From Coemansia sp. RSA 922 (taxonomy: Eukaryota > Kickxellomycota > Kickxellomycetes > Kickxellales > Kickxellaceae), in the NCBI GenBank assembly GCA_027577415.1, contig JANBQS010000009.1, forward strand, positions 16,815 to 80,814: DNA of 64,000 nt, read 5' to 3'. The notes beneath the pieces were generated by a model. That model worked only from the letters and a program-made list of their open reading frames with translations. It was not told the origin of the DNA and searched no databases. The position numbers and the translations under genes are program-made. Shown in pieces: positions 1-64,000 of the stretch. Numbering within the stretch: position 1 is the first letter of the stretch; the number at the start of each line of letters is the position of its first letter.

Positions 1-2412
1 GTCGCCGCACTGGCCCTGCACGCGCCAGTGTGGGCCGACCTCAACGGCGGTCTGCAGCGCATAGCCAAAGTCAACGACGCAGTCACTAATGCACGCAAAG
101 CGCTGGTCGCCGACGTCTCACGCCGCAAGAATGTCGCTGCCTCTGCCGGCGCCGATATCGCTACTGCGCTTGGCCACCGCGTGTGCATTTTGCACATGGA
201 CCATGACTTCCGCCCGCTGTTCGACCATCGCCAAGAGTACCCGACATCAAAATCCATCGACCAGCTCCAGCACCTGCGGCACTTGCAAGGAATGGCCAAC
301 TTGGACAAGGTCGTTGTCGTCACTGGCTACGGCGAGGTCAGTCCTCTGGGTAATGCCGAGACGCGCTGGGAGATGGAAGCGTATGGCGAGTTTTCGCTCG
401 AAGGCTGTATTGAGCTGGCGTGGATCATGGGCCTGATCAAGCATGTGAGCAGCGCAGAGTACACTGGCTGGGTTGACGCCGCATTGGGCGAGCCTATTCG
501 TGACATGGATGTCAAGGCTCGCTACGAAGAGTACATTCTCGCTCATACAGGCATCCGCCTGTTAGAGTCCGCTATGCTTGAGAATCCCGAAAACGATCCT
601 GCCGTCGTGCCTATCTTCCGCGAGCTGCTGATCGAGCATGACTTGCCGCCCTTTGAGGCCAGTGCTGATGAGGCTGCGCAATTCAAGCTGCGCAACGGAG
701 ACTTGGCCGACACCTGGCCCAACCCCGACAATGGAGGCTCGTGGTCTGTTAAGCTCCGCAAGGGCGCCGTGCTAATGGTCCCCAAGGCCCTGCGCTTTGA
801 CCGCCTGGTTGGCGCCCAGCTGCCGACGGGCTGGAACCCTGTGCGCTTTGGCATTCCGCCCGACGTCGTTGATCAAGTAGATCTTGTCACGTGTTTCGCC
901 CTTGTCGCTACTGCCGAGGCCCTGATCCGCTCGGGAATCACCGACCCCTACGAGCTCTACCGCTACTTCCACGTCTCCCAAGTCGGCACTTCGGTGGGTG
1001 CGGGTGCTGGCGGTATCCATGCTATTCGCGCCATGTACCACAAGCGCCTAACGGACAAGCATGTGCAGAGCGACGTTTTGCAAGAGACGTTTGCCAACAC
1101 AACGGCTGCTTGGATCAACATGCTGCTGCTCTCGGCGTCAGGACCTATCAAGATTCCAACCGGTGGGTGTGCTACGTCAGTGCTCTCATTTGACATTTCT
1201 GCTGATACTATTCGCTCTGGCAAGGCTCGTGTTATGCTTGCTGGTGGATTTGAAGGCTTTGTCGAGGAGGGAAGCTACGAGTTTGCGCAGATGGGCGCTA
1301 CCAGCAATGCTGTCGAAGAGGCTGCTTGTGGCCGAGAGCCGTCTGAGATGAGCCGTCCTTGTACTACTACGCGCACGGGCTTTGTCGAGGCACAAGGCGC
1401 TGGCATTGCTGTGCTCATGTCCGCTGCTGCTGCAATCGAGTATGGAGCTCCTATCTACGCCATTCTCGCGCACACTGCTACGGCCACGGATAAGCAAGGA
1501 TCCTCGCTGCCGGCTCCCGGTATGGGCGTACTGACTACCGCACGCGAAGCTGACACTGGCGCTACAAGCGCTTTACTCGACATTTCATATCGCCGCCGCC
1601 AGATCAATCGGGGTCTGAGAGCTGTCGATGCCTGGGAGGCTGAGGAGCGCGCCGACCCGCATCCAGACATGGACGAGAGCATGATCCCGGTTATGGCCGC
1701 TGCTAAGCGCAATCAGGTACTGGACGCGTGGGGTACTGAGTTCTGGCGCACTTGTCCTGACCACATATCGCCGCTGCGTGGTGCTTTGGCTGCCTGGGGT
1801 CTGACGCCCGACGATATTGGATTGGCTTCATTCCACGGTACGGGTACTCATGCCAATGATCGGAACGAGTCTATGGTCCTCAACGCACAGCTACACAAGC
1901 TTGGTCGTACTCCGGGCTTTGCCGTACCAGCCGTATGCCAAAAGCATCTGACTGGTCATCCAAAGGGTCCCGCTGCTGCGTGGATGCTCAACGGCGCGCT
2001 GCAGAGTTTGCGTACTGGCATTGTGCCTGGAAACCGCAACGCCGATAACATTGACAATAACCTTAAGCACGAGTTTATCGTCTATCCGTCGCGCCCTATC
2101 CACACCCCAAAGATCAAAGCCGCCTTGCTAAAGTCCTTTGGCTTTGGACAAGTCGGTGCTGAGCTGCTAGTCGTTCACCCGGATTATTTGCTGGCTACGT
2201 TGACTGAGGAGCAGCTCAACGATTACAACGCTCGTGTGGGTCTTCGTGAGACCCAGTCTTACCGCTACTGGCAAGACACATTTGCCGGCAACCATTCGCT
2301 GGTGCAAGTCAAGAGCTCTCCTCCATTTACTCCTGAACAAGAAGAGCGCGTCTATCTCGACCCGCTATCTCGCGCCACATATGATGCAAAGACCAAATCG
2401 TATCATTTTTAA
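1..2412 (+). CDS. FAS2: Fatty acid synthase alpha subunit, C-terminal ketosynthase part (5' end outside window)
   Basis: The reading frame is open from base 1, so the true start lies upstream. The product condenses malonyl-ACP with the growing acyl chain in the cytosolic type I fungal FAS. The KR-KS linker motif (PVWADLNGG) comes first, then a full ketosynthase domain over about the first 720 residues seen. The active-site Cys lies in PTGGCATS (codon 1168-1170). The two catalytic His are in SFHGTGTHAND (1834-1836) and KHLTGHPKG (1957-1959). The reading ends 80 residues after the KS, at KTKSYHF-stop. Fungal alpha subunits usually continue with a phosphopantetheinyl-transferase domain of about 120 residues. 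The sequence after 2412 is AT-rich, has stops in all frames and shows no obvious exon, so that domain appears absent here. Family assignment is certain; the missing domain is read directly but transcripts were not seen. Confidence 0.96.
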   Translation, partial: VAALALHAPVWADLNGGLQRIAKVNDAVTNARKALVADVSRRKNVAASAGADIATALGHRVCILHMDHDFRPLFDHRQEYPTSKSIDQLQHLRHLQGMANLDKVVVVTGYGEVSPLGNAETRWEMEAYGEFSLEGCIELAWIMGLIKHVSSAEYTGWVDAALGEPIRDMDVKARYEEYILAHTGIRLLESAMLENPENDPAVVPIFRELLIEHDLPPFEASADEAAQFKLRNGDLADTWPNPDNGGSWSVKLRKGAVLMVPKALRFDRLVGAQLPTGWNPVRFGIPPDVVDQVDLVTCFALVATAEALIRSGITDPYELYRYFHVSQVGTSVGAGAGGIHAIRAMYHKRLTDKHVQSDVLQETFANTTAAWINMLLLSASGPIKIPTGGCATSVLSFDISADTIRSGKARVMLAGGFEGFVEEGSYEFAQMGATSNAVEEAACGREPSEMSRPCTTTRTGFVEAQGAGIAVLMSAAAAIEYGAPIYAILAHTATATDKQGSSLPAPGMGVLTTAREADTGATSALLDISYRRRQINRGLRAVDAWEAEERADPHPDMDESMIPVMAAAKRNQVLDAWGTEFWRTCPDHISPLRGALAAWGLTPDDIGLASFHGTGTHANDRNESMVLNAQLHKLGRTPGFAVPAVCQKHLTGHPKGPAAAWMLNGALQSLRTGIVPGNRNADNIDNNLKHEFIVYPSRPIHTPKIKAALLKSFGFGQVGAELLVVHPDYLLATLTEEQLNDYNARVGLRETQSYRYWQDTFAGNHSLVQVKSSPPFTPEQEERVYLDPLSRATYDAKTKSYHF

Positions 2413-2942
2413 CTATAATTACACTCAATGATATTTATTAAAAGCCAGTACAATCCACGCTGTTTTTATGACAGATATCTCTCTAGCCATCTACATCAAA
2501 TAGTGTGTTGGGACGCACTGAGCCGTAAAATAGGAGTCGACGTTCTTTAGTTTGTTATTACTTACATCTGCTTATTTACTATACCTTTTATTTGCTTACT
2601 CTTCCTATTATACTCGCTCCTATACCTACTCGTAAACAACCTTCACGGATTAATGGAGGTTGTTAATGTAAACGTGTTCTATATTGTGTCTATTTCAAAC
2701 TACCAATGCCAAAATACCTAGTCTAATAGAGTAGTGAGCTATAGAACGGCTACTTTTGATAACAGCGAGCCTAAGGAACCACGTCTGAAACCCCTGTGTG
2801 ACTATAGCGGGTGATGCAAGACCAAAAGCAGGTGGATGTTTTAAGTGTGACATATGTCTTGGGCGTCATAGGATGCAGTACTTTTGCAGCGTCATATCTC
2901 ATGCTACCAGCTATGATTGCAAAATATTATGTTTAGTCATTA
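2413..2942. other. Intergenic, no gene seen
   Basis: AT-rich spacer between FAS2 and the next short gene. The only structure seen is an inverted repeat at about 2635-2665 (arms AACAACCT / AGGTTGTT). The 67-codon ORF at 2798 lacks any recognisable domain or promoter and is not called. Confidence 0.6.
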
Positions 2943-3284
2943 CTATGTACTCCACTCACTCCTCAAATAAACAACAGGTACACCCCCATTTTTCTCTGTA
3001 GCCTGCTCTGCGTCAAAAGTATTTGCAATAGGATTAGTTCCCGAAAAACAATCTGCATGGGTAAGGTGGGCAGTTGTTACTTTTGAGAATATATTCCACG
3101 CGCACACTTCACTGGTCCTTTGAACTCTATCTACAAAAACGGCAACAGTTTCTCCACCCTCACGGACGTATTCTATGCTTTTATGTTGATTTTTGAGCGA
3201 TGGTGTCACAACGCGGTATTCAACCTTGATGTTGTAATTTACACCAGGGACTCTGTCTTCTATTGGTGGTAATGGTAATGACAT
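2943..3284 (-). CDS. Short hypothetical protein, 113 aa (member of a fast-evolving ~100-aa family)
   Basis: I do not recognise a named family. The ATG at 3284 is preceded by a TATA-like box about 95 bases upstream (3374-3381 on the opposite strand), the spacing seen for other short genes here. The product is soluble, without signal peptide or membrane segment. It begins with a Pro-rich leader (PLPPIEDRVPG), then alternating beta-like segments (IKVEYRVV, KSIEYV), a probable helix (ETVAVFVDRVQ) and a closing strand (VPVVYL). That layout resembles the products at 6313 and 17151, which suggests one divergent family with a small beta-grasp-like fold. The fold is an inference from pattern only. The gene is convergent with FAS2. 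Confidence 0.55.
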   Translation of the reverse strand: MSLPLPPIEDRVPGVNYNIKVEYRVVTPSLKNQHKSIEYVREGGETVAVFVDRVQRTSEVCAWNIFSKVTTAHLTHADCFSGTNPIANTFDAEQATEKNGGVPVVYLRSEWST

Positions 3285-3906
3285 GGTAAGTTTTCAAGGA
3301 TTCTATGCTAGTCAAAAAGGAATAGTTGGAATGGGATGGAGAAACAAATTATTCCCGTCGCCAGTGCGTTCTTATTTTATAGTCGGGCAGCCCTATTGAC
3401 GGAAGGAATTATTTTCTAGCTCTTGCCTACAAAAATAGTCTTAACCCGTTGACTGATAGCTAGCCTATCTTTTTTGTTTTGGAGGGATACGTGTCAAATA
3501 CGTCATAAAGTAGTAGAAAATGACGTACAAACGGACTATTTTTTTTTCCTTTGGTTGTCTCCCAATAAGCACAATCACGTCATACATTGTACAATTTTCC
3601 TTTTGAAAAATAGGGCCCCAAAGGAAGTGCTTGCCTTTGTTGAAGAAGAAAAGGCGCACTCGAGCTCTGTTTCGCATCCATGTTCGTCGGCTTTCTTTGA
3701 AGAACTGCACGAGTGCTTTGTATGCTTTCGGTTGGGGGTAGTGCTAAAATAGGTTCTTCTGCTTTTTGGTGCTGACAAATAGCATTCACAAGCTGTCCTT
3801 TTTTCCAGTTTGTCGAAAAAGGGGGGAGAGGCAAACTTTACCAGTTTTTTCAAATGAAGAAATACAACATGATGCTCTCTTGCTTTTCTTTAGATTTCCT
3901 TTTTAA
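3285..3906. other. Intergenic, low-complexity, no gene called
   Basis: Contains T and A tracts and overlapping ORFs on both strands (3465-3853). These translate to Ser/Lys-rich sequence without domain, and they mirror each other across strands as simple-sequence ORFs do. The first 150 bases probably hold the promoter of the minus-strand gene ending at 3284. Confidence 0.5.
3374..3381 (-). promoter_or_regulatory. TATA-like box for the gene at 2943-3284
   Basis: TATAAAAT on the minus strand, about 95 bases 5' of the ATG at 3284. Similar distances occur before the other short genes in the window. Confidence 0.5.
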
Positions 3907-3945
3907 AAAATTATAAGTTAGCTAGACGCTAACAAGCAGTGGGTT

Positions 3946-4131
3946 ATGCCGACGCTTACGTCTACAGCTGCCAGAGGCCGCGGTGCTGCTAGGGCTGCTG
4001 TGGCTGTGGCTGTGGCTGTGGCTGTTACTGCGGCGCCTGAGCGTACTTTTTTGATGACGTTGCGTTCTGCTCGTAGGAGTGACTTGGCTTCTGATGCGCA
4101 GCCTTTGTCCAAGCGTCCTCGTCATGGCTAG
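3946..4131 (+). pseudogene. Fanzor C-terminal tail fragment (copy A)
   Basis: Sixty-one codons equivalent to the Ala/Val-rich, Arg-rich C-terminus of copies B and C, ending RSARRSDLASDAQP..PRHG-stop. A (GTGGCT)n run encodes a Val-Ala repeat. All RuvC and zinc-finger motifs are missing. It could still be read as a small basic peptide, but nothing suggests it is used. Confidence 0.75.
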
Positions 4132-4236
4132 CCCTGAACCACCACCACCACCAACTACTACTGTACAATCTATCCGACGAGTTATCGCTTCGTTGACACG
4201 CCCCTTCGGGCAAGATGACTTGATTGAATTTTCAAT
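4132..4236 (+). ncRNA. Conserved structured 3' tail of the Fanzor element, candidate omega-RNA scaffold (copy A)
   Basis: Non-coding sequence after the stop codon is kept in all three copies while the coding part is not. Two hairpins recur. One is GACGA..TCGTY with a 9-base loop. The other is GCCC..GGGC with loop CTTC here, CTT in copy B and ACTC in copy C. Loop changes with a fixed stem, and a T/C change that keeps G-U or G-C pairing, argue for RNA structure. In the TnpB/Fanzor family the guide RNA scaffold lies at this position and the guide comes from flanking DNA beyond the end. Function here is inferred. Confidence 0.4.
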
Positions 4237-4286
4237 TATTTTTACAATTTTAAAACAAATTATAACAAGAAAAATACTTTAGATTT

Positions 4287-5387
4287 TCAGTGGTAGGGTT
4301 TTTCGAAATTGAATAGCCGAGGCGCGTTGAGCAATATCAGCGTTGCGCCAATCATTAGTAGTGGCACGTAGTCCATGAAATAGAACATTATTTCGTTGCT
4401 CCTTGCCACATTATCCAGAGACACAAAAGTCCGACTGGCCATGAATCCCGCCCAGAGCGCCAGTAATAGCAAAGGCAAAATAGCAGCAACGATATGCTTG
4501 CGGTAATTAACTGACCCCTCTCTTGCGACGATTTGTGCAGCAGCCATCGCCATGACCAGCGATATCACCAGTACGACAAACACGACAGCCTGCACCATGT
4601 GCAGCCCCGCAGTGGTAGCCTTTGTAGGATCGCCGTTAAACATGACTACGACAGCCGCCACTGTCAGAGCCAACAAACACAGCGATAGTAGGCGTGATAC
4701 GGCCTTGGCAAATATCTGCTTCGCCGTAATCCGCGGGTCGAAATGTGCGCTTAAATCGAGAACCATCACCGATAACAGGTGGCAAAGTTGAACACCAGCA
4801 TGGTAGTTGAAGAACATTGATGCACGGTAAATCGCCGTAGCAACTCCATCGCTGGTTGCGTAGCCGATAGATGCGCGGAGAACCAGACTGAGCGCCACCT
4901 CGAGCATTGCTAGCACGCCGTCGAGGAACCCGGGGTTTCTCCATCCAATCGTCGACATCAAAAGTAGCCCGCTCAGTATGAGTGCAATTCCGCTTACTGA
5001 CCAGGCCGCCACCGCATTGGGAATGTTTGTCAGCCAGTCGCGTGCCCTAATGCAGTTTGTGGTCGGGCAGAATATTGTTGGCAAGTCATGCTTAGCCTGA
5101 CCGCCATCTTTGTCATTGTCGTTGGCCACTGTATCGCGGTTGTTGGCCAGAGCCGCTACCGGGTTGGATGAAGTGCTGGTAGTGCAGCTGGATGATGTCG
5201 TAGTGCTCGGTAGCAGCGTGGTTGTGGAAAATGTGGGTAGAGTTGTATACACTACGGTCGGAGTGACTTTTGCGTCGGGAAGTCGTCCGTTACGTGTAGG
5301 GAATGGCGCTGGCACAACTGCTGTTGGCCGAGGAATGCATTTTGATACGCTGAGAACAGTCAGAGAAACTGCGGATGAGATGTACAT
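4287..5387 (-). CDS. Seven-TM membrane protein with Ser/Thr-rich N-terminus, RTA1-like family (paralog 1)
   Basis: The ATG at 5387 is chosen because the in-frame region upstream is pyrimidine-rich and reads like 5' UTR. The 366-aa product has a possible signal peptide (MYISSAVSLTVLSVS), about 100 residues rich in Ser, Thr and Pro, then the motif CPTTNCIRARDWLTNIP, then about seven hydrophobic segments. It ends with MASRTFVSLDNVARSNEIMF and a final helix. Two shorter paralogs at 15633 and 17516 share the C..CI...DWLT..P and SR.F..LD..AR.SE motifs. The layout (YRA..FFNY after TM3, then the SR.F..LD motif before TM7) recalls fungal RTA1-like transporters, but the match is only at pattern level. 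Probably plasma membrane. Confidence 0.75.
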   Translation of the reverse strand: MYISSAVSLTVLSVSKCIPRPTAVVPAPFPTRNGRLPDAKVTPTVVYTTLPTFSTTTLLPSTTTSSSCTTSTSSNPVAALANNRDTVANDNDKDGGQAKHDLPTIFCPTTNCIRARDWLTNIPNAVAAWSVSGIALILSGLLLMSTIGWRNPGFLDGVLAMLEVALSLVLRASIGYATSDGVATAIYRASMFFNYHAGVQLCHLLSVMVLDLSAHFDPRITAKQIFAKAVSRLLSLCLLALTVAAVVVMFNGDPTKATTAGLHMVQAVVFVVLVISLVMAMAAAQIVAREGSVNYRKHIVAAILPLLLLALWAGFMASRTFVSLDNVARSNEIMFYFMDYVPLLMIGATLILLNAPRLFNFEKPYH

Positions 5388-5426
5388 TGTCGTATGTATG
5401 TGGGAGTATGTCGGATGATGAGTGAG

Positions 5427-5477
5427 GATGCAAAAAAAATGAAGGATGCAAAAAAATGAGAGATGCAAAAAAATGGT
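5427..5477. repeat. Short tandem repeat in 5' leader of the 7-TM gene
   Basis: Three imperfect copies of a 16-18 base unit built on GATGCAAAAAAATGA lie in tandem just upstream of the start codon at 5387 (minus strand). Confidence 0.7.
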
Positions 5478-5558
5478 AAAAGGGCGTATGCAGATAGAGC
5501 GAAGAGACAAGAAGAGTATTGCTTTGCTGGCTCCGCCCACTCCCCTATTAATATACAC

Positions 5559-6312
5559 TGCTATGTTTAGCAGAGTCTCCTAACGCAAATGACAGCTTCT
5601 TCAATCTTGCGGATGGGGGGTACTCTTTATGCTTCTTTGCGGCTTTTCAATAAAAAGAGGTGGATCTTTCTTTCTGGAACACGCAAAAAGAGCTAGGCAC
5701 TTCCCCCCCTTTTTGCCACATCCGATTGGCTCATTCGATTTTTTGATGCAGAGCTAGAAAGAAGTGGATCAAAAAATTGGAAGGGATGGACATTCTTTGT
5801 AGGGAGGATGAACCCTTGCATTGACACAAAGCTCCGCTAAGGGCTTTTTTTGGTATACCAAACAGGAATTCTCAATGAACCACGTAGGACTGAGTGTACT
5901 TGGCAGCTTGATATTTTTCCAGTTGCAAAGCGCTTTGGATGGATCCGCTTTACAAGATGCCCCTCTAAAGCACAGAAATCAGCACACTTATTGCTGACCA
6001 GGGTTGGTCGCTTTCATCCAATGCAAGCAAAGGTGGGCATACTCTTTTCCCAATCTCAGACCCCTCCTCAAAAGACGCCCTTTCTCGACTCGACTCGACT
6101 CAAGCGTTCGACTGTCAAAGGAAGGAGTATCAGAGGCTGACAATCAAATTTCTGGCCACCTGAGTGGGCGTTGATTTGGCAATGACTGTGGCAGTCAACG
6201 CTTTTTTTGAAAAGCAAAAGCGTATAGCCACCCTTTAAAAGAGAGCGCAAAGTGCATACAATTTTCTTCCTGTTCTTTACCCTTCCAACATTATTGTCAT
6301 TTTTATAATCTA
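5559..6312. other. Intergenic / promoter region, no gene called
   Basis: Holds the upstream region of the minus-strand 7-TM gene and the leader of the plus-strand gene at 6313 (TTTAAAAG at about 6234 could serve as its TATA box). A 96-codon ORF at 5850 shows no coding character. Confidence 0.5.
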
Positions 6313-6633
6313 ATGCCCCATCTTCTGAATCCTTACAAATACTGCGTTCAGGTAGTCCACAAGAGAGGAATACACCACGAAAGCCCACTATTTATGTACT
6401 TTAACCAGAGTTGTTCAGTCCAGTGGTTTAAGTATAAAGTCAGGGAAAGGGCGAAAGAACAATCGATTGATCATTTTGAAGAAGAGTTTTACGTGGTTGC
6501 GGAAACATGCGAAATATATAAAGAAACGGACATTATTGATTTTGAGTTGCTCACAAAGAATCATAATCCTTGGTTGGAGCGAGATGTTATAAGGATAGAC
6601 ACTCGTCCACTTAACTACACTTTCTCAGGATGA
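6313..6633 (+). CDS. Short hypothetical protein, 106 aa (same loose family as 2943 and 17151)
   Basis: No named family recognised. The product has beta-like segments (KYCVQVVH, PLFMYF), a Lys/Arg-rich helix (FKYKVRERAKEQ), then HFEEEFYVV and a C-terminal part NPWLERDVIRIDTRP. The 17151 product ends NPCLGTDDCNVIVYYTQP after a similar EEF segment, so the two look like diverged paralogs. No signal peptide or membrane segment. The first ATG after a pyrimidine-rich leader is used. Confidence 0.55.
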   Translation: MPHLLNPYKYCVQVVHKRGIHHESPLFMYFNQSCSVQWFKYKVRERAKEQSIDHFEEEFYVVAETCEIYKETDIIDFELLTKNHNPWLERDVIRIDTRPLNYTFSG

Positions 6634-7137
6634 CTGTAACAACATGTAGATATGTAGTAACTAGCTTATTTGGCGTCAGCCTAAGGTTACCGTTCTAATG
6701 TCTCGTATTATTAAATAATAAAGGCTATAAGAACCGATGTTAATGAAACCTAAGCCGGTATGCCGTGCACGGTTCCTTTAGTAAATAAGGTCGTGGCGCA
6801 GTAGCACTAGTTGTCAACATTAAAGGTTTGTTCAATTGGGCGGTAGACTGATCACGTGACCGACGTGTGGGTGGGATCGTTTGCCAATGCGATCCGTCGA
6901 TCCTACACCTAGAAGCAGGAGAAAATGTCAAGTGTGGACCTTAGCCAGCTCTGAGGCAAAGTACAAGTCACCTACATGTTGCATGTTTCTTTGTTTCAAA
7001 GCAAGCAAGCACATTTCCCAACACCAATTTTTGCTTCTTTTGCATTTTCTGAGGAAAATATTTTGTGCTAGTCTGCACAGCTTGCCCTCCTCTGGCTTCT
7101 TGCTGAAAACGGTGGATATCCCCTTCCTCGTCTCTAC
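6634..7137. other. Intergenic, no gene called
   Basis: Spacer before the frameshifted short gene at 7225. ORFs of 60-120 codons here overlap on opposite strands and have no recognisable features. Confidence 0.5.
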
Positions 7138-7145
7138 TATAAAAA
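7138..7145 (+). promoter_or_regulatory. TATA-like box for the gene at 7225
   Basis: TATAAAAA 80-87 bases before the ATG at 7225, followed by a C/T-rich leader. Confidence 0.5.
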
Positions 7146-7224
7146 GTCGGCTGCGACCACCTCTTGTTTCCTTCAAAATATCTACCAAACACCTTTCACT
7201 TCTCTATCAAAGTATTATTTTAAC

Positions 7225-7614
7225 GATGAGTGAAGTTACTCCCCCCCATTCCTAAATTTTATTTTGGTATTACCTATGGCTGGGATTATGATTGTGGCAA
7301 GAATTGCCTACATGTCTTCCAAAGTGTTAAAGCAGAGGGAATAACAGTTAATGAGGCGGTGAATAAACTAAAGGAGGCTATGAAAAGTCAAGAACGTATT
7401 TCTGAAATCATCCAGGAAATCACGTTGGATGGATGTAAAGACTATGATCCATCGAAAGAGGTTGGTAGAAAAGATGATACATTTATTTCTTGGCACCGAT
7501 GAAAATCTAGAGAAGGCTAAGAAACTCTATGATGATGATGAATATCTGTTTAGAGATGTTCAGGACCTGTCACTACATTATAACCGTATAAAATATGGCC
7601 TCAGCCACTATTAG
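7225..7614 (+). pseudogene. Frameshifted short gene of the ~100-aa family
   Basis: The ATG at 7225 reads MSEVTPPHS-stop because of a run of seven C at 7241-7247. With the neighbouring frame the product continues PIPKFYFGITYGWDYD..., then VNEAVNKLKEAMKSQERI (helix), to about 7490. There the sense shifts again to a third frame, reading LGTDENLEKAKKLYDDDEYL, and stops at 7614. Two shifts in a short ORF suggest decay. A sequencing error in the C run could account for the first shift. The start of the protein and its beta-beta-helix layout resemble the intact short genes nearby. An intron is not a good explanation because no GT..AG pair of plausible length spans either shift. Confidence 0.6.
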
Positions 7615-7660
7615 TATGAGTGATTATATGTAATCACAAATAAACTCAATTAGCAATCTA

Positions 7661-7838
7661 CTGCTCTCACAGTGGGTTTTGCCCTTTTTAGGCTTGATAA
7701 TACATTTAGTTTTATAAGAATTTTAAATAAAACAAGACGCCGCCCCTCTTTCCTTACTCTTGGCTAAACCTGACCATAGCACTGGCCATTTGCATGGGCG
7801 ATGGGTGGGCACCCACTGCTTGTTAGAATCTAGCTAAC
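7661..7838 (-). mobile_element. Small inverted-repeat element (MITE-like) related to the Fanzor element end
   Basis: The complement of this stretch aligns over about 170 bases with 15431-15612, the outer part of Fanzor copy B. Shared landmarks are GTTAGCTAGA.TCTAAC, CAAGCAGTGGGTGCC, GTAAGGAAAGAG.GGC and TTGTTTTATTT. The right end is a clear copy of the element terminus. The left end is a weaker inverted version (AGTGGGTTTTGCCC). It carries no gene. Confidence 0.7.
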
Positions 7839-7931
7839 CTATCAAATACATGCACAACAACACCGGATTAGGCTTGGCGTTAGCTGGCCTTTTCAATTCC
7901 TACAATGAAGCATCGCTTTATGCGAGAATGC

Positions 7932-7938
7932 TATAAAA
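7932..7938 (+). promoter_or_regulatory. TATA box for the HD-domain gene
   Basis: TATAAAA about 90 bases before the ATG at 8026. This supports 8026 rather than the upstream in-frame start at 7966, which would lie within about 35 bases of the box. Confidence 0.55.
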
Positions 7939-8025
7939 GAGTAATATATAGCGCAGCTTATCAAATTGAGAAACAACAACATTTTTTACAACCACTGTTC
8001 GGCCCCATCAACAACTTCTTTTACA

Positions 8026-8711
8026 ATGTCTACCACTATCACCACCATGACTCCCGAGCAACGCGTGTCCAAGCTGTTTGAGCTACTCAAAATTTCCGGC
8101 AAGAAGGAGCACATCAGTGGTAATATGACACAGCTGGACCATGCGCTTCGAGTCGCTAACCTTGCCAAGATAGATAGTGCTGATGAAGATACCACGTTAG
8201 CCGAGCTAATTCTCAATGCCGGTAAGATCACGGTAACCATACCTCCATATGGCAATTTTAAAATCGGGGACGGAGTAGAGTTCATCTGGAGTGGATATGA
8301 CAGAAACACGATCAACACCTTTGATAGCGACGATTCGATAATACCTTTGGGCGCAAGCTCAGGTTCTCTAAAAAGACATGCGCGCTGGTTGAGTCTAACA
8401 TTTTGGACAAGCGTTACCTTGGGGGCATGGCGCCTGAAGGCCTTGTGAGCATCATTCCTAAGAACATTGGAATCTTTATGCGCGAGATATTGGAAGCCCC
8501 CATCCGGGTGACAATCCCGATGTGGGGTGGCCCACTCTCGCCTACTGAGATGCGCGAGTTTGAGAAAGCCCCGCTCTTCAAGCAAAAGATGCAGCTTGCA
8601 GTGTGGGACATCGCTGCGACCAAGACCACCGGGGATAAGCCACATGCTTTGGACACGTACCGCGATATGGCTCTCAGAAACTTGTTGATGTCGATGAGGA
8701 TGTTGTATTAG
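8026..8711 (+). pseudogene. Frameshifted HD-domain protein, PhnZ-like (phosphonate dioxygenase-related) with lost metal ligands
   Basis: The first frame runs from ATG 8026 and contains HISGNMTQLDHALRVANLAK, which fits the YIGEPVTQLEHALQAA start of PhnZ-like HD proteins. From about 8370 the sense moves to another frame: LDKRYLGGMAPEG, GGPLSPTEMREFEKAPLF, then QLAVWDIAATK..LDTYRDM, ending at 8711. These match the GGPM..EE..FE..P, RRWD..AK and L..Y segments of that family. The shift falls at or just after an A5 run at 8370-8374. The family's central HD motif (LLHDIGH) is LILNAGK here, so two metal ligands are gone, while His of LDHAL and Asp of VWD remain. So this is a degenerate enzyme, either a dead gene or a pseudoenzyme with an unrecognised splice or sequence error. 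Confidence 0.65.
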
Positions 8712-8942
8712 AATTCTGTAGAAGCATGATATACAGTTTTTGTCTCTAGAAACATCTTGGTATCTTAAGCAATAATTATATTTTGTCAATAATTATTGAA
8801 TGTCCCTCATGTCATAAGGCCCAACCTTAGGGCAAGTATAGCCGTTAATGTTTTTTAATCTCAAGTCGTCATCTTCAATTTACTTATCACATATAGCCAA
8901 AAATAGGGCATATAGGTGGTATATTAGCGTCACTAGAAAGAG

Positions 8943-10631
8943 TCAAAAGTATTCCACGCTGCGACGCACAAAATCCTGTAGACGTGGGGCATACGGCTTG
9001 AATATATTCAAAGCTACAGCGGCCTCTAGCTCTTCTCTGAATCCTTTAGCTTCGCCTCCAAGCATACCAATATAGGTATAATCGGGGTACGCCAGCGCCA
9101 ACAATAGCATACACGTAGCATTCTCTGCACGATAGAGGGGTGGCCCTGGCTGATAATTCCAGTATTGCAATTTTTTACCATCCGGAGCGTAAGTCGCCGT
9201 AATGTACGTGGGTAGATCATCCATATCGACATGATTTGGAATAGACCCAAAAATTGGAGGCAAGGTACGCAGAGTAGATAGAGCTGGTAATGCTCTAACC
9301 AAAGCAACAATATCCAGGAGCTCCAGGCGGAGGAAAGGCAATGTCAGAACTCGGATGGAGGCATAATTCAAAGTCGATAAGAGTGCTGGGACTAGCTCGG
9401 AACTAGAATGATCTCCCTCGACCTCTCGCACTGGTGTTCCTGGACAGATGCTAAGCATAAACTGCAAAGCATCAGCAGGCGTATCGAATTGACTTGGGTG
9501 TTCCTCTGGTGGATACTTGGTTACGACTCGCCGCAAATTTGGGTGACTGGTCGGCGTGAAAACGTTGTGGTCGAAAATAATGGAAACCAGCAGGTCGCTC
9601 ATAAACAACTCCAAGTGCTTAAGGGTACTGGAATTGCCCCTGAAAAGTACGTCGTCGCCAAACGGATAGCTGCTACGCAAGCAAATATGCTGAAGACGCG
9701 GAAACGGTACAACTCCCTTAATAGCTACTCGCTCTGGTGTATAGTCATCTGAGCCATCAAGCAAAACCAGGTCGCGTAAGTGTGGGTACGTGACGTAACT
9801 GCCATCTGGGCTTTGGATGAGGCCGGCTAGGTCAGCGGGAAAATTGGAAAGGAGACACAAGTGCTGCAATGTCAATGCATTCTGTCGCGCCAGCTCAATA
9901 GACGGACACGTGTAACCATCGACAAGAAACGTTAAATCGACCAGGTTGCGAATTATATATAGCTGCAGTCGTATGGGCATGTCTGCCCAAAACTGATGGA
10001 AGTACGAGACATGAGTGGATAGCTGAAAAAGCTGGGAAACCAAGGTGCCGATATAACAAGTGCCTTTGGCCTGGCTACAATGGGGAATATACGTCACTCC
10101 AATGTCGGTAGCTTTGGGCACCATCTGCCGGATCCGCTGAACAAACGCCGTGATGTTACTCTCAACAACAATAGCACTGGGCACACTATTTTCGTCAAGG
10201 ATATTAGAAGCAAAGTAGAGATTTACCACGCTGGCCATCGGAAATGCATAGTCATTGTAAGGCACAACTGACAGCCGTTTTAGTGACTCGCCCGTGTAAA
10301 CATCCCATTCGTTAGTGGTAAAAGTAAAGACAGAGGCCAAGTGATGGTGCACCGGAGAGCTATTACCCGGGCTATTTGCAAATGGGCGACGTTCTTCAAG
10401 TACACCAGGTCGAACACTAGTAAAGTCAATAGAAAACTCCGGACAGAAAAGTGGAAGGGCTATGACACGACAGTTGCTGCAGACCCACAACAGGGGCTTC
10501 AGCCTAGTCTTGCGCTGTTCTTCCCCAGTTATGGCTCCCTCAGAATCCGCACGAATACGACCCAAAACATAACTAATAATAAGCTGAATTACGTGGTGGG
10601 GAAGATACTGAAATATAGATATCGAAGACAT
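8943..10631 (-). CDS. F-box / leucine-rich repeat protein, 562 aa
   Basis: The start ATG at 10631 opens MSSISIFQYLPHHVIQLI, an F-box (LP..V...I..Y) at residues 7-45. The in-frame codons upstream look untranslated. The rest is a weakly conserved LRR-like solenoid with repeated LRDLVLL, LQHICLRS and LKHLEL segments. F-box proteins recruit substrates to SCF ubiquitin ligases through Skp1. The pattern DDVLFRGNSSTLKHLE also occurs in the 31158 product (NDILFRGNNQTLEHID), so they are paralogs. The target is unknown. Confidence 0.8.
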   Translation of the reverse strand: MSSISIFQYLPHHVIQLIISYVLGRIRADSEGAITGEEQRKTRLKPLLWVCSNCRVIALPLFCPEFSIDFTSVRPGVLEERRPFANSPGNSSPVHHHLASVFTFTTNEWDVYTGESLKRLSVVPYNDYAFPMASVVNLYFASNILDENSVPSAIVVESNITAFVQRIRQMVPKATDIGVTYIPHCSQAKGTCYIGTLVSQLFQLSTHVSYFHQFWADMPIRLQLYIIRNLVDLTFLVDGYTCPSIELARQNALTLQHLCLLSNFPADLAGLIQSPDGSYVTYPHLRDLVLLDGSDDYTPERVAIKGVVPFPRLQHICLRSSYPFGDDVLFRGNSSTLKHLELFMSDLLVSIIFDHNVFTPTSHPNLRRVVTKYPPEEHPSQFDTPADALQFMLSICPGTPVREVEGDHSSSELVPALLSTLNYASIRVLTLPFLRLELLDIVALVRALPALSTLRTLPPIFGSIPNHVDMDDLPTYITATYAPDGKKLQYWNYQPGPPLYRAENATCMLLLALAYPDYTYIGMLGGEAKGFREELEAAVALNIFKPYAPRLQDFVRRSVEYF

Positions 10632-11467
10632 TGCTAATATGTTAAAAATAAGGGAAATGAAAAAGTGAAGGAATGAAAGCCAAAGAATATAATGTCGCTT
10701 GATGACACCATGTATGTATTGCAGGGATCCGTGACACAGACAGCAATGCATCCTGTGCATGTTGCATGTGTCCGCAAATTTTGCCAATAGAGTCGGCCAA
10801 GAAAAATCGGCCAAGTGTTTGGCGTTTTTTCTTTGTGATATTGGATACTTCAACTACCAGCTATATTTGGATCTTCTTGATCTGGACAAATGTAGAGCCA
10901 AAAAACCGCAGTCTATACTCGTGAGTTTCCATTGTTGAGCATGTTACAGACCCGCATAATGGCGCTCAGTATTAGTCAAATAGCCCACATATGCCAGAGT
11001 AGGATTGTTTGTGAGTTTGGAAGTAGGCCAGGGAATAGCTCAATAGGCAATGCTTTGCTGTAGTGTTAACAAGGAAGGCGAGACTAGCAAGCTTTAGCTA
11101 TAGAGCTGGGGCTATGGAGAGTCGGATTTAGCCAAAAATGTCAGATATGCCAGAAAATTTATTATGGTCATTCAGACGAAAGCATGGATCGTCTGTCGCT
11201 TCTACAGTGGCAACGCACCTATACTTATTTGAGAGCTGTTTTAGAAGGACCCAATAAAGCCGGTGCACTTTGGCCAATACAAAAATCGGTTTATTCACGG
11301 GAGCTGACTTTTTAAGCTGTCATTCCTGATTGATTTATGACGCAAGCAGGTGTTGTGTGCTCCACAGCAAGGGAATACTGAAAGACAATAGAGCCAACAA
11401 CCCTTCTCTTTTTCTTATCCACCTATTTTTTATAATTTATTTTTGCATCTCTAAGACTATCTTGAAA
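10632..11467. other. Intergenic, no gene called
   Basis: Upstream region of the minus-strand F-box gene and leader of a possible small gene at 11468. Contains a short inverted repeat near 11173 (arms CAGACG / CGTCTG). No coding signal seen. Confidence 0.5.
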
Positions 11468-11809
11468 ATGCGAGCCTTTTCACCCATTTCAGTTTCTCCC
11501 ACCTCTCGTTGTCAATCACTCGCAATTATGTATACTCGACCTACACCCCAATGGGCAAACGGCTCCAGTGCTGTCATTTTGGAGTCCTTAAATTTGGGAG
11601 TTCTGAGCGGAGTTATGAGAAGTATGCTGCTACTAGTTCTGGTTTGCCCCAATTTTGACAACGCAGACACAGACATTGTTTATCGCAAGCCATTCGTGGA
11701 GGATATTATAGAGCTAATCGCTTGTTATTTAATAATCACATTGAATGTCAAATATATATTACAAGCTGTCAAATATTCAAGAGCTACTAATGAGGTTGGC
11801 ATATCATAA
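11468..11809 (+). CDS. Possible small hypothetical protein, 113 aa
   Basis: An ATG at 11468 follows a T-rich leader. The product starts MRAFSPISVSPTSRC, has one hydrophobic stretch (LSGVMRSMLLLVLV) and a C-terminal helical part (VEDIIELIACYLI..). No family recognised. Part of the C-terminus vaguely recalls an F-box helix, so it may be a remnant of such a gene. Weak evidence; it could be a chance ORF. Confidence 0.3.
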   Translation: MRAFSPISVSPTSRCQSLAIMYTRPTPQWANGSSAVILESLNLGVLSGVMRSMLLLVLVCPNFDNADTDIVYRKPFVEDIIELIACYLIITLNVKYILQAVKYSRATNEVGIS

Positions 11810-12480
11810 TGTATTTATTTATCATGTTGCGAGCTATTTAATGACACCTATTTTCTTCAAGTAAGGGATGCAGATGTTTATATGACTAAAAATGCTTTCT
11901 TTTACGCCGTATTTCTCTCCACATAAGTTACACGTGACTTCTTTTAAATCAGAGCTACTGTGCATGGCCAAAAATTATGTTGTTCCTTAGTGAATGTTGG
12001 AAAATAAATGAAAGTGGTGCCAACTTGTAGGACATACCCAACGTTTTATGAGAATACCTAAACTGACTATCGAGTCGTAACATTGCCTTGATGCAATACA
12101 AAAATAATTTTAGCTATAAATCTATCAGATAGATACGACGAGAGCATTTTATAAATGGGGATGTACATTTATAAGATGGCAATCGTTGAATGCATATTTG
12201 CAGGCCCTAATGAGAGGTATGAATATTACAAAGTCCCCTGATGTCTCGGATAGCTGTGATACCAATCACCTATGTTTGTAAGGGTTTGAAGGGGGTCTCA
12301 GTCAATGAGGATTGACATAAATGCCATCTTCAATTTTATTATCAAGAAAGAGCGTTTAAAGTCCGACTTTCTCATGCAAACATGCTTCGAAAAGTGGGCA
12401 TGTTGGACCTCTGTTTGAGGTGTCTCTAAAGGCTGGCAGCTATATGCCTGATTGATAATATTTGTACTGGTACCGGGCTA
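11810..12480. other. Intergenic, no gene called
   Basis: AT-rich spacer without coding signal. A small hairpin (GTCAAT-GAGG-ATTGAC) lies near 12300. Confidence 0.5.
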
Positions 12481-14091
12481 TTATCTGTGTACTGTCAGGT
12501 TAGCTAGATGAGGGTGTTTGTCCTTGAACATGTCGATAAATGTGAACATATGTTGATTGGCCAGTCTTGGTACAACCAATTCCTTGATGGCACCCGCATG
12601 CAGAATAAGAGCTTGGATGCCGCCGACACAATCCATTAAAGGACAGGACTTGTTGAAATTGCGCACAAAAAGGGTAGCCAGTCTCTCGCCCCATATCAGC
12701 ATCGGATCTGCACTAGTAAATAGCGGCAAGTCTACAGTAGAGTCGTGTGTAGCCATGTCCCTGAACTCCAGACGGTTTATGGTCAACTGACAAAGCTTTG
12801 GCAACTGACCTATTGCCCTGCAGATTGTAGTATAGCGTACCTTCCCAATGTCAAGTGTGGTGAGGTTGACCCATCGCATGAGCTCTGGATCCAGAATAAA
12901 CCAGTCAATGATGATGCGTAGAGACGCCGTTCGACCAATGCATATGTCAGTGAAAAGGTGGTTGGTAACTCTGTAGATGTCCGCAGTGTCGCCCAAGTCG
13001 GATGGAGTGATATTGACATCCAAGTGCCCAACGCAAGTAAGCTTCAGTCGACTGCAGTGGCAGATGCAGAAAATAGGCCCTGACAGATGCACCTTCTCTA
13101 GCTCGCGGAACGGGATATCGGTATACAAAAGGTCGCAGTCAGGAGTACAATTCGCAATGGACAGCTGCTTTAGCATGGGAAAGCTGAGCTTGTCGCAGTT
13201 GTGTGCCCCCAAGCCGGTCTTGTCCTCTATCTCCCCCTCTGTAAGCGCCTTACCCCTGCCCTCGAACCCAATGTGGAGAATGGTCAGTCGGTTGAAATAA
13301 ATAGGTCTGGTAAACTTTTCGTAGCAGAAGTGGTGCCAGGCGAAATTGTGCGGAACATCTTCTAGCCTCAACGCCACGAGAGTCTCGCTGCAGATACTTG
13401 GAAGTACACGAGTCGCCGAGGAGTCTAGGGTAAGATCCAGCACCCTCATTCTTCTTGAAAAGCAAGAAATGGGCAACGGAGTGGACCCTTGCGCTCTTAG
13501 AGCCTGCAGCTGATGACCGTAATACGTAACAAGCTGGGTGTATAGATATCTCCCCGTGGATCCACGCCTCAAATCATACCAATTCAAGTCGACGATATTA
13601 CGCAGGTTCTGAGCAAAGTACTGTACGGTACGCGCAATATCTGTGACAGCCCGTTTATCTTGAGAAACAGGCTCAACAAAGCGATTGAATGTCCAGAGGG
13701 AGCTGGTAAAAGTCAGCGAGTTGATGTGTTGCCAGTCCACGCGATCCAGGTTAAGTATATCCAGCACAATGCGCTGTAGGCAGGCAGGAGTAACCATTTC
13801 CTCCCACTCAATCGTTAGTCGTCTAGCCAACAGCATACACCCGCGTGAGATAAACAGGTCGGCATTGGAAGTCCATAAGAGGTGGGTGTCTAAATGATAG
13901 CGTAGCGCGGTAGCAAACTCGACGTACACATGGTTAAACACGGCGCCGACCACCAGCTTTGTCCATACTCGGCAAACGGCTAGTAGCGGTAGCTTGTACT
14001 TCCACTCATGTAGTCTGTAGGAGGGAGTAGCTGCTGCCTTGAACAATATCAGCTCTAGGACTTTGTAGGGAAGGTCGCTGATATGCCTCAT
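12481..14091 (-). CDS. F-box / leucine-rich repeat protein, 536 aa
   Basis: The ATG at 14091 opens MRHISDLPYKVLELILFKAA, an F-box. It is followed by LLAVCRVWTKLVVGAVFNHVYVEF, the helix set that usually closes an F-box. The remaining 480 residues hold irregular LRR-like repeats (MRVLDLTLD, LTILHIGFE, MLKQLSIANC, LEKVHLSG, LTTLDIGKV, LCQLTINRLE). It probably acts as a substrate adaptor of an SCF ubiquitin ligase. It is more diverged from the 8943 and 31158 proteins than those are from each other. Fanzor copy B sits about 360 bases upstream of its start. Confidence 0.82.
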   Translation of the reverse strand: MRHISDLPYKVLELILFKAAATPSYRLHEWKYKLPLLAVCRVWTKLVVGAVFNHVYVEFATALRYHLDTHLLWTSNADLFISRGCMLLARRLTIEWEEMVTPACLQRIVLDILNLDRVDWQHINSLTFTSSLWTFNRFVEPVSQDKRAVTDIARTVQYFAQNLRNIVDLNWYDLRRGSTGRYLYTQLVTYYGHQLQALRAQGSTPLPISCFSRRMRVLDLTLDSSATRVLPSICSETLVALRLEDVPHNFAWHHFCYEKFTRPIYFNRLTILHIGFEGRGKALTEGEIEDKTGLGAHNCDKLSFPMLKQLSIANCTPDCDLLYTDIPFRELEKVHLSGPIFCICHCSRLKLTCVGHLDVNITPSDLGDTADIYRVTNHLFTDICIGRTASLRIIIDWFILDPELMRWVNLTTLDIGKVRYTTICRAIGQLPKLCQLTINRLEFRDMATHDSTVDLPLFTSADPMLIWGERLATLFVRNFNKSCPLMDCVGGIQALILHAGAIKELVVPRLANQHMFTFIDMFKDKHPHLANLTVHR

Positions 14092-14448
14092 TTTAAGTAA
14101 ATAGCGAGCATTAAAAAAGATAGATGAACATGAAGTATGTGGATGAGAAAAATGTGCCAAGCTCGTTTTCTATTGTTGAGAAAAAGGCTGTTTGTCGAAA
14201 ATTCGAAACAACCCCCCCAGTGTGACCAAATGACATGCTTGACGCTTACTATTGGGATGTCAACCATGCATGTCGCACGCGCATCACTTGATTCTATTTA
14301 GGTCAAGTGAACTGTGCAAAATTTGGAGAATTTAATCATTCCTAGGGACGTTACTGGGAAAAATTAAATTTTGAATAAGCTAATCTAATTGACGAGTGAA
14401 AGAATTATATCATGTTTACTGGTCCCATCTTGCTTCCCAAAAATAATT

Positions 14449-14566
14449 AAACGCTAAACAGGGGTTTGATTAAGTCATCTTGCCCAAGGGGCGTGTTGAC
14501 GAAGCGATAACTCGTCGGATAGATCATACAGTAGAAGTTGGTGGTGGTGGTGGTGGTGGTTCAGGG
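14449..14566 (-). ncRNA. Conserved structured 3' tail of the Fanzor element, candidate omega-RNA scaffold (copy B)
   Basis: Same tail as at 4132-4236, after the stop codon. It has a (CCA)n run, then hairpin GACGA..TCGTC (fully Watson-Crick here) and hairpin GCCC-CTT-GGGC, then GATGACTTAATC and the terminal inverted repeat. Role as guide RNA scaffold is inferred from the Fanzor/TnpB layout. Confidence 0.4.
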
Positions 14567-15325
14567 CTAGCCATGACGAGGATGCTTGGACAAAGGTTGC
14601 GCATCAGAAGCCAAGTCACTCCTACAAGCAGAACGCAACGTCATCGAAAAAGTACGCTCAGGGGCCGCAGTATCAGCCACAGCAGCACTGTGGCCTCTGG
14701 CAGCACTGCGGCCTCTGGCAGCCGTAGACGTATGCATAGGCGTAGCAGCAACCACACGAGTAGGGCGCTTGAACACTGGAGGAATATCGCCCTTTCTAAT
14801 AAAGTGCTGGATGATGTGGCGAAAGTTCAGAGCAGCAGCCAGGTTGCGATTATACAGGCGAGGCTTGTGGACAACATTACGTTCATCATCGAGCTGCTTA
14901 ACAAGACAGTTTGAACACTGAAGCAGGCCATGACAGAGTGTAAGACGCCTTTGCCAACGCCGATAAGGCCGGGGGTTGTCGATTACCTTGCTCTTGTGGA
15001 GGTCGCCATCGCATCCGGGACAGGTCTTGGACGTACAAAATTCGTCAAACAGGTACGTCGGAAAGCCGAATTTCTTGAACTTTTTGCGCCAGCCGCGACC
15101 CCGAATAGGCGCATGGAAGCGAGCCATTGACGCAGACCAATTGCCACAGACCATAACCAGTCGCTTGCCAAACTTTTGGATCATGCTGCGCTTCAAACGA
15201 GAGTCTGCTTGCTGCTGGTTGATGTACGCGGAATGTTGCAGCTTGTGGTGGAATGGGTAGTTGCAGGGCTCGTGGTCATCGTCAGAGTGGACTTGGTGCG
15301 TGGATTCAGTGTGGGTGGTCATCAT
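14567..15325 (-). pseudogene. Truncated Fanzor (TnpB-like RNA-guided nuclease family), copy B
   Basis: The product keeps the second and third RuvC parts. These are MVCGNWSASMARF, the Fanzor-type LFDEFCTSKTC (its Glu is the alternative catalytic residue of this family), a zinc finger CPGC..CHGLLQCSNC, and LYNRNLAAALNF. The last motif normally reads NRD; here Asp is Asn (codon 14843-14845). The N-terminus with the first RuvC Asp is deleted, so the protein cannot form a complete active site. The Ala/Arg-rich tail to the stop matches copies A and C. The frame is open over the remaining 252 codons, so decay is recent or the deletion derivative moves in trans. Confidence 0.85.
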
Positions 15326-15430
15326 ATTCGAGTAAAAGTCGCTGAGGACATCCCTAATTTGGTGTTGCTATTATTATATCAATCTTAAATACACGCGTAA
15401 AAACTGTTTGATAGCTTAGGTTATACACTT

Positions 15431-15612
15431 GCTAACAAGCAGTGGGTGCCTGCCCACTGACCATGCAAGCGGCCAAAGCTATGGTAAAGTTTATCCAGGG
15501 GTAAGGAAAGAGAGGCAGCGCCTTGTTTTATTTTAAAAATTCTTTTAAAAAACAAATGGATTTTCAGGCCTGAAAGGGGCATAACCCCCTTGCTCGTTAG
15601 AGTCTAGCTAAC
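15431..15612 (-). repeat. Inverted-repeat unit at the 5' end of Fanzor copy B
   Basis: Arms GCTAACAAGCAGTGGG (15431-15446) and the inverted CCCCCTTGCTCGTTAG (15585-15600) enclose a unit homologous to the solo element at 7661-7838. The inverted similarity extends outward on both sides through a CTATCAAA / TTTGATAG block (about 15405 and 15613). Confidence 0.7.
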
Positions 15613-15632
15613 CTATCAAATATATTCTCTGC

Positions 15633-16463
15633 TTAGCTACTCTTGTAAACGCGGATAACCTTAAATGTAGAGTCGTCTTGCTCTGGTTCAAAAACGACCA
15701 GTCCAGACACAGACTCGTGGGCAACGCCAGCAAGGATTAGGAGGAAAACATTTAGCATATAAAACGCCACCTCACTGTCCCGAGCAACGCTGTCCAGTGG
15801 CAAAAATGTCCTACTAGCCATATAGCAACCCCACATGATAAACAGAAGATTCCGAGGCAGCACAGATACTAGGAGCGCCCGAGGGTTGCAGTTTAGTTTT
15901 CTAATATCGATTGCCAAGGCCTTTACAATAACAACCAATGACATGATCATAGTGGAAAACACTACAGTTCTAATGAGGTATACGCTAGGATCCACACCAT
16001 TGGCATTAACGACGTCAAACATGACAGCCACTGCTGGAATCATCATGACAAATTGAATGAGGTGAACAGCTGAAAACGGTATTTTAAACTGCTCCGCAAG
16101 TCCACTAATGCGCCAGTTGAGCTTGATGGTGTACCTGAATACTGATGAAACAACTTGTTCGTGGAGACATATAGCCGTATAGTAGTTGAAGAATAGCGAA
16201 GCCTTGTATGCGGCCGCTGTATTGACAACTTTATAGTTCATTACCGAGCGCAAAAACAGAGATAGTGCCAGGAGGTAGAATGCGTCAGTGCCATGAGTCA
16301 GTCGCACTTCTCCCTTGTAAAATGTTGGAATAATAGACATGGCTGCTATAAGCACAGCAATTCCGCCCACAGCCCATCCAACTGCAGGACTTGGCGTGTA
16401 CGTCAGCCAGTCGGGGCTTTGGATACAGTTCTTTGCCAAGCAGTATATACTGTCAGTACTCAT
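15633..16463 (-). CDS. Seven-TM membrane protein, RTA1-like family (paralog 2)
   Basis: The ATG at 16463 (MSTDSIYCLAKNCIQSPDWL) is preferred over the in-frame start at 16607, whose extra residues are almost all Phe, Tyr and His and read like a T-rich leader. The 276-aa product carries the family motif C..NCI...DWLT..P, about seven hydrophobic segments, YKASLFFNYY after TM3 and MASRTFLPLDSVARDSE before the last helix. It lacks the Ser/Thr-rich N-terminal domain of paralog 1. It is 5' truncated relative to no member, so this may be the basic form. It lies immediately next to Fanzor copy B (stop codon about 20 bases from the element end). Confidence 0.75.
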   Translation of the reverse strand: MSTDSIYCLAKNCIQSPDWLTYTPSPAVGWAVGGIAVLIAAMSIIPTFYKGEVRLTHGTDAFYLLALSLFLRSVMNYKVVNTAAAYKASLFFNYYTAICLHEQVVSSVFRYTIKLNWRISGLAEQFKIPFSAVHLIQFVMMIPAVAVMFDVVNANGVDPSVYLIRTVVFSTMIMSLVVIVKALAIDIRKLNCNPRALLVSVLPRNLLFIMWGCYMASRTFLPLDSVARDSEVAFYMLNVFLLILAGVAHESVSGLVVFEPEQDDSTFKVIRVYKSS

Positions 16464-16634
16464 GATAAGGTGTGGCAAGTGATAAAAAAAATTGCAGACA
16501 CTAAAATAACGAGAAAAAAAAAAGTAAATGTCAAAAAAAAAGTAGTGTATAGCAAGAAGAGGGTGAGTGAGGAAGAAAAAAAAAAAAGAGTCTGCACTAT
16601 ATGGCACAGTGTTTGTTGGAAAGGGCTGGCTCGC

Positions 16635-16674
16635 ACTTGCTTAAAAAGAAACATGTACTTTCTTTTAAGCAAGT
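16635..16674. repeat. 40-base near-perfect palindrome upstream of 7-TM paralog 2
   Basis: Arms ACTTGCTTAAAAAGAAA and CTTTCTTTTAAGCAAGT differ by one A, with ACATGT at the centre. It sits about 170 bases 5' of the ATG at 16463, so a regulatory site for a dimeric factor or a small inserted repeat are both possible. Confidence 0.65.
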
Positions 16675-16826
16675 CCTACAAACTTGCATTCAGCAAAAGG
16701 CGCTCCCCCTCCTTTTTCTTTCTAGTTTTTTTCTTCCCAGCAAAAGCACAAAGCATCAGCTGTCTGCCTTTTTGAAGCAACATCGTTGATTTGTATCTTT
16801 TACTTTGAAGCGCAGTATGTAGCTCT

Positions 16827-17009
16827 CAGTCAAGCATGTGATATAGTTTCCCAGTCAGTGCACAAGCAACGTGGCCTTGTAGATGGCCAAAAAAAATCGG
16901 GCATGTGCATTATCTGCATTACGACGATTGCTAAAAAAAAACAGTGCTCTTTCTTCGCTTTCAGTCAAGCACAGGATAGAGCCTTCAGTCAGTGCAAGCA
17001 ACGTGAGCC
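16827..17009. repeat. Pair of ~50-base direct repeats upstream of the gene at 17151
   Basis: 16827-16876 and 16962-17009 share CAGTCAAGCA, then CAGTCAGTGC, then AAGCAACGTG.GCC in the same order and orientation, about 85 bases apart. Both lie in the spacer between the divergent genes starting at 16463 (minus) and 17151 (plus). Confidence 0.7.
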
Positions 17010-17150
17010 CTCTTCAGTCGGGCAACTAGGGCTTGTGAATTTGCTGTCAATAAAAAGAAGGACGAGAAGGACATTTTTTGTTGTCGCCTATTGTCTTTCT
17101 CTATCATACAACCTCCTCCATTCTGTCCCTATTTACATTTTTTTGTCAAA

Positions 17151-17456
17151 ATGACCAACACCAATGAGGCTACCATTCCTGTGTATGTTTTACACATGAT
17201 GAATGGATTTTTTCAGAAGCCTTTCACAATTACCATTCCGCCTGTTTGTACTCCCCAAGAAATCAAGGAACGTATTAAGCAACAGGCACCTATCGACAAG
17301 CAATCATTCTACGCAGAGGAATTTGATCTAGTACATAGGAATGGTATTCGAGAATATACTGGAGAACCACTAATATTTTCCCCTGTCGCCAACCCTTGTC
17401 TTGGCACGGATGACTGTAATGTGATTGTGTACTACACACAGCCAGCTACACCTTAA
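17151..17456 (+). CDS. Short hypothetical protein, 101 aa (fast-evolving ~100-aa family)
   Basis: The ATG at 17151 follows a C/T-rich leader ending TTTTTGTCAAA. The product reads IPVYVLHMMNGFFQKPFTIT (two beta-like segments), TPQEIKERIKQQ (helix), FYAEEFDLVHRNG and a closing DCNVIVYYTQP. This beta-beta-alpha-beta order is like a ubiquitin-type grasp fold, though that is a guess from pattern. It is related to the 6313 product by the EEF and NP.L...D segments. Not recognised by name. It lies between two 7-TM paralogs. Confidence 0.6.
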   Translation: MTNTNEATIPVYVLHMMNGFFQKPFTITIPPVCTPQEIKERIKQQAPIDKQSFYAEEFDLVHRNGIREYTGEPLIFSPVANPCLGTDDCNVIVYYTQPATP

Positions 17457-17515
17457 TTAATATATGGTAAAAAAAGCCTGTGTGTTATTCGAAAAATAAT
17501 AAAATATTAAAAATA

Positions 17516-18319
17516 TTAAACAACTGAATCAGGTTCTTCAGAATTGTGGAATACTAGCAAGGAGCTTGGGAGAACACTCATTAGAAGCAACGGAACAAAG
17601 TTGAAAAAGTAAAACATTACTTCGCTGTCACGCGCTGGGTTGTCCAACGACAAAAACATTCTGCTGGTCATTAACGAGGCCCACACAAGCAATAGCGAAC
17701 TTCTTGCTAGCGTAGCTGCAATTTTAACCCAGTTTTTGAATATGCCTATCCGCGCTGAAGCCAAAGTAAAAATAATGGTAACCAATGAAAATGATATGAT
17801 AATAGCTATCACAAACTGTAATAGATATCTAGATGGGTCAACACCACGATATTCAGTTTTAAACATGATGATAACGGCTGGTATGACTATGACTAGCAAC
17901 ATGAGGTGGACAAACAAAAAGTATCTAGTAGACGCGTGCTTCTTGTTGAATCCAATTAGAAACTTTAGGCCTTTTCCCTTCAATGCAGCGTAAGGAACAA
18001 TGTTAAGCATGGAGAACCAAATGGCACAGGCGTAGTTGAAGTAAATCGAAGCTCTGTAAAAGGCTGTCGCATTGCTGTATTTGGGTTGTATCCAAGTACG
18101 CATAAACGCACTCAGCGTTAGAAGTACTAGGGCAAATCCATTGTATGAGGGACTCTCCTTTTCTCCACTCCTCACTCTTGATCCTAAGTACGAGAAAAGC
18201 ATCACGACACAAATTAGGCTAAATGCGGCTGCACCGCTTGGCAAATACGTTAGCCAATCAGAACTGCGAATACAGTCCTTGGACAGGCAAAAGCCTTCTC
18301 CCTGATATGAGACATCCAT
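17516..18319 (-). CDS. Seven-TM membrane protein, RTA1-like family (paralog 3)
   Basis: 267 aa from ATG 18319. Motif CLSKDCIRSSDWLTYLPSG at the N-terminus, about seven hydrophobic segments, FYRASIYFNYACA in the middle and MTSRMFLSLDNPARDSEVMF before the last segment, as in paralogs 1 and 2. Paralogs 2 and 3 point the same way with the short gene 17151 between them on the other strand, so local duplication with an interrupted spacer is likely. Substrate unknown. Confidence 0.75.
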   Translation of the reverse strand: MDVSYQGEGFCLSKDCIRSSDWLTYLPSGAAAFSLICVVMLFSYLGSRVRSGEKESPSYNGFALVLLTLSAFMRTWIQPKYSNATAFYRASIYFNYACAIWFSMLNIVPYAALKGKGLKFLIGFNKKHASTRYFLFVHLMLLVIVIPAVIIMFKTEYRGVDPSRYLLQFVIAIIISFSLVTIIFTLASARIGIFKNWVKIAATLARSSLLLVWASLMTSRMFLSLDNPARDSEVMFYFFNFVPLLLMSVLPSSLLVFHNSEEPDSVV

Positions 18320-18494
18320 TTTAGAACAAGCAATAAAAAAGTAGTGTATTCAGAAGGGTTAGAAAAGTGATGAGGAGAAAAGAGAGAGAGAAAGTGAGAA
18401 AAAAGATTTTGAAAGCCATGCCTTGCTTTCCTCAAAGAAAAGAAAATCCAAAAGTCTCGCTTCCACGCAATTCTTTTTTCAAGCGAGAACTAGC

Positions 18495-19700
18495 CTAGTT
18501 GGTGCTGTCGTATCCAACCTCGTAGGCAAATGCCACAGCAAGCTTTGAGAACTCCAGCATGTGGTCAAAGTCCAACGTTTCTATCGTGTCGCGCGGCGAG
18601 TGGATGTTCGTATTGCCCTCGAGCTCATCAGACTCAAAGGCCATTGCCGAGCGGTAGCCGGCGGTATTCCAGCTGGCGTGGTCAGAGCACCCGTACCCAC
18701 AAGCAAACTCCTTGGTCTTCAGACGGGTGTAGGTTTCAGCCAAGCTCTTGACCAGCGCACGTGACTCGGGGTCAGTATGGTCAGACACAAGGCCAATGAC
18801 CTCCGAGCCCTTCCAGAAGCCAGTCATGTCAAAGTGAAAGTCAGCGACGACCTTGCGCGCAGCCTTCTTGTACGCCAGCGCAACGTCCTGCGACCCCAAA
18901 AGACCGCCCTCCTCGCCCGCATACCAGTGGAACTCCACCGAGCGGCTCGGCGCAAAGCCACGGCTCAGCAGCACGCGGAAGGCCTCGAGAATAGTGACCG
19001 TGCCTGAGCCGTCGTCGTCAGCACCGTTCGCGCGGCCGAACCAGGGCAGCCACTGGTTGACCGAGTCCTGGTGCGCCGACACGACAACAGTCTCCTCGGC
19101 GCCAGCCCCCTTCCCCTCAAAGCGCGCAATGACCGACGACTGCGGGAAGCGATGAGGAAAGGCCGCCACGGAGACGTTGGCTCCCGAAGCCGTGACCAGG
19201 CCCTGAATCTGGCCCTGCAGCCACTGCGACGACTTGCGCCCATTCTCAGAGTCATAGTAGCGGTTATGGAACGCAGTAAACGGCCTTAGCACATCGCCAT
19301 ACAGCTGCGTGGTCAGCCCCTCAATGGCCTTGGCCACCTCTTTGCCGTGCACCAGCTTGGTCGGCAGGCGCGACGAGTACTGCGTCTCACCATCAAAAGA
19401 AGAAGAAGGTGCTGGTTTGTGTAGGGCCTGAGCATCGGTAATGTCCATGAATTTGACACCCGCACGGCGCAGTACCAAAATGTCCTCTAGCTCCATCCAC
19501 CGCGGCTTAGCTGCCTCGCTGACCTTGATGAGGCGCTGCGAGTTGTATAGGCTACCTGGCTTGAACTCGCTCGACGTCTTGATATCGACAGGAGCAACAA
19601 CCCCATTAGGCCGGTGGACAAAGGGGTGCTGAGCTGGCGACGCAGCGGCTTGGCCCATGGCTAGGCCAAGGGCGGCGAGGGCGAGAAGGCTGAATTTCAT
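18495..19700 (-). CDS. Secreted M28-family aminopeptidase (leucine aminopeptidase 1-like)
   Basis: The ATG at 19700 gives a clear signal peptide (MKFSLLALAALGLAMGQAAA) and a 401-aa product. The catalytic domain carries the two-zinc ligands of family M28: SAHQDSV (His), GADDDGSG (bridging Asp), GEEGGLLG (catalytic Glu and ligand Glu), FHFDMTGF (Asp) and NIHSPRDT (His). A propeptide-like segment precedes it. It cleaves N-terminal residues from peptides outside the cell or in the vacuole. The segment is GC-rich compared with its neighbours. Family is certain; the substrate preference is inferred. Confidence 0.93.
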   Translation of the reverse strand: MKFSLLALAALGLAMGQAAASPAQHPFVHRPNGVVAPVDIKTSSEFKPGSLYNSQRLIKVSEAAKPRWMELEDILVLRRAGVKFMDITDAQALHKPAPSSSFDGETQYSSRLPTKLVHGKEVAKAIEGLTTQLYGDVLRPFTAFHNRYYDSENGRKSSQWLQGQIQGLVTASGANVSVAAFPHRFPQSSVIARFEGKGAGAEETVVVSAHQDSVNQWLPWFGRANGADDDGSGTVTILEAFRVLLSRGFAPSRSVEFHWYAGEEGGLLGSQDVALAYKKAARKVVADFHFDMTGFWKGSEVIGLVSDHTDPESRALVKSLAETYTRLKTKEFACGYGCSDHASWNTAGYRSAMAFESDELEGNTNIHSPRDTIETLDFDHMLEFSKLAVAFAYEVGYDSTN

Positions 19701-19880
19701 GGTGGCGAATAGGTAATACAAAAATATAGATAGATAGAGGTGAATAGGTTGGAAATGTAGCAATAGAAATAAATTTTTAGTAGAGAGAAGAAGAGGACAG
19801 GAGTAGGGCATGAAAAAGCAGCCCGTGGGTTGTTGACGCAGCAGTAAGGTCACGGGGAGGGGCTCACATGACGATCTTTT

Positions 19881-21236
19881 TCAGATGCGGATCTCATAGC
19901 TGCCAGCCTTGGTCATGTACCGCACCCACTTGACCGACTGGTAGTTGGATTTCTCAAAGACCTTGAGGAACCGCACGAGGAGTCCCGACGCCGTGAACAT
20001 AAGCACCTGAAAGTCAAGCCCAATGGGCGGCCGCGACCACGGCGTAGGCTTTGTCATCGGCGCCAGGTCAACAACCGCCGTCAGCGCCAGCTCCTGCAGG
20101 CCCTGGAACCGAGAGATACGCCACACTATGGCATTCTCCTCCGGATGATATTTGGCCTTGCCAGCGCCAGCCCCAGTCACTTTGATACGGCACTTTGTCG
20201 CATTGGGCGGCGTAGGAATGGTCACCGCCATGTTGGTCGCCGACAGCTTGGCGCTAAAGTTGGACTTTATCAGAACCTCGTACTCGATCCTCGTCTTGCC
20301 CATCTCCCGCACCACCGGCAGCACTTTGAATGGCAGGTTGACGTTCTCCGTCGTCCGGTACCGCATCAGCTCAAACTCGCCATCAGGCGGAATAAACGAG
20401 ATGGTCCGGTCAGTGTCGAACCGACCCAGCCGCACGCACTGGTGGAACTGACAGTCAGCAATCTCAACGCTCTCGCCGTCGCCAAACCCGCCCATACCCC
20501 CCTGCCTACGCCCCAGCTGAGTGTTACCCGCGCTATTAGGATCCCGATCGAGTACCAGCTTATCGTTAAGCCCAAACTTGCACTCGGGCATACCAGACAA
20601 GAACGAGCGCATAACGATCTGACCCTGAACATCAGCTCTCAGCACAGTGCCCTTGGCCGACATGATCAAGTTGACAGACTCGATGACATCAACAAACGCC
20701 TCGTTCTTTTTATACACAATATCATTACGACGCCATGTAGTAGTTCCAGTAGCCTGCATAGTAATACTCTGAGGAATAGTCGCCAAAGCATCAGACTGCA
20801 AAGCACCACGAGTAGACCGAACACTCTCAGTAGTAACATACAGCTTGAGCGTATCTACTTCAATGTTTTGCGGATACCCGAAATCCAACACCTCGTCCAA
20901 CAGCTCGTATATAAGGACAAAATTATTTTTCACTGACTCTTCGTCAAACCGACCGAAATACGATACTCCAAGCCCCAACAGTCGGTAAAGAAATTCGAAT
21001 ACCATCGCTGCGCTCGCATTGTTCTTTGTCACTGCACACAGCCATAGGTTGTCGTATCGGATATGGTAGAAACTAGTACTACCCAGTGTCGTCACTGGAC
21101 TACGAACTACCGACGTTGGTGACGAAATTACGTGCACGCGAAACACATCAGCTACTGACCGCTTGACATCGTGTCTGTAAAGTCGCGAAATGAGCACCTC
21201 GCCCTTTTGGTTGTAGATGAACACAGCACTCAGCAT
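19881..21236 (-). CDS. APM4: AP-2 (clathrin adaptor) complex mu subunit
   Basis: From ATG 21236 (MLSAVFIYNQKGEVLISRLY) the 451-aa product has an N-terminal longin domain to about residue 140, then a linker and the mu homology domain to the end. The C-terminus WVRYMTKAGSYEIRI is typical of the family. It binds tyrosine-based sorting signals and phosphoinositides in endocytosis at the plasma membrane. The longin start SAVFIYN..G..LISR..R fits mu-2 best, though another AP mu cannot be excluded without a tree. A Gly/Arg-rich insert (GRRQGGMGGFGDGE) sits within the MHD. Confidence 0.9.
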   Translation of the reverse strand: MLSAVFIYNQKGEVLISRLYRHDVKRSVADVFRVHVISSPTSVVRSPVTTLGSTSFYHIRYDNLWLCAVTKNNASAAMVFEFLYRLLGLGVSYFGRFDEESVKNNFVLIYELLDEVLDFGYPQNIEVDTLKLYVTTESVRSTRGALQSDALATIPQSITMQATGTTTWRRNDIVYKKNEAFVDVIESVNLIMSAKGTVLRADVQGQIVMRSFLSGMPECKFGLNDKLVLDRDPNSAGNTQLGRRQGGMGGFGDGESVEIADCQFHQCVRLGRFDTDRTISFIPPDGEFELMRYRTTENVNLPFKVLPVVREMGKTRIEYEVLIKSNFSAKLSATNMAVTIPTPPNATKCRIKVTGAGAGKAKYHPEENAIVWRISRFQGLQELALTAVVDLAPMTKPTPWSRPPIGLDFQVLMFTASGLLVRFLKVFEKSNYQSVKWVRYMTKAGSYEIRI

Positions 21237-21446
21237 TAATAAATATATAGAGACAAATTCAAGAAATAGTCGTGTGAAGATAGGAAAAAAAAGGTTTGTT
21301 TGTTCAATAAACAAAAGACAAATATGGACTCTAGAACCTTTGATTGGATCAGATCAGTCACAGCGATCATAACAATAAAAAGCTATAAAAAGCATACATA
21401 CGATATAAATATAGAAACACAGAGTAATTGTATAAATAAAAGGACA

Positions 21447-22664
21447 TCAAGTACTTGCACCAAGACCAGTGAGGTCGCCTACTTGGATACCCAAGTCATT
21501 GATCTGAGCAATAGGACAAGCAAAGTTGATAGTATCCGAGATAGTCGGCTTGATACCAAGCCACGAGATAGCGCGAAGAATGACTTGAGCGCGGTAATAG
21601 AACCTCAACTGCGGGCCACCCGGCGTACAGGCCTGCTGCACAATCTGAGCGGCGAGCCCGTAATTGCTGTCGTTGGTATCCAACCTAAAGTTAAAGTAAA
21701 TGGGCATGTCGTTGCCCTCCGACTTTTTAGGCATCCAGAACGGCGTACGCAGTCCACCCTCGCCCACAGGGAAGTTGTTTCCGCCAGCACTCGGGTTACG
21801 CAAGTACCCGGAGATAGTGACATTGTGGATAGTCCATGGAATAAAGTTTGGGTTAGTGACGTTGAGGTGGATAACGAGCGGCACAGTCACCACGCCCTTG
21901 CGGTTGATTGAAGCGCCATCGACGATATCAGACACCGTAGCCTCCTTGCCAGTCGCGTGGTTGGGTTGGGCCACTCCGACTTGGTTGAATTCGACCTTTG
22001 GAATACGCGGCCACACAAAATACAATGTCACTCCCAGTCCCGCCAAAATAAGGATCAGCACTGGGATAAACACCATACAGCAGCACTTACTAAAGCAGAA
22101 GCAGTACCGGCCATTGCCACAGCACTTCCGGCGCCTGCGAGCCTTGTAGCTGGCCGGCGACTTGTCAGCAGCAGCCAAGGCTCCGGCAGTGCCCAAGGCT
22201 CCAGCCAGGAGCAACGGCGCCTCTACTTTCTCCGTACTCAACGACCGACCAGCCGTTGCATCAAGCGCCGTAGCATCAGACCCCATCCCACGCATCGAAT
22301 ACGGACTATGCTGGGCACGCGGCATTGCATCGGGATGAGGCTGGTAGTATTGCTGTGGATATGGCTGCATATATGGAGTATTGTCGTGGTGGGGCTGCTG
22401 CCCAGGCGAGTGAAAGCCGCCGTTGGTTGCAGCTGAAAAGTACTGGGCATATTCGCTTGTCGGCGAGTCTGCGCCAGAGTTGTGGGCGTGAGAAGTAGTG
22501 TCAGAGTACTCATATGCGCTGTAACCGTCATTGTATCCGCGTGGTGTCGCTGTGCCAGCGTAGTTCGACGCTGGCTGTGATGGCGTACGAGTGTCGTTGC
22601 GTCCTAGGCCGGTACCATTATCATCGTTGCTAGAGTGAGGTTGGAGCGAGAACGGGTCAGCCAT
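21447..22664 (-). CDS. Membrane protein with LEA2-like (NDR1/HIN1-type) domain
   Basis: From ATG 22664 (MADPFSLQPHSSNDDNGTG) the 405-aa product has about 190 residues of Ser, Tyr, Pro and Gln-rich disordered sequence. A Cys/Arg-rich patch (RRRRKCC..CCFCFSKCCC) follows, then one TM helix (VFIPVLILILAGLGVTLYFV) and a C-terminal LEA2-type beta-sandwich (VTVPLVIHLNVTNPNFIPWT). Proteins of this layout are common in fungi and sit in the plasma or vacuolar membrane, with unknown task. The Cys cluster beside the TM suggests palmitoylation (inference). Same strand as AP-2 mu, about 210 bases upstream of its start. Confidence 0.75.
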   Translation of the reverse strand: MADPFSLQPHSSNDDNGTGLGRNDTRTPSQPASNYAGTATPRGYNDGYSAYEYSDTTSHAHNSGADSPTSEYAQYFSAATNGGFHSPGQQPHHDNTPYMQPYPQQYYQPHPDAMPRAQHSPYSMRGMGSDATALDATAGRSLSTEKVEAPLLLAGALGTAGALAAADKSPASYKARRRRKCCGNGRYCFCFSKCCCMVFIPVLILILAGLGVTLYFVWPRIPKVEFNQVGVAQPNHATGKEATVSDIVDGASINRKGVVTVPLVIHLNVTNPNFIPWTIHNVTISGYLRNPSAGGNNFPVGEGGLRTPFWMPKKSEGNDMPIYFNFRLDTNDSNYGLAAQIVQQACTPGGPQLRFYYRAQVILRAISWLGIKPTISDTINFACPIAQINDLGIQVGDLTGLGAST

Positions 22665-23054
22665 TTTATATATACAAAAAAGAGAAAGAGTACACGAATA
22701 AAATATAAAAAAAAGATGGAATTTGGAACTTTGGAAAAAGGAGGTAAAAGAGACAAACCTTGTGAGAATGGGGATTGAATTCTTTTTGCCCACACGCGGG
22801 GCCTCTTTGCCCTTTTTGTGTCCTTTTCAGGGGCCTTTTTACGTTTTTGTGGGGGGAATTGGGATCTGCAGCGCAATTGGCTGCATATTAAGTCAGTGTG
22901 GAAGGTGCTTGACTGTGGACGGAAAATGTTGGTGGAACATCAAGAGACACATGTGGGCTATTTATAGGGTAAATCATTTATAGTTCTTGGCAAAAAAGAA
23001 GATTCGGTATCAAGGCGAACAATCAAGATTAATCGACAACGATTTGTATCATCG

Positions 23055-25118
23055 TCAATTAAACTGAGGTAACTTGTTAACTGGTAGTAACGAGGATTTT
23101 CTGAGCACAGTTTTGATGTTGACCAGCTTCAACTGCGGAGCCAAGTGACCTGGAAGGGCTGTCGACTTGCGAGAGGCATTACGACATGCCTGGTCAGATG
23201 CAACAAGGTAGACAGTAGACAGGGGTCTGCCCATATGCTGAGCGACTCTACATGCCTCAGAGATTCCCGCTATAGCGCATTCCTCTGGCGACAATGCCGA
23301 CATCACACTGTCCTCTGGTCTAACCATATAGGCGCAGTTCTCCATAATATAGTCGATATCAAAATACTCGCAGCCAGTAGCCAGCACAAACGACGCCAGC
23401 CCCTTTTGCTCACGACGCTGGAACGTCACAAAGTCCAGGCCTCGCATGGGACCACAAGCACTGGCAGAGTTGGCAGCAGAGTAGTACCCAACAGTATCGA
23501 CGCCATGGGCAAAGGGCCGCAAGGAATTTAGCCTAATGTCTTCGCGTGTTTTAGGCGCAGCTCCGAATATCCGGTGGTCGTAGGTACCGCGAGATTCCAA
23601 AAAGTCCATACCCTCACGACGCAGCATCCACAGCAGACAGGCAAAAGCCATTTCATAACAACCACGGCTGCTCAAGCCCAGTCTCTTACTCACTGTAGTA
23701 AACACGCAGGCGTCCTTGGAAACCTGGCCGAATACATAATTGGCCCGTCTCGGCGACACAAACTCCAGCTCGCTAGGCGACCCCTGCCCACGCTCATCGG
23801 CGGAGAACATTTGGAAATGAGCATTATACTCGGCCTGTACCCCGCATTTCTCCAGACCCTTGACATCCCCCGAACCCTGATCCGTCGGAAGCTTAAAGAA
23901 TAGTCGGAATACGGCCTCGGCAAATTGATGCGCGCTCTCAGAAAGCACAGGTCGCAGACACGTACGGTCCAGTTCGCTGCCCAGCCCCCGCAACGTCTCG
24001 TTGTCTAGTCCAGAGTAGTCGGTAGTAAAGCCACTGACGCGCTTGCTAAAGTCCGTAAAACCCGTAGCACCAGCAGCCCGCTCAAACAATAGCGCCAAAT
24101 CTCCTGGGTGAAATGCTGTATTCTGGTATACCAGGTGACGCACAAGCGACTCTTTCGCTGCCAAGCACTCTCTAGCCATTGCGTCAAACGACTCGGTCAT
24201 ATAGTGAGCCAGTATGGCCTGAATCTCGTCCTCCTTGTACTGTGGCGGAATGCGAGCAGCAGCATTAGAAAATGCCGGGATATACTCATTGGCGGTAGTA
24301 GCCAGAGCCAAGAAAAACACGTCTGAACGCTGGGCAATAGCCTGGACAATATTGCTGATCACCGGTATTTGTCCAGAGTACCCGTCGACGCAGAACAAAA
24401 CTCGAAGTAGTCGGCCATTTTCATCCTCACGAGCCTTGCAAAAGCTGTTAACAGAGTCGAGGAGCTGAAGTGCCAGCATCCTGGGATCCGTCATATCTGC
24501 CAACGATAGTTCTTGAAACACTTTCGCATTAAACTCATCGTCCGCCCCAAACCCCAGACTGATAGCCGCCGCCAAGTAAGATACCTGAGCCCAGTCCTCC
24601 AGTGCCGCCCAAGCCTGACAGTCAGCAATATACACGACACGCACATTAGTGCTATTATTTATAGCACGAGCAGCAAGCTCTCGCAATACGTGACTCTTGC
24701 CAGTTCCAGCGCAGCCAGTAAAGTACAATACGTTGTCAAGCGCCACTGTACTTGGAGCAGCTCGTCTTGCATCTAATCTTCTGACGAAACCCGTACCCTT
24801 TGCAAATGCTGGTGGTGGGCCAGCATTGAGGAACCGTTGGAGCTTGCCAGTTGGCAGCAAATGACGCTTGACGACCGATGGACGTAGCAGCATCTGTGTA
24901 TATTGCTCACTGGCGACTCCACTGGTTGACAGCGCCATGTCAGGCAGTCTAGCTACTTGTGGTGTATCGCTGCCCAGAAGCTTCTCAGTGTCTAAGCTGC
25001 GCAGGTACTCTCGCCGCTTGGTAACTAGTGCGCTGTAAGTTGAGTCAGCGTTGTAGCCGTGCAATAGCTGCAATGTGGCCCCTGCCGTCCCAGGCTGCTG
25101 TGACTCAAACATTGACAT
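23055..25118 (-). CDS. P-loop NTPase of STAND/AAA type, lineage-specific, 687 aa
   Basis: Walker A is GCAGTGKS, followed by VRVVYIADCQAWA. Walker B is LRVLFCVDGY and the sensor-like strand is VFFLALATTAN. This order fits AAA/STAND ATPases and recalls the P-loop proteins of Crinkler- or RHS-type families that are expanded in early fungi. The C-terminal 350 residues have no motif I can name. The role is unknown. It is transcribed toward the LEA2-like gene and follows the 25308 gene by about 190 bases on the same strand. Length and low motif identity make a function call unsafe. Confidence 0.6.
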   Translation of the reverse strand: MSMFESQQPGTAGATLQLLHGYNADSTYSALVTKRREYLRSLDTEKLLGSDTPQVARLPDMALSTSGVASEQYTQMLLRPSVVKRHLLPTGKLQRFLNAGPPPAFAKGTGFVRRLDARRAAPSTVALDNVLYFTGCAGTGKSHVLRELAARAINNSTNVRVVYIADCQAWAALEDWAQVSYLAAAISLGFGADDEFNAKVFQELSLADMTDPRMLALQLLDSVNSFCKAREDENGRLLRVLFCVDGYSGQIPVISNIVQAIAQRSDVFFLALATTANEYIPAFSNAAARIPPQYKEDEIQAILAHYMTESFDAMARECLAAKESLVRHLVYQNTAFHPGDLALLFERAAGATGFTDFSKRVSGFTTDYSGLDNETLRGLGSELDRTCLRPVLSESAHQFAEAVFRLFFKLPTDQGSGDVKGLEKCGVQAEYNAHFQMFSADERGQGSPSELEFVSPRRANYVFGQVSKDACVFTTVSKRLGLSSRGCYEMAFACLLWMLRREGMDFLESRGTYDHRIFGAAPKTREDIRLNSLRPFAHGVDTVGYYSAANSASACGPMRGLDFVTFQRREQKGLASFVLATGCEYFDIDYIMENCAYMVRPEDSVMSALSPEECAIAGISEACRVAQHMGRPLSTVYLVASDQACRNASRKSTALPGHLAPQLKLVNIKTVLRKSSLLPVNKLPQFN

Positions 25119-25307
25119 GATATAATATAGAGTACAAGAAAATAATTGTAGAAAAATAGTGGAAATGAAAGATACAAGAACATGAGTTCCCTAGAAAATA
25201 GAAATAAAGGGGAGAGGGGCGATATGCACAGCTGTCATGTCTGCATTGAACATGTGCAAAAAAAATCACACTTGACATCCTTTTTCTATTGTCCTAAAAA
25301 TAAAAGC

Positions 25308-27725
25308 TCATGCTACTTTAGACATCGGCCCGTGGCTTCTAAAGGGTATTCCAAGCGAACGTGGGGTCTTTGCCGCTTGCATTGTCATGTATCGCAGCCG
25401 ACTGTCTGACAGGGTGATTTCCTTGCCGACCTGCTCAGTGAAAGCATCTACGGGCTCCAACTTTAGCGCAATGACTTTGGGCACAATAATGCGGTCACCG
25501 CTCAACAATCTCTGCACCAAAGGCCGATACCAAAGGTTAAGGGGCCACCTTCCACTAGCCGCATCCGTGTTTAATTCGTGCACCATGATCGCGCCACCGT
25601 GTATAACGACAACCACGGCCGCCTTGCTGTACAAGATATCGCTAAGGTCAAACGTCGTTTGGTCAAGTCGCGCATTCCGATTACCACTTGGCTGATGAGT
25701 ATTGTCTCTGTACTCCTTGAGCGTCAAAAGTGGGTACTCTGCTTGAATGTCCCAGTTGGTTGCACATACCAGGCGCAATGCCATAAATTCGGCATCCAGT
25801 CCGGGTCCTCGCGGAAAGCTCATACGAAACGCATACGGCGTGGTAAAGTACCTAGGTATTAAAATATTCATATCCAACTCATTGACAATCAACGTACATA
25901 TCCCAGGACAATGGCCAGTGCAAGTGCACCAGGCGGGCACCGAATTACAGTAATCAATGTCACCTAAAACGTCCCAGCTACCCAATGGCTCATGCAAGTC
26001 GTGTTGGCGGCCAATGACATAGTCGGGAATATCTGACCCAGGAACTCCGAAGCGGGGCTGGAACGGCGAGAAACAGAGAAGCTTGAGTTCGGTTCGAATG
26101 GTCATAAATGTGCTTTTACCTGTCTCCTCATCGTTGGCCGTTAGATCCGTTTCAGAAAAGACGCCGTATACTGTGCGCAGCAAGTAGAGCAGCCAGATAG
26201 TGGAGCCCCAGTAAATGTCTGTAGACCTGAACAGCGTCAAAAGGTCGAATATAAAGGCACCCGTGGTGTCGCGCCCAATGATAAGCTTCCTTAGCAAGTC
26301 GTCTGGTATTTGCACGCCCTCGATTTCAAACTGTGGATGCTCTGTATTGCTTGCAGAACTGGCCGCCGAGATGCTGCCAGTCGACCGATGATGCAAAGGC
26401 AGCATCGTGAGGTTAAGGAGTACGTATACCTCACAGCCACTAGTAATCTGTCGACCCAGTTTGGACTGCAGTCGCTTAAGCAACAGGTCATAGGCCGCGT
26501 GTGCATAGGTCCTGCCACCCGCTTCGTTCTTGACCTGATCTCCGCCTGTATTAGCACGAAACATGTGAGCGCTTGGCGAATGGTCGCTGCCAACCCCGCC
26601 AAACAGCGAGCGGTACACTGCGTCCAGGTCACTGTGAGTCACCACCAGCATAGTCTTGGCGAGCTTCCGCCGAACCATGCGAAACGAGCTGGTAAGCAAG
26701 TAGGGCGGCACATAAGCAACGGCCTCGGACAACAAGATGACGCGCAAGCTGTGCAATGCGTTGGAGTACAGCAGCCGAGCTGCCGAGCATTCGTCAGTGG
26801 CCATGCGTGTAACTAACCGGCGCTCGCCCAGCATCGCGTGGCCAAAAACAGGCGAGCTCTCGTTAGGCTCAGTCGGCTGACTATCAACATCGGCCTTAGT
26901 TTCGTCAATACTCCAACTGCGAGCACTGAGCTGGCGATTAGCCATATTCGACAACATATAGTACAGGGCATAGCGAATCCAAGGCACATGCTGGAACAAA
27001 GTTCGATGACGCGCTAAATCAGCCATACGATAGTCCAAGCCAGCTCTCTCTGCGCTGCCATGAATAGGCGTAAGTCTGCGAATACGACGTACAAAGTTGA
27101 ATATGACGCGCCAAAACTGTCTCCACGCTGGCGGAATCCCCGTAGACACGAGCCAGTATGCCAGACCGCAGAACAAAAAGCCCGTCCACTGAACGACAAT
27201 AACACTACGCCCATTAGTAGGCGAGTAGTACACAGTGCGAATTGCGCGTCGGAGCTTGCCCATCTCTGGATACCTAGCCAGCTCCGCCAGTTCAAGCAGC
27301 GTTTTGGCGTTACTGCTAGTCTGAATAATTGTGACAAGCTCATCTACCGACAAGTGTTCCTTGCCTATGCAACCAACTGAGTCCGCCTCGCCGATACTTG
27401 TCAGGATGCGACGGCGCATCGACTCGGAGTTCGGCTCATACGTTTGTGTGTGGCACTTGTTAGTGCATGTGTAGAGCGATACGCAAAAGTCGTCCTCAAT
27501 GCTGCTCTTAAGCCAGTCGAGGAACCGCTGCAATCTGCGCTCACACAGCTGGACTGGAGATGGCAGAATTTGGATAAGTGCTGCTGTCAGTGCTACAAGT
27601 CCCGTCGTGCCGCCTAGGAGGTCCATTTGGTTGACAGCGACCTTGCCACTGTCGTCACTGTCGTCGGCTCCGAGAGCTAGCTGGGCCAGCAGAGCTAGCA
27701 CAGTAGCGAGTAACGATAGCAGCAT
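25308..27725 (-). CDS. Large membrane protein of unknown function, signal peptide present
   Basis: The start is the ATG at 27725; the in-frame TTG codon upstream is not a normal eukaryotic start. The 805-aa product begins with a hydrophobic signal (MLLSLLATVLALLAQLALG). It has a second hydrophobic stretch (GGTTGLVALTAALIQILP), a Cys-containing loop (FCVSLYTCTNKCH) and a probable TM (VVQWTGFLFCGLAYWLVSTG). A later segment has CTCTGHCPGICTL. No domain recognised. No catalytic motif seen. It probably sits in the secretory pathway or at the cell surface. It is paired head-to-tail with the P-loop NTPase. Confidence 0.6.
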   Translation of the reverse strand: MLLSLLATVLALLAQLALGADDSDDSGKVAVNQMDLLGGTTGLVALTAALIQILPSPVQLCERRLQRFLDWLKSSIEDDFCVSLYTCTNKCHTQTYEPNSESMRRRILTSIGEADSVGCIGKEHLSVDELVTIIQTSSNAKTLLELAELARYPEMGKLRRAIRTVYYSPTNGRSVIVVQWTGFLFCGLAYWLVSTGIPPAWRQFWRVIFNFVRRIRRLTPIHGSAERAGLDYRMADLARHRTLFQHVPWIRYALYYMLSNMANRQLSARSWSIDETKADVDSQPTEPNESSPVFGHAMLGERRLVTRMATDECSAARLLYSNALHSLRVILLSEAVAYVPPYLLTSSFRMVRRKLAKTMLVVTHSDLDAVYRSLFGGVGSDHSPSAHMFRANTGGDQVKNEAGGRTYAHAAYDLLLKRLQSKLGRQITSGCEVYVLLNLTMLPLHHRSTGSISAASSASNTEHPQFEIEGVQIPDDLLRKLIIGRDTTGAFIFDLLTLFRSTDIYWGSTIWLLYLLRTVYGVFSETDLTANDEETGKSTFMTIRTELKLLCFSPFQPRFGVPGSDIPDYVIGRQHDLHEPLGSWDVLGDIDYCNSVPAWCTCTGHCPGICTLIVNELDMNILIPRYFTTPYAFRMSFPRGPGLDAEFMALRLVCATNWDIQAEYPLLTLKEYRDNTHQPSGNRNARLDQTTFDLSDILYSKAAVVVVIHGGAIMVHELNTDAASGRWPLNLWYRPLVQRLLSGDRIIVPKVIALKLEPVDAFTEQVGKEITLSDSRLRYMTMQAAKTPRSLGIPFRSHGPMSKVA

Positions 27726-28254
27726 CTTTCTGGCCAAAATAACACAAACTAGAAGGAAATAGCGACAACTACTTTAAAGTGAATTATTTCTTACAATAAA
27801 AAAAGTGAAGCATGATGATGATGTTGTATGGGGGCTTTTGTCATTACGATCGACAAGCACATATGTTGATCATTTAAATAGAGCAATAGAATAATAATAA
27901 TAAAATTCATGATATTTTCGTAAACAACTACTGACTAAAGAATGGTTAAATTGCCTATTAGGATGCAGTAAACGCATAATGCGAAGCTCGCTTCAGGTAG
28001 ACATGCTTACGTATATTGAGTATTCCAACTGTCATACAAGGAAGAAACGTGTAAAGCTCAGCCAAGTCCTCGCGACAAAATACCAGGAACAGTCGGCTAT
28101 TGGCCAAGTCGATCTCTAGCATATCATGAAGAGTTCATGTTCTTTTGGCTCTGCCCTTGGTAAGAGACCCATTGAGTTGTGTCTACCCGCCAGGGAGGAT
28201 CCCTCTGGCACACCATGTTTGCTGGGAACTAAATGAAAATAGCTTTTTTTTGCA
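27726..28254. other. Intergenic, no gene called
   Basis: AT-rich upstream region of the 25308 gene, then about 300 bases without coding signal next to the LINE remnant. Confidence 0.5.
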
Positions 28255-28865
28255 TCTCAAAGAGTAGGAATCCGAGGCTGCCCTGCTTCTTTAGGCAGGA
28301 TGATGATGTCATACTGGCCCTCCATGTGTCCTGTGGCGATGCCGTCCTTGGAAAAGTAGATTCCCAAGTATCCGATAACAGCGCAATCTGGGAGAATAGG
28401 GATACCTGGCAGTGCAAGTGCCGTGCTACCAATATGCAGCATCTCTGTTTTATCGTCATTTAATTTGGCGTTCGATGAATGACTGTGTAGCTCTATTGCG
28501 TGGCGGAGTGCTATCACATCGTCCTCAGAGGATAGTGCGACAGCGACATCCTTGGCAAAGGCAATAGCGCGGAGAGTGTATTCAGGCAGTCTGATGCCCA
28601 CAGGGTGCTTGCGGAACTAGCGTAAAAGGGGCTCGGCGATGAGGTCATAGAGCAAAGGTGAAAGCGGATCACCCTGCCGAAGGCCTTGGCAAATCCAAAT
28701 GCCTGTCACTTTCCAGGAGCCAAACCTCATGTCAGCAATGCTACCCTTATATATCGAGAATACGAGGTAAAATTATCTTTCTCCAATGCCGCAGTTAGTC
28801 TTGCATTGGTCTAGATACTCCCAATCCACTTGGTCATAGGCCTTGTGATGTTGTTTTGTATAATT
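28255..28865 (-). pseudogene. Decayed non-LTR (LINE-type) retrotransposon, reverse transcriptase fragment
   Basis: On the minus strand the core RT motifs appear in order: KAYDQVDWEYL (near 28840), QGLRQGDPLSPLLYDLIAEP (near 28670), then AFAKDVAVALSSEDD, and KLNDDKTEMLHIG. The catalytic FADD box reads FAKD, with Asp replaced by Lys (codon 28551-28553). A TAG stop interrupts the frame at about 28619 between LLR and FRKHP, and another shift lies before 28773. The endonuclease and RNase H parts were not found. It is a dead 5'- and 3'-truncated copy. Confidence 0.85.
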
Positions 28866-29755
28866 GGCCTTTCTCTTACTTATTTTGGCGCAACATTCAA
28901 GCGATGGAATAATAGCTAGAAAAGGGACAACGTGGGCGTCCCTTCTAACTGAATCTTGAGGGGCCGCACAAGGGAATAAATTTTTTTTGTTACAATTGGC
29001 TGGTGACGTAAGCGGGTTTTTGGGGTTGTAGCATAAATAGGCAAGCCTCTTGACATCACAAACTAGCTGCTGAGTCATAGTGGGTAGCAAGGTACGTGCC
29101 AATTCGTACATACACGTTGTTGCAATGGCTTGGAAGTGCCACTACCACTTACCCTGGTGGATGGGGTTCGATGCCGGTAGGTGGCTAACTAACAAACAGG
29201 ATTGGTATTTTTGTAAAAAATTAAAAAAAAAAGTATGTTTCACCTCTAGTTATTTTTTTGCTTCTCGCTAATGTGCTTTCAACGATTATTTATATTTATC
29301 TCCAACATAGATATCGCCTGTTGATAAAAATAAATATTGATAGGGAACCAATAGAGAGGTATCAAAATGGATTGGATTGATATTACAAACTATACATGTA
29401 TTTCCACGAAAAAGGACTGGCATGTCAAATTCAAGTAATAAATACTCAGACTCTGTGCATGGTCGTTGCTCACTGGCAAGAGCGGCATGCTTAAAGTTGG
29501 GACAACGTCTGGCGATTTGTGCAGCAACAACTGTTATCTACTCTGCCAAATTATTTTTTTTGACTTTGTCATCATCATCACCATCTTCTAGAGTGCAGCA
29601 TCATCTAATGTTGTAATTCAAGGAGGGGTATTTCTTACAGTGTATTCGGGTTCTTGCTCACTGGTAACACGTCAACAATTGGCACATATCCTTCGATGTT
29701 GCATGTGAGAGAGTGACTAGACTTGTAATTGCTGAAATAATTGAGAGCATATCAC
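28866..29755. other. Intergenic, possible LINE flank, no gene called
   Basis: AT-rich with an A tract near 29220 and a short ATC/ACC microsatellite near 29570. ORFs here are short and unsupported. Confidence 0.45.
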
Positions 29756-30655
29756 AAGCATCGAGCGGAAGGTAGTAAAATTACAATCCCCAGAGAGCTG
29801 AGGTGCTCAAAGCAGTTTTCATAGCCCTCGGCATATGTTTGTTATCTGTATTGCTCCACTGAAATGAATTATTGGTCACCCCCAATACACTATTGATTTG
29901 CCGTAGAATATGCGCACTTGCCTGTCCAAATATAAGAGCACCATGTGCAGAATGCCGCTGCGACTAAGAAAATTGAATCTGCCAAGAGCGTTCTTCATGA
30001 GCACTCTAATTTGGAGAGCTAGTTTCTGTAGAGGTCTTTTGTCACCAGTAATAGCTCATTCATTTCGACAGGGGTATCTATGACAAACTGTTATAGACTG
30101 CCAGAGTTGTGGATTATTGTGCACCAATCCTCATCATCGATGTTTTTGATATTTAACTACTTTAGTGCGCTGGCGTTGAGATTGGCTAACTATGTAAATG
30201 GAGCGCACACCGTATCTAGCCCTTGCGTAATAGTCATCAATCCAGACATGCTACGTAGTTTAAGCGTTGCCAAAGTATAGGTAGTCAGGGATTGTATGTA
30301 TATAAGGGAGAACTCGACTACAGCGGTTGCAGATGGAGTCAGTCGTTTTATTGATTGAACAAAGTTGGCTATCTCTTTATTCTTGTTGGCTGGAACAGCA
30401 GCTGGTGATACTTCACAACTAGGCTTTCGGGGGTTCATCGAAGCAAGGTTTAAAATGGAGACAACCTTTAGGAAATTACAATTAGGCGAGTATGATAATG
30501 ATGACGTCGTTGTATTGGGGCCCGGTATGGGCACGAGAGTGAATTGATGTTTATTGTTGTAAAGAGAAACCCAGCTACTGCCCGGAAACCAAACAACTTC
30601 CCCTAGTGAGGACCAATTATGGACTGATGAGCCGCGACGACCCTGATTCAACTGG
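29756..30655 (-). pseudogene. Decayed F-box/LRR gene
   Basis: The minus strand reads IANFVQSIKRLTPSATAVV.., matching TAFVQRIRQMVPKATDIGVT of the 8943 protein. Further on it has LNIKNIDDEDWCTIIHNSG, QFVIDTPVEMNELLLVTKDL and (after a frame change) GILHMVLLYLDRQVR, all LRR-style segments. Several in-frame stops (for example after SALK and GSL) and frame changes break it. The first 153 codons (30651-30190) are still open. No F-box was found upstream of 30651, so the 5' end is probably gone. Confidence 0.6.
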
Positions 30656-31157
30656 TTGTTTCCAACTAGTTTTCACTGGAGGATGCCGTGGCAATAACCC
30701 AACTGTAATAGTCGAGGCCCGGTATGGGCATGAACTGTGGCCCTTATTCAAATCATGACATATCCAGTATGCCAACTTATGGAATATATCAGCATCATTT
30801 TCTACTACTCGAGCAATAGCCTATACTGCGCATGCTGCTTGTCTAACACGCATGGTTAATATATAAAGGTGCTGCCTTTGTTATCCTTTTGCCAAATGGA
30901 GAGCTTTGCTTGCTGCCTTTTGCCTATCTCGAAAAGGGCTCTTTTTATTTCAGCTTTGCAGCTACACTATCAAAGCTTTTTACGAGCAGCTCTTTTAAGA
31001 AAAGCACGGCAGCTTATTCAAACTTTTATCCACGTCCAACAGGTGTATTCTCTTTCTTGCCTACTTTAAACAATCACCATTAATTTTTTATTTTTCAGTG
31101 TCAGCATTATCCCTTGATCTTTACCTTGAGCGTCGGACATCTATTCTAGTTGCTATA
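30656..31157. other. Upstream region of the F-box gene at 31158
   Basis: Contains TAATATATAAAGG near 30860 as a possible TATA box. A stretch TTTTTTATTTTTCAG ends at 31097, just upstream of the start, and could be a 3' splice site of a leader intron. A GGCCCGGTATGGGCA block near 30715 repeats one at about 30518. Confidence 0.45.
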
Positions 31158-32828
31158 ATGTTCGAGCTGGGCACACTTCCTGACCACTTGATTAGAAATA
31201 TAGCACAACATGGAAAATTCAATGCTATGAAACATCATACTATCAAACATGGTTGTGATTTTGACCTCTCTGAAGTGGCAAGGTATTCTCAAATTTCGTC
31301 AAAATGGAGATTGGCTTGCTTACCATTCTTGAGTGCTCTTGCTATATTTGACATTGACGTGTACAGCACTTTAGCCGAGCAAGAAATTAGTAAGCTTGCT
31401 AATACAATCGAGTTTTCCATTGATAACAATGCTCAGAAGTATGTAAAGTCGGTCAATATGAACATTCACTATGCTAATGTGGTGGATGGAACGGCATGGA
31501 AAGTAATGGGTTCACCAATGTTTAAAAATTCAATATTTGTCAATGTCAATTATATCAAGTTGCGTCTATCAGCTAGAAACATGCAAATGCTACCAAGTGA
31601 CGAAGAATGCGAGGCCAACATTACACTGTTTTCTAAAAGGCTTCACCAAATGTTCCCCAATACAAGTGCTCTACATTTGGATAGCACTAACGATATTAAC
31701 AGGGCAAGGTCGGTAGTACCAATAGGTCTAAAACAGCTAGTTGCGTTATTGCTAGTCAACAAAAAGGAGATTGGCTACACTTTTAGTGAAGACAATTTCA
31801 TCGTGGGTGGATTGCCAGCCTTGACAGGATTAACAAAGATTTTGTATGACGAATGTTATGATTCTGATCTTTTCGCCAAGCTAATATGCCTAAATTCTTC
31901 AACACTAATTGAACTCAAGGTCACCTTTGAAAATCGGCTTTTCTTTCGAGATATTGTCATCACTAGTGATGGAGCGCCCATAGTGTATCCTATTCTCAAG
32001 TCCCTGACACTTATCCACGGGGGAATAAGAGACGATGAACGTATCTTGCTATTAGATGGTGCACCATTTCCAGTACTTACTAGCCTAAAGGTGATTGGAT
32101 TAAACTGTGTTGGCAATGATATACTGTTTCGAGGTAATAATCAGACGCTGGAACATATCGACATTTGGCCAGTAGTTAATGAATATTTGTTTATTCCCAA
32201 TATTGAAGGCAATATGCAAACAAAGTTCCCAAGACTAAAGAATATAAGTATTGATATTTACCATAATGGTGAGATGTCCGAACTAGATGCTGAGCGCAAG
32301 ATTCTAGAGTTTGCTACTAACAGTGGATCAAACGTCCAGTGCATGTACTTTGAATTGGGCCATTGCATCAACAAGGACAACTTTATGAGCAAGCTTTGCA
32401 GCTCAAGCATGGTTCGTTGCTTGGCTACTCTCAAGCTATCTAAAATTGATTTGTCAGTTCTAGATTATATCTCAATTTTGAGGTGTACACCAAATCTAAC
32501 ACATTTGTTATTAGATGCACCAATAGAAGTGTCAAAAGAGGCACAGGTTACTCTTGAATGCATGACAGATCAAAATAGCTTGGCGCAGCTTTGCGAGAAT
32601 AACTATATGCCCATGTCCAAGTTAACAGTGGTTACACTATGCCCGTATTCAGAGCCAATAACTGCTGCTCATATAGGGCAGATTTTGAGTCTGTTGTGTC
32701 CAAGGATGGCTATGGTGAGGTGTGAGGGATATGCAAGGTTTATAGAGATGGCTTATAGTTGCGTATCCAAATTGCCTGTTTACAGCAACTATCAACAAAG
32801 GCTAGTACAAATTGAATGGGTCTTGTAA
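31158..32828 (+). CDS. F-box / leucine-rich repeat protein, 556 aa
   Basis: The first in-frame ATG is 31158 (MFELGTLPDHLIRNIAQHG); the codons before it have no ATG. An F-box-like helix set (LPDHLIRNIAQ..., ARYSQISSKWRLACLPFL) is followed by LRR-like segments: IKLRLSARNM, LTGLTKILYD, LKSLTLIHG, LTSLKVIGL, LEHIDIWP, LTHLLLDAP. It shares the DILFRGNNQTLEHID block with the 8943 protein (DDVLFRGNSSTLKHLE). It probably is an SCF substrate receptor. It is more AT-rich than the 8943 and 12481 genes and sits next to the dead paralog at 29756, which suggests local birth and death of this family. Confidence 0.8.
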   Translation: MFELGTLPDHLIRNIAQHGKFNAMKHHTIKHGCDFDLSEVARYSQISSKWRLACLPFLSALAIFDIDVYSTLAEQEISKLANTIEFSIDNNAQKYVKSVNMNIHYANVVDGTAWKVMGSPMFKNSIFVNVNYIKLRLSARNMQMLPSDEECEANITLFSKRLHQMFPNTSALHLDSTNDINRARSVVPIGLKQLVALLLVNKKEIGYTFSEDNFIVGGLPALTGLTKILYDECYDSDLFAKLICLNSSTLIELKVTFENRLFFRDIVITSDGAPIVYPILKSLTLIHGGIRDDERILLLDGAPFPVLTSLKVIGLNCVGNDILFRGNNQTLEHIDIWPVVNEYLFIPNIEGNMQTKFPRLKNISIDIYHNGEMSELDAERKILEFATNSGSNVQCMYFELGHCINKDNFMSKLCSSSMVRCLATLKLSKIDLSVLDYISILRCTPNLTHLLLDAPIEVSKEAQVTLECMTDQNSLAQLCENNYMPMSKLTVVTLCPYSEPITAAHIGQILSLLCPRMAMVRCEGYARFIEMAYSCVSKLPVYSNYQQRLVQIEWVL

Positions 32829-34144
32829 GGGTTCAGCTGTGGAGTTGAATAGTTTATGCCTATTTGTGTAGATGGTTGTTGTCTTTTTTATTGCTAAAGG
32901 TTGGCAGCTGGATAAATAATTTAATTCGTGAATATCAACTACTATAAATAGAAGTTTGAACCACAAGTGATCTTAAATATTGGCCGTCATGCTGGTGGGT
33001 GGCCTTTTCCAGGAAGAGAACCAGCGAGCTACATATATGTCATTTTTGGGTAATCTTGGAGAGTAGCAAAAAAAAGGGACACCTTGTGGACAACTTGCGC
33101 CGAGGCTTGAGCATCCATGTTAGTAGCTGTGGGTACTTTTACAATGTGTTAGCGCTAAAAACGATAGCAGCAGTACCTCCCTGCACCATGGCCATTGACC
33201 GAATAGGTGTACCGCTGAAACCAGCTCCAACAGTAGTAGAGTACTGGTAGGCCAACACTGAGGATCAATGGATTTGTGCGAAATTATGATATTGAAAAAG
33301 AATAAAAGGGAGATAAAGAATACTAAATCAATTTGGGTGCCAAAAGCGCTTCTTCTATAACTGCTGGCAGCCTCAAACCTGCGCAAGATATTCCCTCTGT
33401 TGCAAGAGAGCTTGCTAGTGTAGTTGCACCACAAAAACCTCCATGTTGCTCAAAATTGGCATTGCGCCAGGATCTGTCAACAGAGTTTCTTATTTTCTTG
33501 TTCTTGAACACCCATGCCTTTTGCGAATACAATGATAAATACACACATCATGTAAAAAAAATTGTCTTCTCTTGCTATTTTTAGTGACAGTATGTCATGC
33601 AAATCTGCATCTCACAAGCACCCTTGCAAAAGCTGGCGTCTGTTGTTTGTGGCATGAAATATATCTTCCACAGTGCACATAAACATACAATCACTCTTAT
33701 TTTTCACAAGGCCAATGCCAGAAATAGGAATGGGAATAATAACACACCTTGTTTCTCACTCACAACAGCCCAATAGTGCAATGTCCAAAGTCTACTTTGA
33801 GGTATGTCTGCCACTCTATTTATTATAGCAAACACAGTGCCTAAATAACGATTGGGGATAAAGCTGCCACTATATTGAAACGTTGACACCTTATAATAGT
33901 GCTGCCTGACAGGTATACCAATACAATGGTAATAGATCATTACACAGTTTCTTAGTAACAAGCCAATAAACATTAACTTCAACCACAACTCATCTGCGTT
34001 GTTCCGTGGCAATTAAAGCCTTTCGAATGGCTGCGCTAGTCTACTCCGCCACTCTTGTCTTCAAGTCAAAATGGAATAACGATATAGGAAGAATATAAAA
34101 GCACAAGCAACGATAATTCAAAAAAGGGACTATAAATGACTCTT
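32829..34144. other. Long intergenic stretch, no gene called
   Basis: About 1.3 kb with ORFs under 105 codons on both strands, none with a domain, signal peptide or consistent promoter. TATA-like elements occur near 32943. Nothing further seen. Confidence 0.5.
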
Positions 34145-35158
34145 CTATCCCTCCAAGTTCATGCGGCGGTCGCCAGCGGCATTAACATAGTAGTCCTGGA
34201 TCTGCTCCATGTCGCTACGCTTGCCGCGCGTGATTTCGATACGCTCCTTCAAGCCATAGCCAAAGTTGGCCAAGCAAGAGACCGCCTGGTGCAGCGTCGC
34301 AGAGATGACGACTAGCGAAATAACCGTGTAGTAGGTCATCATCGGACGCTGCGTCAAAAACTTTGCTTCCTGCTTCGGGTCGTACATACGGGCGCACTTG
34401 TAGACAAAGTATGCCGTGCTGCCGCAGAGCAAAAAGATAAACGTCCACATGGTAGCCACCGACTCACGGCGCAAGCCCCAGAACGCCAGGACGAGCACCG
34501 ACAGAGTCACTGGCACAAATGCCACGGTGATGCCAAACTCGGGGTCCGACGACTTTAGAACCAAGATGATGTACGACACGGCGAAGCCGAGGAAGACAAA
34601 AAAGTCAATCTTCAATAAGAACACCAGCGTGCGGTAGTTCACATACATGCGGCGAATCTTCAAGTCGGCGCCAACGCGCTTGTAAATCTCCCAGCCAAAC
34701 GCAATGTACAACAGGTACGCCAGTATACCAAACACCGCCGTCATGCCCGCCATTACGCCAATACTCGCCACCATAATGTTTTTAACCATAGGGTACACCT
34801 CGAACCCCACGAAAATGTCAGCCTGAATCCACGTGCGCACTTGGTAGAACCGGAATATAGCCAGTGTCATGGCAAACAGGTTGAACAGGCAGAACCCGAT
34901 TATTTGGATTGTGTCGCCGTTCATCACGCCGCCCACCATCAAGAACAGTCCAAACAGCGACGCTATCACCAGCAGCAAAAAGTATATTGCCACGCCCTTG
35001 TCGCTCGACCAACTGGCAAAGACGTTCTCCATCTTTTGCAATACTATAACTAGAATCGACGTCTCCAGTCCTATTACCGCCAGCGCTTGCAGAGCGGCAA
35101 AGCAGCAGCACACCCTGCCTGCGAGCGGCATCTTTTGGAGGCTCTCGCTAATCGCCAT
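34145..35158 (-). CDS. UPF0658 Golgi membrane protein, 7-TM
   Basis: 337 aa with about seven hydrophobic segments, all inside one open frame from ATG 35158. The central GWEIYKRVGADLKIRRMY segment and KIDFFVFLGF are hallmarks of the fungal UPF0658 family (Golgi apparatus membrane proteins of unknown function). The C-terminus is hydrophilic (KRSDMEQIQDYYVNAAG). It shares a 400-base divergent promoter with VPS28. Confidence 0.88.
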   Translation of the reverse strand: MAISESLQKMPLAGRVCCCFAALQALAVIGLETSILVIVLQKMENVFASWSSDKGVAIYFLLLVIASLFGLFLMVGGVMNGDTIQIIGFCLFNLFAMTLAIFRFYQVRTWIQADIFVGFEVYPMVKNIMVASIGVMAGMTAVFGILAYLLYIAFGWEIYKRVGADLKIRRMYVNYRTLVFLLKIDFFVFLGFAVSYIILVLKSSDPEFGITVAFVPVTLSVLVLAFWGLRRESVATMWTFIFLLCGSTAYFVYKCARMYDPKQEAKFLTQRPMMTYYTVISLVVISATLHQAVSCLANFGYGLKERIEITRGKRSDMEQIQDYYVNAAGDRRMNLEG

Positions 35159-35558
35159 TGTATTAAATGTAAGCTACTACCGAGCCAAATTTGCGCGCGC
35201 GCGTGTGTGTCTTTAAAGAAAGTAATAGTATGTGAGAGATAGTCAGTCCAGCTGCACGCTCAAAATGTAAACAAACCAAACCAAAAAATAACCGTAGCAA
35301 AGAATAAAATAAAAAAAGTTGAATTGACTGAAGAAAAAAATAAAAAGAATCTTGCTGAAAAAGGAAGAGACTTGCGGCTTAGTGGGGAGGCGACTATTTT
35401 TTTCTCCCCCAAAGAACGAAGGCCAATCAGGTGGTACAAAGGCGCAAAAAAAAAGTCCCAAACGTCACTTCACCAGGCTCACAGTGTGATAGACGGGCGG
35501 GATTGTATTGAACCTAAACATATCACCAACTATTCATATTCTTTTTTATATTATAATA
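35159..35558. promoter_or_regulatory. Divergent promoter region UPF0658 gene / VPS28
   Basis: About 400 bases between two start codons on opposite strands, with a (CG)n/(GT)n patch near 35200 and A/T tracts. Exact elements were not resolved. Confidence 0.5.
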
Positions 35559-36176
35559 ATGGACGAAATTAAACTCTACAACACGTCGGCCGAGCGCGAG
35601 GTATATGAGAACAAAGCAGCTCTGTATGCCATTGTAATGTCCCTAGAACACTTGGAGCGGGCATTCGCACATGACTCGATATCCGCCACAGAGTACACAG
35701 CCGAGTGTAACAAGCTTCTCCTACAGTGCAAGACAGTCTCCCAGATGGTCAACAACCCGGACCTAACAAAGTTTACACAGCAATACAGACTCAGCTGCTC
35801 GGCAGCTCTTCGTCGCTTGGAAGTCGGAGTACCCAGCACTATTGAGCATGGAACTGCTAGCGGCCCGAGTGGAAACAACGCAAAGCTTGTCGCAAAGACC
35901 GTTCAAGACTTTATCACTACTATGGACGCCCTGAGTATGAATATGACGTCGGTCGACAAGCTGCATCCACTGCTAACTGATCTTTTGCAGAGTGTCAATG
36001 CGGCTTCGTTTTTGCCTCCGGATTACCGCTGGAAGGCTAGCTTTAGGGACTGGCTTATCCGCTTGAATAAGATGAAGGCCAGCGACGAGCTAGACGAGGA
36101 ACAGGCCCGCCAGCTGCTGTTTGAGGTCGAGCAAGCCTACTCTGACTTTAAAAACATTTTAGACTCACACGAGTAA
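35559..36176 (+). CDS. VPS28: ESCRT-I subunit VPS28
   Basis: The ATG at 35559 follows an AT-rich leader; the upstream in-frame codons lack ATG. The 205-aa product begins IKLYNTSAEREVYENKAALYA, the N-terminal core that binds VPS23/VPS37. It ends with the four-helix C-terminal domain (VQDFITTMDALSMN.., PPDYRWKASFRDWLIRLNKM, QARQLLFEVEQAYSDFKNI) that contacts ESCRT-II. It works in sorting ubiquitinated cargo into multivesicular bodies. Length is normal for the family and no intron is needed. Confidence 0.95.
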   Translation: MDEIKLYNTSAEREVYENKAALYAIVMSLEHLERAFAHDSISATEYTAECNKLLLQCKTVSQMVNNPDLTKFTQQYRLSCSAALRRLEVGVPSTIEHGTASGPSGNNAKLVAKTVQDFITTMDALSMNMTSVDKLHPLLTDLLQSVNAASFLPPDYRWKASFRDWLIRLNKMKASDELDEEQARQLLFEVEQAYSDFKNILDSHE

Positions 36177-36973
36177 TTATTTTTATCCTTTATTTTGCTA
36201 TTTTAGCTTATTGCATTAAACATCAATGATAGCATGTCTGAAATTGAGATGTCATTGGCACCTCACTACGCATGTCAGTTGGGGAGGGGGCGATTGTCCA
36301 GATATCCCAGAATGACCTACAAGTGAGGTAATCCCGCATTAATGTGGATCTTGGTTTGGGACCGCGTGTATGCACAGTGGTTCAAACAAATACAACTATT
36401 CAACCTGCTTCACTTCTTTCTAGCGACGATCCCTCTCACTTTTTTTTTTATCAGTAAGCCATGTTTACACATACCCCCAAATGAGACTCTTTTAAATAAA
36501 TGATGTGCGAGGCATTTTTTTCACTCACAAAGCATGAACAGAAGCAATCTTGGCAGATCTATTCTGAGCGCGAGGCGAAATAAAAAGAGCTGCTACAAAG
36601 ATGAGAGAGAGAGAGATGTCCCTTCTAGAAAGAACAGTGCTTTACACTATCTTGTCGCTCTTCGTTTTATGGAGTGCGCGTGGCAAGGGACGAACGTCCA
36701 AAACACAGATATAGGGACTGCTGTCTCCACCGGTTTTTTTTTTCTTTCCTTTTTCGTCAGCATTTTTTTAACCCTCTCATATCCAATTCTACTTGCATTT
36801 TTTACCCCTCTATTACCATTTTTTTTATTGAAGCAGGCTGGACCCGCGCTAAACAAAAACTTGGTATAATCACTTCGGTCTCCTAAAACTTTTCATCTTC
36901 CCCTCCCTTCATTTTTTTCCTTATTTGACATACTCCTTTTCTCGTTCAGGTAACGATATTCCATTTGATAATC
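36177..36973. other. Intergenic, no gene called
   Basis: VPS28 3' flank and promoter of the secreted protein gene at 36974. A 111-codon ORF at 36534 ends in Phe/Leu-rich sequence encoded by T tracts and is not supported. Confidence 0.5.
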
Positions 36974-37513
36974 ATGAAATCTACATTGTTCGCAACCGTT
37001 CTTTTGGCCATCAGCTTTGTCGCCGCACTTCCTGTCAACCCGCCACCTATCCCAGTTTCAGTTCCAGCGGCATGCGGTACAGAGAGCTCTGCGAGCTCTT
37101 GCTATATGACTTGGGAGAGTAGCAGAATTGAGGGTATTTTCTCCAGTATGCCGTCAAGCGATGAATCCATTCCTACCAACGCGGTGCCCTCTTATCCTAC
37201 TGAGGTTTCGGAATGGGATTCTTCGTCTACTTGGTACACGACTTGGGAAAGCAGCAAGATTGAGGCAATTTTCTCTTCCACTATTACTTCCGAATCGCCT
37301 TCAAGCACATCGGTTATTTCGCTGAGCTCAGATGATGAAGAAGCTCCCTATTCTCCTACTTCCTCAAGCACTCCCTCTCAGTCCTTGTTGTCGTCAGTAT
37401 CTACGGTGACCGAAGAATCGCAATCGCCCACATTGACCGCCCCGACTTTACCTCCTTACACACCTCCTACGCCATCGCCGACTATTCCCGTTCCCCGTTG
37501 CCCAGCTTTCTAA
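36974..37513 (+). CDS. Secreted Ser/Thr/Pro-rich protein with internal repeat, 179 aa
   Basis: ATG 36974 opens a clear signal peptide (MKSTLFATVLLAISFVAALP). The mature part is Ser, Thr and Pro rich, as in heavily O-glycosylated wall proteins. Two copies of a unit Y.TWESS.IE.IFSS are seen, about 45 residues apart, the first preceded by a Cys (SSCYMTWESS) and the second not (STWYTTWESS). The C-terminus is Pro/Thr-rich and has no GPI-like hydrophobic tail. No family recognised. Confidence 0.7.
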   Translation: MKSTLFATVLLAISFVAALPVNPPPIPVSVPAACGTESSASSCYMTWESSRIEGIFSSMPSSDESIPTNAVPSYPTEVSEWDSSSTWYTTWESSKIEAIFSSTITSESPSSTSVISLSSDDEEAPYSPTSSSTPSQSLLSSVSTVTEESQSPTLTAPTLPPYTPPTPSPTIPVPRCPAF

Positions 37514-37654
37514 GTGCAATAGCCTTGGGCACATACAAAAAAAGTCCCCCACTTTTCTAATGATCTCTAATAAAAAATAATTTTTTTTTCTTCTTTGTAA
37601 TGAATCCTCTCCAAAGTAAAAAAATTTATATCATGTTGCAAAAAAATTGTTTAG

Positions 37655-40291
37655 TTAGAAGGATGATATTAGAACTTGTAATAGCCGCTCTTCAAATGTT
37701 TTGAGATTCGATATCTCCAGAGCCATTGACGAACCCAGGATTGGTGGGTAGACGGTAGTCCAAGGAACACGCGGTCTATCCGATCCATTATCAGAGAGTG
37801 GCGGAATAGCGTCGAATACAGTAGGATGTTTGGGACCAAATGCCAGAGACAAACGCCAAGTACCAGTAACCGAAGAGTCTTCATCCCAGCAAGGTACAGC
37901 AATAATCTGTCTATGTCTAGCGCCCTCCCAACACTCGCCAACAGCACAGAGCTGAGCCTGATGTACATACCACTGACCCATCTGACAACGTTTACCCACA
38001 CGCTGATAACTACACTTTGACAAGGCTGAAGCGACACGTAAAAGCACAAGCGACTGCATTTCGCGACGCAACTGATCAACAAACTCTGATAGTCCGGCCA
38101 TAGGTATAATACGGAACACACGATGGATAGAGATCTGATCAGGTAGCGACGTTGGTGTATCAGTTGATGGTGGAAAGTATCCCTTGATAAATACAAGGTT
38201 ACCCGAAGAGTCAACGCGAAAGGCCATTATAGAACCACCCTGGAATCTCATACGAATAACATAGGCCATTCCCTCGCTACTCGCCACAGGTCCATCGTTA
38301 TCAGCAAATGTAGTAGTGCAGAATTTACGTAGGTTGCGGGCATCTCGAGCTGACAATTCGCCATCGGGTGTCTGGTAAGACCGCGCAAAGTGTGTAATGA
38401 CTTCGATCGGCTCGCCAGTCAGTTGTCGCCAAGCCGTACAGGCGCGCTGTGTGTGAGCAGACAAGATGTGTTGCCATTTAGCGAATTGCATACCCTGTAG
38501 TACTGGCGCCAAGATAAGCAAGTCGGGACGCGCCACAGTAAACGTAGTACCAACACTAGCCTCAGCCGCAGTCGACTCTGCGCTACCAGCTACAACGGCA
38601 GCAGCAGCAGGAGACCCACTGCCACTAGCAGCCGTCTCTGAGCCACTAGGCGCCGCACTCACGGCCAATGGAGTAGCAGCTCCAGTTGCCACCTGGCTCT
38701 GCGCCACTGGCGGTTGGGCGGCAGAGGTAGGCACAACAGGAACATTAGCAAAGGCATCGGGTGGCGGAGGGGCACGTCCGCTATTAGCAGTAACAAGTGC
38801 GCGGCTAGCGAGATTAGCGCCCAAATAATACTGCTTAACCTCGCGATGCAAACGACGTTGATGCATAGCGGCCATGACAAGCGCAAGTCCAGCATAGTAC
38901 TCGCTCTGCCACGCGACAAAGTCATTACCCGGCATTTCGCTGCTATTTGTACCATCGAGCATCCACTCAACTCGCACATCCATATTGTCGCGACTCAGTG
39001 TGGTAACGAGGATATCGCGGATACCCGGAGGGTCGGCAGAAGTAACAGTGGAGCGAACTGAGCCCAGATCCAAGACTCGCGCTTCTTTGCACAGCCGGTG
39101 GTACAATTCTCTGTCAAACAGCGCACGCCGCGCTGACAGCAGTCGAGCATGCGTGCGATCAAGAGCCGAAGGATGAAGGGGGCTGCCACAGTAATCGCTG
39201 CTATCAGCAAGCCCAGCCAACGAATTCTGCTCATCGGCAAATAAGCGCACTTGCATGCGACGCCGGTCGCTACTAGGAATAAACAACGGCGCAGTCTTCG
39301 TACCAAGCTTACTAAGGGGCGTTGTGAGCTGGCTTGATACGCTTTCCGGAGGCGACTGCATAACAACATCCTCCTCGTCATCGGCCAATGAGCTATCATC
39401 GCTGGGCCGCAATATTTCAGCCAAGCCGTCCTCGGAAAAAGTAGACCCAGCATCGGCATACCCGTATCTCACAAAATAGCGATCGCCATAAACAGGCATC
39501 CTCTTAGAAGTCATTAGCTGGCGCTGCTGCTGAACGACCCAGTTGCGTCTGCGTAGCTCAAATGCCGTGCGCCAAAACCCCGATTCGCCTCTAGCCATAG
39601 TCTGCAGCCGCTGAGAACTCAATAGTAGAGTATCAGCGGCTTCTCCCATTTGGCGGTACTTTGCGCCCAGGACAAATTTAAGCTCATTAGTCTGCTGCTC
39701 TGAACTAATTTGTGCGCGTCGCTCGGTCTTTACCGTATCGACCATGCCAACGGGGAATGGTAGTCCGCCTACAGTGACCTCAGTACCAATATCTCCACCG
39801 ACCAGGGCAGCAAACGCAGTAGAGCCAGTAGCCTGATCATGTTTAGCCAAAGACGCCTGTCCACCACTCGTTACGTCACCACGAGCCGCGCGCTTCTTGG
39901 CAGCCAACAACAGACGAACCATATCCAAAGATACTTGGATCTCTGATTGTGCCAACGTCAATTGCTCGTGTACTTTGGCGCGAACCATATAGGCATCCAT
40001 ATCAGTACTTTCGTCGTTATTGTCGGCTGTAGTGGTTAGGAGGTCAACGGCGTCTTCTTCTTCGTCGTCACCGGTGGATTTGCTATCGGAATCAGTGTCG
40101 TCGGTGTCGGGGAGGGAGGGTAGTCCTTGGAAATTGTTGTAGGTGTCCCAGAGTTGTCCAATCTGTTGGGCCATTTCTTCTTGTGCACTGAGGTGGGGCT
40201 GAAGTGTGACACTGCCTTGTGCGTCGATTTCATTCACAGTGAATTGAGAGGCCATGCTCTCAAGCGGCACGCGCAAAGTACCCGACGGCAT
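37655..40291 (-). CDS. MED17: Mediator complex subunit 17
   Basis: From ATG 40291 (MPSGTLRVPLES) the 878-aa product has the MED17 N-terminus (LRVPLES, then SAQEEMAQQIGQLWDTY), an acidic stretch, a helical region (LKFVLGAKYRQMGEAADTLL) and the diagnostic FWRTAFELRRRNWVVQQQR. The C-terminal half continues to KSGYYKF-like sequence only in another frame; the real stop is at 37655. An Ala/Ser/Pro-rich low-complexity insert spans roughly residues 535-600. It is a head-module subunit needed for RNA polymerase II transcription. It shares a short divergent promoter with CDC45. Confidence 0.85.
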   Translation of the reverse strand: MPSGTLRVPLESMASQFTVNEIDAQGSVTLQPHLSAQEEMAQQIGQLWDTYNNFQGLPSLPDTDDTDSDSKSTGDDEEEDAVDLLTTTADNNDESTDMDAYMVRAKVHEQLTLAQSEIQVSLDMVRLLLAAKKRAARGDVTSGGQASLAKHDQATGSTAFAALVGGDIGTEVTVGGLPFPVGMVDTVKTERRAQISSEQQTNELKFVLGAKYRQMGEAADTLLLSSQRLQTMARGESGFWRTAFELRRRNWVVQQQRQLMTSKRMPVYGDRYFVRYGYADAGSTFSEDGLAEILRPSDDSSLADDEEDVVMQSPPESVSSQLTTPLSKLGTKTAPLFIPSSDRRRMQVRLFADEQNSLAGLADSSDYCGSPLHPSALDRTHARLLSARRALFDRELYHRLCKEARVLDLGSVRSTVTSADPPGIRDILVTTLSRDNMDVRVEWMLDGTNSSEMPGNDFVAWQSEYYAGLALVMAAMHQRRLHREVKQYYLGANLASRALVTANSGRAPPPPDAFANVPVVPTSAAQPPVAQSQVATGAATPLAVSAAPSGSETAASGSGSPAAAAVVAGSAESTAAEASVGTTFTVARPDLLILAPVLQGMQFAKWQHILSAHTQRACTAWRQLTGEPIEVITHFARSYQTPDGELSARDARNLRKFCTTTFADNDGPVASSEGMAYVIRMRFQGGSIMAFRVDSSGNLVFIKGYFPPSTDTPTSLPDQISIHRVFRIIPMAGLSEFVDQLRREMQSLVLLRVASALSKCSYQRVGKRCQMGQWYVHQAQLCAVGECWEGARHRQIIAVPCWDEDSSVTGTWRLSLAFGPKHPTVFDAIPPLSDNGSDRPRVPWTTVYPPILGSSMALEISNLKTFEERLLQVLISSF

Positions 40292-40503
40292 TGATAAAAA
40301 GAAAGAGAGTGAGGAATTAAAAAAAATGCTTAAAGTGAAAGGAGAATAAGACGACAAAAGTAGTAAGATCCATGGGTATTGACTCGGCTCTCAAAAAAAA
40401 AAAAAATCGAACCACATAAAAGTTTACGCGTTCCTAATACGCGTTACTTCCTCATTTTTCTTTTTCTTTCTCCTCGTCTTGAATCCATATTATTAGTTAC
40501 AAA
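40292..40503. promoter_or_regulatory. Divergent promoter region MED17 / CDC45
   Basis: 212 bases between the two start codons, holding an A13 tract near 40393 and a pyrimidine-rich leader in front of CDC45. Confidence 0.55.
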
Positions 40504-42558
40504 ATGGTCTATATATCGAGCACACACTACAAAGACGCGTACCGACGCATACTAGATGGAGCGACACATACTACGGGTACCTCGGTTCTGATATTCGCCT
40601 CTATCGACGTTGATGGCATTTGCGCGCTCCGACTTTTAACCACACTACTGAAAAGGGACTCTGTGGGGCACAAAATCATACCAGTCAACAACTACGCAGA
40701 CATTACTCTGATGAACACGACGCTGATAGAGAGTAATTTGCAAATTCGGTCACTAGTATTTCTCAACTGCGGAGCACAGGTCGATATCCAGGATTTAGTC
40801 AGCCTACGCGACGGACTGAGCGTACTTATTGTCGATAGTCATCGACCATTCAACCTATATAACGTGTATTGGAATGAGCAAGTACAGTGTTTGGATGACG
40901 GAGACGTAGAAAAGAATATGGGTGAACTTCGACAAGCTTTTGAGGATATAGAGTTTGGAAATAACGCCAGCGACGACGACGATGATAGTGACAGCGATGA
41001 TGAGGATAGTGGTCGGAAACGCAATTCTGACGATGATGTGACGTCGAAAAAGAAGCGTAAGACTGGAATGGATCCTGAAGATTTTATTAGACTACAGGAA
41101 CAGAGAGCCAAGAAACGTGAGTTGCGTCAGTACCACCAGACGTTAGTTCAGGCGTATTATGCGCAAGGCTCTTACTACGGACAGTCGTGTGCAGTTAGTA
41201 TGCTGATGTTGGCCGAACAACTGGGCATGCCTCCGTCGGCCGACCTCGTGTGGTGGGCGATTGTCGGCGCTACCAGCCAGTATTTATTGCACCAGATAGA
41301 TGATAACGGGTACGCGCTAGTAGTTAGTCGTATGCGAGACCTGTCGCGTCGCGTATCAGTCAGTAGCAGCATGCCAGCAGTGAGCAATAGCCGCGACAAG
41401 GCGGCTGCGGGTGACGCTCGGCGGTCGGTAAACTTTTCGTCGTCGTCATCATCGTCACAGGCACTCCTAGACAGCCAGCTGGGGTATCCAGGTGACAGTG
41501 GGGCGTTTAACCCGTATTTGGATATAGTGGAGGAGGAAGACGACGAGGGATATCTCAAGGCACGAGCCGGAGTATCAACGGCAGCCGAAGCAGGACTGTT
41601 AACGAGTTCCAAGATCGCGGCTCGGCAGTCAACAGATATAATGGAATCAGCCGAGTTACAGTTTACATTGCTTCGTCACTGGTCTTTGGCCAACGCCATG
41701 CAGTACAGCCCATTTGTAGCCCGACGCCTAGCTACTTGGTCGTCGAGAGGTCGGTCCCGACTAGACCTGCTAGTAGCCAAATTGGGGCTGTCAAAGGCTG
41801 AGGCTGGAGCGCCGTTTGTGCATTTGGCGCCTGAACTCAAGACTCAACTGTATCGGCGTATGGCTGAGATCGGAGCTGATTACGATATGGCTGATGCTAC
41901 CTACCGAGGGTTTGTGCGTAACTACGGGTGGCGCAAATCCAGTCTTTCCGGTGGCGACATGGTACAAGCACTGTTGGCGCTTTTGCAGCCTGATGGAGCG
42001 ACGGGACTTGAGAGTGGATTTTACGCGGCGTACGATGCGTTGGCGCAGTTCTCAGTACTCAAACGCGGGCTGGAGGGCGCGATGGAAATGCAGCGACTTG
42101 TCGTGGGCCAGGGAGTTATGATGCTAGAGCGGCAGGCAGTCAAGACTCTTAGGTCGTTCCGACTGGCAATGGTCGGCATGGAGAACAACACGGTATTTGG
42201 TAGTGCGTTTGCACTAAGACAGCTGGCGCTGTTTCTTATGCAGACGTTGAGGGAGCGCAGTAAAGTGGCGCAGAGCCGACTCCCTTTTATTATTGTTGCG
42301 CCGCATGAAGACGACAAACTACTGGTGCTTGGTATTACGCCCATGGGACAAGGACTGGTGAGGCCGCAGGTGGCAGGGGCGGCTTTTAACGGAAGCCAGT
42401 TTGCGGGTGAGTCGAGGAACCAGTTCGGAATGGTGTTTGAGGCCGTGGCGCAGGACTTGGGCGCTGACGTCAGACAGGGCTTCTTTGACTCGACGGTGCT
42501 GGAGATTAAAAGAGAGGACATGTCGGCGTTTGTTGATAAATTGAGACGCCACTTGTGA
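40504..42558 (+). CDS. CDC45: DNA replication initiation factor CDC45
   Basis: 684 aa from ATG 40504. The N-terminus has SVLIFASIDVDGICALRLLT, the DHH-like motif of CDC45, with RSLVFLNCGAQVD and SVLIVDSHRPFNLYNV after it. An acidic Asp/Ser stretch and a basic patch (SKKKRKTG, a likely nuclear signal) follow near residues 155-190. The C-terminal part has GMENNTVFGSAFALRQLALF and ends in VDKLRRHL. It forms the CMG helicase with MCM2-7 and GINS. A Ser-rich insert near residue 315 is unusual but short. Confidence 0.95.
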   Translation: MVYISSTHYKDAYRRILDGATHTTGTSVLIFASIDVDGICALRLLTTLLKRDSVGHKIIPVNNYADITLMNTTLIESNLQIRSLVFLNCGAQVDIQDLVSLRDGLSVLIVDSHRPFNLYNVYWNEQVQCLDDGDVEKNMGELRQAFEDIEFGNNASDDDDDSDSDDEDSGRKRNSDDDVTSKKKRKTGMDPEDFIRLQEQRAKKRELRQYHQTLVQAYYAQGSYYGQSCAVSMLMLAEQLGMPPSADLVWWAIVGATSQYLLHQIDDNGYALVVSRMRDLSRRVSVSSSMPAVSNSRDKAAAGDARRSVNFSSSSSSSQALLDSQLGYPGDSGAFNPYLDIVEEEDDEGYLKARAGVSTAAEAGLLTSSKIAARQSTDIMESAELQFTLLRHWSLANAMQYSPFVARRLATWSSRGRSRLDLLVAKLGLSKAEAGAPFVHLAPELKTQLYRRMAEIGADYDMADATYRGFVRNYGWRKSSLSGGDMVQALLALLQPDGATGLESGFYAAYDALAQFSVLKRGLEGAMEMQRLVVGQGVMMLERQAVKTLRSFRLAMVGMENNTVFGSAFALRQLALFLMQTLRERSKVAQSRLPFIIVAPHEDDKLLVLGITPMGQGLVRPQVAGAAFNGSQFAGESRNQFGMVFEAVAQDLGADVRQGFFDSTVLEIKREDMSAFVDKLRRHL

Positions 42559-42706
42559 TTAAGATTAGGCACGTGGCCACAACAGAGCCTTTTTTTTTTG
42601 TGAGGAGCTTTGACGCTTGTTGTTTTTGTTTTGTCTTGGTAAATTCTTTTTTTCTATTTTTTATTTTTATTTTTTGTCTTTATATTTTATTGTACTAATC
42701 GCGTAA

Positions 42707-45700
42707 ATGTTTCGACAAAGGTACAGCTCGCATGTTCTTTAAGTATCTTTCTCATTCTCTGTGTAACTTGTTTTAAATACCCCGTTTTTCTTTTTCTTCT
42801 TCTTAGCGACCCGCATCAACAGGCAACAACTGGCCAGGCTCACCCGCCGTCGCCTATGGAAGCAGCAGACGACGGGAGCGCAGGCAACGAGCTATTCACT
42901 TTTAGTCGGGCGCGGGATATGCCACAGCTGTCGGCAAAGACGGTGACTACGACGACAGTGACTACAACGACGGTGACCACATACCCGCCAGTCAGCCTGC
43001 CGCGCATTGACGCGACGCGACTGGCGCCGGAAATGTATCCGCTTGCACACGTGGCGGCGCCGCCGGCGCTGGAGCAGTTTGCCGTGGAAATGGACGGGCA
43101 GCAGCTGTTTATTTCGCAGCAGCACGCGGGCGAGTGCCAGGACGAAGTAAGTGCATGCTACACTGCCTGTGCCCACAACGAAGTAGGTGCATGCTATACA
43201 CTGCCCGTGCCCACATGACACCATTGTAGTGCTAATTTCACTTGATTAATCGGTAGGATGTCCTGGCTGGGATTAGCGGCGAGGACGTGCCGCGGGCGAT
43301 GACGCCGCTGTACACGCACGATGACGCGCGGCAGCTGAAGGAGCAGCGGCACCACACAAGGCACAGGCGCAGCAGCAGCCCGCCGGCCGACGGCCACCGG
43401 CGCGCGGGGCGGGGGTCGCCCGAGCCCCGGCGGCGCAGCCCCAGCGACGACGACAGCGAGGGCCGAGTGCCGCTCCCCTCGCCGCTGCTGTCGCCCCAGG
43501 CGCGTGGCAGCGGACTGGCGGCCATGTACAGCCTGCCCGAGTTAATATCGACGTACGACCAGCTGCCAGGGCCCGTGCAGGCGTATCTTCTGTTCCAGCT
43601 CCTGCGGCGTACTCCTCGGCCCACGCTGCAGTTCGCCGCGCAGGTAGTGCTGCCCGTGCTGCACCGCGACTTCATTGGCGCGCTGCCCGCCGAGGTGGCC
43701 CATCACGTGCTGCGCTTCATGGACGCGCGGACGCTGTGCCGCTCGGCCTGCGTGTCGAAGCGCTGGCGCGCAGTGGCCGACGGCAGCCGCGCCGTGTGGC
43801 GGGCTCGCCTGGCCGACGCGAAGTACGTGCCGGAACCGTCACGCGCCCACCCATTGTGCCTCCCGCATTTCGGACTGGGCCCTGCGCCGCCCACGCAGGG
43901 TCTGACGCGTCTGTCGCCGGACGAGCTGAGCGTGGCGTGCCTGGCTCCACGCCCAGCCGCCGCCGCCGCTGTCGCCGAGGCGCGCGACCTCCTGGCGACG
44001 GTGCCGCCCGAGGGCAATCCCTTCAAGGCGCTGTATGCCCGCGGGTACAAGCTGGACCGCAACTGGGCTGAGGGCCGCTGCCGCCAGCAGAGCTTCGCGT
44101 GCCCCGAGGGCGCCGTGGCCACGTGCGTCGAGTGGACCGGCACGCATGTCGTGGTGGGCCTGGACACGAAGGACATCTTTGTCTTTGAGCTGGCCACTGG
44201 CACTATGGTCCGCCGCCTGGTCGGCCACGAGGGCGGAGTGTGGGCCCTGGCTGTAGTCGGCAACACCGTGGTAAGCGGGAGTACAGATCGCACGGTGCGA
44301 GTATGGGATCTGGAGGACGGCAAGTGCACGCATGTGTTTTTGGGTCATGGTAGCACCATCAGATGCCTGCAGATACTTCTGCCCACTGACGTGCGGACGC
44401 CTGTTGAGCGGGCAAGGGGCGCGCCTGTCCGCTACGAGCCGAGCGAGCCCTTGGTCGTCACGGGGTCGAGGGACACTACGCTGCGCGTGTGGAAGCTGCC
44501 TAGCCCCAAGCTGGACAAGCCCTTTCCTCTGCGCCGTGCTGCGCCGTCGGCCGAACCAGAGAGCATGGTAGTCGATGAAGATGACGTTGCTGCTGAAAAC
44601 GAACCCACTGACGATGACTACCGGGCGATACGCGAGGCACGACGTACTGCTGAGCCTCGAGACAATCTGCTTCCAGAGTCAGTCACAGCTGCGCGTGTCC
44701 GCCAGCGCCAGGCCGCTCCGACCATTCCGGCTCGGGCCAACCCTTATTTGCTGCACACGCTGGCAGGCCACTCTGACTCTGTGCGCACGGTGACTGGGTT
44801 TGGCAACATGGTAGTAAGCGGATCCTACGACAACTCTGTTCGCGTATGGAACGCCACTACCGGCACGCTACGTCATCAATTGGACGGCCACACGTCCAAG
44901 GTCTATGCGCTGGAATTGGATACTGACATGCACCTGATATTCTCCGGGTCCATGGACGGAACCATCCGCGTCTGGGACTGGGACTCTGGCGCGTGTCTGC
45001 GGATACTCCGCGGACACATGACGCTTGTGGGTCTTTTGGCGTTGGATCATTCGGCGCTGGTGTCGGCGGGTGCTGATCAGACTCTGAGGATCTGGGATCA
45101 CCCGCTAAAGGGCTCTGCTGCCTGTGCGCAGGAGATGCACCCCATGCGGCCGCGTCCCTTCAGCAACATTGCCGGCGACCTTGTGCCTGCTGCCACTGCT
45201 GCGCCTGCGGTCAACCCGTTCCAGCATCTGCATAACGTGGGTCCCAACGCCGTCTTAGCCAACCACATAGCCGCCGCTGCTGCCGCCGCCGCTGCGGCTA
45301 CTGCCAACCAAGCGCAGCAGCAGCCGGGCGTCACAGCTGCTGCCGCGCAGGCTGCTGCGGCTAATCTCCAGCAAATAAACGTCCTGCAGCAACTGCAAAT
45401 GCAGCAGCGAGGGCACGACCAGTTACTGCACCAGCAGCTTAATAACCCGGGCCACATGGGCATGGACCTGCTGCGTACTGATCGCGCCGTGCTGAGAGGG
45501 CACACCAGCGCTATTACGTGTTTCCAGCACGATGGAACTAAAATCGTCAGTGGCGCTGATAATACCGTTAAACTGTGGGACGTAAGAACAGGCCTGTTCG
45601 TTAGAGATTTATTGTCGAATCTGACTAGTGTGTGGCAGGTCAGGTTTGACAGCAAACGGTGTGTGGCTGCTGTTAACCGTAATGACGTTACGTATTTCGA

Positions 45701-45722
45701 TATTTTGGATTTCGATATTTAA
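42707..45722 (+). CDS. F-box / WD40 protein, Cdc4/FBXW7-like (three exons proposed)
   Basis: Proposed exons: 42707-42720, 42807-43146 and 43257-45722. The second intron (GTAAGT at 43147 to TAG at 43256) is strongly supported, since reading through hits a stop at 43218. The first intron (GTACAG to CTTCTTAG) is weaker but joins a 14-base exon in frame; otherwise the start is ATG 42856. The product has a dimerisation-like helix (LISTYDQLPGPVQAYLLFQL), an F-box (ALPAEVAHHVLRFMDARTLC) and a beta propeller of WD40 repeats (VVSGSTDRTVRVWDLEDG, VVSGSYDNSVRVWN, IFSGSMDGTIRVWDWD). An acidic linker and an Ala/Gln-rich insert interrupt the propeller. It recruits phosphorylated targets to SCF. Confidence 0.88.
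43147..43256 (+). other. Intron with duplicated 5' splice site
   Basis: A tandem duplication of about 37 bases (GAAGTAAGTGCATGCTA... and GAAGTAGGTGCATGCTA...) gives two donors, GTAAGT at 43147 and GTAGGT at 43183. They are exactly 36 bases apart, so either choice keeps the frame. The acceptor is TCGGTAG (43250-43256), with GCTAAT as a possible branch site. Confidence 0.75.
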
Positions 45723-45726
45723 ACAA

Positions 45727-46215
45727 CTATAATATGTATTGTAAAGAACTCTTACTAACACTCTCACTACTCATAGACCTACTAGTCTCTACTGTGGCTT
45801 TGGAGTTATTGTACTTGGCCTTACACTGTATACTAGTCTTTGTGCCGATAAGTTTAGCACACAAAACCCAATTCTTTCGGCCTTTGTTTTTAGCCAAATA
45901 ACTATTCAACAATTCAGTTTCCTTGTCTGACCAATTCCTACTCGTTACTTTAGGCTCACTGGATTTGCGTAGCACTGCGTTTATTCGAAACTCTTCCTTG
46001 ACTCTCTCCGATTCCAATGATATATTCTTAGTGTTGATAATGCAGCGAACGAATTCTTCATGTATGTCTTGTTCTGCGCATAGCGAGTGTTCCAATAGTA
46101 CTAACGAGCGTAGTTCACAGAGATTCATCGATGCCGAATGTGTAGTGACTAAATATTGTATTGATTGGCGTTCTTCGTTGCTTAGTTCTGCGATAAATTC
46201 ATGATACGTGTCCAT
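45727..46215 (-). CDS. Small SANT/Myb-domain protein, 162 aa
   Basis: The C-terminal half holds one SANT/Myb-like repeat: NWSDKETELLNSYLAKNKG, then WVLCAKLIGTKTSIQCKAKY, with the three bulky residues (Trp, Trp, and Tyr in place of the third Trp) in Myb-like spacing. The N-terminal half is helical and unrecognised. A single repeat of this kind often contacts histone tails or DNA. Its stop codon is 4 bases from that of the Cdc4-like gene, so the two converge and their 3' UTRs must overlap. Confidence 0.7.
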   Translation of the reverse strand: MDTYHEFIAELSNEERQSIQYLVTTHSASMNLCELRSLVLLEHSLCAEQDIHEEFVRCIINTKNISLESERVKEEFRINAVLRKSSEPKVTSRNWSDKETELLNSYLAKNKGRKNWVLCAKLIGTKTSIQCKAKYNNSKATVETSRSMSSESVSKSSLQYIL

Positions 46216-47608
46216 TTGGAGAATATAAAAAGGTGATAATAATGATGTACTTTAAAAAACTTGCTTCCCTTCCTATGGCTATTTATCAGGAATATGTTTT
46301 TTAATGCCAAGAAAAAAATGTAGTTTATATCATCTAGAGTTTTAAATGGATTGGCGCCAAGAACTAGATTATTTATAAAGATGGAGTTTGAATATGTAAA
46401 CCAGATTTTTATTGTGGAGAGAGATTGGCAACTACCTTTATTTATTTCTTTACTCAAGGAGACGCATCCACTCAAATTGGTTTTCCAGGACTTGGCTCCC
46501 CCCTTTTGAACTTTCTATAAAGAGAGTATTTTGCTTGGCTCCCTCCAAATTCAAAACAAATCTCTGGGCTCTCTTTGTGGTTCTTTTTAACGCTCCGACA
46601 TGATGCAAAATAATAAAAGATTGGCAAGCTCTTTGTAAACAACCTACAATGATTTTCTCTCAAAACAAAAAGCGGTCTCTGCTTTACTTGGCTGCTCTTT
46701 GTGAAGATCTTTTTCAGAAAAGGCTTCCCCTTTTGCTATTTCATCGCTTACAAGTCACTGCTCTTCACATGTGTGTGTGGGAGACAAGAGTCCCGCCATT
46801 CCTTCTTCCCGAACAAACATCCGCTCTTGCAGCGGTTCAGAAATAAACACACACCTCTAACGATTGACAACTAAACATAGTAGTGACTATACCTAGTAAA
46901 AAAAATATGAACTACGAATCTTTTAGTGAGTTGGAACCAATAATAAAAAAAAGTATACTCTTAGTGTACTGTCGACTCGGTTGGCAACTCTGCTACTCAT
47001 ACTCGCAGGTAGAAAGAAAAGTAATTTGGAAACTTGTGAGTCCGGCAGCTGGATTATTCATACTAATCGAATCAACTCCTTTTTTTTGTGAACGTGTCCT
47101 CTCTTTTCTTTTCCATTAATGCGCACGTTTTTTCTCTCTCTTTCTTTCTTATAATCTAAAGTTTTGAAAGTAAAAAAAAGGCATCTCTTTCCTTTTTAAT
47201 TTGTAGCTCTTATTGCCGCTGAGCTGTAATTGTATGAAAGAAATAAGGGTCCTTTCTGCTCTTTATTTTTCTCTAGAGCAATAAAAGAGGAAAAGGAGGG
47301 TTTTTGGCACAAAAAAACAAAGTGATCTTTTTAGATTCTTCCGTCATTGTAAAACGCATGCATTGCAATAGACTAAAAAGGCTGGTAAGCAAGAAAAGGT
47401 CTTTTTAATATTCTCTTTTCAAAATACCTTTTTTGTTCACACGAGGTCTTGGGTCTTGGCATAAAAAGCCAAGTCTATGGCCCATGTTCTCCATCTTCTT
47501 CTTACTCACACAACTATCACTACATCTTTTTTCTTCTCACTTGTAAATTCTACTATACACTTTTTCATTTTCTTGTATTTATTCTTCACTTTTTTTTTTC
47601 CAATTACA
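46216..47608. other. Long intergenic stretch, no gene called
   Basis: About 1.4 kb of purine and pyrimidine tracts. A 70-codon ORF from 46907 (MNYESFSELEPIIKKSIL..) has a plausible leader but no domain. CATAAAAAG near 47460 may be the TATA element of the SH3 gene at 47609. Confidence 0.5.
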
Positions 47609-47947
47609 ATGACTGCCACTTTCAAGAAGCGTTATACTCGTCTCGTCTCTCGCCCTGCATTCAACCGCAACCGTCACGACTTGACTGTGGATACAAACTT
47701 TGTCATCGCTCATACTAACTTTGACTCACAGTATAAAGGTATTTTGTCTGTGCGCAAGGGTGATATTATTCGCGTACAGCGCAACGGCGACACTCATCCC
47801 AAATGGTGGTTGGGCACAGTTGTCAAGAGTTACTATAAGAACAAAGGCTACGGTTATTTCTTCCCCGTACTGACTGAGCCCTACAATTTTATGGATAACA
47901 GAATTGCCACTCGAGTTCCCAAGATGCTCCTCAACATGCGTAAATAG
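47609..47947 (+). CDS. Small SH3-domain protein, 112 aa
   Basis: Starts at ATG 47609 after a C/T-rich leader. After a basic N-terminus (KKRYTRLVSRPAFNRNRHD) one SH3-like domain fills most of the protein. It has AHTNFDS in place of ALYDY, then VRKGDIIRVQRNGD, the ligand-binding Trp in KWWLGTV and GYFFPVLTEPY in place of the G.FP.NYV end. It probably binds Pro-rich peptides. No membrane or signal segment. It stands alone as a one-domain protein, which is unusual for SH3. Confidence 0.75.
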   Translation: MTATFKKRYTRLVSRPAFNRNRHDLTVDTNFVIAHTNFDSQYKGILSVRKGDIIRVQRNGDTHPKWWLGTVVKSYYKNKGYGYFFPVLTEPYNFMDNRIATRVPKMLLNMRK

Positions 47948-48007
47948 CTATACTCATTATTGTATTTATATGTAAAGTCACTTGTATTAGTGAAAAATAG
48001 ATTTCAT

Positions 48008-48802
48008 TTAGTTCTTGACAAAATCTTGAGTCCAGTACAAGTTAGATTCACCGAATCCAACGCTAGTATAGTCACCGACCATGTTAGCGTAGTGTCCGGG
48101 GCTCTTGGTCCATGCATCCATGACCTGGGAGACAGTCTTCTGGTTCCATGCAATGTTCTCAGCAGCTCCATTCCACTTGATGCCAGCAGCACCGACACGA
48201 GTACCGAGAGATCCACCGGGGTTCGAGTGTGTCATATCACGGGTCGAGCTCATATACTGGGAGTGAGCCTGGGCAACAGAGTTCAACTGCGAGCTCAGAG
48301 TAAGAGCTGCCTTACCAGCACGGGCACGCACGGCGTTGACCTGGCTAAGCATGTCGCTCTGCCAGTTACCACTCGATGGGGGCTGGACAGGAGCAGGGGC
48401 GGGAGCCACAGGTGCGCGGGTAGGAACGGGAGCAGGAGCAGGAGCAGGAGCCACAGGAGCGCGGGTAGGAGTGGGAGCGGCGGTGGTGGTCTTGGTCGGG
48501 GCAACGGGAGGTGCAACCACGGGAGGAACACTCAAGCCTGGGGCCGGGGCGGGAGCAGCCGACACAACGGGGGCGGGCTGGGGCTTGTGTGGGATCAGAG
48601 AGGCAGAGGGTTCAGCCATATTCGCGGGACGAGCATAGACGGTCTCATATACAGTCTTGATAACAACGTTGTTGACGGGAGAGGGCACGGCAACAGCAGT
48701 CTTGTACACAGTAACAACAACCACGTCGGGCTTGGCAATGGGCATAGCAATAGCAACGGCACCAAAGAGCGCGGCCGTAAGAAGAGAAGTAATCTTGACC
48801 AT
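48008..48802 (-). CDS. Secreted CAP-domain (PR-1/SCP-like) protein with Pro/Ala-rich linker
   Basis: 264 aa with signal peptide (MVKITSLLTAALFGAVAIA). A Pro-Ala linker with repeated PVAPAPAPAPVPTRA units spans about residues 70-145. The C-terminal CAP domain has MLSQVNAVRARAGKAALTL, AQAHSQYMSSTRDMTHSN, ENIAWNQ and SPGHYANMVGDYTSVGFGES. The CAP His and Glu residues that line the cleft are present (H in MTHSN, E in AENIAW, H in PGHYAN). Family members bind sterols or act in cell-wall or host interaction. The linker repeat is GC-rich. Confidence 0.9.
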   Translation of the reverse strand: MVKITSLLTAALFGAVAIAMPIAKPDVVVVTVYKTAVAVPSPVNNVVIKTVYETVYARPANMAEPSASLIPHKPQPAPVVSAAPAPAPGLSVPPVVAPPVAPTKTTTAAPTPTRAPVAPAPAPAPVPTRAPVAPAPAPVQPPSSGNWQSDMLSQVNAVRARAGKAALTLSSQLNSVAQAHSQYMSSTRDMTHSNPGGSLGTRVGAAGIKWNGAAENIAWNQKTVSQVMDAWTKSPGHYANMVGDYTSVGFGESNLYWTQDFVKN

Positions 48803-49996
48803 TGTTTTTTTTATAAGTCGTTAAGGAGTTTTTTGTGTGTGTGTGGTATACTTGCGGTAGAATAATCCGATCAACAGAGTTCTACACAGCAGTAGTAAGG
48901 AGAAAATAAAGTTAAAAGGCGTAAAAAGGAGACAATTTGGAGTTTTGTACTGAACAAGGAGAGTGGGGGCGGCGGCAGCATCAATTCATTTTATAGTTCT
49001 AGTACAAAAATGTGAAAGCCGTTTTTTTGTTCCGTTCATACTGGCCACACTCAACAAGTTTTCATCTTGTAATTTAGGGTAGCAAGCGTTGGGGTGTTTT
49101 GTGCGCAATACCGTGTAGGGTAATTTTTTTTTCCCTGAGCCCCCTTTTTGCATAGTGCACCAAAAAAAATATCCTCCGCAATAAAATCAATGGCATGAAA
49201 AGAGGAGGGATGGACCGCTTATATTTTTACTTATAAGAGATTCTGGATCATGTTCACCCAAATGCCTCGGCCCTATTTCTCTCAGCCCTCCCCCCTCTTG
49301 ACTTTGTTGGAACCAATGAATTTTTAAGCATAGAGGGTGGCGAAAAGAGGGCTGAGAGGGAAGGAGGGGGCACTAAATCGAGATTTTCTCAGTCATCCAC
49401 GGCCCATGTGAAGCTAGCGAATCAGTGGGCCGACTCACAGTTAGACAAATGGTGTGCTTTCAGAGCACCAAATATTTATTCAGTTACTGAGGAGATTTAC
49501 ACTCGGACCTTTTTTTTCTTCTCTGATCACGATGTTGGGCTTTGTGTTCATCCTCTCCGCTATTTTTTTATTCCCATTGGTCTTGTCCAATCACAATACG
49601 ATCTTTGCCCAAATCCCGCACTCAACATGGGCTGGAAATTGCGGACCGAGCCCATTCGGTCCCACGTGTGAGTCGGTTCATTTCAGTCCGCTCCGACGTC
49701 TGACAGAGCCGCCAGTAATTAATCAATAGTGATTAAATTGTCGCATGCGGAATAACAGACTCGGAATGGCATCATGTGAGACTACGCATATGGGTAACAC
49801 CATTCGGCAATTGAAACAGCAAGAGACGATATGCATGCAGCACGCTGCTCTGTCTGCCTGCATGGGATGACAGCCCGTCTTTTTTATAAACCCCTTTTTA
49901 TGGTAATTTCCTTCACGATTGCTATTGCGCTCATCCTTCCTTTATTTCTTTTGTGCTTTGCCTTTTTAAGGTACTTGAGAGCGTGTCTCTCGGCAG
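48803..49996. other. Long intergenic stretch with CCAAT and inverted-repeat motifs
   Basis: Upstream of the zinc-finger array. It contains ATTGGTCTTGTCCAAT (inverted CCAAT boxes, near 49577-49592) and a 7-base palindrome with 6-base spacer at 49643-49662. No coding signal was seen. Confidence 0.5.
49643..49662. promoter_or_regulatory. Inverted repeat GGACCGA-N6-TCGGTCC
   Basis: Perfect 7-base arms with CGG-type half sites, as bound by dimeric zinc-cluster regulators. It lies about 450 bases 5' of the first zinc-finger microprotein gene. Function inferred only. Confidence 0.4.
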
Positions 49997-50005
49997 TATA
50001 AATAG
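49997..50005 (+). promoter_or_regulatory. TATA box of zinc-finger gene 1
   Basis: TATAAATAG, 119 bases before ATG 50116. Confidence 0.55.
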
Positions 50006-50115
50006 ACTATAGATTCCCGCCTACCTGAACCACGAACGTGTCATCTTATTCTTTTCTTTTACACCTCGCACACTAACTATATAAATATTCTGTATTCTTT
50101 TTTTTTTTCAAACCT

Positions 50116-50313
50116 ATGTGGCCACCCGAACGACCGCTGACAAAGTCAGCCTACATACACCCAGACTACTATCTCGTGGGGTTTCCCGCTGGCACGACAG
50201 ACAATAAGCTTTGTAAATGCTTTTGGTGCAGGCACACGTTTGCAAACTTCAACGTCTACTCTATTCATGCTCGCGTGTGTTCCCAGCGCCCGTTTGTGTA
50301 TCCGCCGTATTAG
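50116..50313 (+). CDS. C2HC zinc-finger microprotein 1 (65 aa)
   Basis: One finger, CFWC-x12-H-ARV-C, in the middle of 65 residues. The N-terminus is Pro-rich (MWPPERPLTKSAYIHPDYY) and the tail is Arg/Pro/Tyr (SQRPFVYPPY). There is a TATA box 119 bases upstream and a T9 tract just before the start. It is the first of six genes on this strand with the same C-x2-C-x12-H-x3-C spacing. No signal peptide. A single classical-type finger may bind a protein or short DNA; the role is unknown. Confidence 0.7.
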   Translation: MWPPERPLTKSAYIHPDYYLVGFPAGTTDNKLCKCFWCRHTFANFNVYSIHARVCSQRPFVYPPY

Positions 50314-50479
50314 AAGACTCGGTACGCTTATTTTTGTATTTTGACGAGTAAGCGATCAGCCCTAGAGTAAAATAACATGGAGCAGCTCGATCCGCATTCA
50401 CGATAAGACTTTATGGATTGTACAGTATCTGTCACCATTTGTCTACATTGTACTATGTCACCCACACGGCATTCATTAG

Positions 50480-50711
50480 GGTGGCTATGTTTCCAAAGTT
50501 AGAAGCGGATACGTCCTTTACACTAATAGACAAAGAAAAATATCCATCAATTGTCTCACATGCAATGATTCGCATTGTACATAATGCTGTAATCGCCTAT
50601 ATAATTTTATGTCAGAGCAACATTCAACAAATGCCCTGGTCTTCGGCATATAAAATAACTAGCCCTCTCCTACAACACAATGTAACAACCATACACTTAC
50701 TCGAAAAGTGA
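50480..50711 (+). pseudogene. Decayed fragment, copy of the 55570-55880 sequence
   Basis: About 150 bases (50545-50690) align with the complement of 55690-55840. The translated parts are MIRIVHNAVIAYIILCQSNI and (other copy) FHIVHNAVIAYRDLCQRNV, then QMPWSSAYKI / QLPWSLAYKV. The LPWSLAYKVSDILL part would fit an F-box helix, so both may be remnants of F-box genes. No start or complete frame is present. Confidence 0.5.
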
Positions 50712-51252
50712 ATATTATTGCTCTCTCGTGCCAGCTCGACACAATACACTATATAGCTCTACATTATACGCCATAGTCTTGGCAATGCCTTTCTAGACTA
50801 TTGTATTTACATGTAGAAAATATATTCAATGTCGTCAAGCATTCAATAGTTCTATTAACAATGGCAGGTTAGCATTAGGAAGCTTGCACTATTTGGAGCA
50901 ATGTAAGTAGCAGCCCCATGATATTGTCAATTGCTAGACGGACGCAGCTGACCGGCGGAGTTACACTATAGTACAAGTTTGTTACATGTCACTGACGTCG
51001 TCACCGCCACTGTCAAGTTACAAGCAGGAAATATTTTTGCCATGTAATTACAGAAATAAACCATTTCCCTATTGAGCACTACAAGGAATTCAAGATCATT
51101 CGCTGCATTCCACCTGTGGTGTTGCATTACACAATTAAAATACTTTCAATGGCGCTGAATTAGACACTCAAGGGCTCTTACTACGTCAAGTCGATGCGAA
51201 GTTCGCGACAGACTGGCCAGAAAGGCTGTGTAGCTCTTTAAAGCCCAAAGGG

Positions 51253-51260
51253 TTTATAAC
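51253..51260 (+). promoter_or_regulatory. TATA-like box of zinc-finger gene 2
   Basis: TTTATAAC, about 105 bases before ATG 51360. Confidence 0.4.
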
Positions 51261-51359
51261 CTATTTGCTCTCACCACGCGTTCAAAGGCAACAACCATCT
51301 ATTAATTTCATGTACTCTCACTATTCTATTCTTCTAAACTTTCGGAGCTAGGATCAAAT

Positions 51360-51518
51360 ATGAGCTTTATACATCGAGACCCTGAATCGCTCTACAGGGA
51401 TATATTTTGCTATTTCTGCTACCAGGACTTTAATGGCTCTGTAGACTTTGAGGTCCATGCTGAAAAGTGCCACCCACCACCGACCGGTTTAGACATGATA
51501 CGTGAGGGTTCACCATGA
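51360..51518 (+). CDS. C2HC zinc-finger microprotein 2 (52 aa)
   Basis: Read directly: MSFIHRDPESLYRDIF, then CYFC-x12-H-AEK-C, then HPPPTGLDMIREGSP and TGA at 51516-51518. The finger has the same spacing as its neighbours. The ORF is short enough to escape a 60-codon cut-off. It has its own TATA-like element. The closest in tail style to gene 6 (both follow the last Cys with Pro). Confidence 0.7.
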   Translation: MSFIHRDPESLYRDIFCYFCYQDFNGSVDFEVHAEKCHPPPTGLDMIREGSP

Positions 51519-51716
51519 CAGCTAGTAGACTACAGACAGCGTACACCACTTTTTACTTACATGATAGCCAGTTATTGGCTTTCTAAATATAGTATTCGAT
51601 ACTCCAGCTAATGTTCCACATTATCGATCAGACAGATACTTAGAGCGGTATCATTACTCCCAACCATCAGACTCAAGATTATATTTGCCTTTGAAACAGC
51701 CAGGATTGCTGACGGT

Positions 51717-51723
51717 TATAAAA
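51717..51723 (+). promoter_or_regulatory. TATA box of zinc-finger gene 3
   Basis: TATAAAA, 121 bases before ATG 51838. Confidence 0.55.
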
Positions 51724-51837
51724 CAAAGTCATGCGGCAGGGGATGTGGCCAACATCTCTCTTTACCATTATCTACACAAATTTTTATCCAACGGCACTGA
51801 ACCCAAGCCAGTCCGACATTGTTAACTAGTATATAAG

Positions 51838-51975
51838 ATGCTATATTTTTGTCGATACTGCTCGTCTATCACTTTTACCTCAGAGGCCTTTTACTTACAC
51901 TCGTGTGTTTGTGTCAAAATTGCTCATGAGGGGGGCGTAAAGATCCATCCACTTGACGAAGTGTTCCTAAGGTAA
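51838..51975 (+). CDS. C2HC zinc-finger microprotein 3 (45 aa)
   Basis: The finger begins almost at the N-terminus: MLYF, then CRYC-x12-H-SCV-C. A 22-residue tail follows (VKIAHEGGVKIHPLDEVFLR) with TAA at 51973-51975. An extra Cys sits inside the H-x3-C loop. With genes 4 and 5 it forms a compact sub-type that lacks an N-terminal extension and has an acidic or basic tail. Confidence 0.7.
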   Translation: MLYFCRYCSSITFTSEAFYLHSCVCVKIAHEGGVKIHPLDEVFLR

Positions 51976-52127
51976 CTGCCAGAGTAGGTCGGCTTTGACT
52001 TGCATCAGCTGAGAAGCGCTAGCTGATTATCAATTAGATAGATAAATATAGTTCTAGTTTCACCGGCAAAGTACGTATCAGAGAGGCCTGCTTGCCTGCT
52101 TGCTTTTTCGACCCTTTTGACGGCTGA

Positions 52128-52134
52128 TATAAAA
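52128..52134 (+). promoter_or_regulatory. TATA box of zinc-finger gene 4
   Basis: TATAAAA, 133 bases before ATG 52261. Confidence 0.55.
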
Positions 52135-52260
52135 GGAGATCAATACAGCAATTTTTGTTGTTGCTTAGCTCACTGCTATTATAAACACCTTTTGCTCTAG
52201 CTATCTATACACCTCATATTTTGCACCTCTTTATATCAACGTTGATTTAATTGCTAAAGT

Positions 52261-52401
52261 ATGGCCATGTTCTATTGCAAGTACTGCGAGCTAGTGTATT
52301 TTGATCGTCAAGGTTTGCATAATCACAAGTACTTGTGTGTGGCTTTTGCCTACGCAGACGACAAAGAAATAGATGAAGACGACTTGATCTATTTGTTCTA
52401 G
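52261..52401 (+). CDS. C2HC zinc-finger microprotein 4 (46 aa)
   Basis: MAMFY, then CKYC-x12-H-KYL-C, then VAFAYADDKEIDEDDLIYLF and TAG at 52399-52401. The tail is strongly acidic. A second in-frame ATG (52267) would remove two residues only. Same finger spacing as its neighbours, independent TATA box 133 bases upstream. Confidence 0.7.
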   Translation: MAMFYCKYCELVYFDRQGLHNHKYLCVAFAYADDKEIDEDDLIYLF

Positions 52402-52596
52402 CAACCTAGCCCACATACCTTAGTATCTGCCAATACTTTATACAACTGGCCTAGCCCAATATCTATCAGCGCTATATATCTATCAATACGCTTATTTATC
52501 TGACAAAAGTACATAATAAATCACTCTAGTATGCAAGGCAAACTATCTAAAATAAAGTTGATTTTTCCGCCCTGAAACATGACGCACCAATTACGT

Positions 52597-52603
52597 TATA
52601 AAG
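52597..52603 (+). promoter_or_regulatory. TATA box of zinc-finger gene 5
   Basis: TATAAAG, 135 bases before ATG 52732. Confidence 0.5.
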
Positions 52604-52731
52604 ACGAGCACATCCCCTGGACTTGATTTTCATGATGTTACCATTTCTCTCCTTTTCTGCTGTCTCCAAGACTACATGCCACATACATAGCTGTTACTGA
52701 ATCCAAGTCATCTCGCAGTCTCCTTTTTACA

Positions 52732-52881
52732 ATGAGACACATTTGCCAAATCTGTTACGAGAATTTTCATTGTGAGAACGTCTATTTAGCCCATATGGTT
52801 GTATGTGCCTTAGTTGCCATTATACGTGGTATAGACCTAAACGAAAACGAACAAAGGCCCGTGCAACGTCGAAGAAAATGA
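52732..52881 (+). CDS. C2HC zinc-finger microprotein 5 (49 aa)
   Basis: MRHI, then CQIC-x12-H-MVV-C, then ALVAIIRGIDLNENEQ and a basic end PVQRRRK, stop TGA at 52879-52881. The basic end could serve as a nuclear signal. The spacing and position of the finger match genes 3 and 4. Confidence 0.7.
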   Translation: MRHICQICYENFHCENVYLAHMVVCALVAIIRGIDLNENEQRPVQRRRK

Positions 52882-53526
52882 GTCAATATAGCTGTCCATC
52901 GCTTGAAGAATAATGATGCCAGTACATGCCATTTGCCGGATGTGGTGATTTTCCTCCATTTGAAAAATAATTATAATACATCCACAAATCTAAAAAAATT
53001 AGTTTACAATGTCAATGGATTTTTTGTTATTTTACAAGTTTTGCAGATTCTGTATGATGGCGACAACATGGCACAGACCTACAACAAGCGGAGGAGCGCC
53101 TTTAGTTCCACTTTAACGTTTTTACAAATCAAGCCAATATTGTTGAGCTGCGCTATTGTAATAGTGTTAATATGTGAGTGCCGCTACTTTCATAGTAATT
53201 CCCTTTTGAAAACTTTCAGGGCCCCACTTTCCCACGTCATGGATAAGGCAAGCTAACCAGATGATCTGGAGCTTCAAAGTAGCAAGCACGCCTGGTCAGC
53301 CTTGAAGTTTTCCGCACAAATAAGATTCAATTACAGTTCATTGGCTCCAACACTATTGTAATAATATATATCTATCTAACCTGTATGTATTATACATTAT
53401 CAGGGTCTCACTTACGCATGTGATATCTGAAACAAAAAACCAGCTAAAAAACAATATCACGTTCAGCGATAGCTATCGCCTCTTACAAAGCTAATCGCGC
53501 CTAGCCTTTCTCCAGCCTTCCGCGAC

Positions 53527-53533
53527 TATAAGA
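53527..53533 (+). promoter_or_regulatory. TATA-like box of zinc-finger gene 6
   Basis: TATAAGA, 74 bases before ATG 53601, closer than for the other five. Confidence 0.4.
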
Positions 53534-53600
53534 ACAATGGAGTATTACTACAACAAATATTAACGTAAGTATAATATCCCAATTCAATTGTTACCAGAAA

Positions 53601-53801
53601 ATGCCCCCTCCTCTTCGTACAAAACCAGGAACAGATTGCCTCAGGACTCCCACTGTCTTTGGCTGCCACTACTGCCTTACTATGCACACAAATATCAACC
53701 TTATGATTGCGCACAAGGAGAAGTGCATTCCCGAGGCCAAAAAGAATGGCTGGAAGATCGCTTCTGAGGATGAAAAGTACTTGAAAGATGGTGACATATA
53801 G
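53601..53801 (+). CDS. C2HC zinc-finger microprotein 6 (66 aa)
   Basis: MPPPLRTKPGTDCLRTPTVFG, then CHYC-x12-H-KEK-C, then IPEAKKNGWKIASEDEKYLK and a TAG stop at 53799-53801. It has a Pro-rich N-terminal extension like gene 1. Last member of the array. The first Cys of the N-terminus (residue 13) is not part of the finger spacing. Confidence 0.7.
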   Translation: MPPPLRTKPGTDCLRTPTVFGCHYCLTMHTNINLMIAHKEKCIPEAKKNGWKIASEDEKYLKDGDI

Positions 53802-54604
53802 TTGTGAGTTCCGCATTGGTTGGAGCGCAGCATAACTGATACCACTAATTTAATAAAATTCATGAATTGAATACATTTTAAAATGCACATGCTGAGCACC
53901 ATACTGCTTTTGTAGTCACCAAAAGCTTGTGTGCTATACCACCAAGCAAAATCTATAGCTAGAAGGTACAGCTGACACTTGCAGTAAGGTTTTTAAAACC
54001 GTTCCTTTTATCTTATGTGCGAGCAACTAGTAGCCTAATATTTTGATGGCATTGACATATTGTCTTCAGGCGCTTACAGCATCCTTTCTACTATAACACT
54101 TGAGCCGCTTGCATCTCCCTCTCGGGTATGCAGATCACGCTATATTCTAGCTAGCTCCATGATTAGCTTTTGTAAGTTTAACCAGTCCATTCGAAACGGC
54201 TACCAGGCTTAGTAGTACGCACATTGCCTTTCTCCTCAAACAAAGCCCGGGCTGATCAATGTTCTCTGAATTCACAAGTAGCAGTAAACATCAATTCACT
54301 CTTGTTTTATTTAAAGTGCTGCGACGACAAGAAATACCAACTGGACTCGAGACAGTGATTCTGGTGCAATGACGTTCAATGGGTTGCTTCAATGTATTCT
54401 TGAAAAGGGCATCAAAATTAAACACGAGTCAATTGATCAGTGCAGCCCGGCAACAAAAAAAAGCAGTGATTTCGACTGTTTGCTAAACAATGAAAGCTGG
54501 CTGCGGTGGTTGGCAAAGATCGGTGCAAATAAAAAAAAAAACAAAGCAACGTCAAAAGCGCCAATCTCTTTCACGATTTAGGGCAAATAAAAAAGGGCAA
54601 AAAA
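53802..54604. other. Intergenic, 5S downstream flank
   Basis: AT-rich. A 70-codon Lys-rich ORF from 54369 (MTFNGLLQCILEKGIKIKHE..) has no recognisable finger or domain and may be chance. Confidence 0.45.
54599..54604 (-). terminator. RNA polymerase III terminator of the 5S gene
   Basis: Run of six T on the minus strand directly after the 5S 3' end. Confidence 0.8.
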
Positions 54605-54723
54605 GCTGGGACACTCGGTATTCCCATATGGTCACCCACTATAGTACTAACCGAGCTGTAACCTACTTGTCTTCGGAGATCGGGACGGGATCCGGAACTT
54701 ATACAGGTTCATATGGCCCCAGC
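54605..54723 (-). rRNA. 5S ribosomal RNA
   Basis: 119 bases on the minus strand. The 5' end GCTGGGGCCAT pairs with the 3' end GTCCCAGC as helix I. The internal landmarks CCCGTCCCGATCTCCGAAG, GGTTAGTACT and GGGTGACCAT.TGGGAATACC match 5S rRNA. The 3' end is followed by T6, the RNA polymerase III terminator. A single copy in a gene-poor patch; dispersed 5S genes are common in fungi. Some positions in the A-box region (GAAGACAAG instead of GAAGTTAAG) differ from the common form. Confidence 0.92.
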
Positions 54724-55008
54724 TGAAATTAGAGCGTTATTAATGCGTAGTAATAGGAATGGTTTGTCTTGTTTTTGGACAATATCACGTGCGGAGTATG
54801 TGGAGTATTTCTGGGGATATGGGGATATCGTTTGGCTCTAGCGATAGCCAAAAGTAGGTGATTGTTTCAGCTGTTTAGTCTCAAAAGATCTAGGCAAAGT
54901 TGCGAAAAAGATCATTGGCCGATGAAAGTTAGCTAAAGGGAGAAGGTGCATGAACAGATGACCAGAGCCTTTTCATAAAGTGCGATTAAAGCAGACTGGT
55001 ACCATCCG

Positions 55009-55057
55009 AGTCTAGTAATTATTACTAGACTTGGCGAGCCGCGTTATAAGCACGCGG
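55009..55057. repeat. Two adjacent hairpins
   Basis: First: arms AGTCTAGTAAT / ATTACTAGACT (11 bases, perfect) around one base. Second: arms CCGCGT / ACGCGG with a 7-base loop. They stand 7 bases apart. Confidence 0.6.
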
Positions 55058-55209
55058 CGGGTCACAATCCAGATCCTGCTAGCTAATCCGCAGTAACACT
55101 TGTTATCCAACGCACGCTAGGCTGTGGGTGAAGAAGATTATGATTTATTACTCTGTTATTCAATCAACTCCTTTGCTTAAGGTACGTGCTATTCCCGCTT
55201 GCAAGAGCG

Positions 55210-55239
55210 CCGCCCAGTATCAATCGATACAACGGGCGG
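55210..55239. repeat. Compound hairpin
   Basis: Outer arms CCGCCC / GGGCGG and inner arms GTATC / GATAC with a 4-base loop, both perfect. Confidence 0.6.
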
Positions 55240-55569
55240 GACCACACTAACAAAAGTGGCTGGGCGCGAGGAAATGCACGCATGTTACGCGCGTCGTAGA
55301 ACAGCGCGCCGGCCCACGTGATCAGTCCAATGGTCTACACAATGACGACACACTCTTGCCGGATGTCCCGGACTTCCAATGCCCAAATGTCCCACCGCCG
55401 ATATATGATCGCCCGCCTACAAAGAGGCACAACTCAGCAACACTAAGGGTAGCGGGAAAGGCGTATTTCTGTCTATGGAAACGGGCCATGAAAAAGGCTA
55501 TATAAACATTAACCCGTCAGCATCCAGAGGTAGATTATTGTTCTCACTTTTATATACGCTCATATTTAT

Positions 55570-55880
55570 TATATTCTATATTCTATACGCTATTAGCTTG
55601 CTACGCTCACAAAGTAACAATAGCACACTTGAAAAGGGAGCTTTGTATAGAAAAAGTGTGGTCAAAGACAAAGATATGTTTGGTGAATGTGTCGTAGAGT
55701 TGTAGGAGAATATCAGATACTTTATATGCCAGAGACCAGGGAAGTTGTTGAACGTTTCTCTGACATAAATCTCTATAGGCGATAACAGCATTATGTACAA
55801 TGTGAAACATTACATGTGAGACAATTGACAGATAAAGTTCTCTGACTATTGGCGTGAATGGATGTATTTGCTTATAACGT
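55570..55880 (-). pseudogene. Decayed fragment, copy of the 50480-50711 sequence
   Basis: On the minus strand it reads FHIVHNAVIAYRDLCQRNV, QLPWSLAYKVSDILLQLYD and then a frame with TKHIFVFDHTF. It is more complete than the 50480 copy and in opposite orientation. Possible F-box-like motif LPWSLAYKVSDILL. Confidence 0.5.
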
Positions 55881-56177
55881 GTGTGATTCTAATAAAGGGT
55901 ATGCAAATAATCCAGCACGGCAAAGACGAAATGTGGCAGATGCTATGTTAATACCAGGCCGATTAATACACTTGATCTCCTTATCGGAATCTAATAAAAG
56001 AGTAATTTACACACAATTTTTGCATAGTACGCAATAGGCCCAACCACGTGACCTGTATGCAATACTTTTATCAAATCTCAAATGGGGGTAAATAGCCCCA
56101 AAATAAATTCATGGTAAAAAAAAATAAAACAGATAATTAATAATTTTTTTCTGTTCTCTTAACACTATCACTCAGTA
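55881..56177. promoter_or_regulatory. Upstream region of the Argonaute gene
   Basis: About 300 bases, AT-rich toward the start, with an A9 run near 56115 and a pyrimidine-rich leader just before ATG 56178. Confidence 0.45.
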
Positions 56178-58715
56178 ATGTCGATGGAGCCGCCTCCGTT
56201 CAACGAAGAGTTGAGCAAATACCCGCCACAACCCAAGGACAGCGGACAAAAAGCCGATACCCAAGTACAGACCAACTACAGTCGCGTAGAGCTTTCAACG
56301 AAGCACTTGTACGTATACCAGGTATCGATCGTCAACTTGGATGCCCACAGCAGTACACGGGGCCAAGGCGGAGACCAGCAAGCAACCGATCCCCTAGTTC
56401 GTAGCGAGGTATTTGACAAAGCATTGTCTAATTCGGTACTATCCAAAAAGTACGTTTACTTTGACGGCAAAGATTACGCGTACTCGCCCAAATCTCTACA
56501 CAAACACTGGTCTGAGCCGCCGACTGACGAGTTGAAGATTGTGTTTGCGCATTCGTCAGTTTTACTCGAGTTTCCATGCCAGTTTGAGGTGAAAGTCCGG
56601 GCGTTGCGTAAATACGATACCAAAGAGCTACTGAGGTATTGTAATGGCGATACTAGCGTTCCAGACTCTTATATCCAAGGGTTTATGTACGCTATTGATG
56701 CTATTGTTAGGAGCTGCCCCAAGCCGCAGTTCGAGGACCTGGGTGGCCGGTATCTCAGTAATCACAGGCCTGTGGTTACTCCGTGGGGGTACGATATTTG
56801 GTGGGAGTATCGGCTGACTATGCGACCAGGTCAAGGCTCGTTATTCGTGAATATCGGCGCGAAATCTGTACCGGTCATCAACGTGACTACGAATTTGGCT
56901 GAGCTGAGCCGGCTATTTTTCGAAAAGAAAGTCGCAATGCTTCAACGCAAAAACAAGTGCGGTTTGGAGTTCAAGGATTGGGCGAGTTTCGAACCCGTAG
57001 TACGCGGTCTCCAAGTTGTGGAGGATGAGTCACTGGTCGGTTTATCGGGATTGTCAACTATGAGTGCGGCGCAAATGACTGTTGACGGCGAATCACTGGC
57101 ATTGTATTATCGTCGTAAATTTGGTCAAGATATTGGCGACCCTTCGATACCCTGCGCAATAACTGTAGATAAGCGACCTATTCCTTTATCGCTCTGCTTG
57201 CTACCAGCCGGTAAGCGGCAGATACAAGCTGTGGTTGGAGCTTGGCAGCGTGATGAATTTTTCAAATCCAGCGCAGTACCACCCGAACACCGACAATCCG
57301 TACTTTCTCATGGTATGCGGCTCTTGGCGCAGGAGAGTAAGGATTTAAAGGCGTTTGGCATTAAGATCACTCCCACACTGGAAACTGTCAGTGCCAGGGT
57401 GTTCGACCCGCCACGCGTTATTTTGCGTAGGCACACAGCCAAGACTACGGCAGAGATGCACGAGGGTCGTTGGGAGATGGCTGGAAAGCGGGTCGTCGAG
57501 TCATCGCAGTTGCGGTCCTGGTCTGTGCTTGTATTCGGACACCAAATGGGGATGCCACCAGCCCTATTGCGCACGTTTATCAACCAGTATGTCAAGATCT
57601 GCGTAGAGCTGGGTATCGACATTCAGCAAACGTCGCCGCCGGTCAAATACGCTACAGCGTGGAACGATATCGAAAAGGTGATGACTGAGGCCAAGCAACT
57701 GTCCGAGTCTCATGGCGATCGGTCGCAACTGGTGCTTTGCATTCTGCCGTTCAACTCGGTGTCCTTGTACGGCGAGATCAAGCGGGTGGCTATGACAGTC
57801 GTCGGCGTGCAGACGCAGTGCGTGCAGTCTAGCAATGTTCGGTCGCATAACCCCAAATTGCTGACTTCTATTGCGCTCAAGATGAACGTCAAATTAGGCG
57901 GATTCACTGCCGACCTCCACACAGACGATTTGCCGGGATTGAGCCAAATACCGACCATGATCTTATCAGCGGACGTCAATCACACGACAGAGGCCGGTGG
58001 GATGTCAGTCGCTGCGATACTCTCGTCAACTGACGCCCAGGCGCGTAGATTTGCTGGCACTGTATTGCAGCACCCGCAGCGTATGGAGTATATCGAGAAC
58101 TTTGACACGATTATCCGACAGTCTCTACGCCTCTTCCATCAGTCCACAGGGGGACTTAAGCCACAGCGTATTATCTACTATAGGGACGGCGTTAATGATG
58201 CGCAGATGCAGGCGGTTAAGCAAATAGAACTGGCGGCTATTTACCGCGGCTGCCAGCTCATCGACCCAGAGTACCGGCCACTTGTTACTTTGGTGTTGAT
58301 CCGTAAAAGACACCACGCTAGGTTCCTTTTGGATAGAGGTAACTGCGAGCCTGGGACTTGTGTCTCGGGGGGCGTGGTCAGTCCAGCGGTGTTTAGCTTC
58401 TATTTGCTCGCGCATCGGTCGCCATTCGGGGTGTCAAAACCAGCGTACTATTTGGTTCTTCACGATGATTGTAGGTTCGATGCGGAGGAACTCAAAAGAC
58501 TGACGTATAACCTGAGCTACATGTATCCGATAGTCACGCGTTCGGTTACTATGCCAGCATCATTATACTACGCACATAGGCTGACTGGAAAGGGGCGGTT
58601 GCAGTTGAGTCGGGCATTCAACACACTACCTTATTTTACTAAAACGCCTGACAAGGAGCTGCCATTTTTGGTTCCTGTGCATGAGGCACTTCGAGATACT
58701 ATGTATTTCATGTGA
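56178..58715 (+). CDS. Argonaute protein, 845 aa, intronless
   Basis: From ATG 56178 the product has N, PAZ, MID and PIWI domains in order. The PIWI domain shows the DEDH tetrad: Asp599 in SADVNHTT, Glu637 in RMEYIENF, Asp670 in YYRDGVNDAQM and His800 in YYAHRL. It therefore looks cleavage-competent for small-RNA-guided silencing. The usual GT.VD segment before FYL reads GTCVSGGVVSPAVFSFYL, and HYHVLWDD reads YYLVLHDD, so it is a diverged member. It converges with MDM1, with 11 bases between stop codons. Start is the first ATG of the frame. Confidence 0.93.
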   Translation: MSMEPPPFNEELSKYPPQPKDSGQKADTQVQTNYSRVELSTKHLYVYQVSIVNLDAHSSTRGQGGDQQATDPLVRSEVFDKALSNSVLSKKYVYFDGKDYAYSPKSLHKHWSEPPTDELKIVFAHSSVLLEFPCQFEVKVRALRKYDTKELLRYCNGDTSVPDSYIQGFMYAIDAIVRSCPKPQFEDLGGRYLSNHRPVVTPWGYDIWWEYRLTMRPGQGSLFVNIGAKSVPVINVTTNLAELSRLFFEKKVAMLQRKNKCGLEFKDWASFEPVVRGLQVVEDESLVGLSGLSTMSAAQMTVDGESLALYYRRKFGQDIGDPSIPCAITVDKRPIPLSLCLLPAGKRQIQAVVGAWQRDEFFKSSAVPPEHRQSVLSHGMRLLAQESKDLKAFGIKITPTLETVSARVFDPPRVILRRHTAKTTAEMHEGRWEMAGKRVVESSQLRSWSVLVFGHQMGMPPALLRTFINQYVKICVELGIDIQQTSPPVKYATAWNDIEKVMTEAKQLSESHGDRSQLVLCILPFNSVSLYGEIKRVAMTVVGVQTQCVQSSNVRSHNPKLLTSIALKMNVKLGGFTADLHTDDLPGLSQIPTMILSADVNHTTEAGGMSVAAILSSTDAQARRFAGTVLQHPQRMEYIENFDTIIRQSLRLFHQSTGGLKPQRIIYYRDGVNDAQMQAVKQIELAAIYRGCQLIDPEYRPLVTLVLIRKRHHARFLLDRGNCEPGTCVSGGVVSPAVFSFYLLAHRSPFGVSKPAYYLVLHDDCRFDAEELKRLTYNLSYMYPIVTRSVTMPASLYYAHRLTGKGRLQLSRAFNTLPYFTKTPDKELPFLVPVHEALRDTMYFM

Positions 58716-58726
58716 AAAAAATATAT

Positions 58727-61700
58727 TTATCCAAAGTGTTCCATTTGGTACTTGACTTCAGGAAATACAGCTACTATGACAGAGTCAAATACCGTCAACA
58801 TAAGACTGAGATTAGGTCTGCGATACTGCACAGCGTCGATAAGCAAAGCAGCTCCATCACGAGAGTTCTTACGACCAACCATACCCGCCAACACTCTTGG
58901 CACGTACCAGAGTACTTGAGCTCGCGCGCGTTTCTCCGTGTCTGCGATCTGCTCCGCTGAGCGATGTTTGAAGCCTTGGAATTTCATCGGAACGCCAGTC
59001 ACCAGTGGCCACAAAGTAGTACGCAAGTTGGCCAATAGCCCAGTTAGCTGTGAGTCGGCAAGCACAGAGGTGACAATGTCGCGGATTCTGCGCTCAACGG
59101 TGCCACCGACTATATGGCGGAGGAGAATAGAGATGGCCTGGCGACGCAGCCAGTTACGGCGATTCTTCAATCCAAACACCTCGACGAATAGGTCGCTCAG
59201 TGGGTCGATGAAAGCCGTCGCCTCTGCGCCCACTGCCACTACGGGCTGCTGCATAGCGACCTGGGCGCCTAGCTCCTGGACGATTATCTCGAGCATAGAG
59301 TCGGCACCCGTTATGCCGCCAATATCCTCGCCGACAGTTTTGTATATCCTTTGCATCCAGCCACCGCCCTCGCCCTGAGACTCGAGCCCAGGGGCAGGCG
59401 GCTCGACCGACGACAGGAAAAGACGCAGCGCCCGGGATCCGCACACCCTCGGGTCACGCAGCAGCCCCTGAATGTAGGTCTCGAGACCCCTGCGGCGAGT
59501 ATCCACGTCTCTGTTCTGCAGCGACCGCAGCAAAATGCCCGGAGTACGTGCGGGCAGGTCGTGGGAGCGCATGATATCGGGGGACTGAGCTTTGAGGTCG
59601 CGGTGCAGGGCAAAGAACTCCCGGTACCTGCGCGCCACCACCCAGCCAGTCGGCGCATGGCGGGACCCAGGCGCAGCATGCTCGGGCGGCAGGCTCTGCT
59701 GCAGTTCGATCAGATACACGACGTGTCCTTCTTCGCCCTCGGCTGCGATGGCCCGCGGAATGTGCACGCGCGTGCGGTGCGGCGTTAACACGTGGTCGAG
59801 GGCGCAGCGCTCGTACACACGCTGCTGCTCGGCGCCGGCCAGAGCCTCGCGTCGGAGGTCGCGGTACGACGCGCGCAGTACGCGCTGCTCGTGGGCGCGG
59901 TGGCGGGACGCAGCCTGCCGCATCAGCGCCCGCACGATCGCCATCTGATGCGTGGTCCGCGACACAGTCCGCTCCACTTGCGCCAGCCGCTCGTCCAGGA
60001 ACAGATCGCCCGGGGACGGCGTCACTACGGCCCGCCCAATCACTAGCGCCTCGGCCTCGTCGCCGCTACTTTCCACCTCGTCTGATCTGTCTGACTCGCT
60101 GTCGGTCGCCTCGATAGGCTCCAGTTGCAATGTGTCGCTGCTGGGCTCGCCCAGTCCAATCGATCTCAGTGATGCGCTGAGCCGCCGGACTTCCGACCGC
60201 CCCACACGCACTGACCGCCTTCTCTGCACCGCCGGTTCAGGGACTGGCTCAGGGACTGGCTCGGGGACCGGCTCGCTGTGAGTCAGGACTTGCGTGCCCC
60301 GAGCTTCCGACGTATCGGTGCTGACTAGCGGCGCCTCGGGCCGTCCCCGCATGCCAGCAAACGTCCACGCGCGGGTCTGCGGCTTAGGCTTTGGCAACGA
60401 CTTACTAGGCGTCGTAGCTGGAGGCGCTGAGCAAGACGATTCAGCAGACACCGAGCGCCTGCCAATAGACTCAGCGACAGTGCGTACCAATGAGAGTTTC
60501 CGCGGCGCAGGCTGCCCAATATCGGGCTCAGATCTAGCAACTGAGCTGGGCCTACGTATCCGCGGGAGCGACAATCGACGGCTATCAGGAGCAGCAAATA
60601 GCGATGCTTCCAAGTGGTCTTGTCTCGGCGTGACATAATATTCTTTGAGAAACCTCGTGTACAGAGCGCTTCTCAGAAACGGCGGGAACTCTGCCTGCTC
60701 CATGTGCCTAAACACCGATGCTTGTACAAGACAGATTAGGTCGAATGCCTCTGCACACACGGCCTCGGTCATCTTCTCGGCATCCAGCTCCAGCGATGCC
60801 TTGAGCCGATACGGTTTGAGACACCGCTGCACATGAGATACCGCCGCCTCCACGTCATTGCCCAGTGCTGCTAGTTCGTCGACGCGCAAGGTAAAGTAGG
60901 TTTTCCACAATGAGCCAAGCACACTAGGCAGCATCTCGGCAATGGATGCCTGGCGGACGCCCTCGACGTTGACCCAGAATTCGAGGATGAACCGGTGCCC
61001 AATCAGATCCATGTACTCGGCAAACGCAGACAACGACGATACGTTCGTCAGGATCTCGTGCAGAGTAAACTGGGGCGGCCCCAGCTTTGAGGGATCGTCT
61101 CGGTGCTCATAATACGTCGACGCACGCGACAAATTGTTTGCCACTGGCACTTTCCCTTGCCTAGCCGTCACAGGAACCCGACTATCTACCATGCTGAATG
61201 GCGATATCACAGATGCCGCCGAGTTGCCACGCCGCCTACTGGTCGTCTGCTCTTCACGCAAGGACTCTAGGCGTCTTTCAGCCTTTTTCTTGGCCACATA
61301 CAGTCTATTAATATAGACTATTATATCGCGTACCCGTTGTCCATGGACAATATCGTCTTTGCTCTGGCCCATGATCAGGATACGTCGCTTACGGATCTGA
61401 GCCAAAATATCTTCGCGGATACGCGCCAACTCCAAACTATCAGAGCACTCGTCGATAGTACTCATAAACTGCTCATACGTGCGCACATTCGAAGGATCGC
61501 CCATAGCAAGGTCTCCTTCGTCCAACTCTTCAGTCTCATCCAGTGGCAATGTTACGTCCTCGTCTTCTGGTATGCCGCGTGCTTGTCTGTCTAGCGCGTC
61601 TCTTAGTTCATTGACCATATGCTGCTCGCGGATCAATTTCTCTAATTGTCCGTCCAATAGCTGGTTAATAGTATCAGGCTCAGCGATACTAAGTACCAAA

Positions 61701-62584
61701 GGCGCCAACAATGCGCCGTTAAGCAACTCGCGTACCAATACTCGGTGGGCCGCGAATGACGACTGATCGGGACCCAGGATCAATGGCAATATCAGATCGA
61801 CTACTCGGCGTATATGAGCCATTACCAGCTTCTTTTCAGTCAGCTTGGCTTGGTCATCCACCTCATCGTCGGAGCCGCGTAGCGAGTGTAGTGCGAGATG
61901 CCATTTAGCACCGGGCATTGCCGCATAAGCCTGCTCGACACGTCGCCGATGTACATTATCAGCCGGCGCCAAACTACCTCCAGGCGATAATGGTTCCTCA
62001 CTGACATCCTGTACCTCGCGAATAGCTCTAATATGTGCCGTAACGACAGGCAGAATCTGTCCAACGACAAACTCTGACATGTCAATTTTGCCCCTCACTC
62101 TTTCAGCTACACTCTCTAGTGCCTGCCCGATCTGAGTAAAAACACATCTAGGAAACGACGAGTCCGCCGATAGATCACGGAACCAGTCTTGCACGAAATC
62201 ACGTACTACTAGCCCCAAAAGACTGGCCAACTCTGACTCTAATTGCTCGTAGTCGCCTCCCAGAGATATGCGTGGCTGCTCCCACTTTTCGTTATTGAAT
62301 TCCGTTGGAAACAGAGACACTCCGGGTGTGTCCTTGCCCGTCACTAAAGATGCAAATAGCAGCCGCGGAATACGTTGCACTGGCGGCTCTAGCGGTAATT
62401 CACCGCGTGGGCGTCGTCCATTGCCTTCGGTCGTCTTTAGTTTACGCTCACGTCGACGTTGGAACCAGTATGACACGAGGACGTTGGTTGCTAGAAGTGT
62501 CGTCACTAGTGCTCCAAATACAAAAGGCGCTAGAAATAGGTATCCCAAGGCTACGCGCAGCCCAGCTACCACTTCCGCATACAT
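58727..62584 (-). CDS. MDM1: Sorting nexin of the Mdm1/SNX13-SNX25 type (PXA-RGS-PX-Nexin_C)
   Basis: 1285 aa from ATG 62584. An N-terminal hydrophobic pair (VALGYLFLAPFVFGALVTTLL) anchors it in the ER. A PXA domain follows (about residues 95-330), an RGS domain near 500-650 (FTLHEILTNVSSLSAFAEYMD), a PX domain near 935-1060 (VVARRYREFFALHRDL) and a Nexin_C domain near 1118-1260. Such proteins tether ER to the vacuole or endosomes and bind fatty acids or phosphoinositides. A PVPEPVPEP repeat and a Ser/Arg-rich linker lie before PX. No intron needed. Confidence 0.92.
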   Translation of the reverse strand: MYAEVVAGLRVALGYLFLAPFVFGALVTTLLATNVLVSYWFQRRRERKLKTTEGNGRRPRGELPLEPPVQRIPRLLFASLVTGKDTPGVSLFPTEFNNEKWEQPRISLGGDYEQLESELASLLGLVVRDFVQDWFRDLSADSSFPRCVFTQIGQALESVAERVRGKIDMSEFVVGQILPVVTAHIRAIREVQDVSEEPLSPGGSLAPADNVHRRRVEQAYAAMPGAKWHLALHSLRGSDDEVDDQAKLTEKKLVMAHIRRVVDLILPLILGPDQSSFAAHRVLVRELLNGALLAPLVLSIAEPDTINQLLDGQLEKLIREQHMVNELRDALDRQARGIPEDEDVTLPLDETEELDEGDLAMGDPSNVRTYEQFMSTIDECSDSLELARIREDILAQIRKRRILIMGQSKDDIVHGQRVRDIIVYINRLYVAKKKAERRLESLREEQTTSRRRGNSAASVISPFSMVDSRVPVTARQGKVPVANNLSRASTYYEHRDDPSKLGPPQFTLHEILTNVSSLSAFAEYMDLIGHRFILEFWVNVEGVRQASIAEMLPSVLGSLWKTYFTLRVDELAALGNDVEAAVSHVQRCLKPYRLKASLELDAEKMTEAVCAEAFDLICLVQASVFRHMEQAEFPPFLRSALYTRFLKEYYVTPRQDHLEASLFAAPDSRRLSLPRIRRPSSVARSEPDIGQPAPRKLSLVRTVAESIGRRSVSAESSCSAPPATTPSKSLPKPKPQTRAWTFAGMRGRPEAPLVSTDTSEARGTQVLTHSEPVPEPVPEPVPEPAVQRRRSVRVGRSEVRRLSASLRSIGLGEPSSDTLQLEPIEATDSESDRSDEVESSGDEAEALVIGRAVVTPSPGDLFLDERLAQVERTVSRTTHQMAIVRALMRQAASRHRAHEQRVLRASYRDLRREALAGAEQQRVYERCALDHVLTPHRTRVHIPRAIAAEGEEGHVVYLIELQQSLPPEHAAPGSRHAPTGWVVARRYREFFALHRDLKAQSPDIMRSHDLPARTPGILLRSLQNRDVDTRRRGLETYIQGLLRDPRVCGSRALRLFLSSVEPPAPGLESQGEGGGWMQRIYKTVGEDIGGITGADSMLEIIVQELGAQVAMQQPVVAVGAEATAFIDPLSDLFVEVFGLKNRRNWLRRQAISILLRHIVGGTVERRIRDIVTSVLADSQLTGLLANLRTTLWPLVTGVPMKFQGFKHRSAEQIADTEKRARAQVLWYVPRVLAGMVGRKNSRDGAALLIDAVQYRRPNLSLMLTVFDSVIVAVFPEVKYQMEHFG

Positions 62585-62806
62585 TGCAAGAAATAAAGTA
62601 ATAAATGCAAAAAATTAATAATAACGAAATTAAATAGATTGAAGAAAATAACAAAATCGTCAACAGCACAACACGTGCTGGCCAAATCCGGACGATGCGA
62701 TTGAGGCGCAGCTACGTCACGTGTAGTGCATCCCTCCTCCTGCGAGTACTATTGTTCACACTTGCTTTAACCGACAATGAAAAAAAAAGCAACTTCATGA
62801 CACATG
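62585..62806. other. Spacer between MDM1 and Fanzor copy C
   Basis: Promoter region of MDM1. CACGTG occurs near 62672 and TCACGTG near 62717. No other feature seen. Confidence 0.5.
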
Positions 62807-62915
62807 AAACGCCAAAAAGGGCTTAATTAATTCATCTTGCCCGAGTGGGCGTGTCAACGAAGCGATAACTCGTCGGATAGATTGTATAGTAGTTGGTGGT
62901 GGTGGTGGCTCAGGG
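62807..62915 (-). ncRNA. Conserved structured 3' tail of the Fanzor element, candidate omega-RNA scaffold (copy C)
   Basis: Same order as in copies A and B: (CCA)n, hairpin GACGA..TCGTT, hairpin GCCC-ACTC-GGGC, GATGAATTAATT, terminal repeat. The changed loop with a fixed stem supports RNA folding. Expression was not seen. Confidence 0.4.
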
Positions 62916-64000
62916 CTAGCCATGACGAGGATGCTTGGACAATGGCTGCGCATCAGAAGCCAAGTCACTCCTACGAGCAGAATGCAACGTCATCAAAAAA
63001 GTACGCTCAGGCGCCACAGTATCCGCCACAGCCACAGCCACAGCCACAGCCACAGCAGCCCTAGCAGCACCGCGGCCTCTGGCAGCCGTAGACGTAGGTG
63101 TAGACGTAGGCATAGCAGCAACCACATGAGTAGGGCGCTTAAACACTGGAGGAATGTCACCCTTTCTAATAAAGTGCTGGATGATGTGGCGAAAGTTCAG
63201 AGTGGCAGCCAGGTTGCGATTATACAGGCGAGGCTTGTAGACGACATTACGTTCATCATCGAGCTGCTTAACGAGACAGTTTGAACACTGAAGCAGGCCG
63301 TGACAGAGCGTAAGACGCCTTTGCCAACGCCGATAAGGCCGGGGGTTGTCAATTACCTTGCACTTGTGGAGGTTGCCATCACATCTGGGACAGGTCTTGG
63401 ACGTATGGAACTCGTCAAACAGATACATTGGAAAGCCGAATTTCTTAAACTTTTTGTGCCAGCCATGACCCCGAATAGGTGCATGAAAGCGAGCCATTGA
63501 TGCAGACCAATTGCCACAGACCATGATCAGTCGCTTGCCAAACTTTTGGATCATGTTGCACTTCAAACGCGCATCTGCTTGCTGCTGGTTGATGTACGCG
63601 GAAAGTTGCAGCTTGCGGTGGAATGGATAGTTGCAGGGCTCGTGGTCATTGTCAGAGTGGACTTGGTGTGTGGATTCAGTGTGGGTGGTCATTGTATTCG
63701 AGTAAAAGTCGCTGAGAACATCCCAGACCATTGCGCGAGCAGCAATGTATTCAAGGAACTCCTCCAGATCAAGCGTAGTACAGTTAAAGTTGGACAAATA
63801 GAGCTTGGCCTCGCGAATGGCAATGGAATTACTGTGCTCGTTCTTGATGATTTCGCACAACTGAGTGAACTTTCGCATGTGCATCTCATCTAGGCATTGC
63901 TTGCGAGAGTAGCGAAGTACACACGGATTCAAATCAGTGCTCGCCCAGCCCAACATATAGTTCAGATCGCCACGGCCCATGTCGTTGAAGACGAGATGCT
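62916..64000 (-). CDS. Fanzor, TnpB-like RNA-guided nuclease family (5' end outside window)
   Basis: The frame is open to the window edge. The first RuvC motif reads FNDMGRGDLNYML; its Asp is the codon 63981-63983. The second part has MVCGNWSASMARF and then LFDEFHTSKTC, whose Glu (63411-63413) is the alternative catalytic residue of Fanzors. A zinc finger follows (CPRC, then CHGLLQCSNC). The third motif is LYNRNLAATLNF: the expected Asp of NRD is Asn (63213-63215), as in copy B. The C-terminus is a Val-Ala repeat and a basic tail. If Asp is needed there, the protein would be catalytically weak or dead yet could still bind RNA and DNA. It lies about 330 bases from the MDM1 start and 4.2 kb from Argonaute. 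Confidence 0.88.
   Translation of the reverse strand, partial: HLVFNDMGRGDLNYMLGWASTDLNPCVLRYSRKQCLDEMHMRKFTQLCEIIKNEHSNSIAIREAKLYLSNFNCTTLDLEEFLEYIAARAMVWDVLSDFYSNTMTTHTESTHQVHSDNDHEPCNYPFHRKLQLSAYINQQQADARLKCNMIQKFGKRLIMVCGNWSASMARFHAPIRGHGWHKKFKKFGFPMYLFDEFHTSKTCPRCDGNLHKCKVIDNPRPYRRWQRRLTLCHGLLQCSNCLVKQLDDERNVVYKPRLYNRNLAATLNFRHIIQHFIRKGDIPPVFKRPTHVVAAMPTSTPTSTAARGRGAARAAVAVAVAVAVADTVAPERTFLMTLHSARRSDLASDAQPLSKHPRHG

What the first reader, a model, noticed from the sequence alone, without database searches (positions are those of the whole stretch)
50116..53801. Tandem array of six single-zinc-finger microprotein genes
Six plus-strand ORFs (45-66 aa) at 50116, 51360, 51838, 52261, 52732 and 53601 each encode one finger with identical spacing C-x2-C-x12-H-x3-C, while the rest of the proteins differ completely. 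Each has its own TATA-like box, in five cases 105-135 bases before the ATG. Four are too short for a 60-codon cut-off and would be missed by routine annotation. The spacing is that of classical C2H2 fingers with the last His changed to Cys. Fixed finger plus free tails suggests a family whose finger sets the fold and whose tails set the partner, for instance small competitors of larger zinc-finger proteins or effectors. The function is open.
Basis: partly seen in the sequence, partly recalled or inferred. Interest (0 to 1): 0.9.

Follow-up and report, generated by a model that had tools for sequence, protein, structure and literature searches.

The report
Hidden family of one-finger microproteins
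Six tiny neighbouring genes in a Coemansia fungus, each encoding one predicted zinc finger, belong to a larger family of small proteins that selection maintains and for which no annotated relative was found; what they bind is not yet known.

Summary
The six ORFs are real. Each has one C-x2-C-x12-H-x3-C finger at the stated place; 300 shuffles gave none. They are not confined to the array. A seventh lies at 11834-11965 (-), and searches of the same genome, a Coemansia by its CDC45, bring the total to 20 independent loci plus 12 second copies on other contigs. Eleven pairs of diverged copies show purifying selection: dN/dS 0.36, Fisher p 9e-6. In nine pairs the ORFs have 0 gaps in 1428 bases, the flanks 11-13 per 1.3 kb. 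Two of 31 full copies have lost a zinc ligand. Of the array itself, only gene 1 had a second copy to test.

The tails do not "differ completely": 12 of 20 members, three of them in the array, share A-x3-G-x2-I-x3-D-x2-[YF]-[LIF]. Four of six array genes have their best match elsewhere, so a recent tandem expansion is unlikely. DNA-contact positions carry K or R in 1 of 80 cases. I favour intracellular protein-binding modules, partner unknown. Links to F-box/LRR-like neighbours and GATA-like motifs are leads only. No relative was found among predicted proteins. Expression and zinc binding are untested.

The parts
50116..50313 (+). finger gene 1 (65 aa), long N-terminal tail; nearest by anchored score to type B; linked to the family by motif and place only
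   Evidence: first 41 codons also on contig C200 with 2 synonymous and 0 nonsynonymous changes; its own genome search found only itself and C200
51360..51518 (+). finger gene 2 (52 aa), type B (DPE..CYFC..F.GS..F..HA..CH); nearest kin on contigs C66, C626/C836 and C323/C957
51838..51975 (+). finger gene 3 (45 aa), type A, tail motif 6 of 6
   Evidence: hit by gene 4 at E 0.024
52261..52401 (+). finger gene 4 (46 aa), type A, tail motif 5 of 6
52732..52881 (+). finger gene 5 (49 aa), tail motif 2 of 6, basic end; linked to the family by motif and place, not by a tblastn hit
   Evidence: not used as a query
53601..53801 (+). finger gene 6 (66 aa), type A, tail motif 6 of 6; nearest kin C83/C220
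   Evidence: AlphaFold2 model mean pLDDT 74
11834..11965 (-). seventh finger gene in the window (43 aa), short tail, between two F-box/LRR-like genes; 93% identical second copy on contig C115; linked to the family by motif
49997..50003 (+). TATA box of gene 1 (TATAAAT, -119)
51253..51260 (+). TATA-like box of gene 2 (TTTATAAC)
51717..51723 (+). TATA box of gene 3 (-121)
52128..52135 (+). TATA box of gene 4 (TATAAAAG, -133)
52597..52603 (+). TATA box of gene 5 (-135)
53527..53532 (+). TATA box of gene 6 (TATAAG, -74)
12481..14091 (-). F-box/LRR-like gene next to the seventh finger gene; its relative L067:3884-5521 likewise lies next to a finger gene
   Evidence: no Pfam match itself, F-box match of the relative below cut-off
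8943..10760 (-). second F-box/LRR-like gene on the other side of the seventh finger gene
   Evidence: no F-box or LRR match in Pfam, kinship by tblastn to the others

Best explanation
A multigene family of intracellular microproteins (41-71 aa in the 20 independent members), each one classical beta-beta-alpha finger with Cys in the fourth ligand place. In 12 of 20 members the finger is followed by a conserved tail (A-x3-G-x2-I-x3-D-x2-[YF]-[LIF]), modelled as a prolonged finger helix plus a short second helix. Each gene is intronless as read. Shown: the ORFs, the motif, the family, purifying selection on the pairs that could be compared, statistical promoter and start-context signals. Predicted: the fold. 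Inferred: zinc binding, and that finger plus tail is a protein-docking module rather than a DNA reader, different copies having different partners; this rests on one finger per protein, almost no basic residues at the DNA-contact positions, mixed net charge and the conserved tail. The family evolves by duplication, dispersal and loss of copies.
For: Motif and shuffles. 20 independent loci in the own genome. dN/dS 0.31 in 9 pairs (bootstrap 0.22-0.42) with 0 gaps in 1428 ORF bases; 0.36 in 11 pairs. Ligand changes 2 against 11.3 expected at the synonymous rate. Shared tail. A at -3 of the ATG in 16 of 20 against 322 of 998 nearby ATGs, and TATAWR at -150..-55 in 14 of 20 against 233 of 992. AlphaFold2 models: mean pLDDT 85 for a C83 member and 74 for gene 6: strands, long helix, short second helix. 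K or R at helix positions -1, 2, 3, 6 in 1 of 80. Net charge -5 to +7, median +1.
Against: No transcript, peptide or zinc-binding data. The partner is unknown. A finger without basic contacts could still bind RNA or DNA by another face, and C83c (+7), C829a, C83a and gene 1 (+4 each) are basic. None of the 20 reaches a Pfam cut-off. Genes 1, 5 and the seventh are tied to the rest by motif, not by a tblastn hit to another locus. AlphaFold may fold finger-like sequences confidently whatever their truth (a caution of this kind for AlphaFold 3 stands in the abstract of PMC12383448, whose start was seen in a listing). Two of 31 full copies have lost a ligand (C14; C220c), so some copies are dispensable. 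Ligand changes are not rarer than the family's own nonsynonymous rate predicts (2 against 4.05, P 0.23).
Confidence: 0.5

Rival explanations
1. Small nucleic-acid binders: each single finger, helped by its tail or by dimerisation, binds DNA or RNA and regulates genes.
For: The solved structures that the profile matches best are C2H2 zinc-finger proteins, many of them DNA binders (best 60 of 202 seen); single-finger DNA binders such as SUPERMAN exist (function recalled; its structure 1njq is among the weak fold matches). A small zinc-finger regulator is known in an archaeon (Brz, PMC2253796, start of abstract seen in a listing).
Against: K or R at canonical contact positions in 1 of 80; one finger per protein; several members acidic.
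Confidence: 0.17
2. microProteins in the strict sense: they compete with a larger finger protein for its partner.
For: Size and single-domain form; plant microProteins act so (PMC4807768, start of abstract seen in a listing).
Against: No larger relative found: 11 protein searches of the own genome gave matches in open frames of at most 137 codons. The search is weak for divergent fingers.
Confidence: 0.12
3. Partners or regulators of F-box/LRR-like proteins (ubiquitin ligase adaptors), with which they are linked in the genome.
For: 8 of 12 finger loci outside the window have an F-box/LRR-like gene within about 1.5 kb against 3 of 23 control tiles, Fisher p 0.002; with queries from the window alone 6 of 12 against 3 of 23, p 0.04. 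The seventh window copy lies between two.
Against: None near the six-gene array (0 of 6), nor at C90, C83c, C495, C66. Controls are few: 15 tiles of the window and 8 overlapping tiles of four other stretches. Several loci share a contig, and the query set came partly from these loci. F-box matches are below Pfam's cut-off in 2 of 8 proteins and absent in the other 6.
Confidence: 0.12
4. Fast-turnover genes of genetic conflict or non-self recognition, variable between haplotypes.
For: The contigs of the second copy, C200 and C534, stop at 50240 and resume at 55649, and no second copy of genes 2-6 was found (genes 2, 4, 6 also by protein). C29 carries two tandem copies where C486 shows one.
Against: dN/dS well below 1. 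The gap may be an assembly collapse or break.
Confidence: 0.08
5. Chance ORFs or relics of a decayed multi-finger gene.
For: Short ORFs in AT-rich intergenic DNA; two copies elsewhere have lost a ligand; five of the six array genes could not be tested for selection.
Against: Shuffles, purifying selection and absence of indels in family pairs, promoter-like signals, same one-finger form at all dispersed loci seen.
Confidence: 0.02

Closest known systems
Classical C2H2 zinc fingers (Pfam zf-C2H2, zf-C2H2_4, zf-C2H2_6)
   Same: C-x2-C-x12-H spacing, core positions, predicted beta-beta-alpha fold; the profile aligns to them over the finger
   Different: fourth ligand Cys, one finger alone, C-terminal tail motif in 12 of 20; none of 20 members reaches a Pfam cut-off
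C2HC variant fingers that bind proteins (Friend of GATA; plant BIRD/IDD fingers, e.g. 5b3h JACKDAW with SHR-SCR)
   Same: Cys in the fourth place; protein binding is known for these (recalled; 5b3h seen only as a listed weak fold match; BIRD-IDD Pfam match of C83c at E 0.06)
   Different: those are parts of large multi-finger proteins (recalled); FOG spacing H-x4-C is recalled, here H-x3-C
Ubiquitin-binding UBZ2/UBZ4 fingers (FAAP20, RAD18, WRNIP1)
   Same: C2HC ligands, beta-beta-alpha fold, and in FAAP20 a functional C-terminal tail (PMC4267625, passages read)
   Different: the DxHxAxCL motif of UBZ2 is in 0 of 20 members; UBZ4 features were not tested
One-domain zinc-finger micro-proteins of Haloferax and Brz of Halobacterium
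   Same: many predicted stand-alone zinc-finger proteins under 70 aa in one genome (PMC6562870, PMC11241148, PMC2253796; starts of abstracts seen in a listing)
   Different: archaeal and, in Haloferax, with C(P)XCG motifs; no sequence link tested
Plant microProteins (miP1a/b) and mini zinc fingers (MIF)
   Same: single-domain small proteins (PMC4807768, PMC13087070; starts of abstracts seen in listings)
   Different: those are sequence-related to larger proteins; no such parent found here

Membership tests
C2H2-superfamily zinc finger | two Cys, then His and a fourth ligand at classical spacing | tested here: met
   6 of 6 array ORFs; 19 of 20 independent members, C323 has H-x5-C
C2H2-superfamily zinc finger | hydrophobic core (aromatic 4th after second Cys, aliphatic/aromatic 3 before His) | tested here: met
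   F/Y in 15 of 20; F/L/Y/I/M in 19 of 20
C2H2-superfamily zinc finger | reaches a curated Pfam score | tested here: not met
   0 of 20 independent members (C957 standing for the identical C323); best 19.7 bits against a cut-off of 25, zf-C2H2_6 for C90
C2H2-superfamily zinc finger | beta-beta-alpha fold | tested here: inconclusive
C2H2-superfamily zinc finger | binds zinc | not testable with these tools
   needs purified protein
DNA-binding C2H2 transcription factor | tandem fingers with basic contact residues at -1, 2, 3, 6 | tested here: not met
   one finger per ORF; K/R in 1 of 80 positions, against 6 of 36 in nine fingers printed (a small yardstick)
UBZ2 ubiquitin-binding finger | DxHxAxCL motif | tested here: not met
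   motif from PMC4267625; 0 of 20
UBZ4 ubiquitin-binding finger | ubiquitin-contact residues of RAD18/WRNIP1 type | not tested
   only the C2HC ligand type is shared; RAD18 5vf0 is a listed weak fold match
FOG-type GATA-binding C2HC finger | GATA-contact surface and H-x4-C spacing (recalled) | tested here: inconclusive
   spacing is H-x3-C here; surface not compared
strict microProtein | sequence relative of a larger multi-domain protein of the same organism | tested here: inconclusive
   none in 11 protein searches of the own genome, sensitivity limited
secreted effector | N-terminal signal peptide | tested here: inconclusive
   simple hydropathy with the start codons I chose shows no signal-like stretch ahead of the finger; C829a read from an earlier ATG would begin with a hydrophobic stretch; no predictor was run

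The most novel reading that the evidence does not exclude
A lineage-specific, haplotype-variable family of single-finger adaptor proteins that coevolves with the F-box/LRR-like genes beside many of its loci, finger plus tail acting as a tiny docking piece that steers or blocks a ubiquitin ligase.
Probability: 0.1. Interest if true: 0.8.

Novelty: new variant of a known kind. Interest (0 to 1): 0.52.

Why it matters
It is a family of about 20 loci of at most 71 codons in the independent members, maintained by selection in an early-diverging fungus. Predicted proteins of its relatives are in the collection searched (many Coemansia CDC45 proteins), yet no relative of the family turned up there. 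It shows how small-protein coding capacity can escape routine annotation, and gives a compact natural set for asking what a lone C2HC finger does.

Tried and rejected
Homologues elsewhere: profile searches of 5.8 billion predicted proteins with type A (17 sequences) and type B (7 sequences) found none at E <= 1 among 22 and 56 candidates. Only proteins of about the query's length that share 5-residue words are candidates there, so relatives hidden in longer models would be missed. A scan of viral contigs with one C83 member found none. The DNA of other Coemansia genomes could not be searched.

Six exons of one spliced multi-finger gene: rejected, because each ORF has its own ATG, stop and TATA-like box and the same one-finger form recurs at isolated loci. 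Upstream ORFs of F-box genes: rejected as a general explanation, because finger genes lie both upstream and downstream of them. A recent tandem expansion of the whole array: unlikely, though the anchored scores of genes 1 and 5 are low. A repeat as carrier: the only repeat that the DNA search of 50000-54000 showed is about 180 bp at 50498-50676, outside the genes.

GATAGATA, in 8 of 20 upstream 400-base stretches against 0 of 24 control genes, was picked from all 8-mers after the fact and is a lead only. A palindrome TATCNGATA was in 2 of 20. A hand-made TATA pattern (12 of 20) missed gene 1 and was replaced by the plain TATAWR count; a narrower range (-150 to -80) gave 9 of 20 against 22% of random positions inside the array region.

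Literature: nine searches, of which only the best 8-20 papers each were listed, showed no paper describing this family; only PMC4267625 was opened (passages).
Full report
WHAT IS THERE. Each has exactly one C-x2-C-x12-H-x3-C. Scanning the ATG-to-stop ORFs of both strands gave seven matches in 64 kb, the six plus one at 11834-11965 on the minus strand, and none (ORFs of 30-100 aa) in 300 dinucleotide shuffles of 49900-53900 or 20 of the whole window. No array member reaches a Pfam cut-off, nor do the other 14 independent members.

A GENOME-WIDE FAMILY. The window is contig C9:16815-80814 of a 20.4-Mb assembly in 960 contigs. Its CDC45 is 93% identical to that of Coemansia aciculifera and 91% to Coemansia sp. 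S146, so by this one protein the organism is a Coemansia (order Kickxellales, recalled). tblastn in this genome with array members and then with new members (11 protein searches; E up to 10, most new loci below 0.01 with at least one query) gave, with the seven in the window, 20 independent loci of 41-71 aa and 12 second copies on other contigs (C486, C85, three on C220, C19, C14, C115, C626, C836, C957, and C200, which is cut at codon 41). Counts are lower bounds by the tool's own statement. Gene 1 and the seventh gene found only themselves and their second copies, and gene 5 was neither a query nor a hit; these three are tied to the rest by motif (gene 5 also by 2 of 6 tail positions). Genes 3 and 5 were not used as queries. 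The longest open frame at a match was 137 codons, so no large protein with this finger was seen.

SHARED TAIL, TWO TYPES. By column over all members that reach it: A 12 of 19, G 14 of 19, I 12 of 18, D 11 of 17, Y or F 11 of 14. Gene 2 belongs with C66 and C323 to a type B, DPE...C[YF][WF]C...F-x-GS..F..H; gene 1 and C83c are nearest to that type. By anchored score, 4 of the 6 array genes (1, 2, 4, 6) have their best match outside the array, genes 3 and 5 inside it. Local duplication does occur: contig C29 has two tandem copies where its counterpart C486 shows one.

SELECTION. Many loci exist as two copies on different contigs, about 4-11% apart in their main aligned stretches, either haplotypes of a heterozygous assembly or recent duplicates. 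Nine full pairs gave 31 synonymous changes in 313 sites and 36 nonsynonymous in 1115: dN/dS 0.31, bootstrap over pairs 0.22-0.42, Fisher p 6e-6. The ORFs have 67 differences in 1428 aligned bases and no gap; 150 bases upstream have 108 in 1336 and 11 gap events, the next 150 upstream 190 in 1340 and 11, 150 bases downstream 181 in 1295 and 13 (some flanks contain rearranged stretches, so their substitution counts are rough). Adding gene 1 against C200 (2 synonymous, 0 nonsynonymous in 41 codons) and the poorest pair, C83c/C220c (5 and 15), gives 0.36, p 9e-6. Against the reading: C14 has lost the fourth Cys to Arg, C220c the first Cys to Phe, and C220b and C626 have longer C-termini than their partners. 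Two ligand changes in 42 compared ligand codons are fewer than the 11.3 expected at the synonymous rate (P 0.0009) but not fewer than the family's own nonsynonymous rate gives (4.05, P 0.23). Of the array itself only gene 1, in part, could be tested.

PROMOTERS AND STARTS. TATAWR lies at -150 to -55 in 14 of 20 independent members against 233 of 992 other ATGs within 700 bases (p 1e-5), and A stands at -3 in 16 of 20 against 322 of 998 (p 2e-5). The ranges were set after the array's boxes had been seen, and for C829a and C323 an inner ATG was taken. GATAGATA occurs in 8 of 20 upstream stretches and 0 of 24 control genes, a post-hoc lead.

FOLD AND MECHANISM. AlphaFold2 with 17 members folds the C83 member (mean pLDDT 85, pTM 0.58) as a short hairpin, a helix 19-35 and a second helix 42-47. 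Gene 6 gives the same plan with a low-confidence N-tail (mean pLDDT 74). Sequence profile and fold comparison point to C2H2 fingers; the fold scores are weak. Helix positions that read DNA in classical fingers (recalled) carry K or R in 1 of 80 cases, N and D being commonest, and net charge runs from -5 to +7. With the chosen starts no signal-like N-terminus is seen. I infer an intracellular protein-binding module whose helix is extended by the shared tail. That step is inference, not shown.

NEIGHBOURS. Outside the window, 8 of 12 finger loci have an F-box/LRR-like gene within about 1.5 kb against 3 of 23 control tiles (p 0.002); with the three window genes as only queries it is 6 of 12 against 3 of 23 (p 0.04). 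The seventh window copy sits between two such genes. None is near the six-gene array. F-box matches are below Pfam's cut-off (2 of 8 proteins; one more has a sub-cut-off LRR match). The link is suggestive only.

THE ARRAY ON THE OTHER COPY. Contig C200 matches the window up to 50240 (96% over 1.75 kb) with its first base; contig C534 matches from 55649 on (93% over 1.7 kb), again with its first base. No second copy of genes 2, 4 or 6 was found by protein, and the DNA of 50000-54000 showed none beyond 50240 apart from a short repeat. Either the second copy is missing or very different, or the assembly broke there.

NOVELTY. No relative was found among predicted proteins at E <= 1, although many Coemansia proteins are in that collection. 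Nine literature searches listed no description of such a family. The finger is of a known kind; the stand-alone family with this tail is a new variant.

Noticed in passing
window 14567-15325 (-) and 62916-63980 (-): Two related ORFs with a weak Cas12f1-like_TNB match (E 7e-4 and 1e-4, below cut-off), perhaps TnpB/Fanzor-type pieces of eukaryotic elements.
   Followed up: no
window 56178-58715 (+): An Argonaute-like gene (Piwi E 8e-72, Mid, N-terminal and a sub-cut-off L2 match; no PAZ match listed) lies 2.4 kb downstream of the array.
   Followed up: no
window 50240-55649: Contigs of the second copy (C200, C534) stop and resume at the two edges of the finger array: possible haplotype difference or assembly break.
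   Followed up: partly
window 50498-50676 and 55699-55878: An inverted pair of repeats of about 180 bp, 81% identical; one lies in the gap between genes 1 and 2, the other beyond the array.
   Followed up: no
window 4287-5387, 15633-16463, 17516-18319 (all -): Three membrane-like proteins with a shared CI-x3-DWLT stretch (by eye); no Pfam match for the two tested, the first and the third.
   Followed up: no
L004:1489-2174 (contig C29) against L003 (contig C486): Two tandem finger genes on one copy, one on the other: copy-number difference inside the family.
   Followed up: partly
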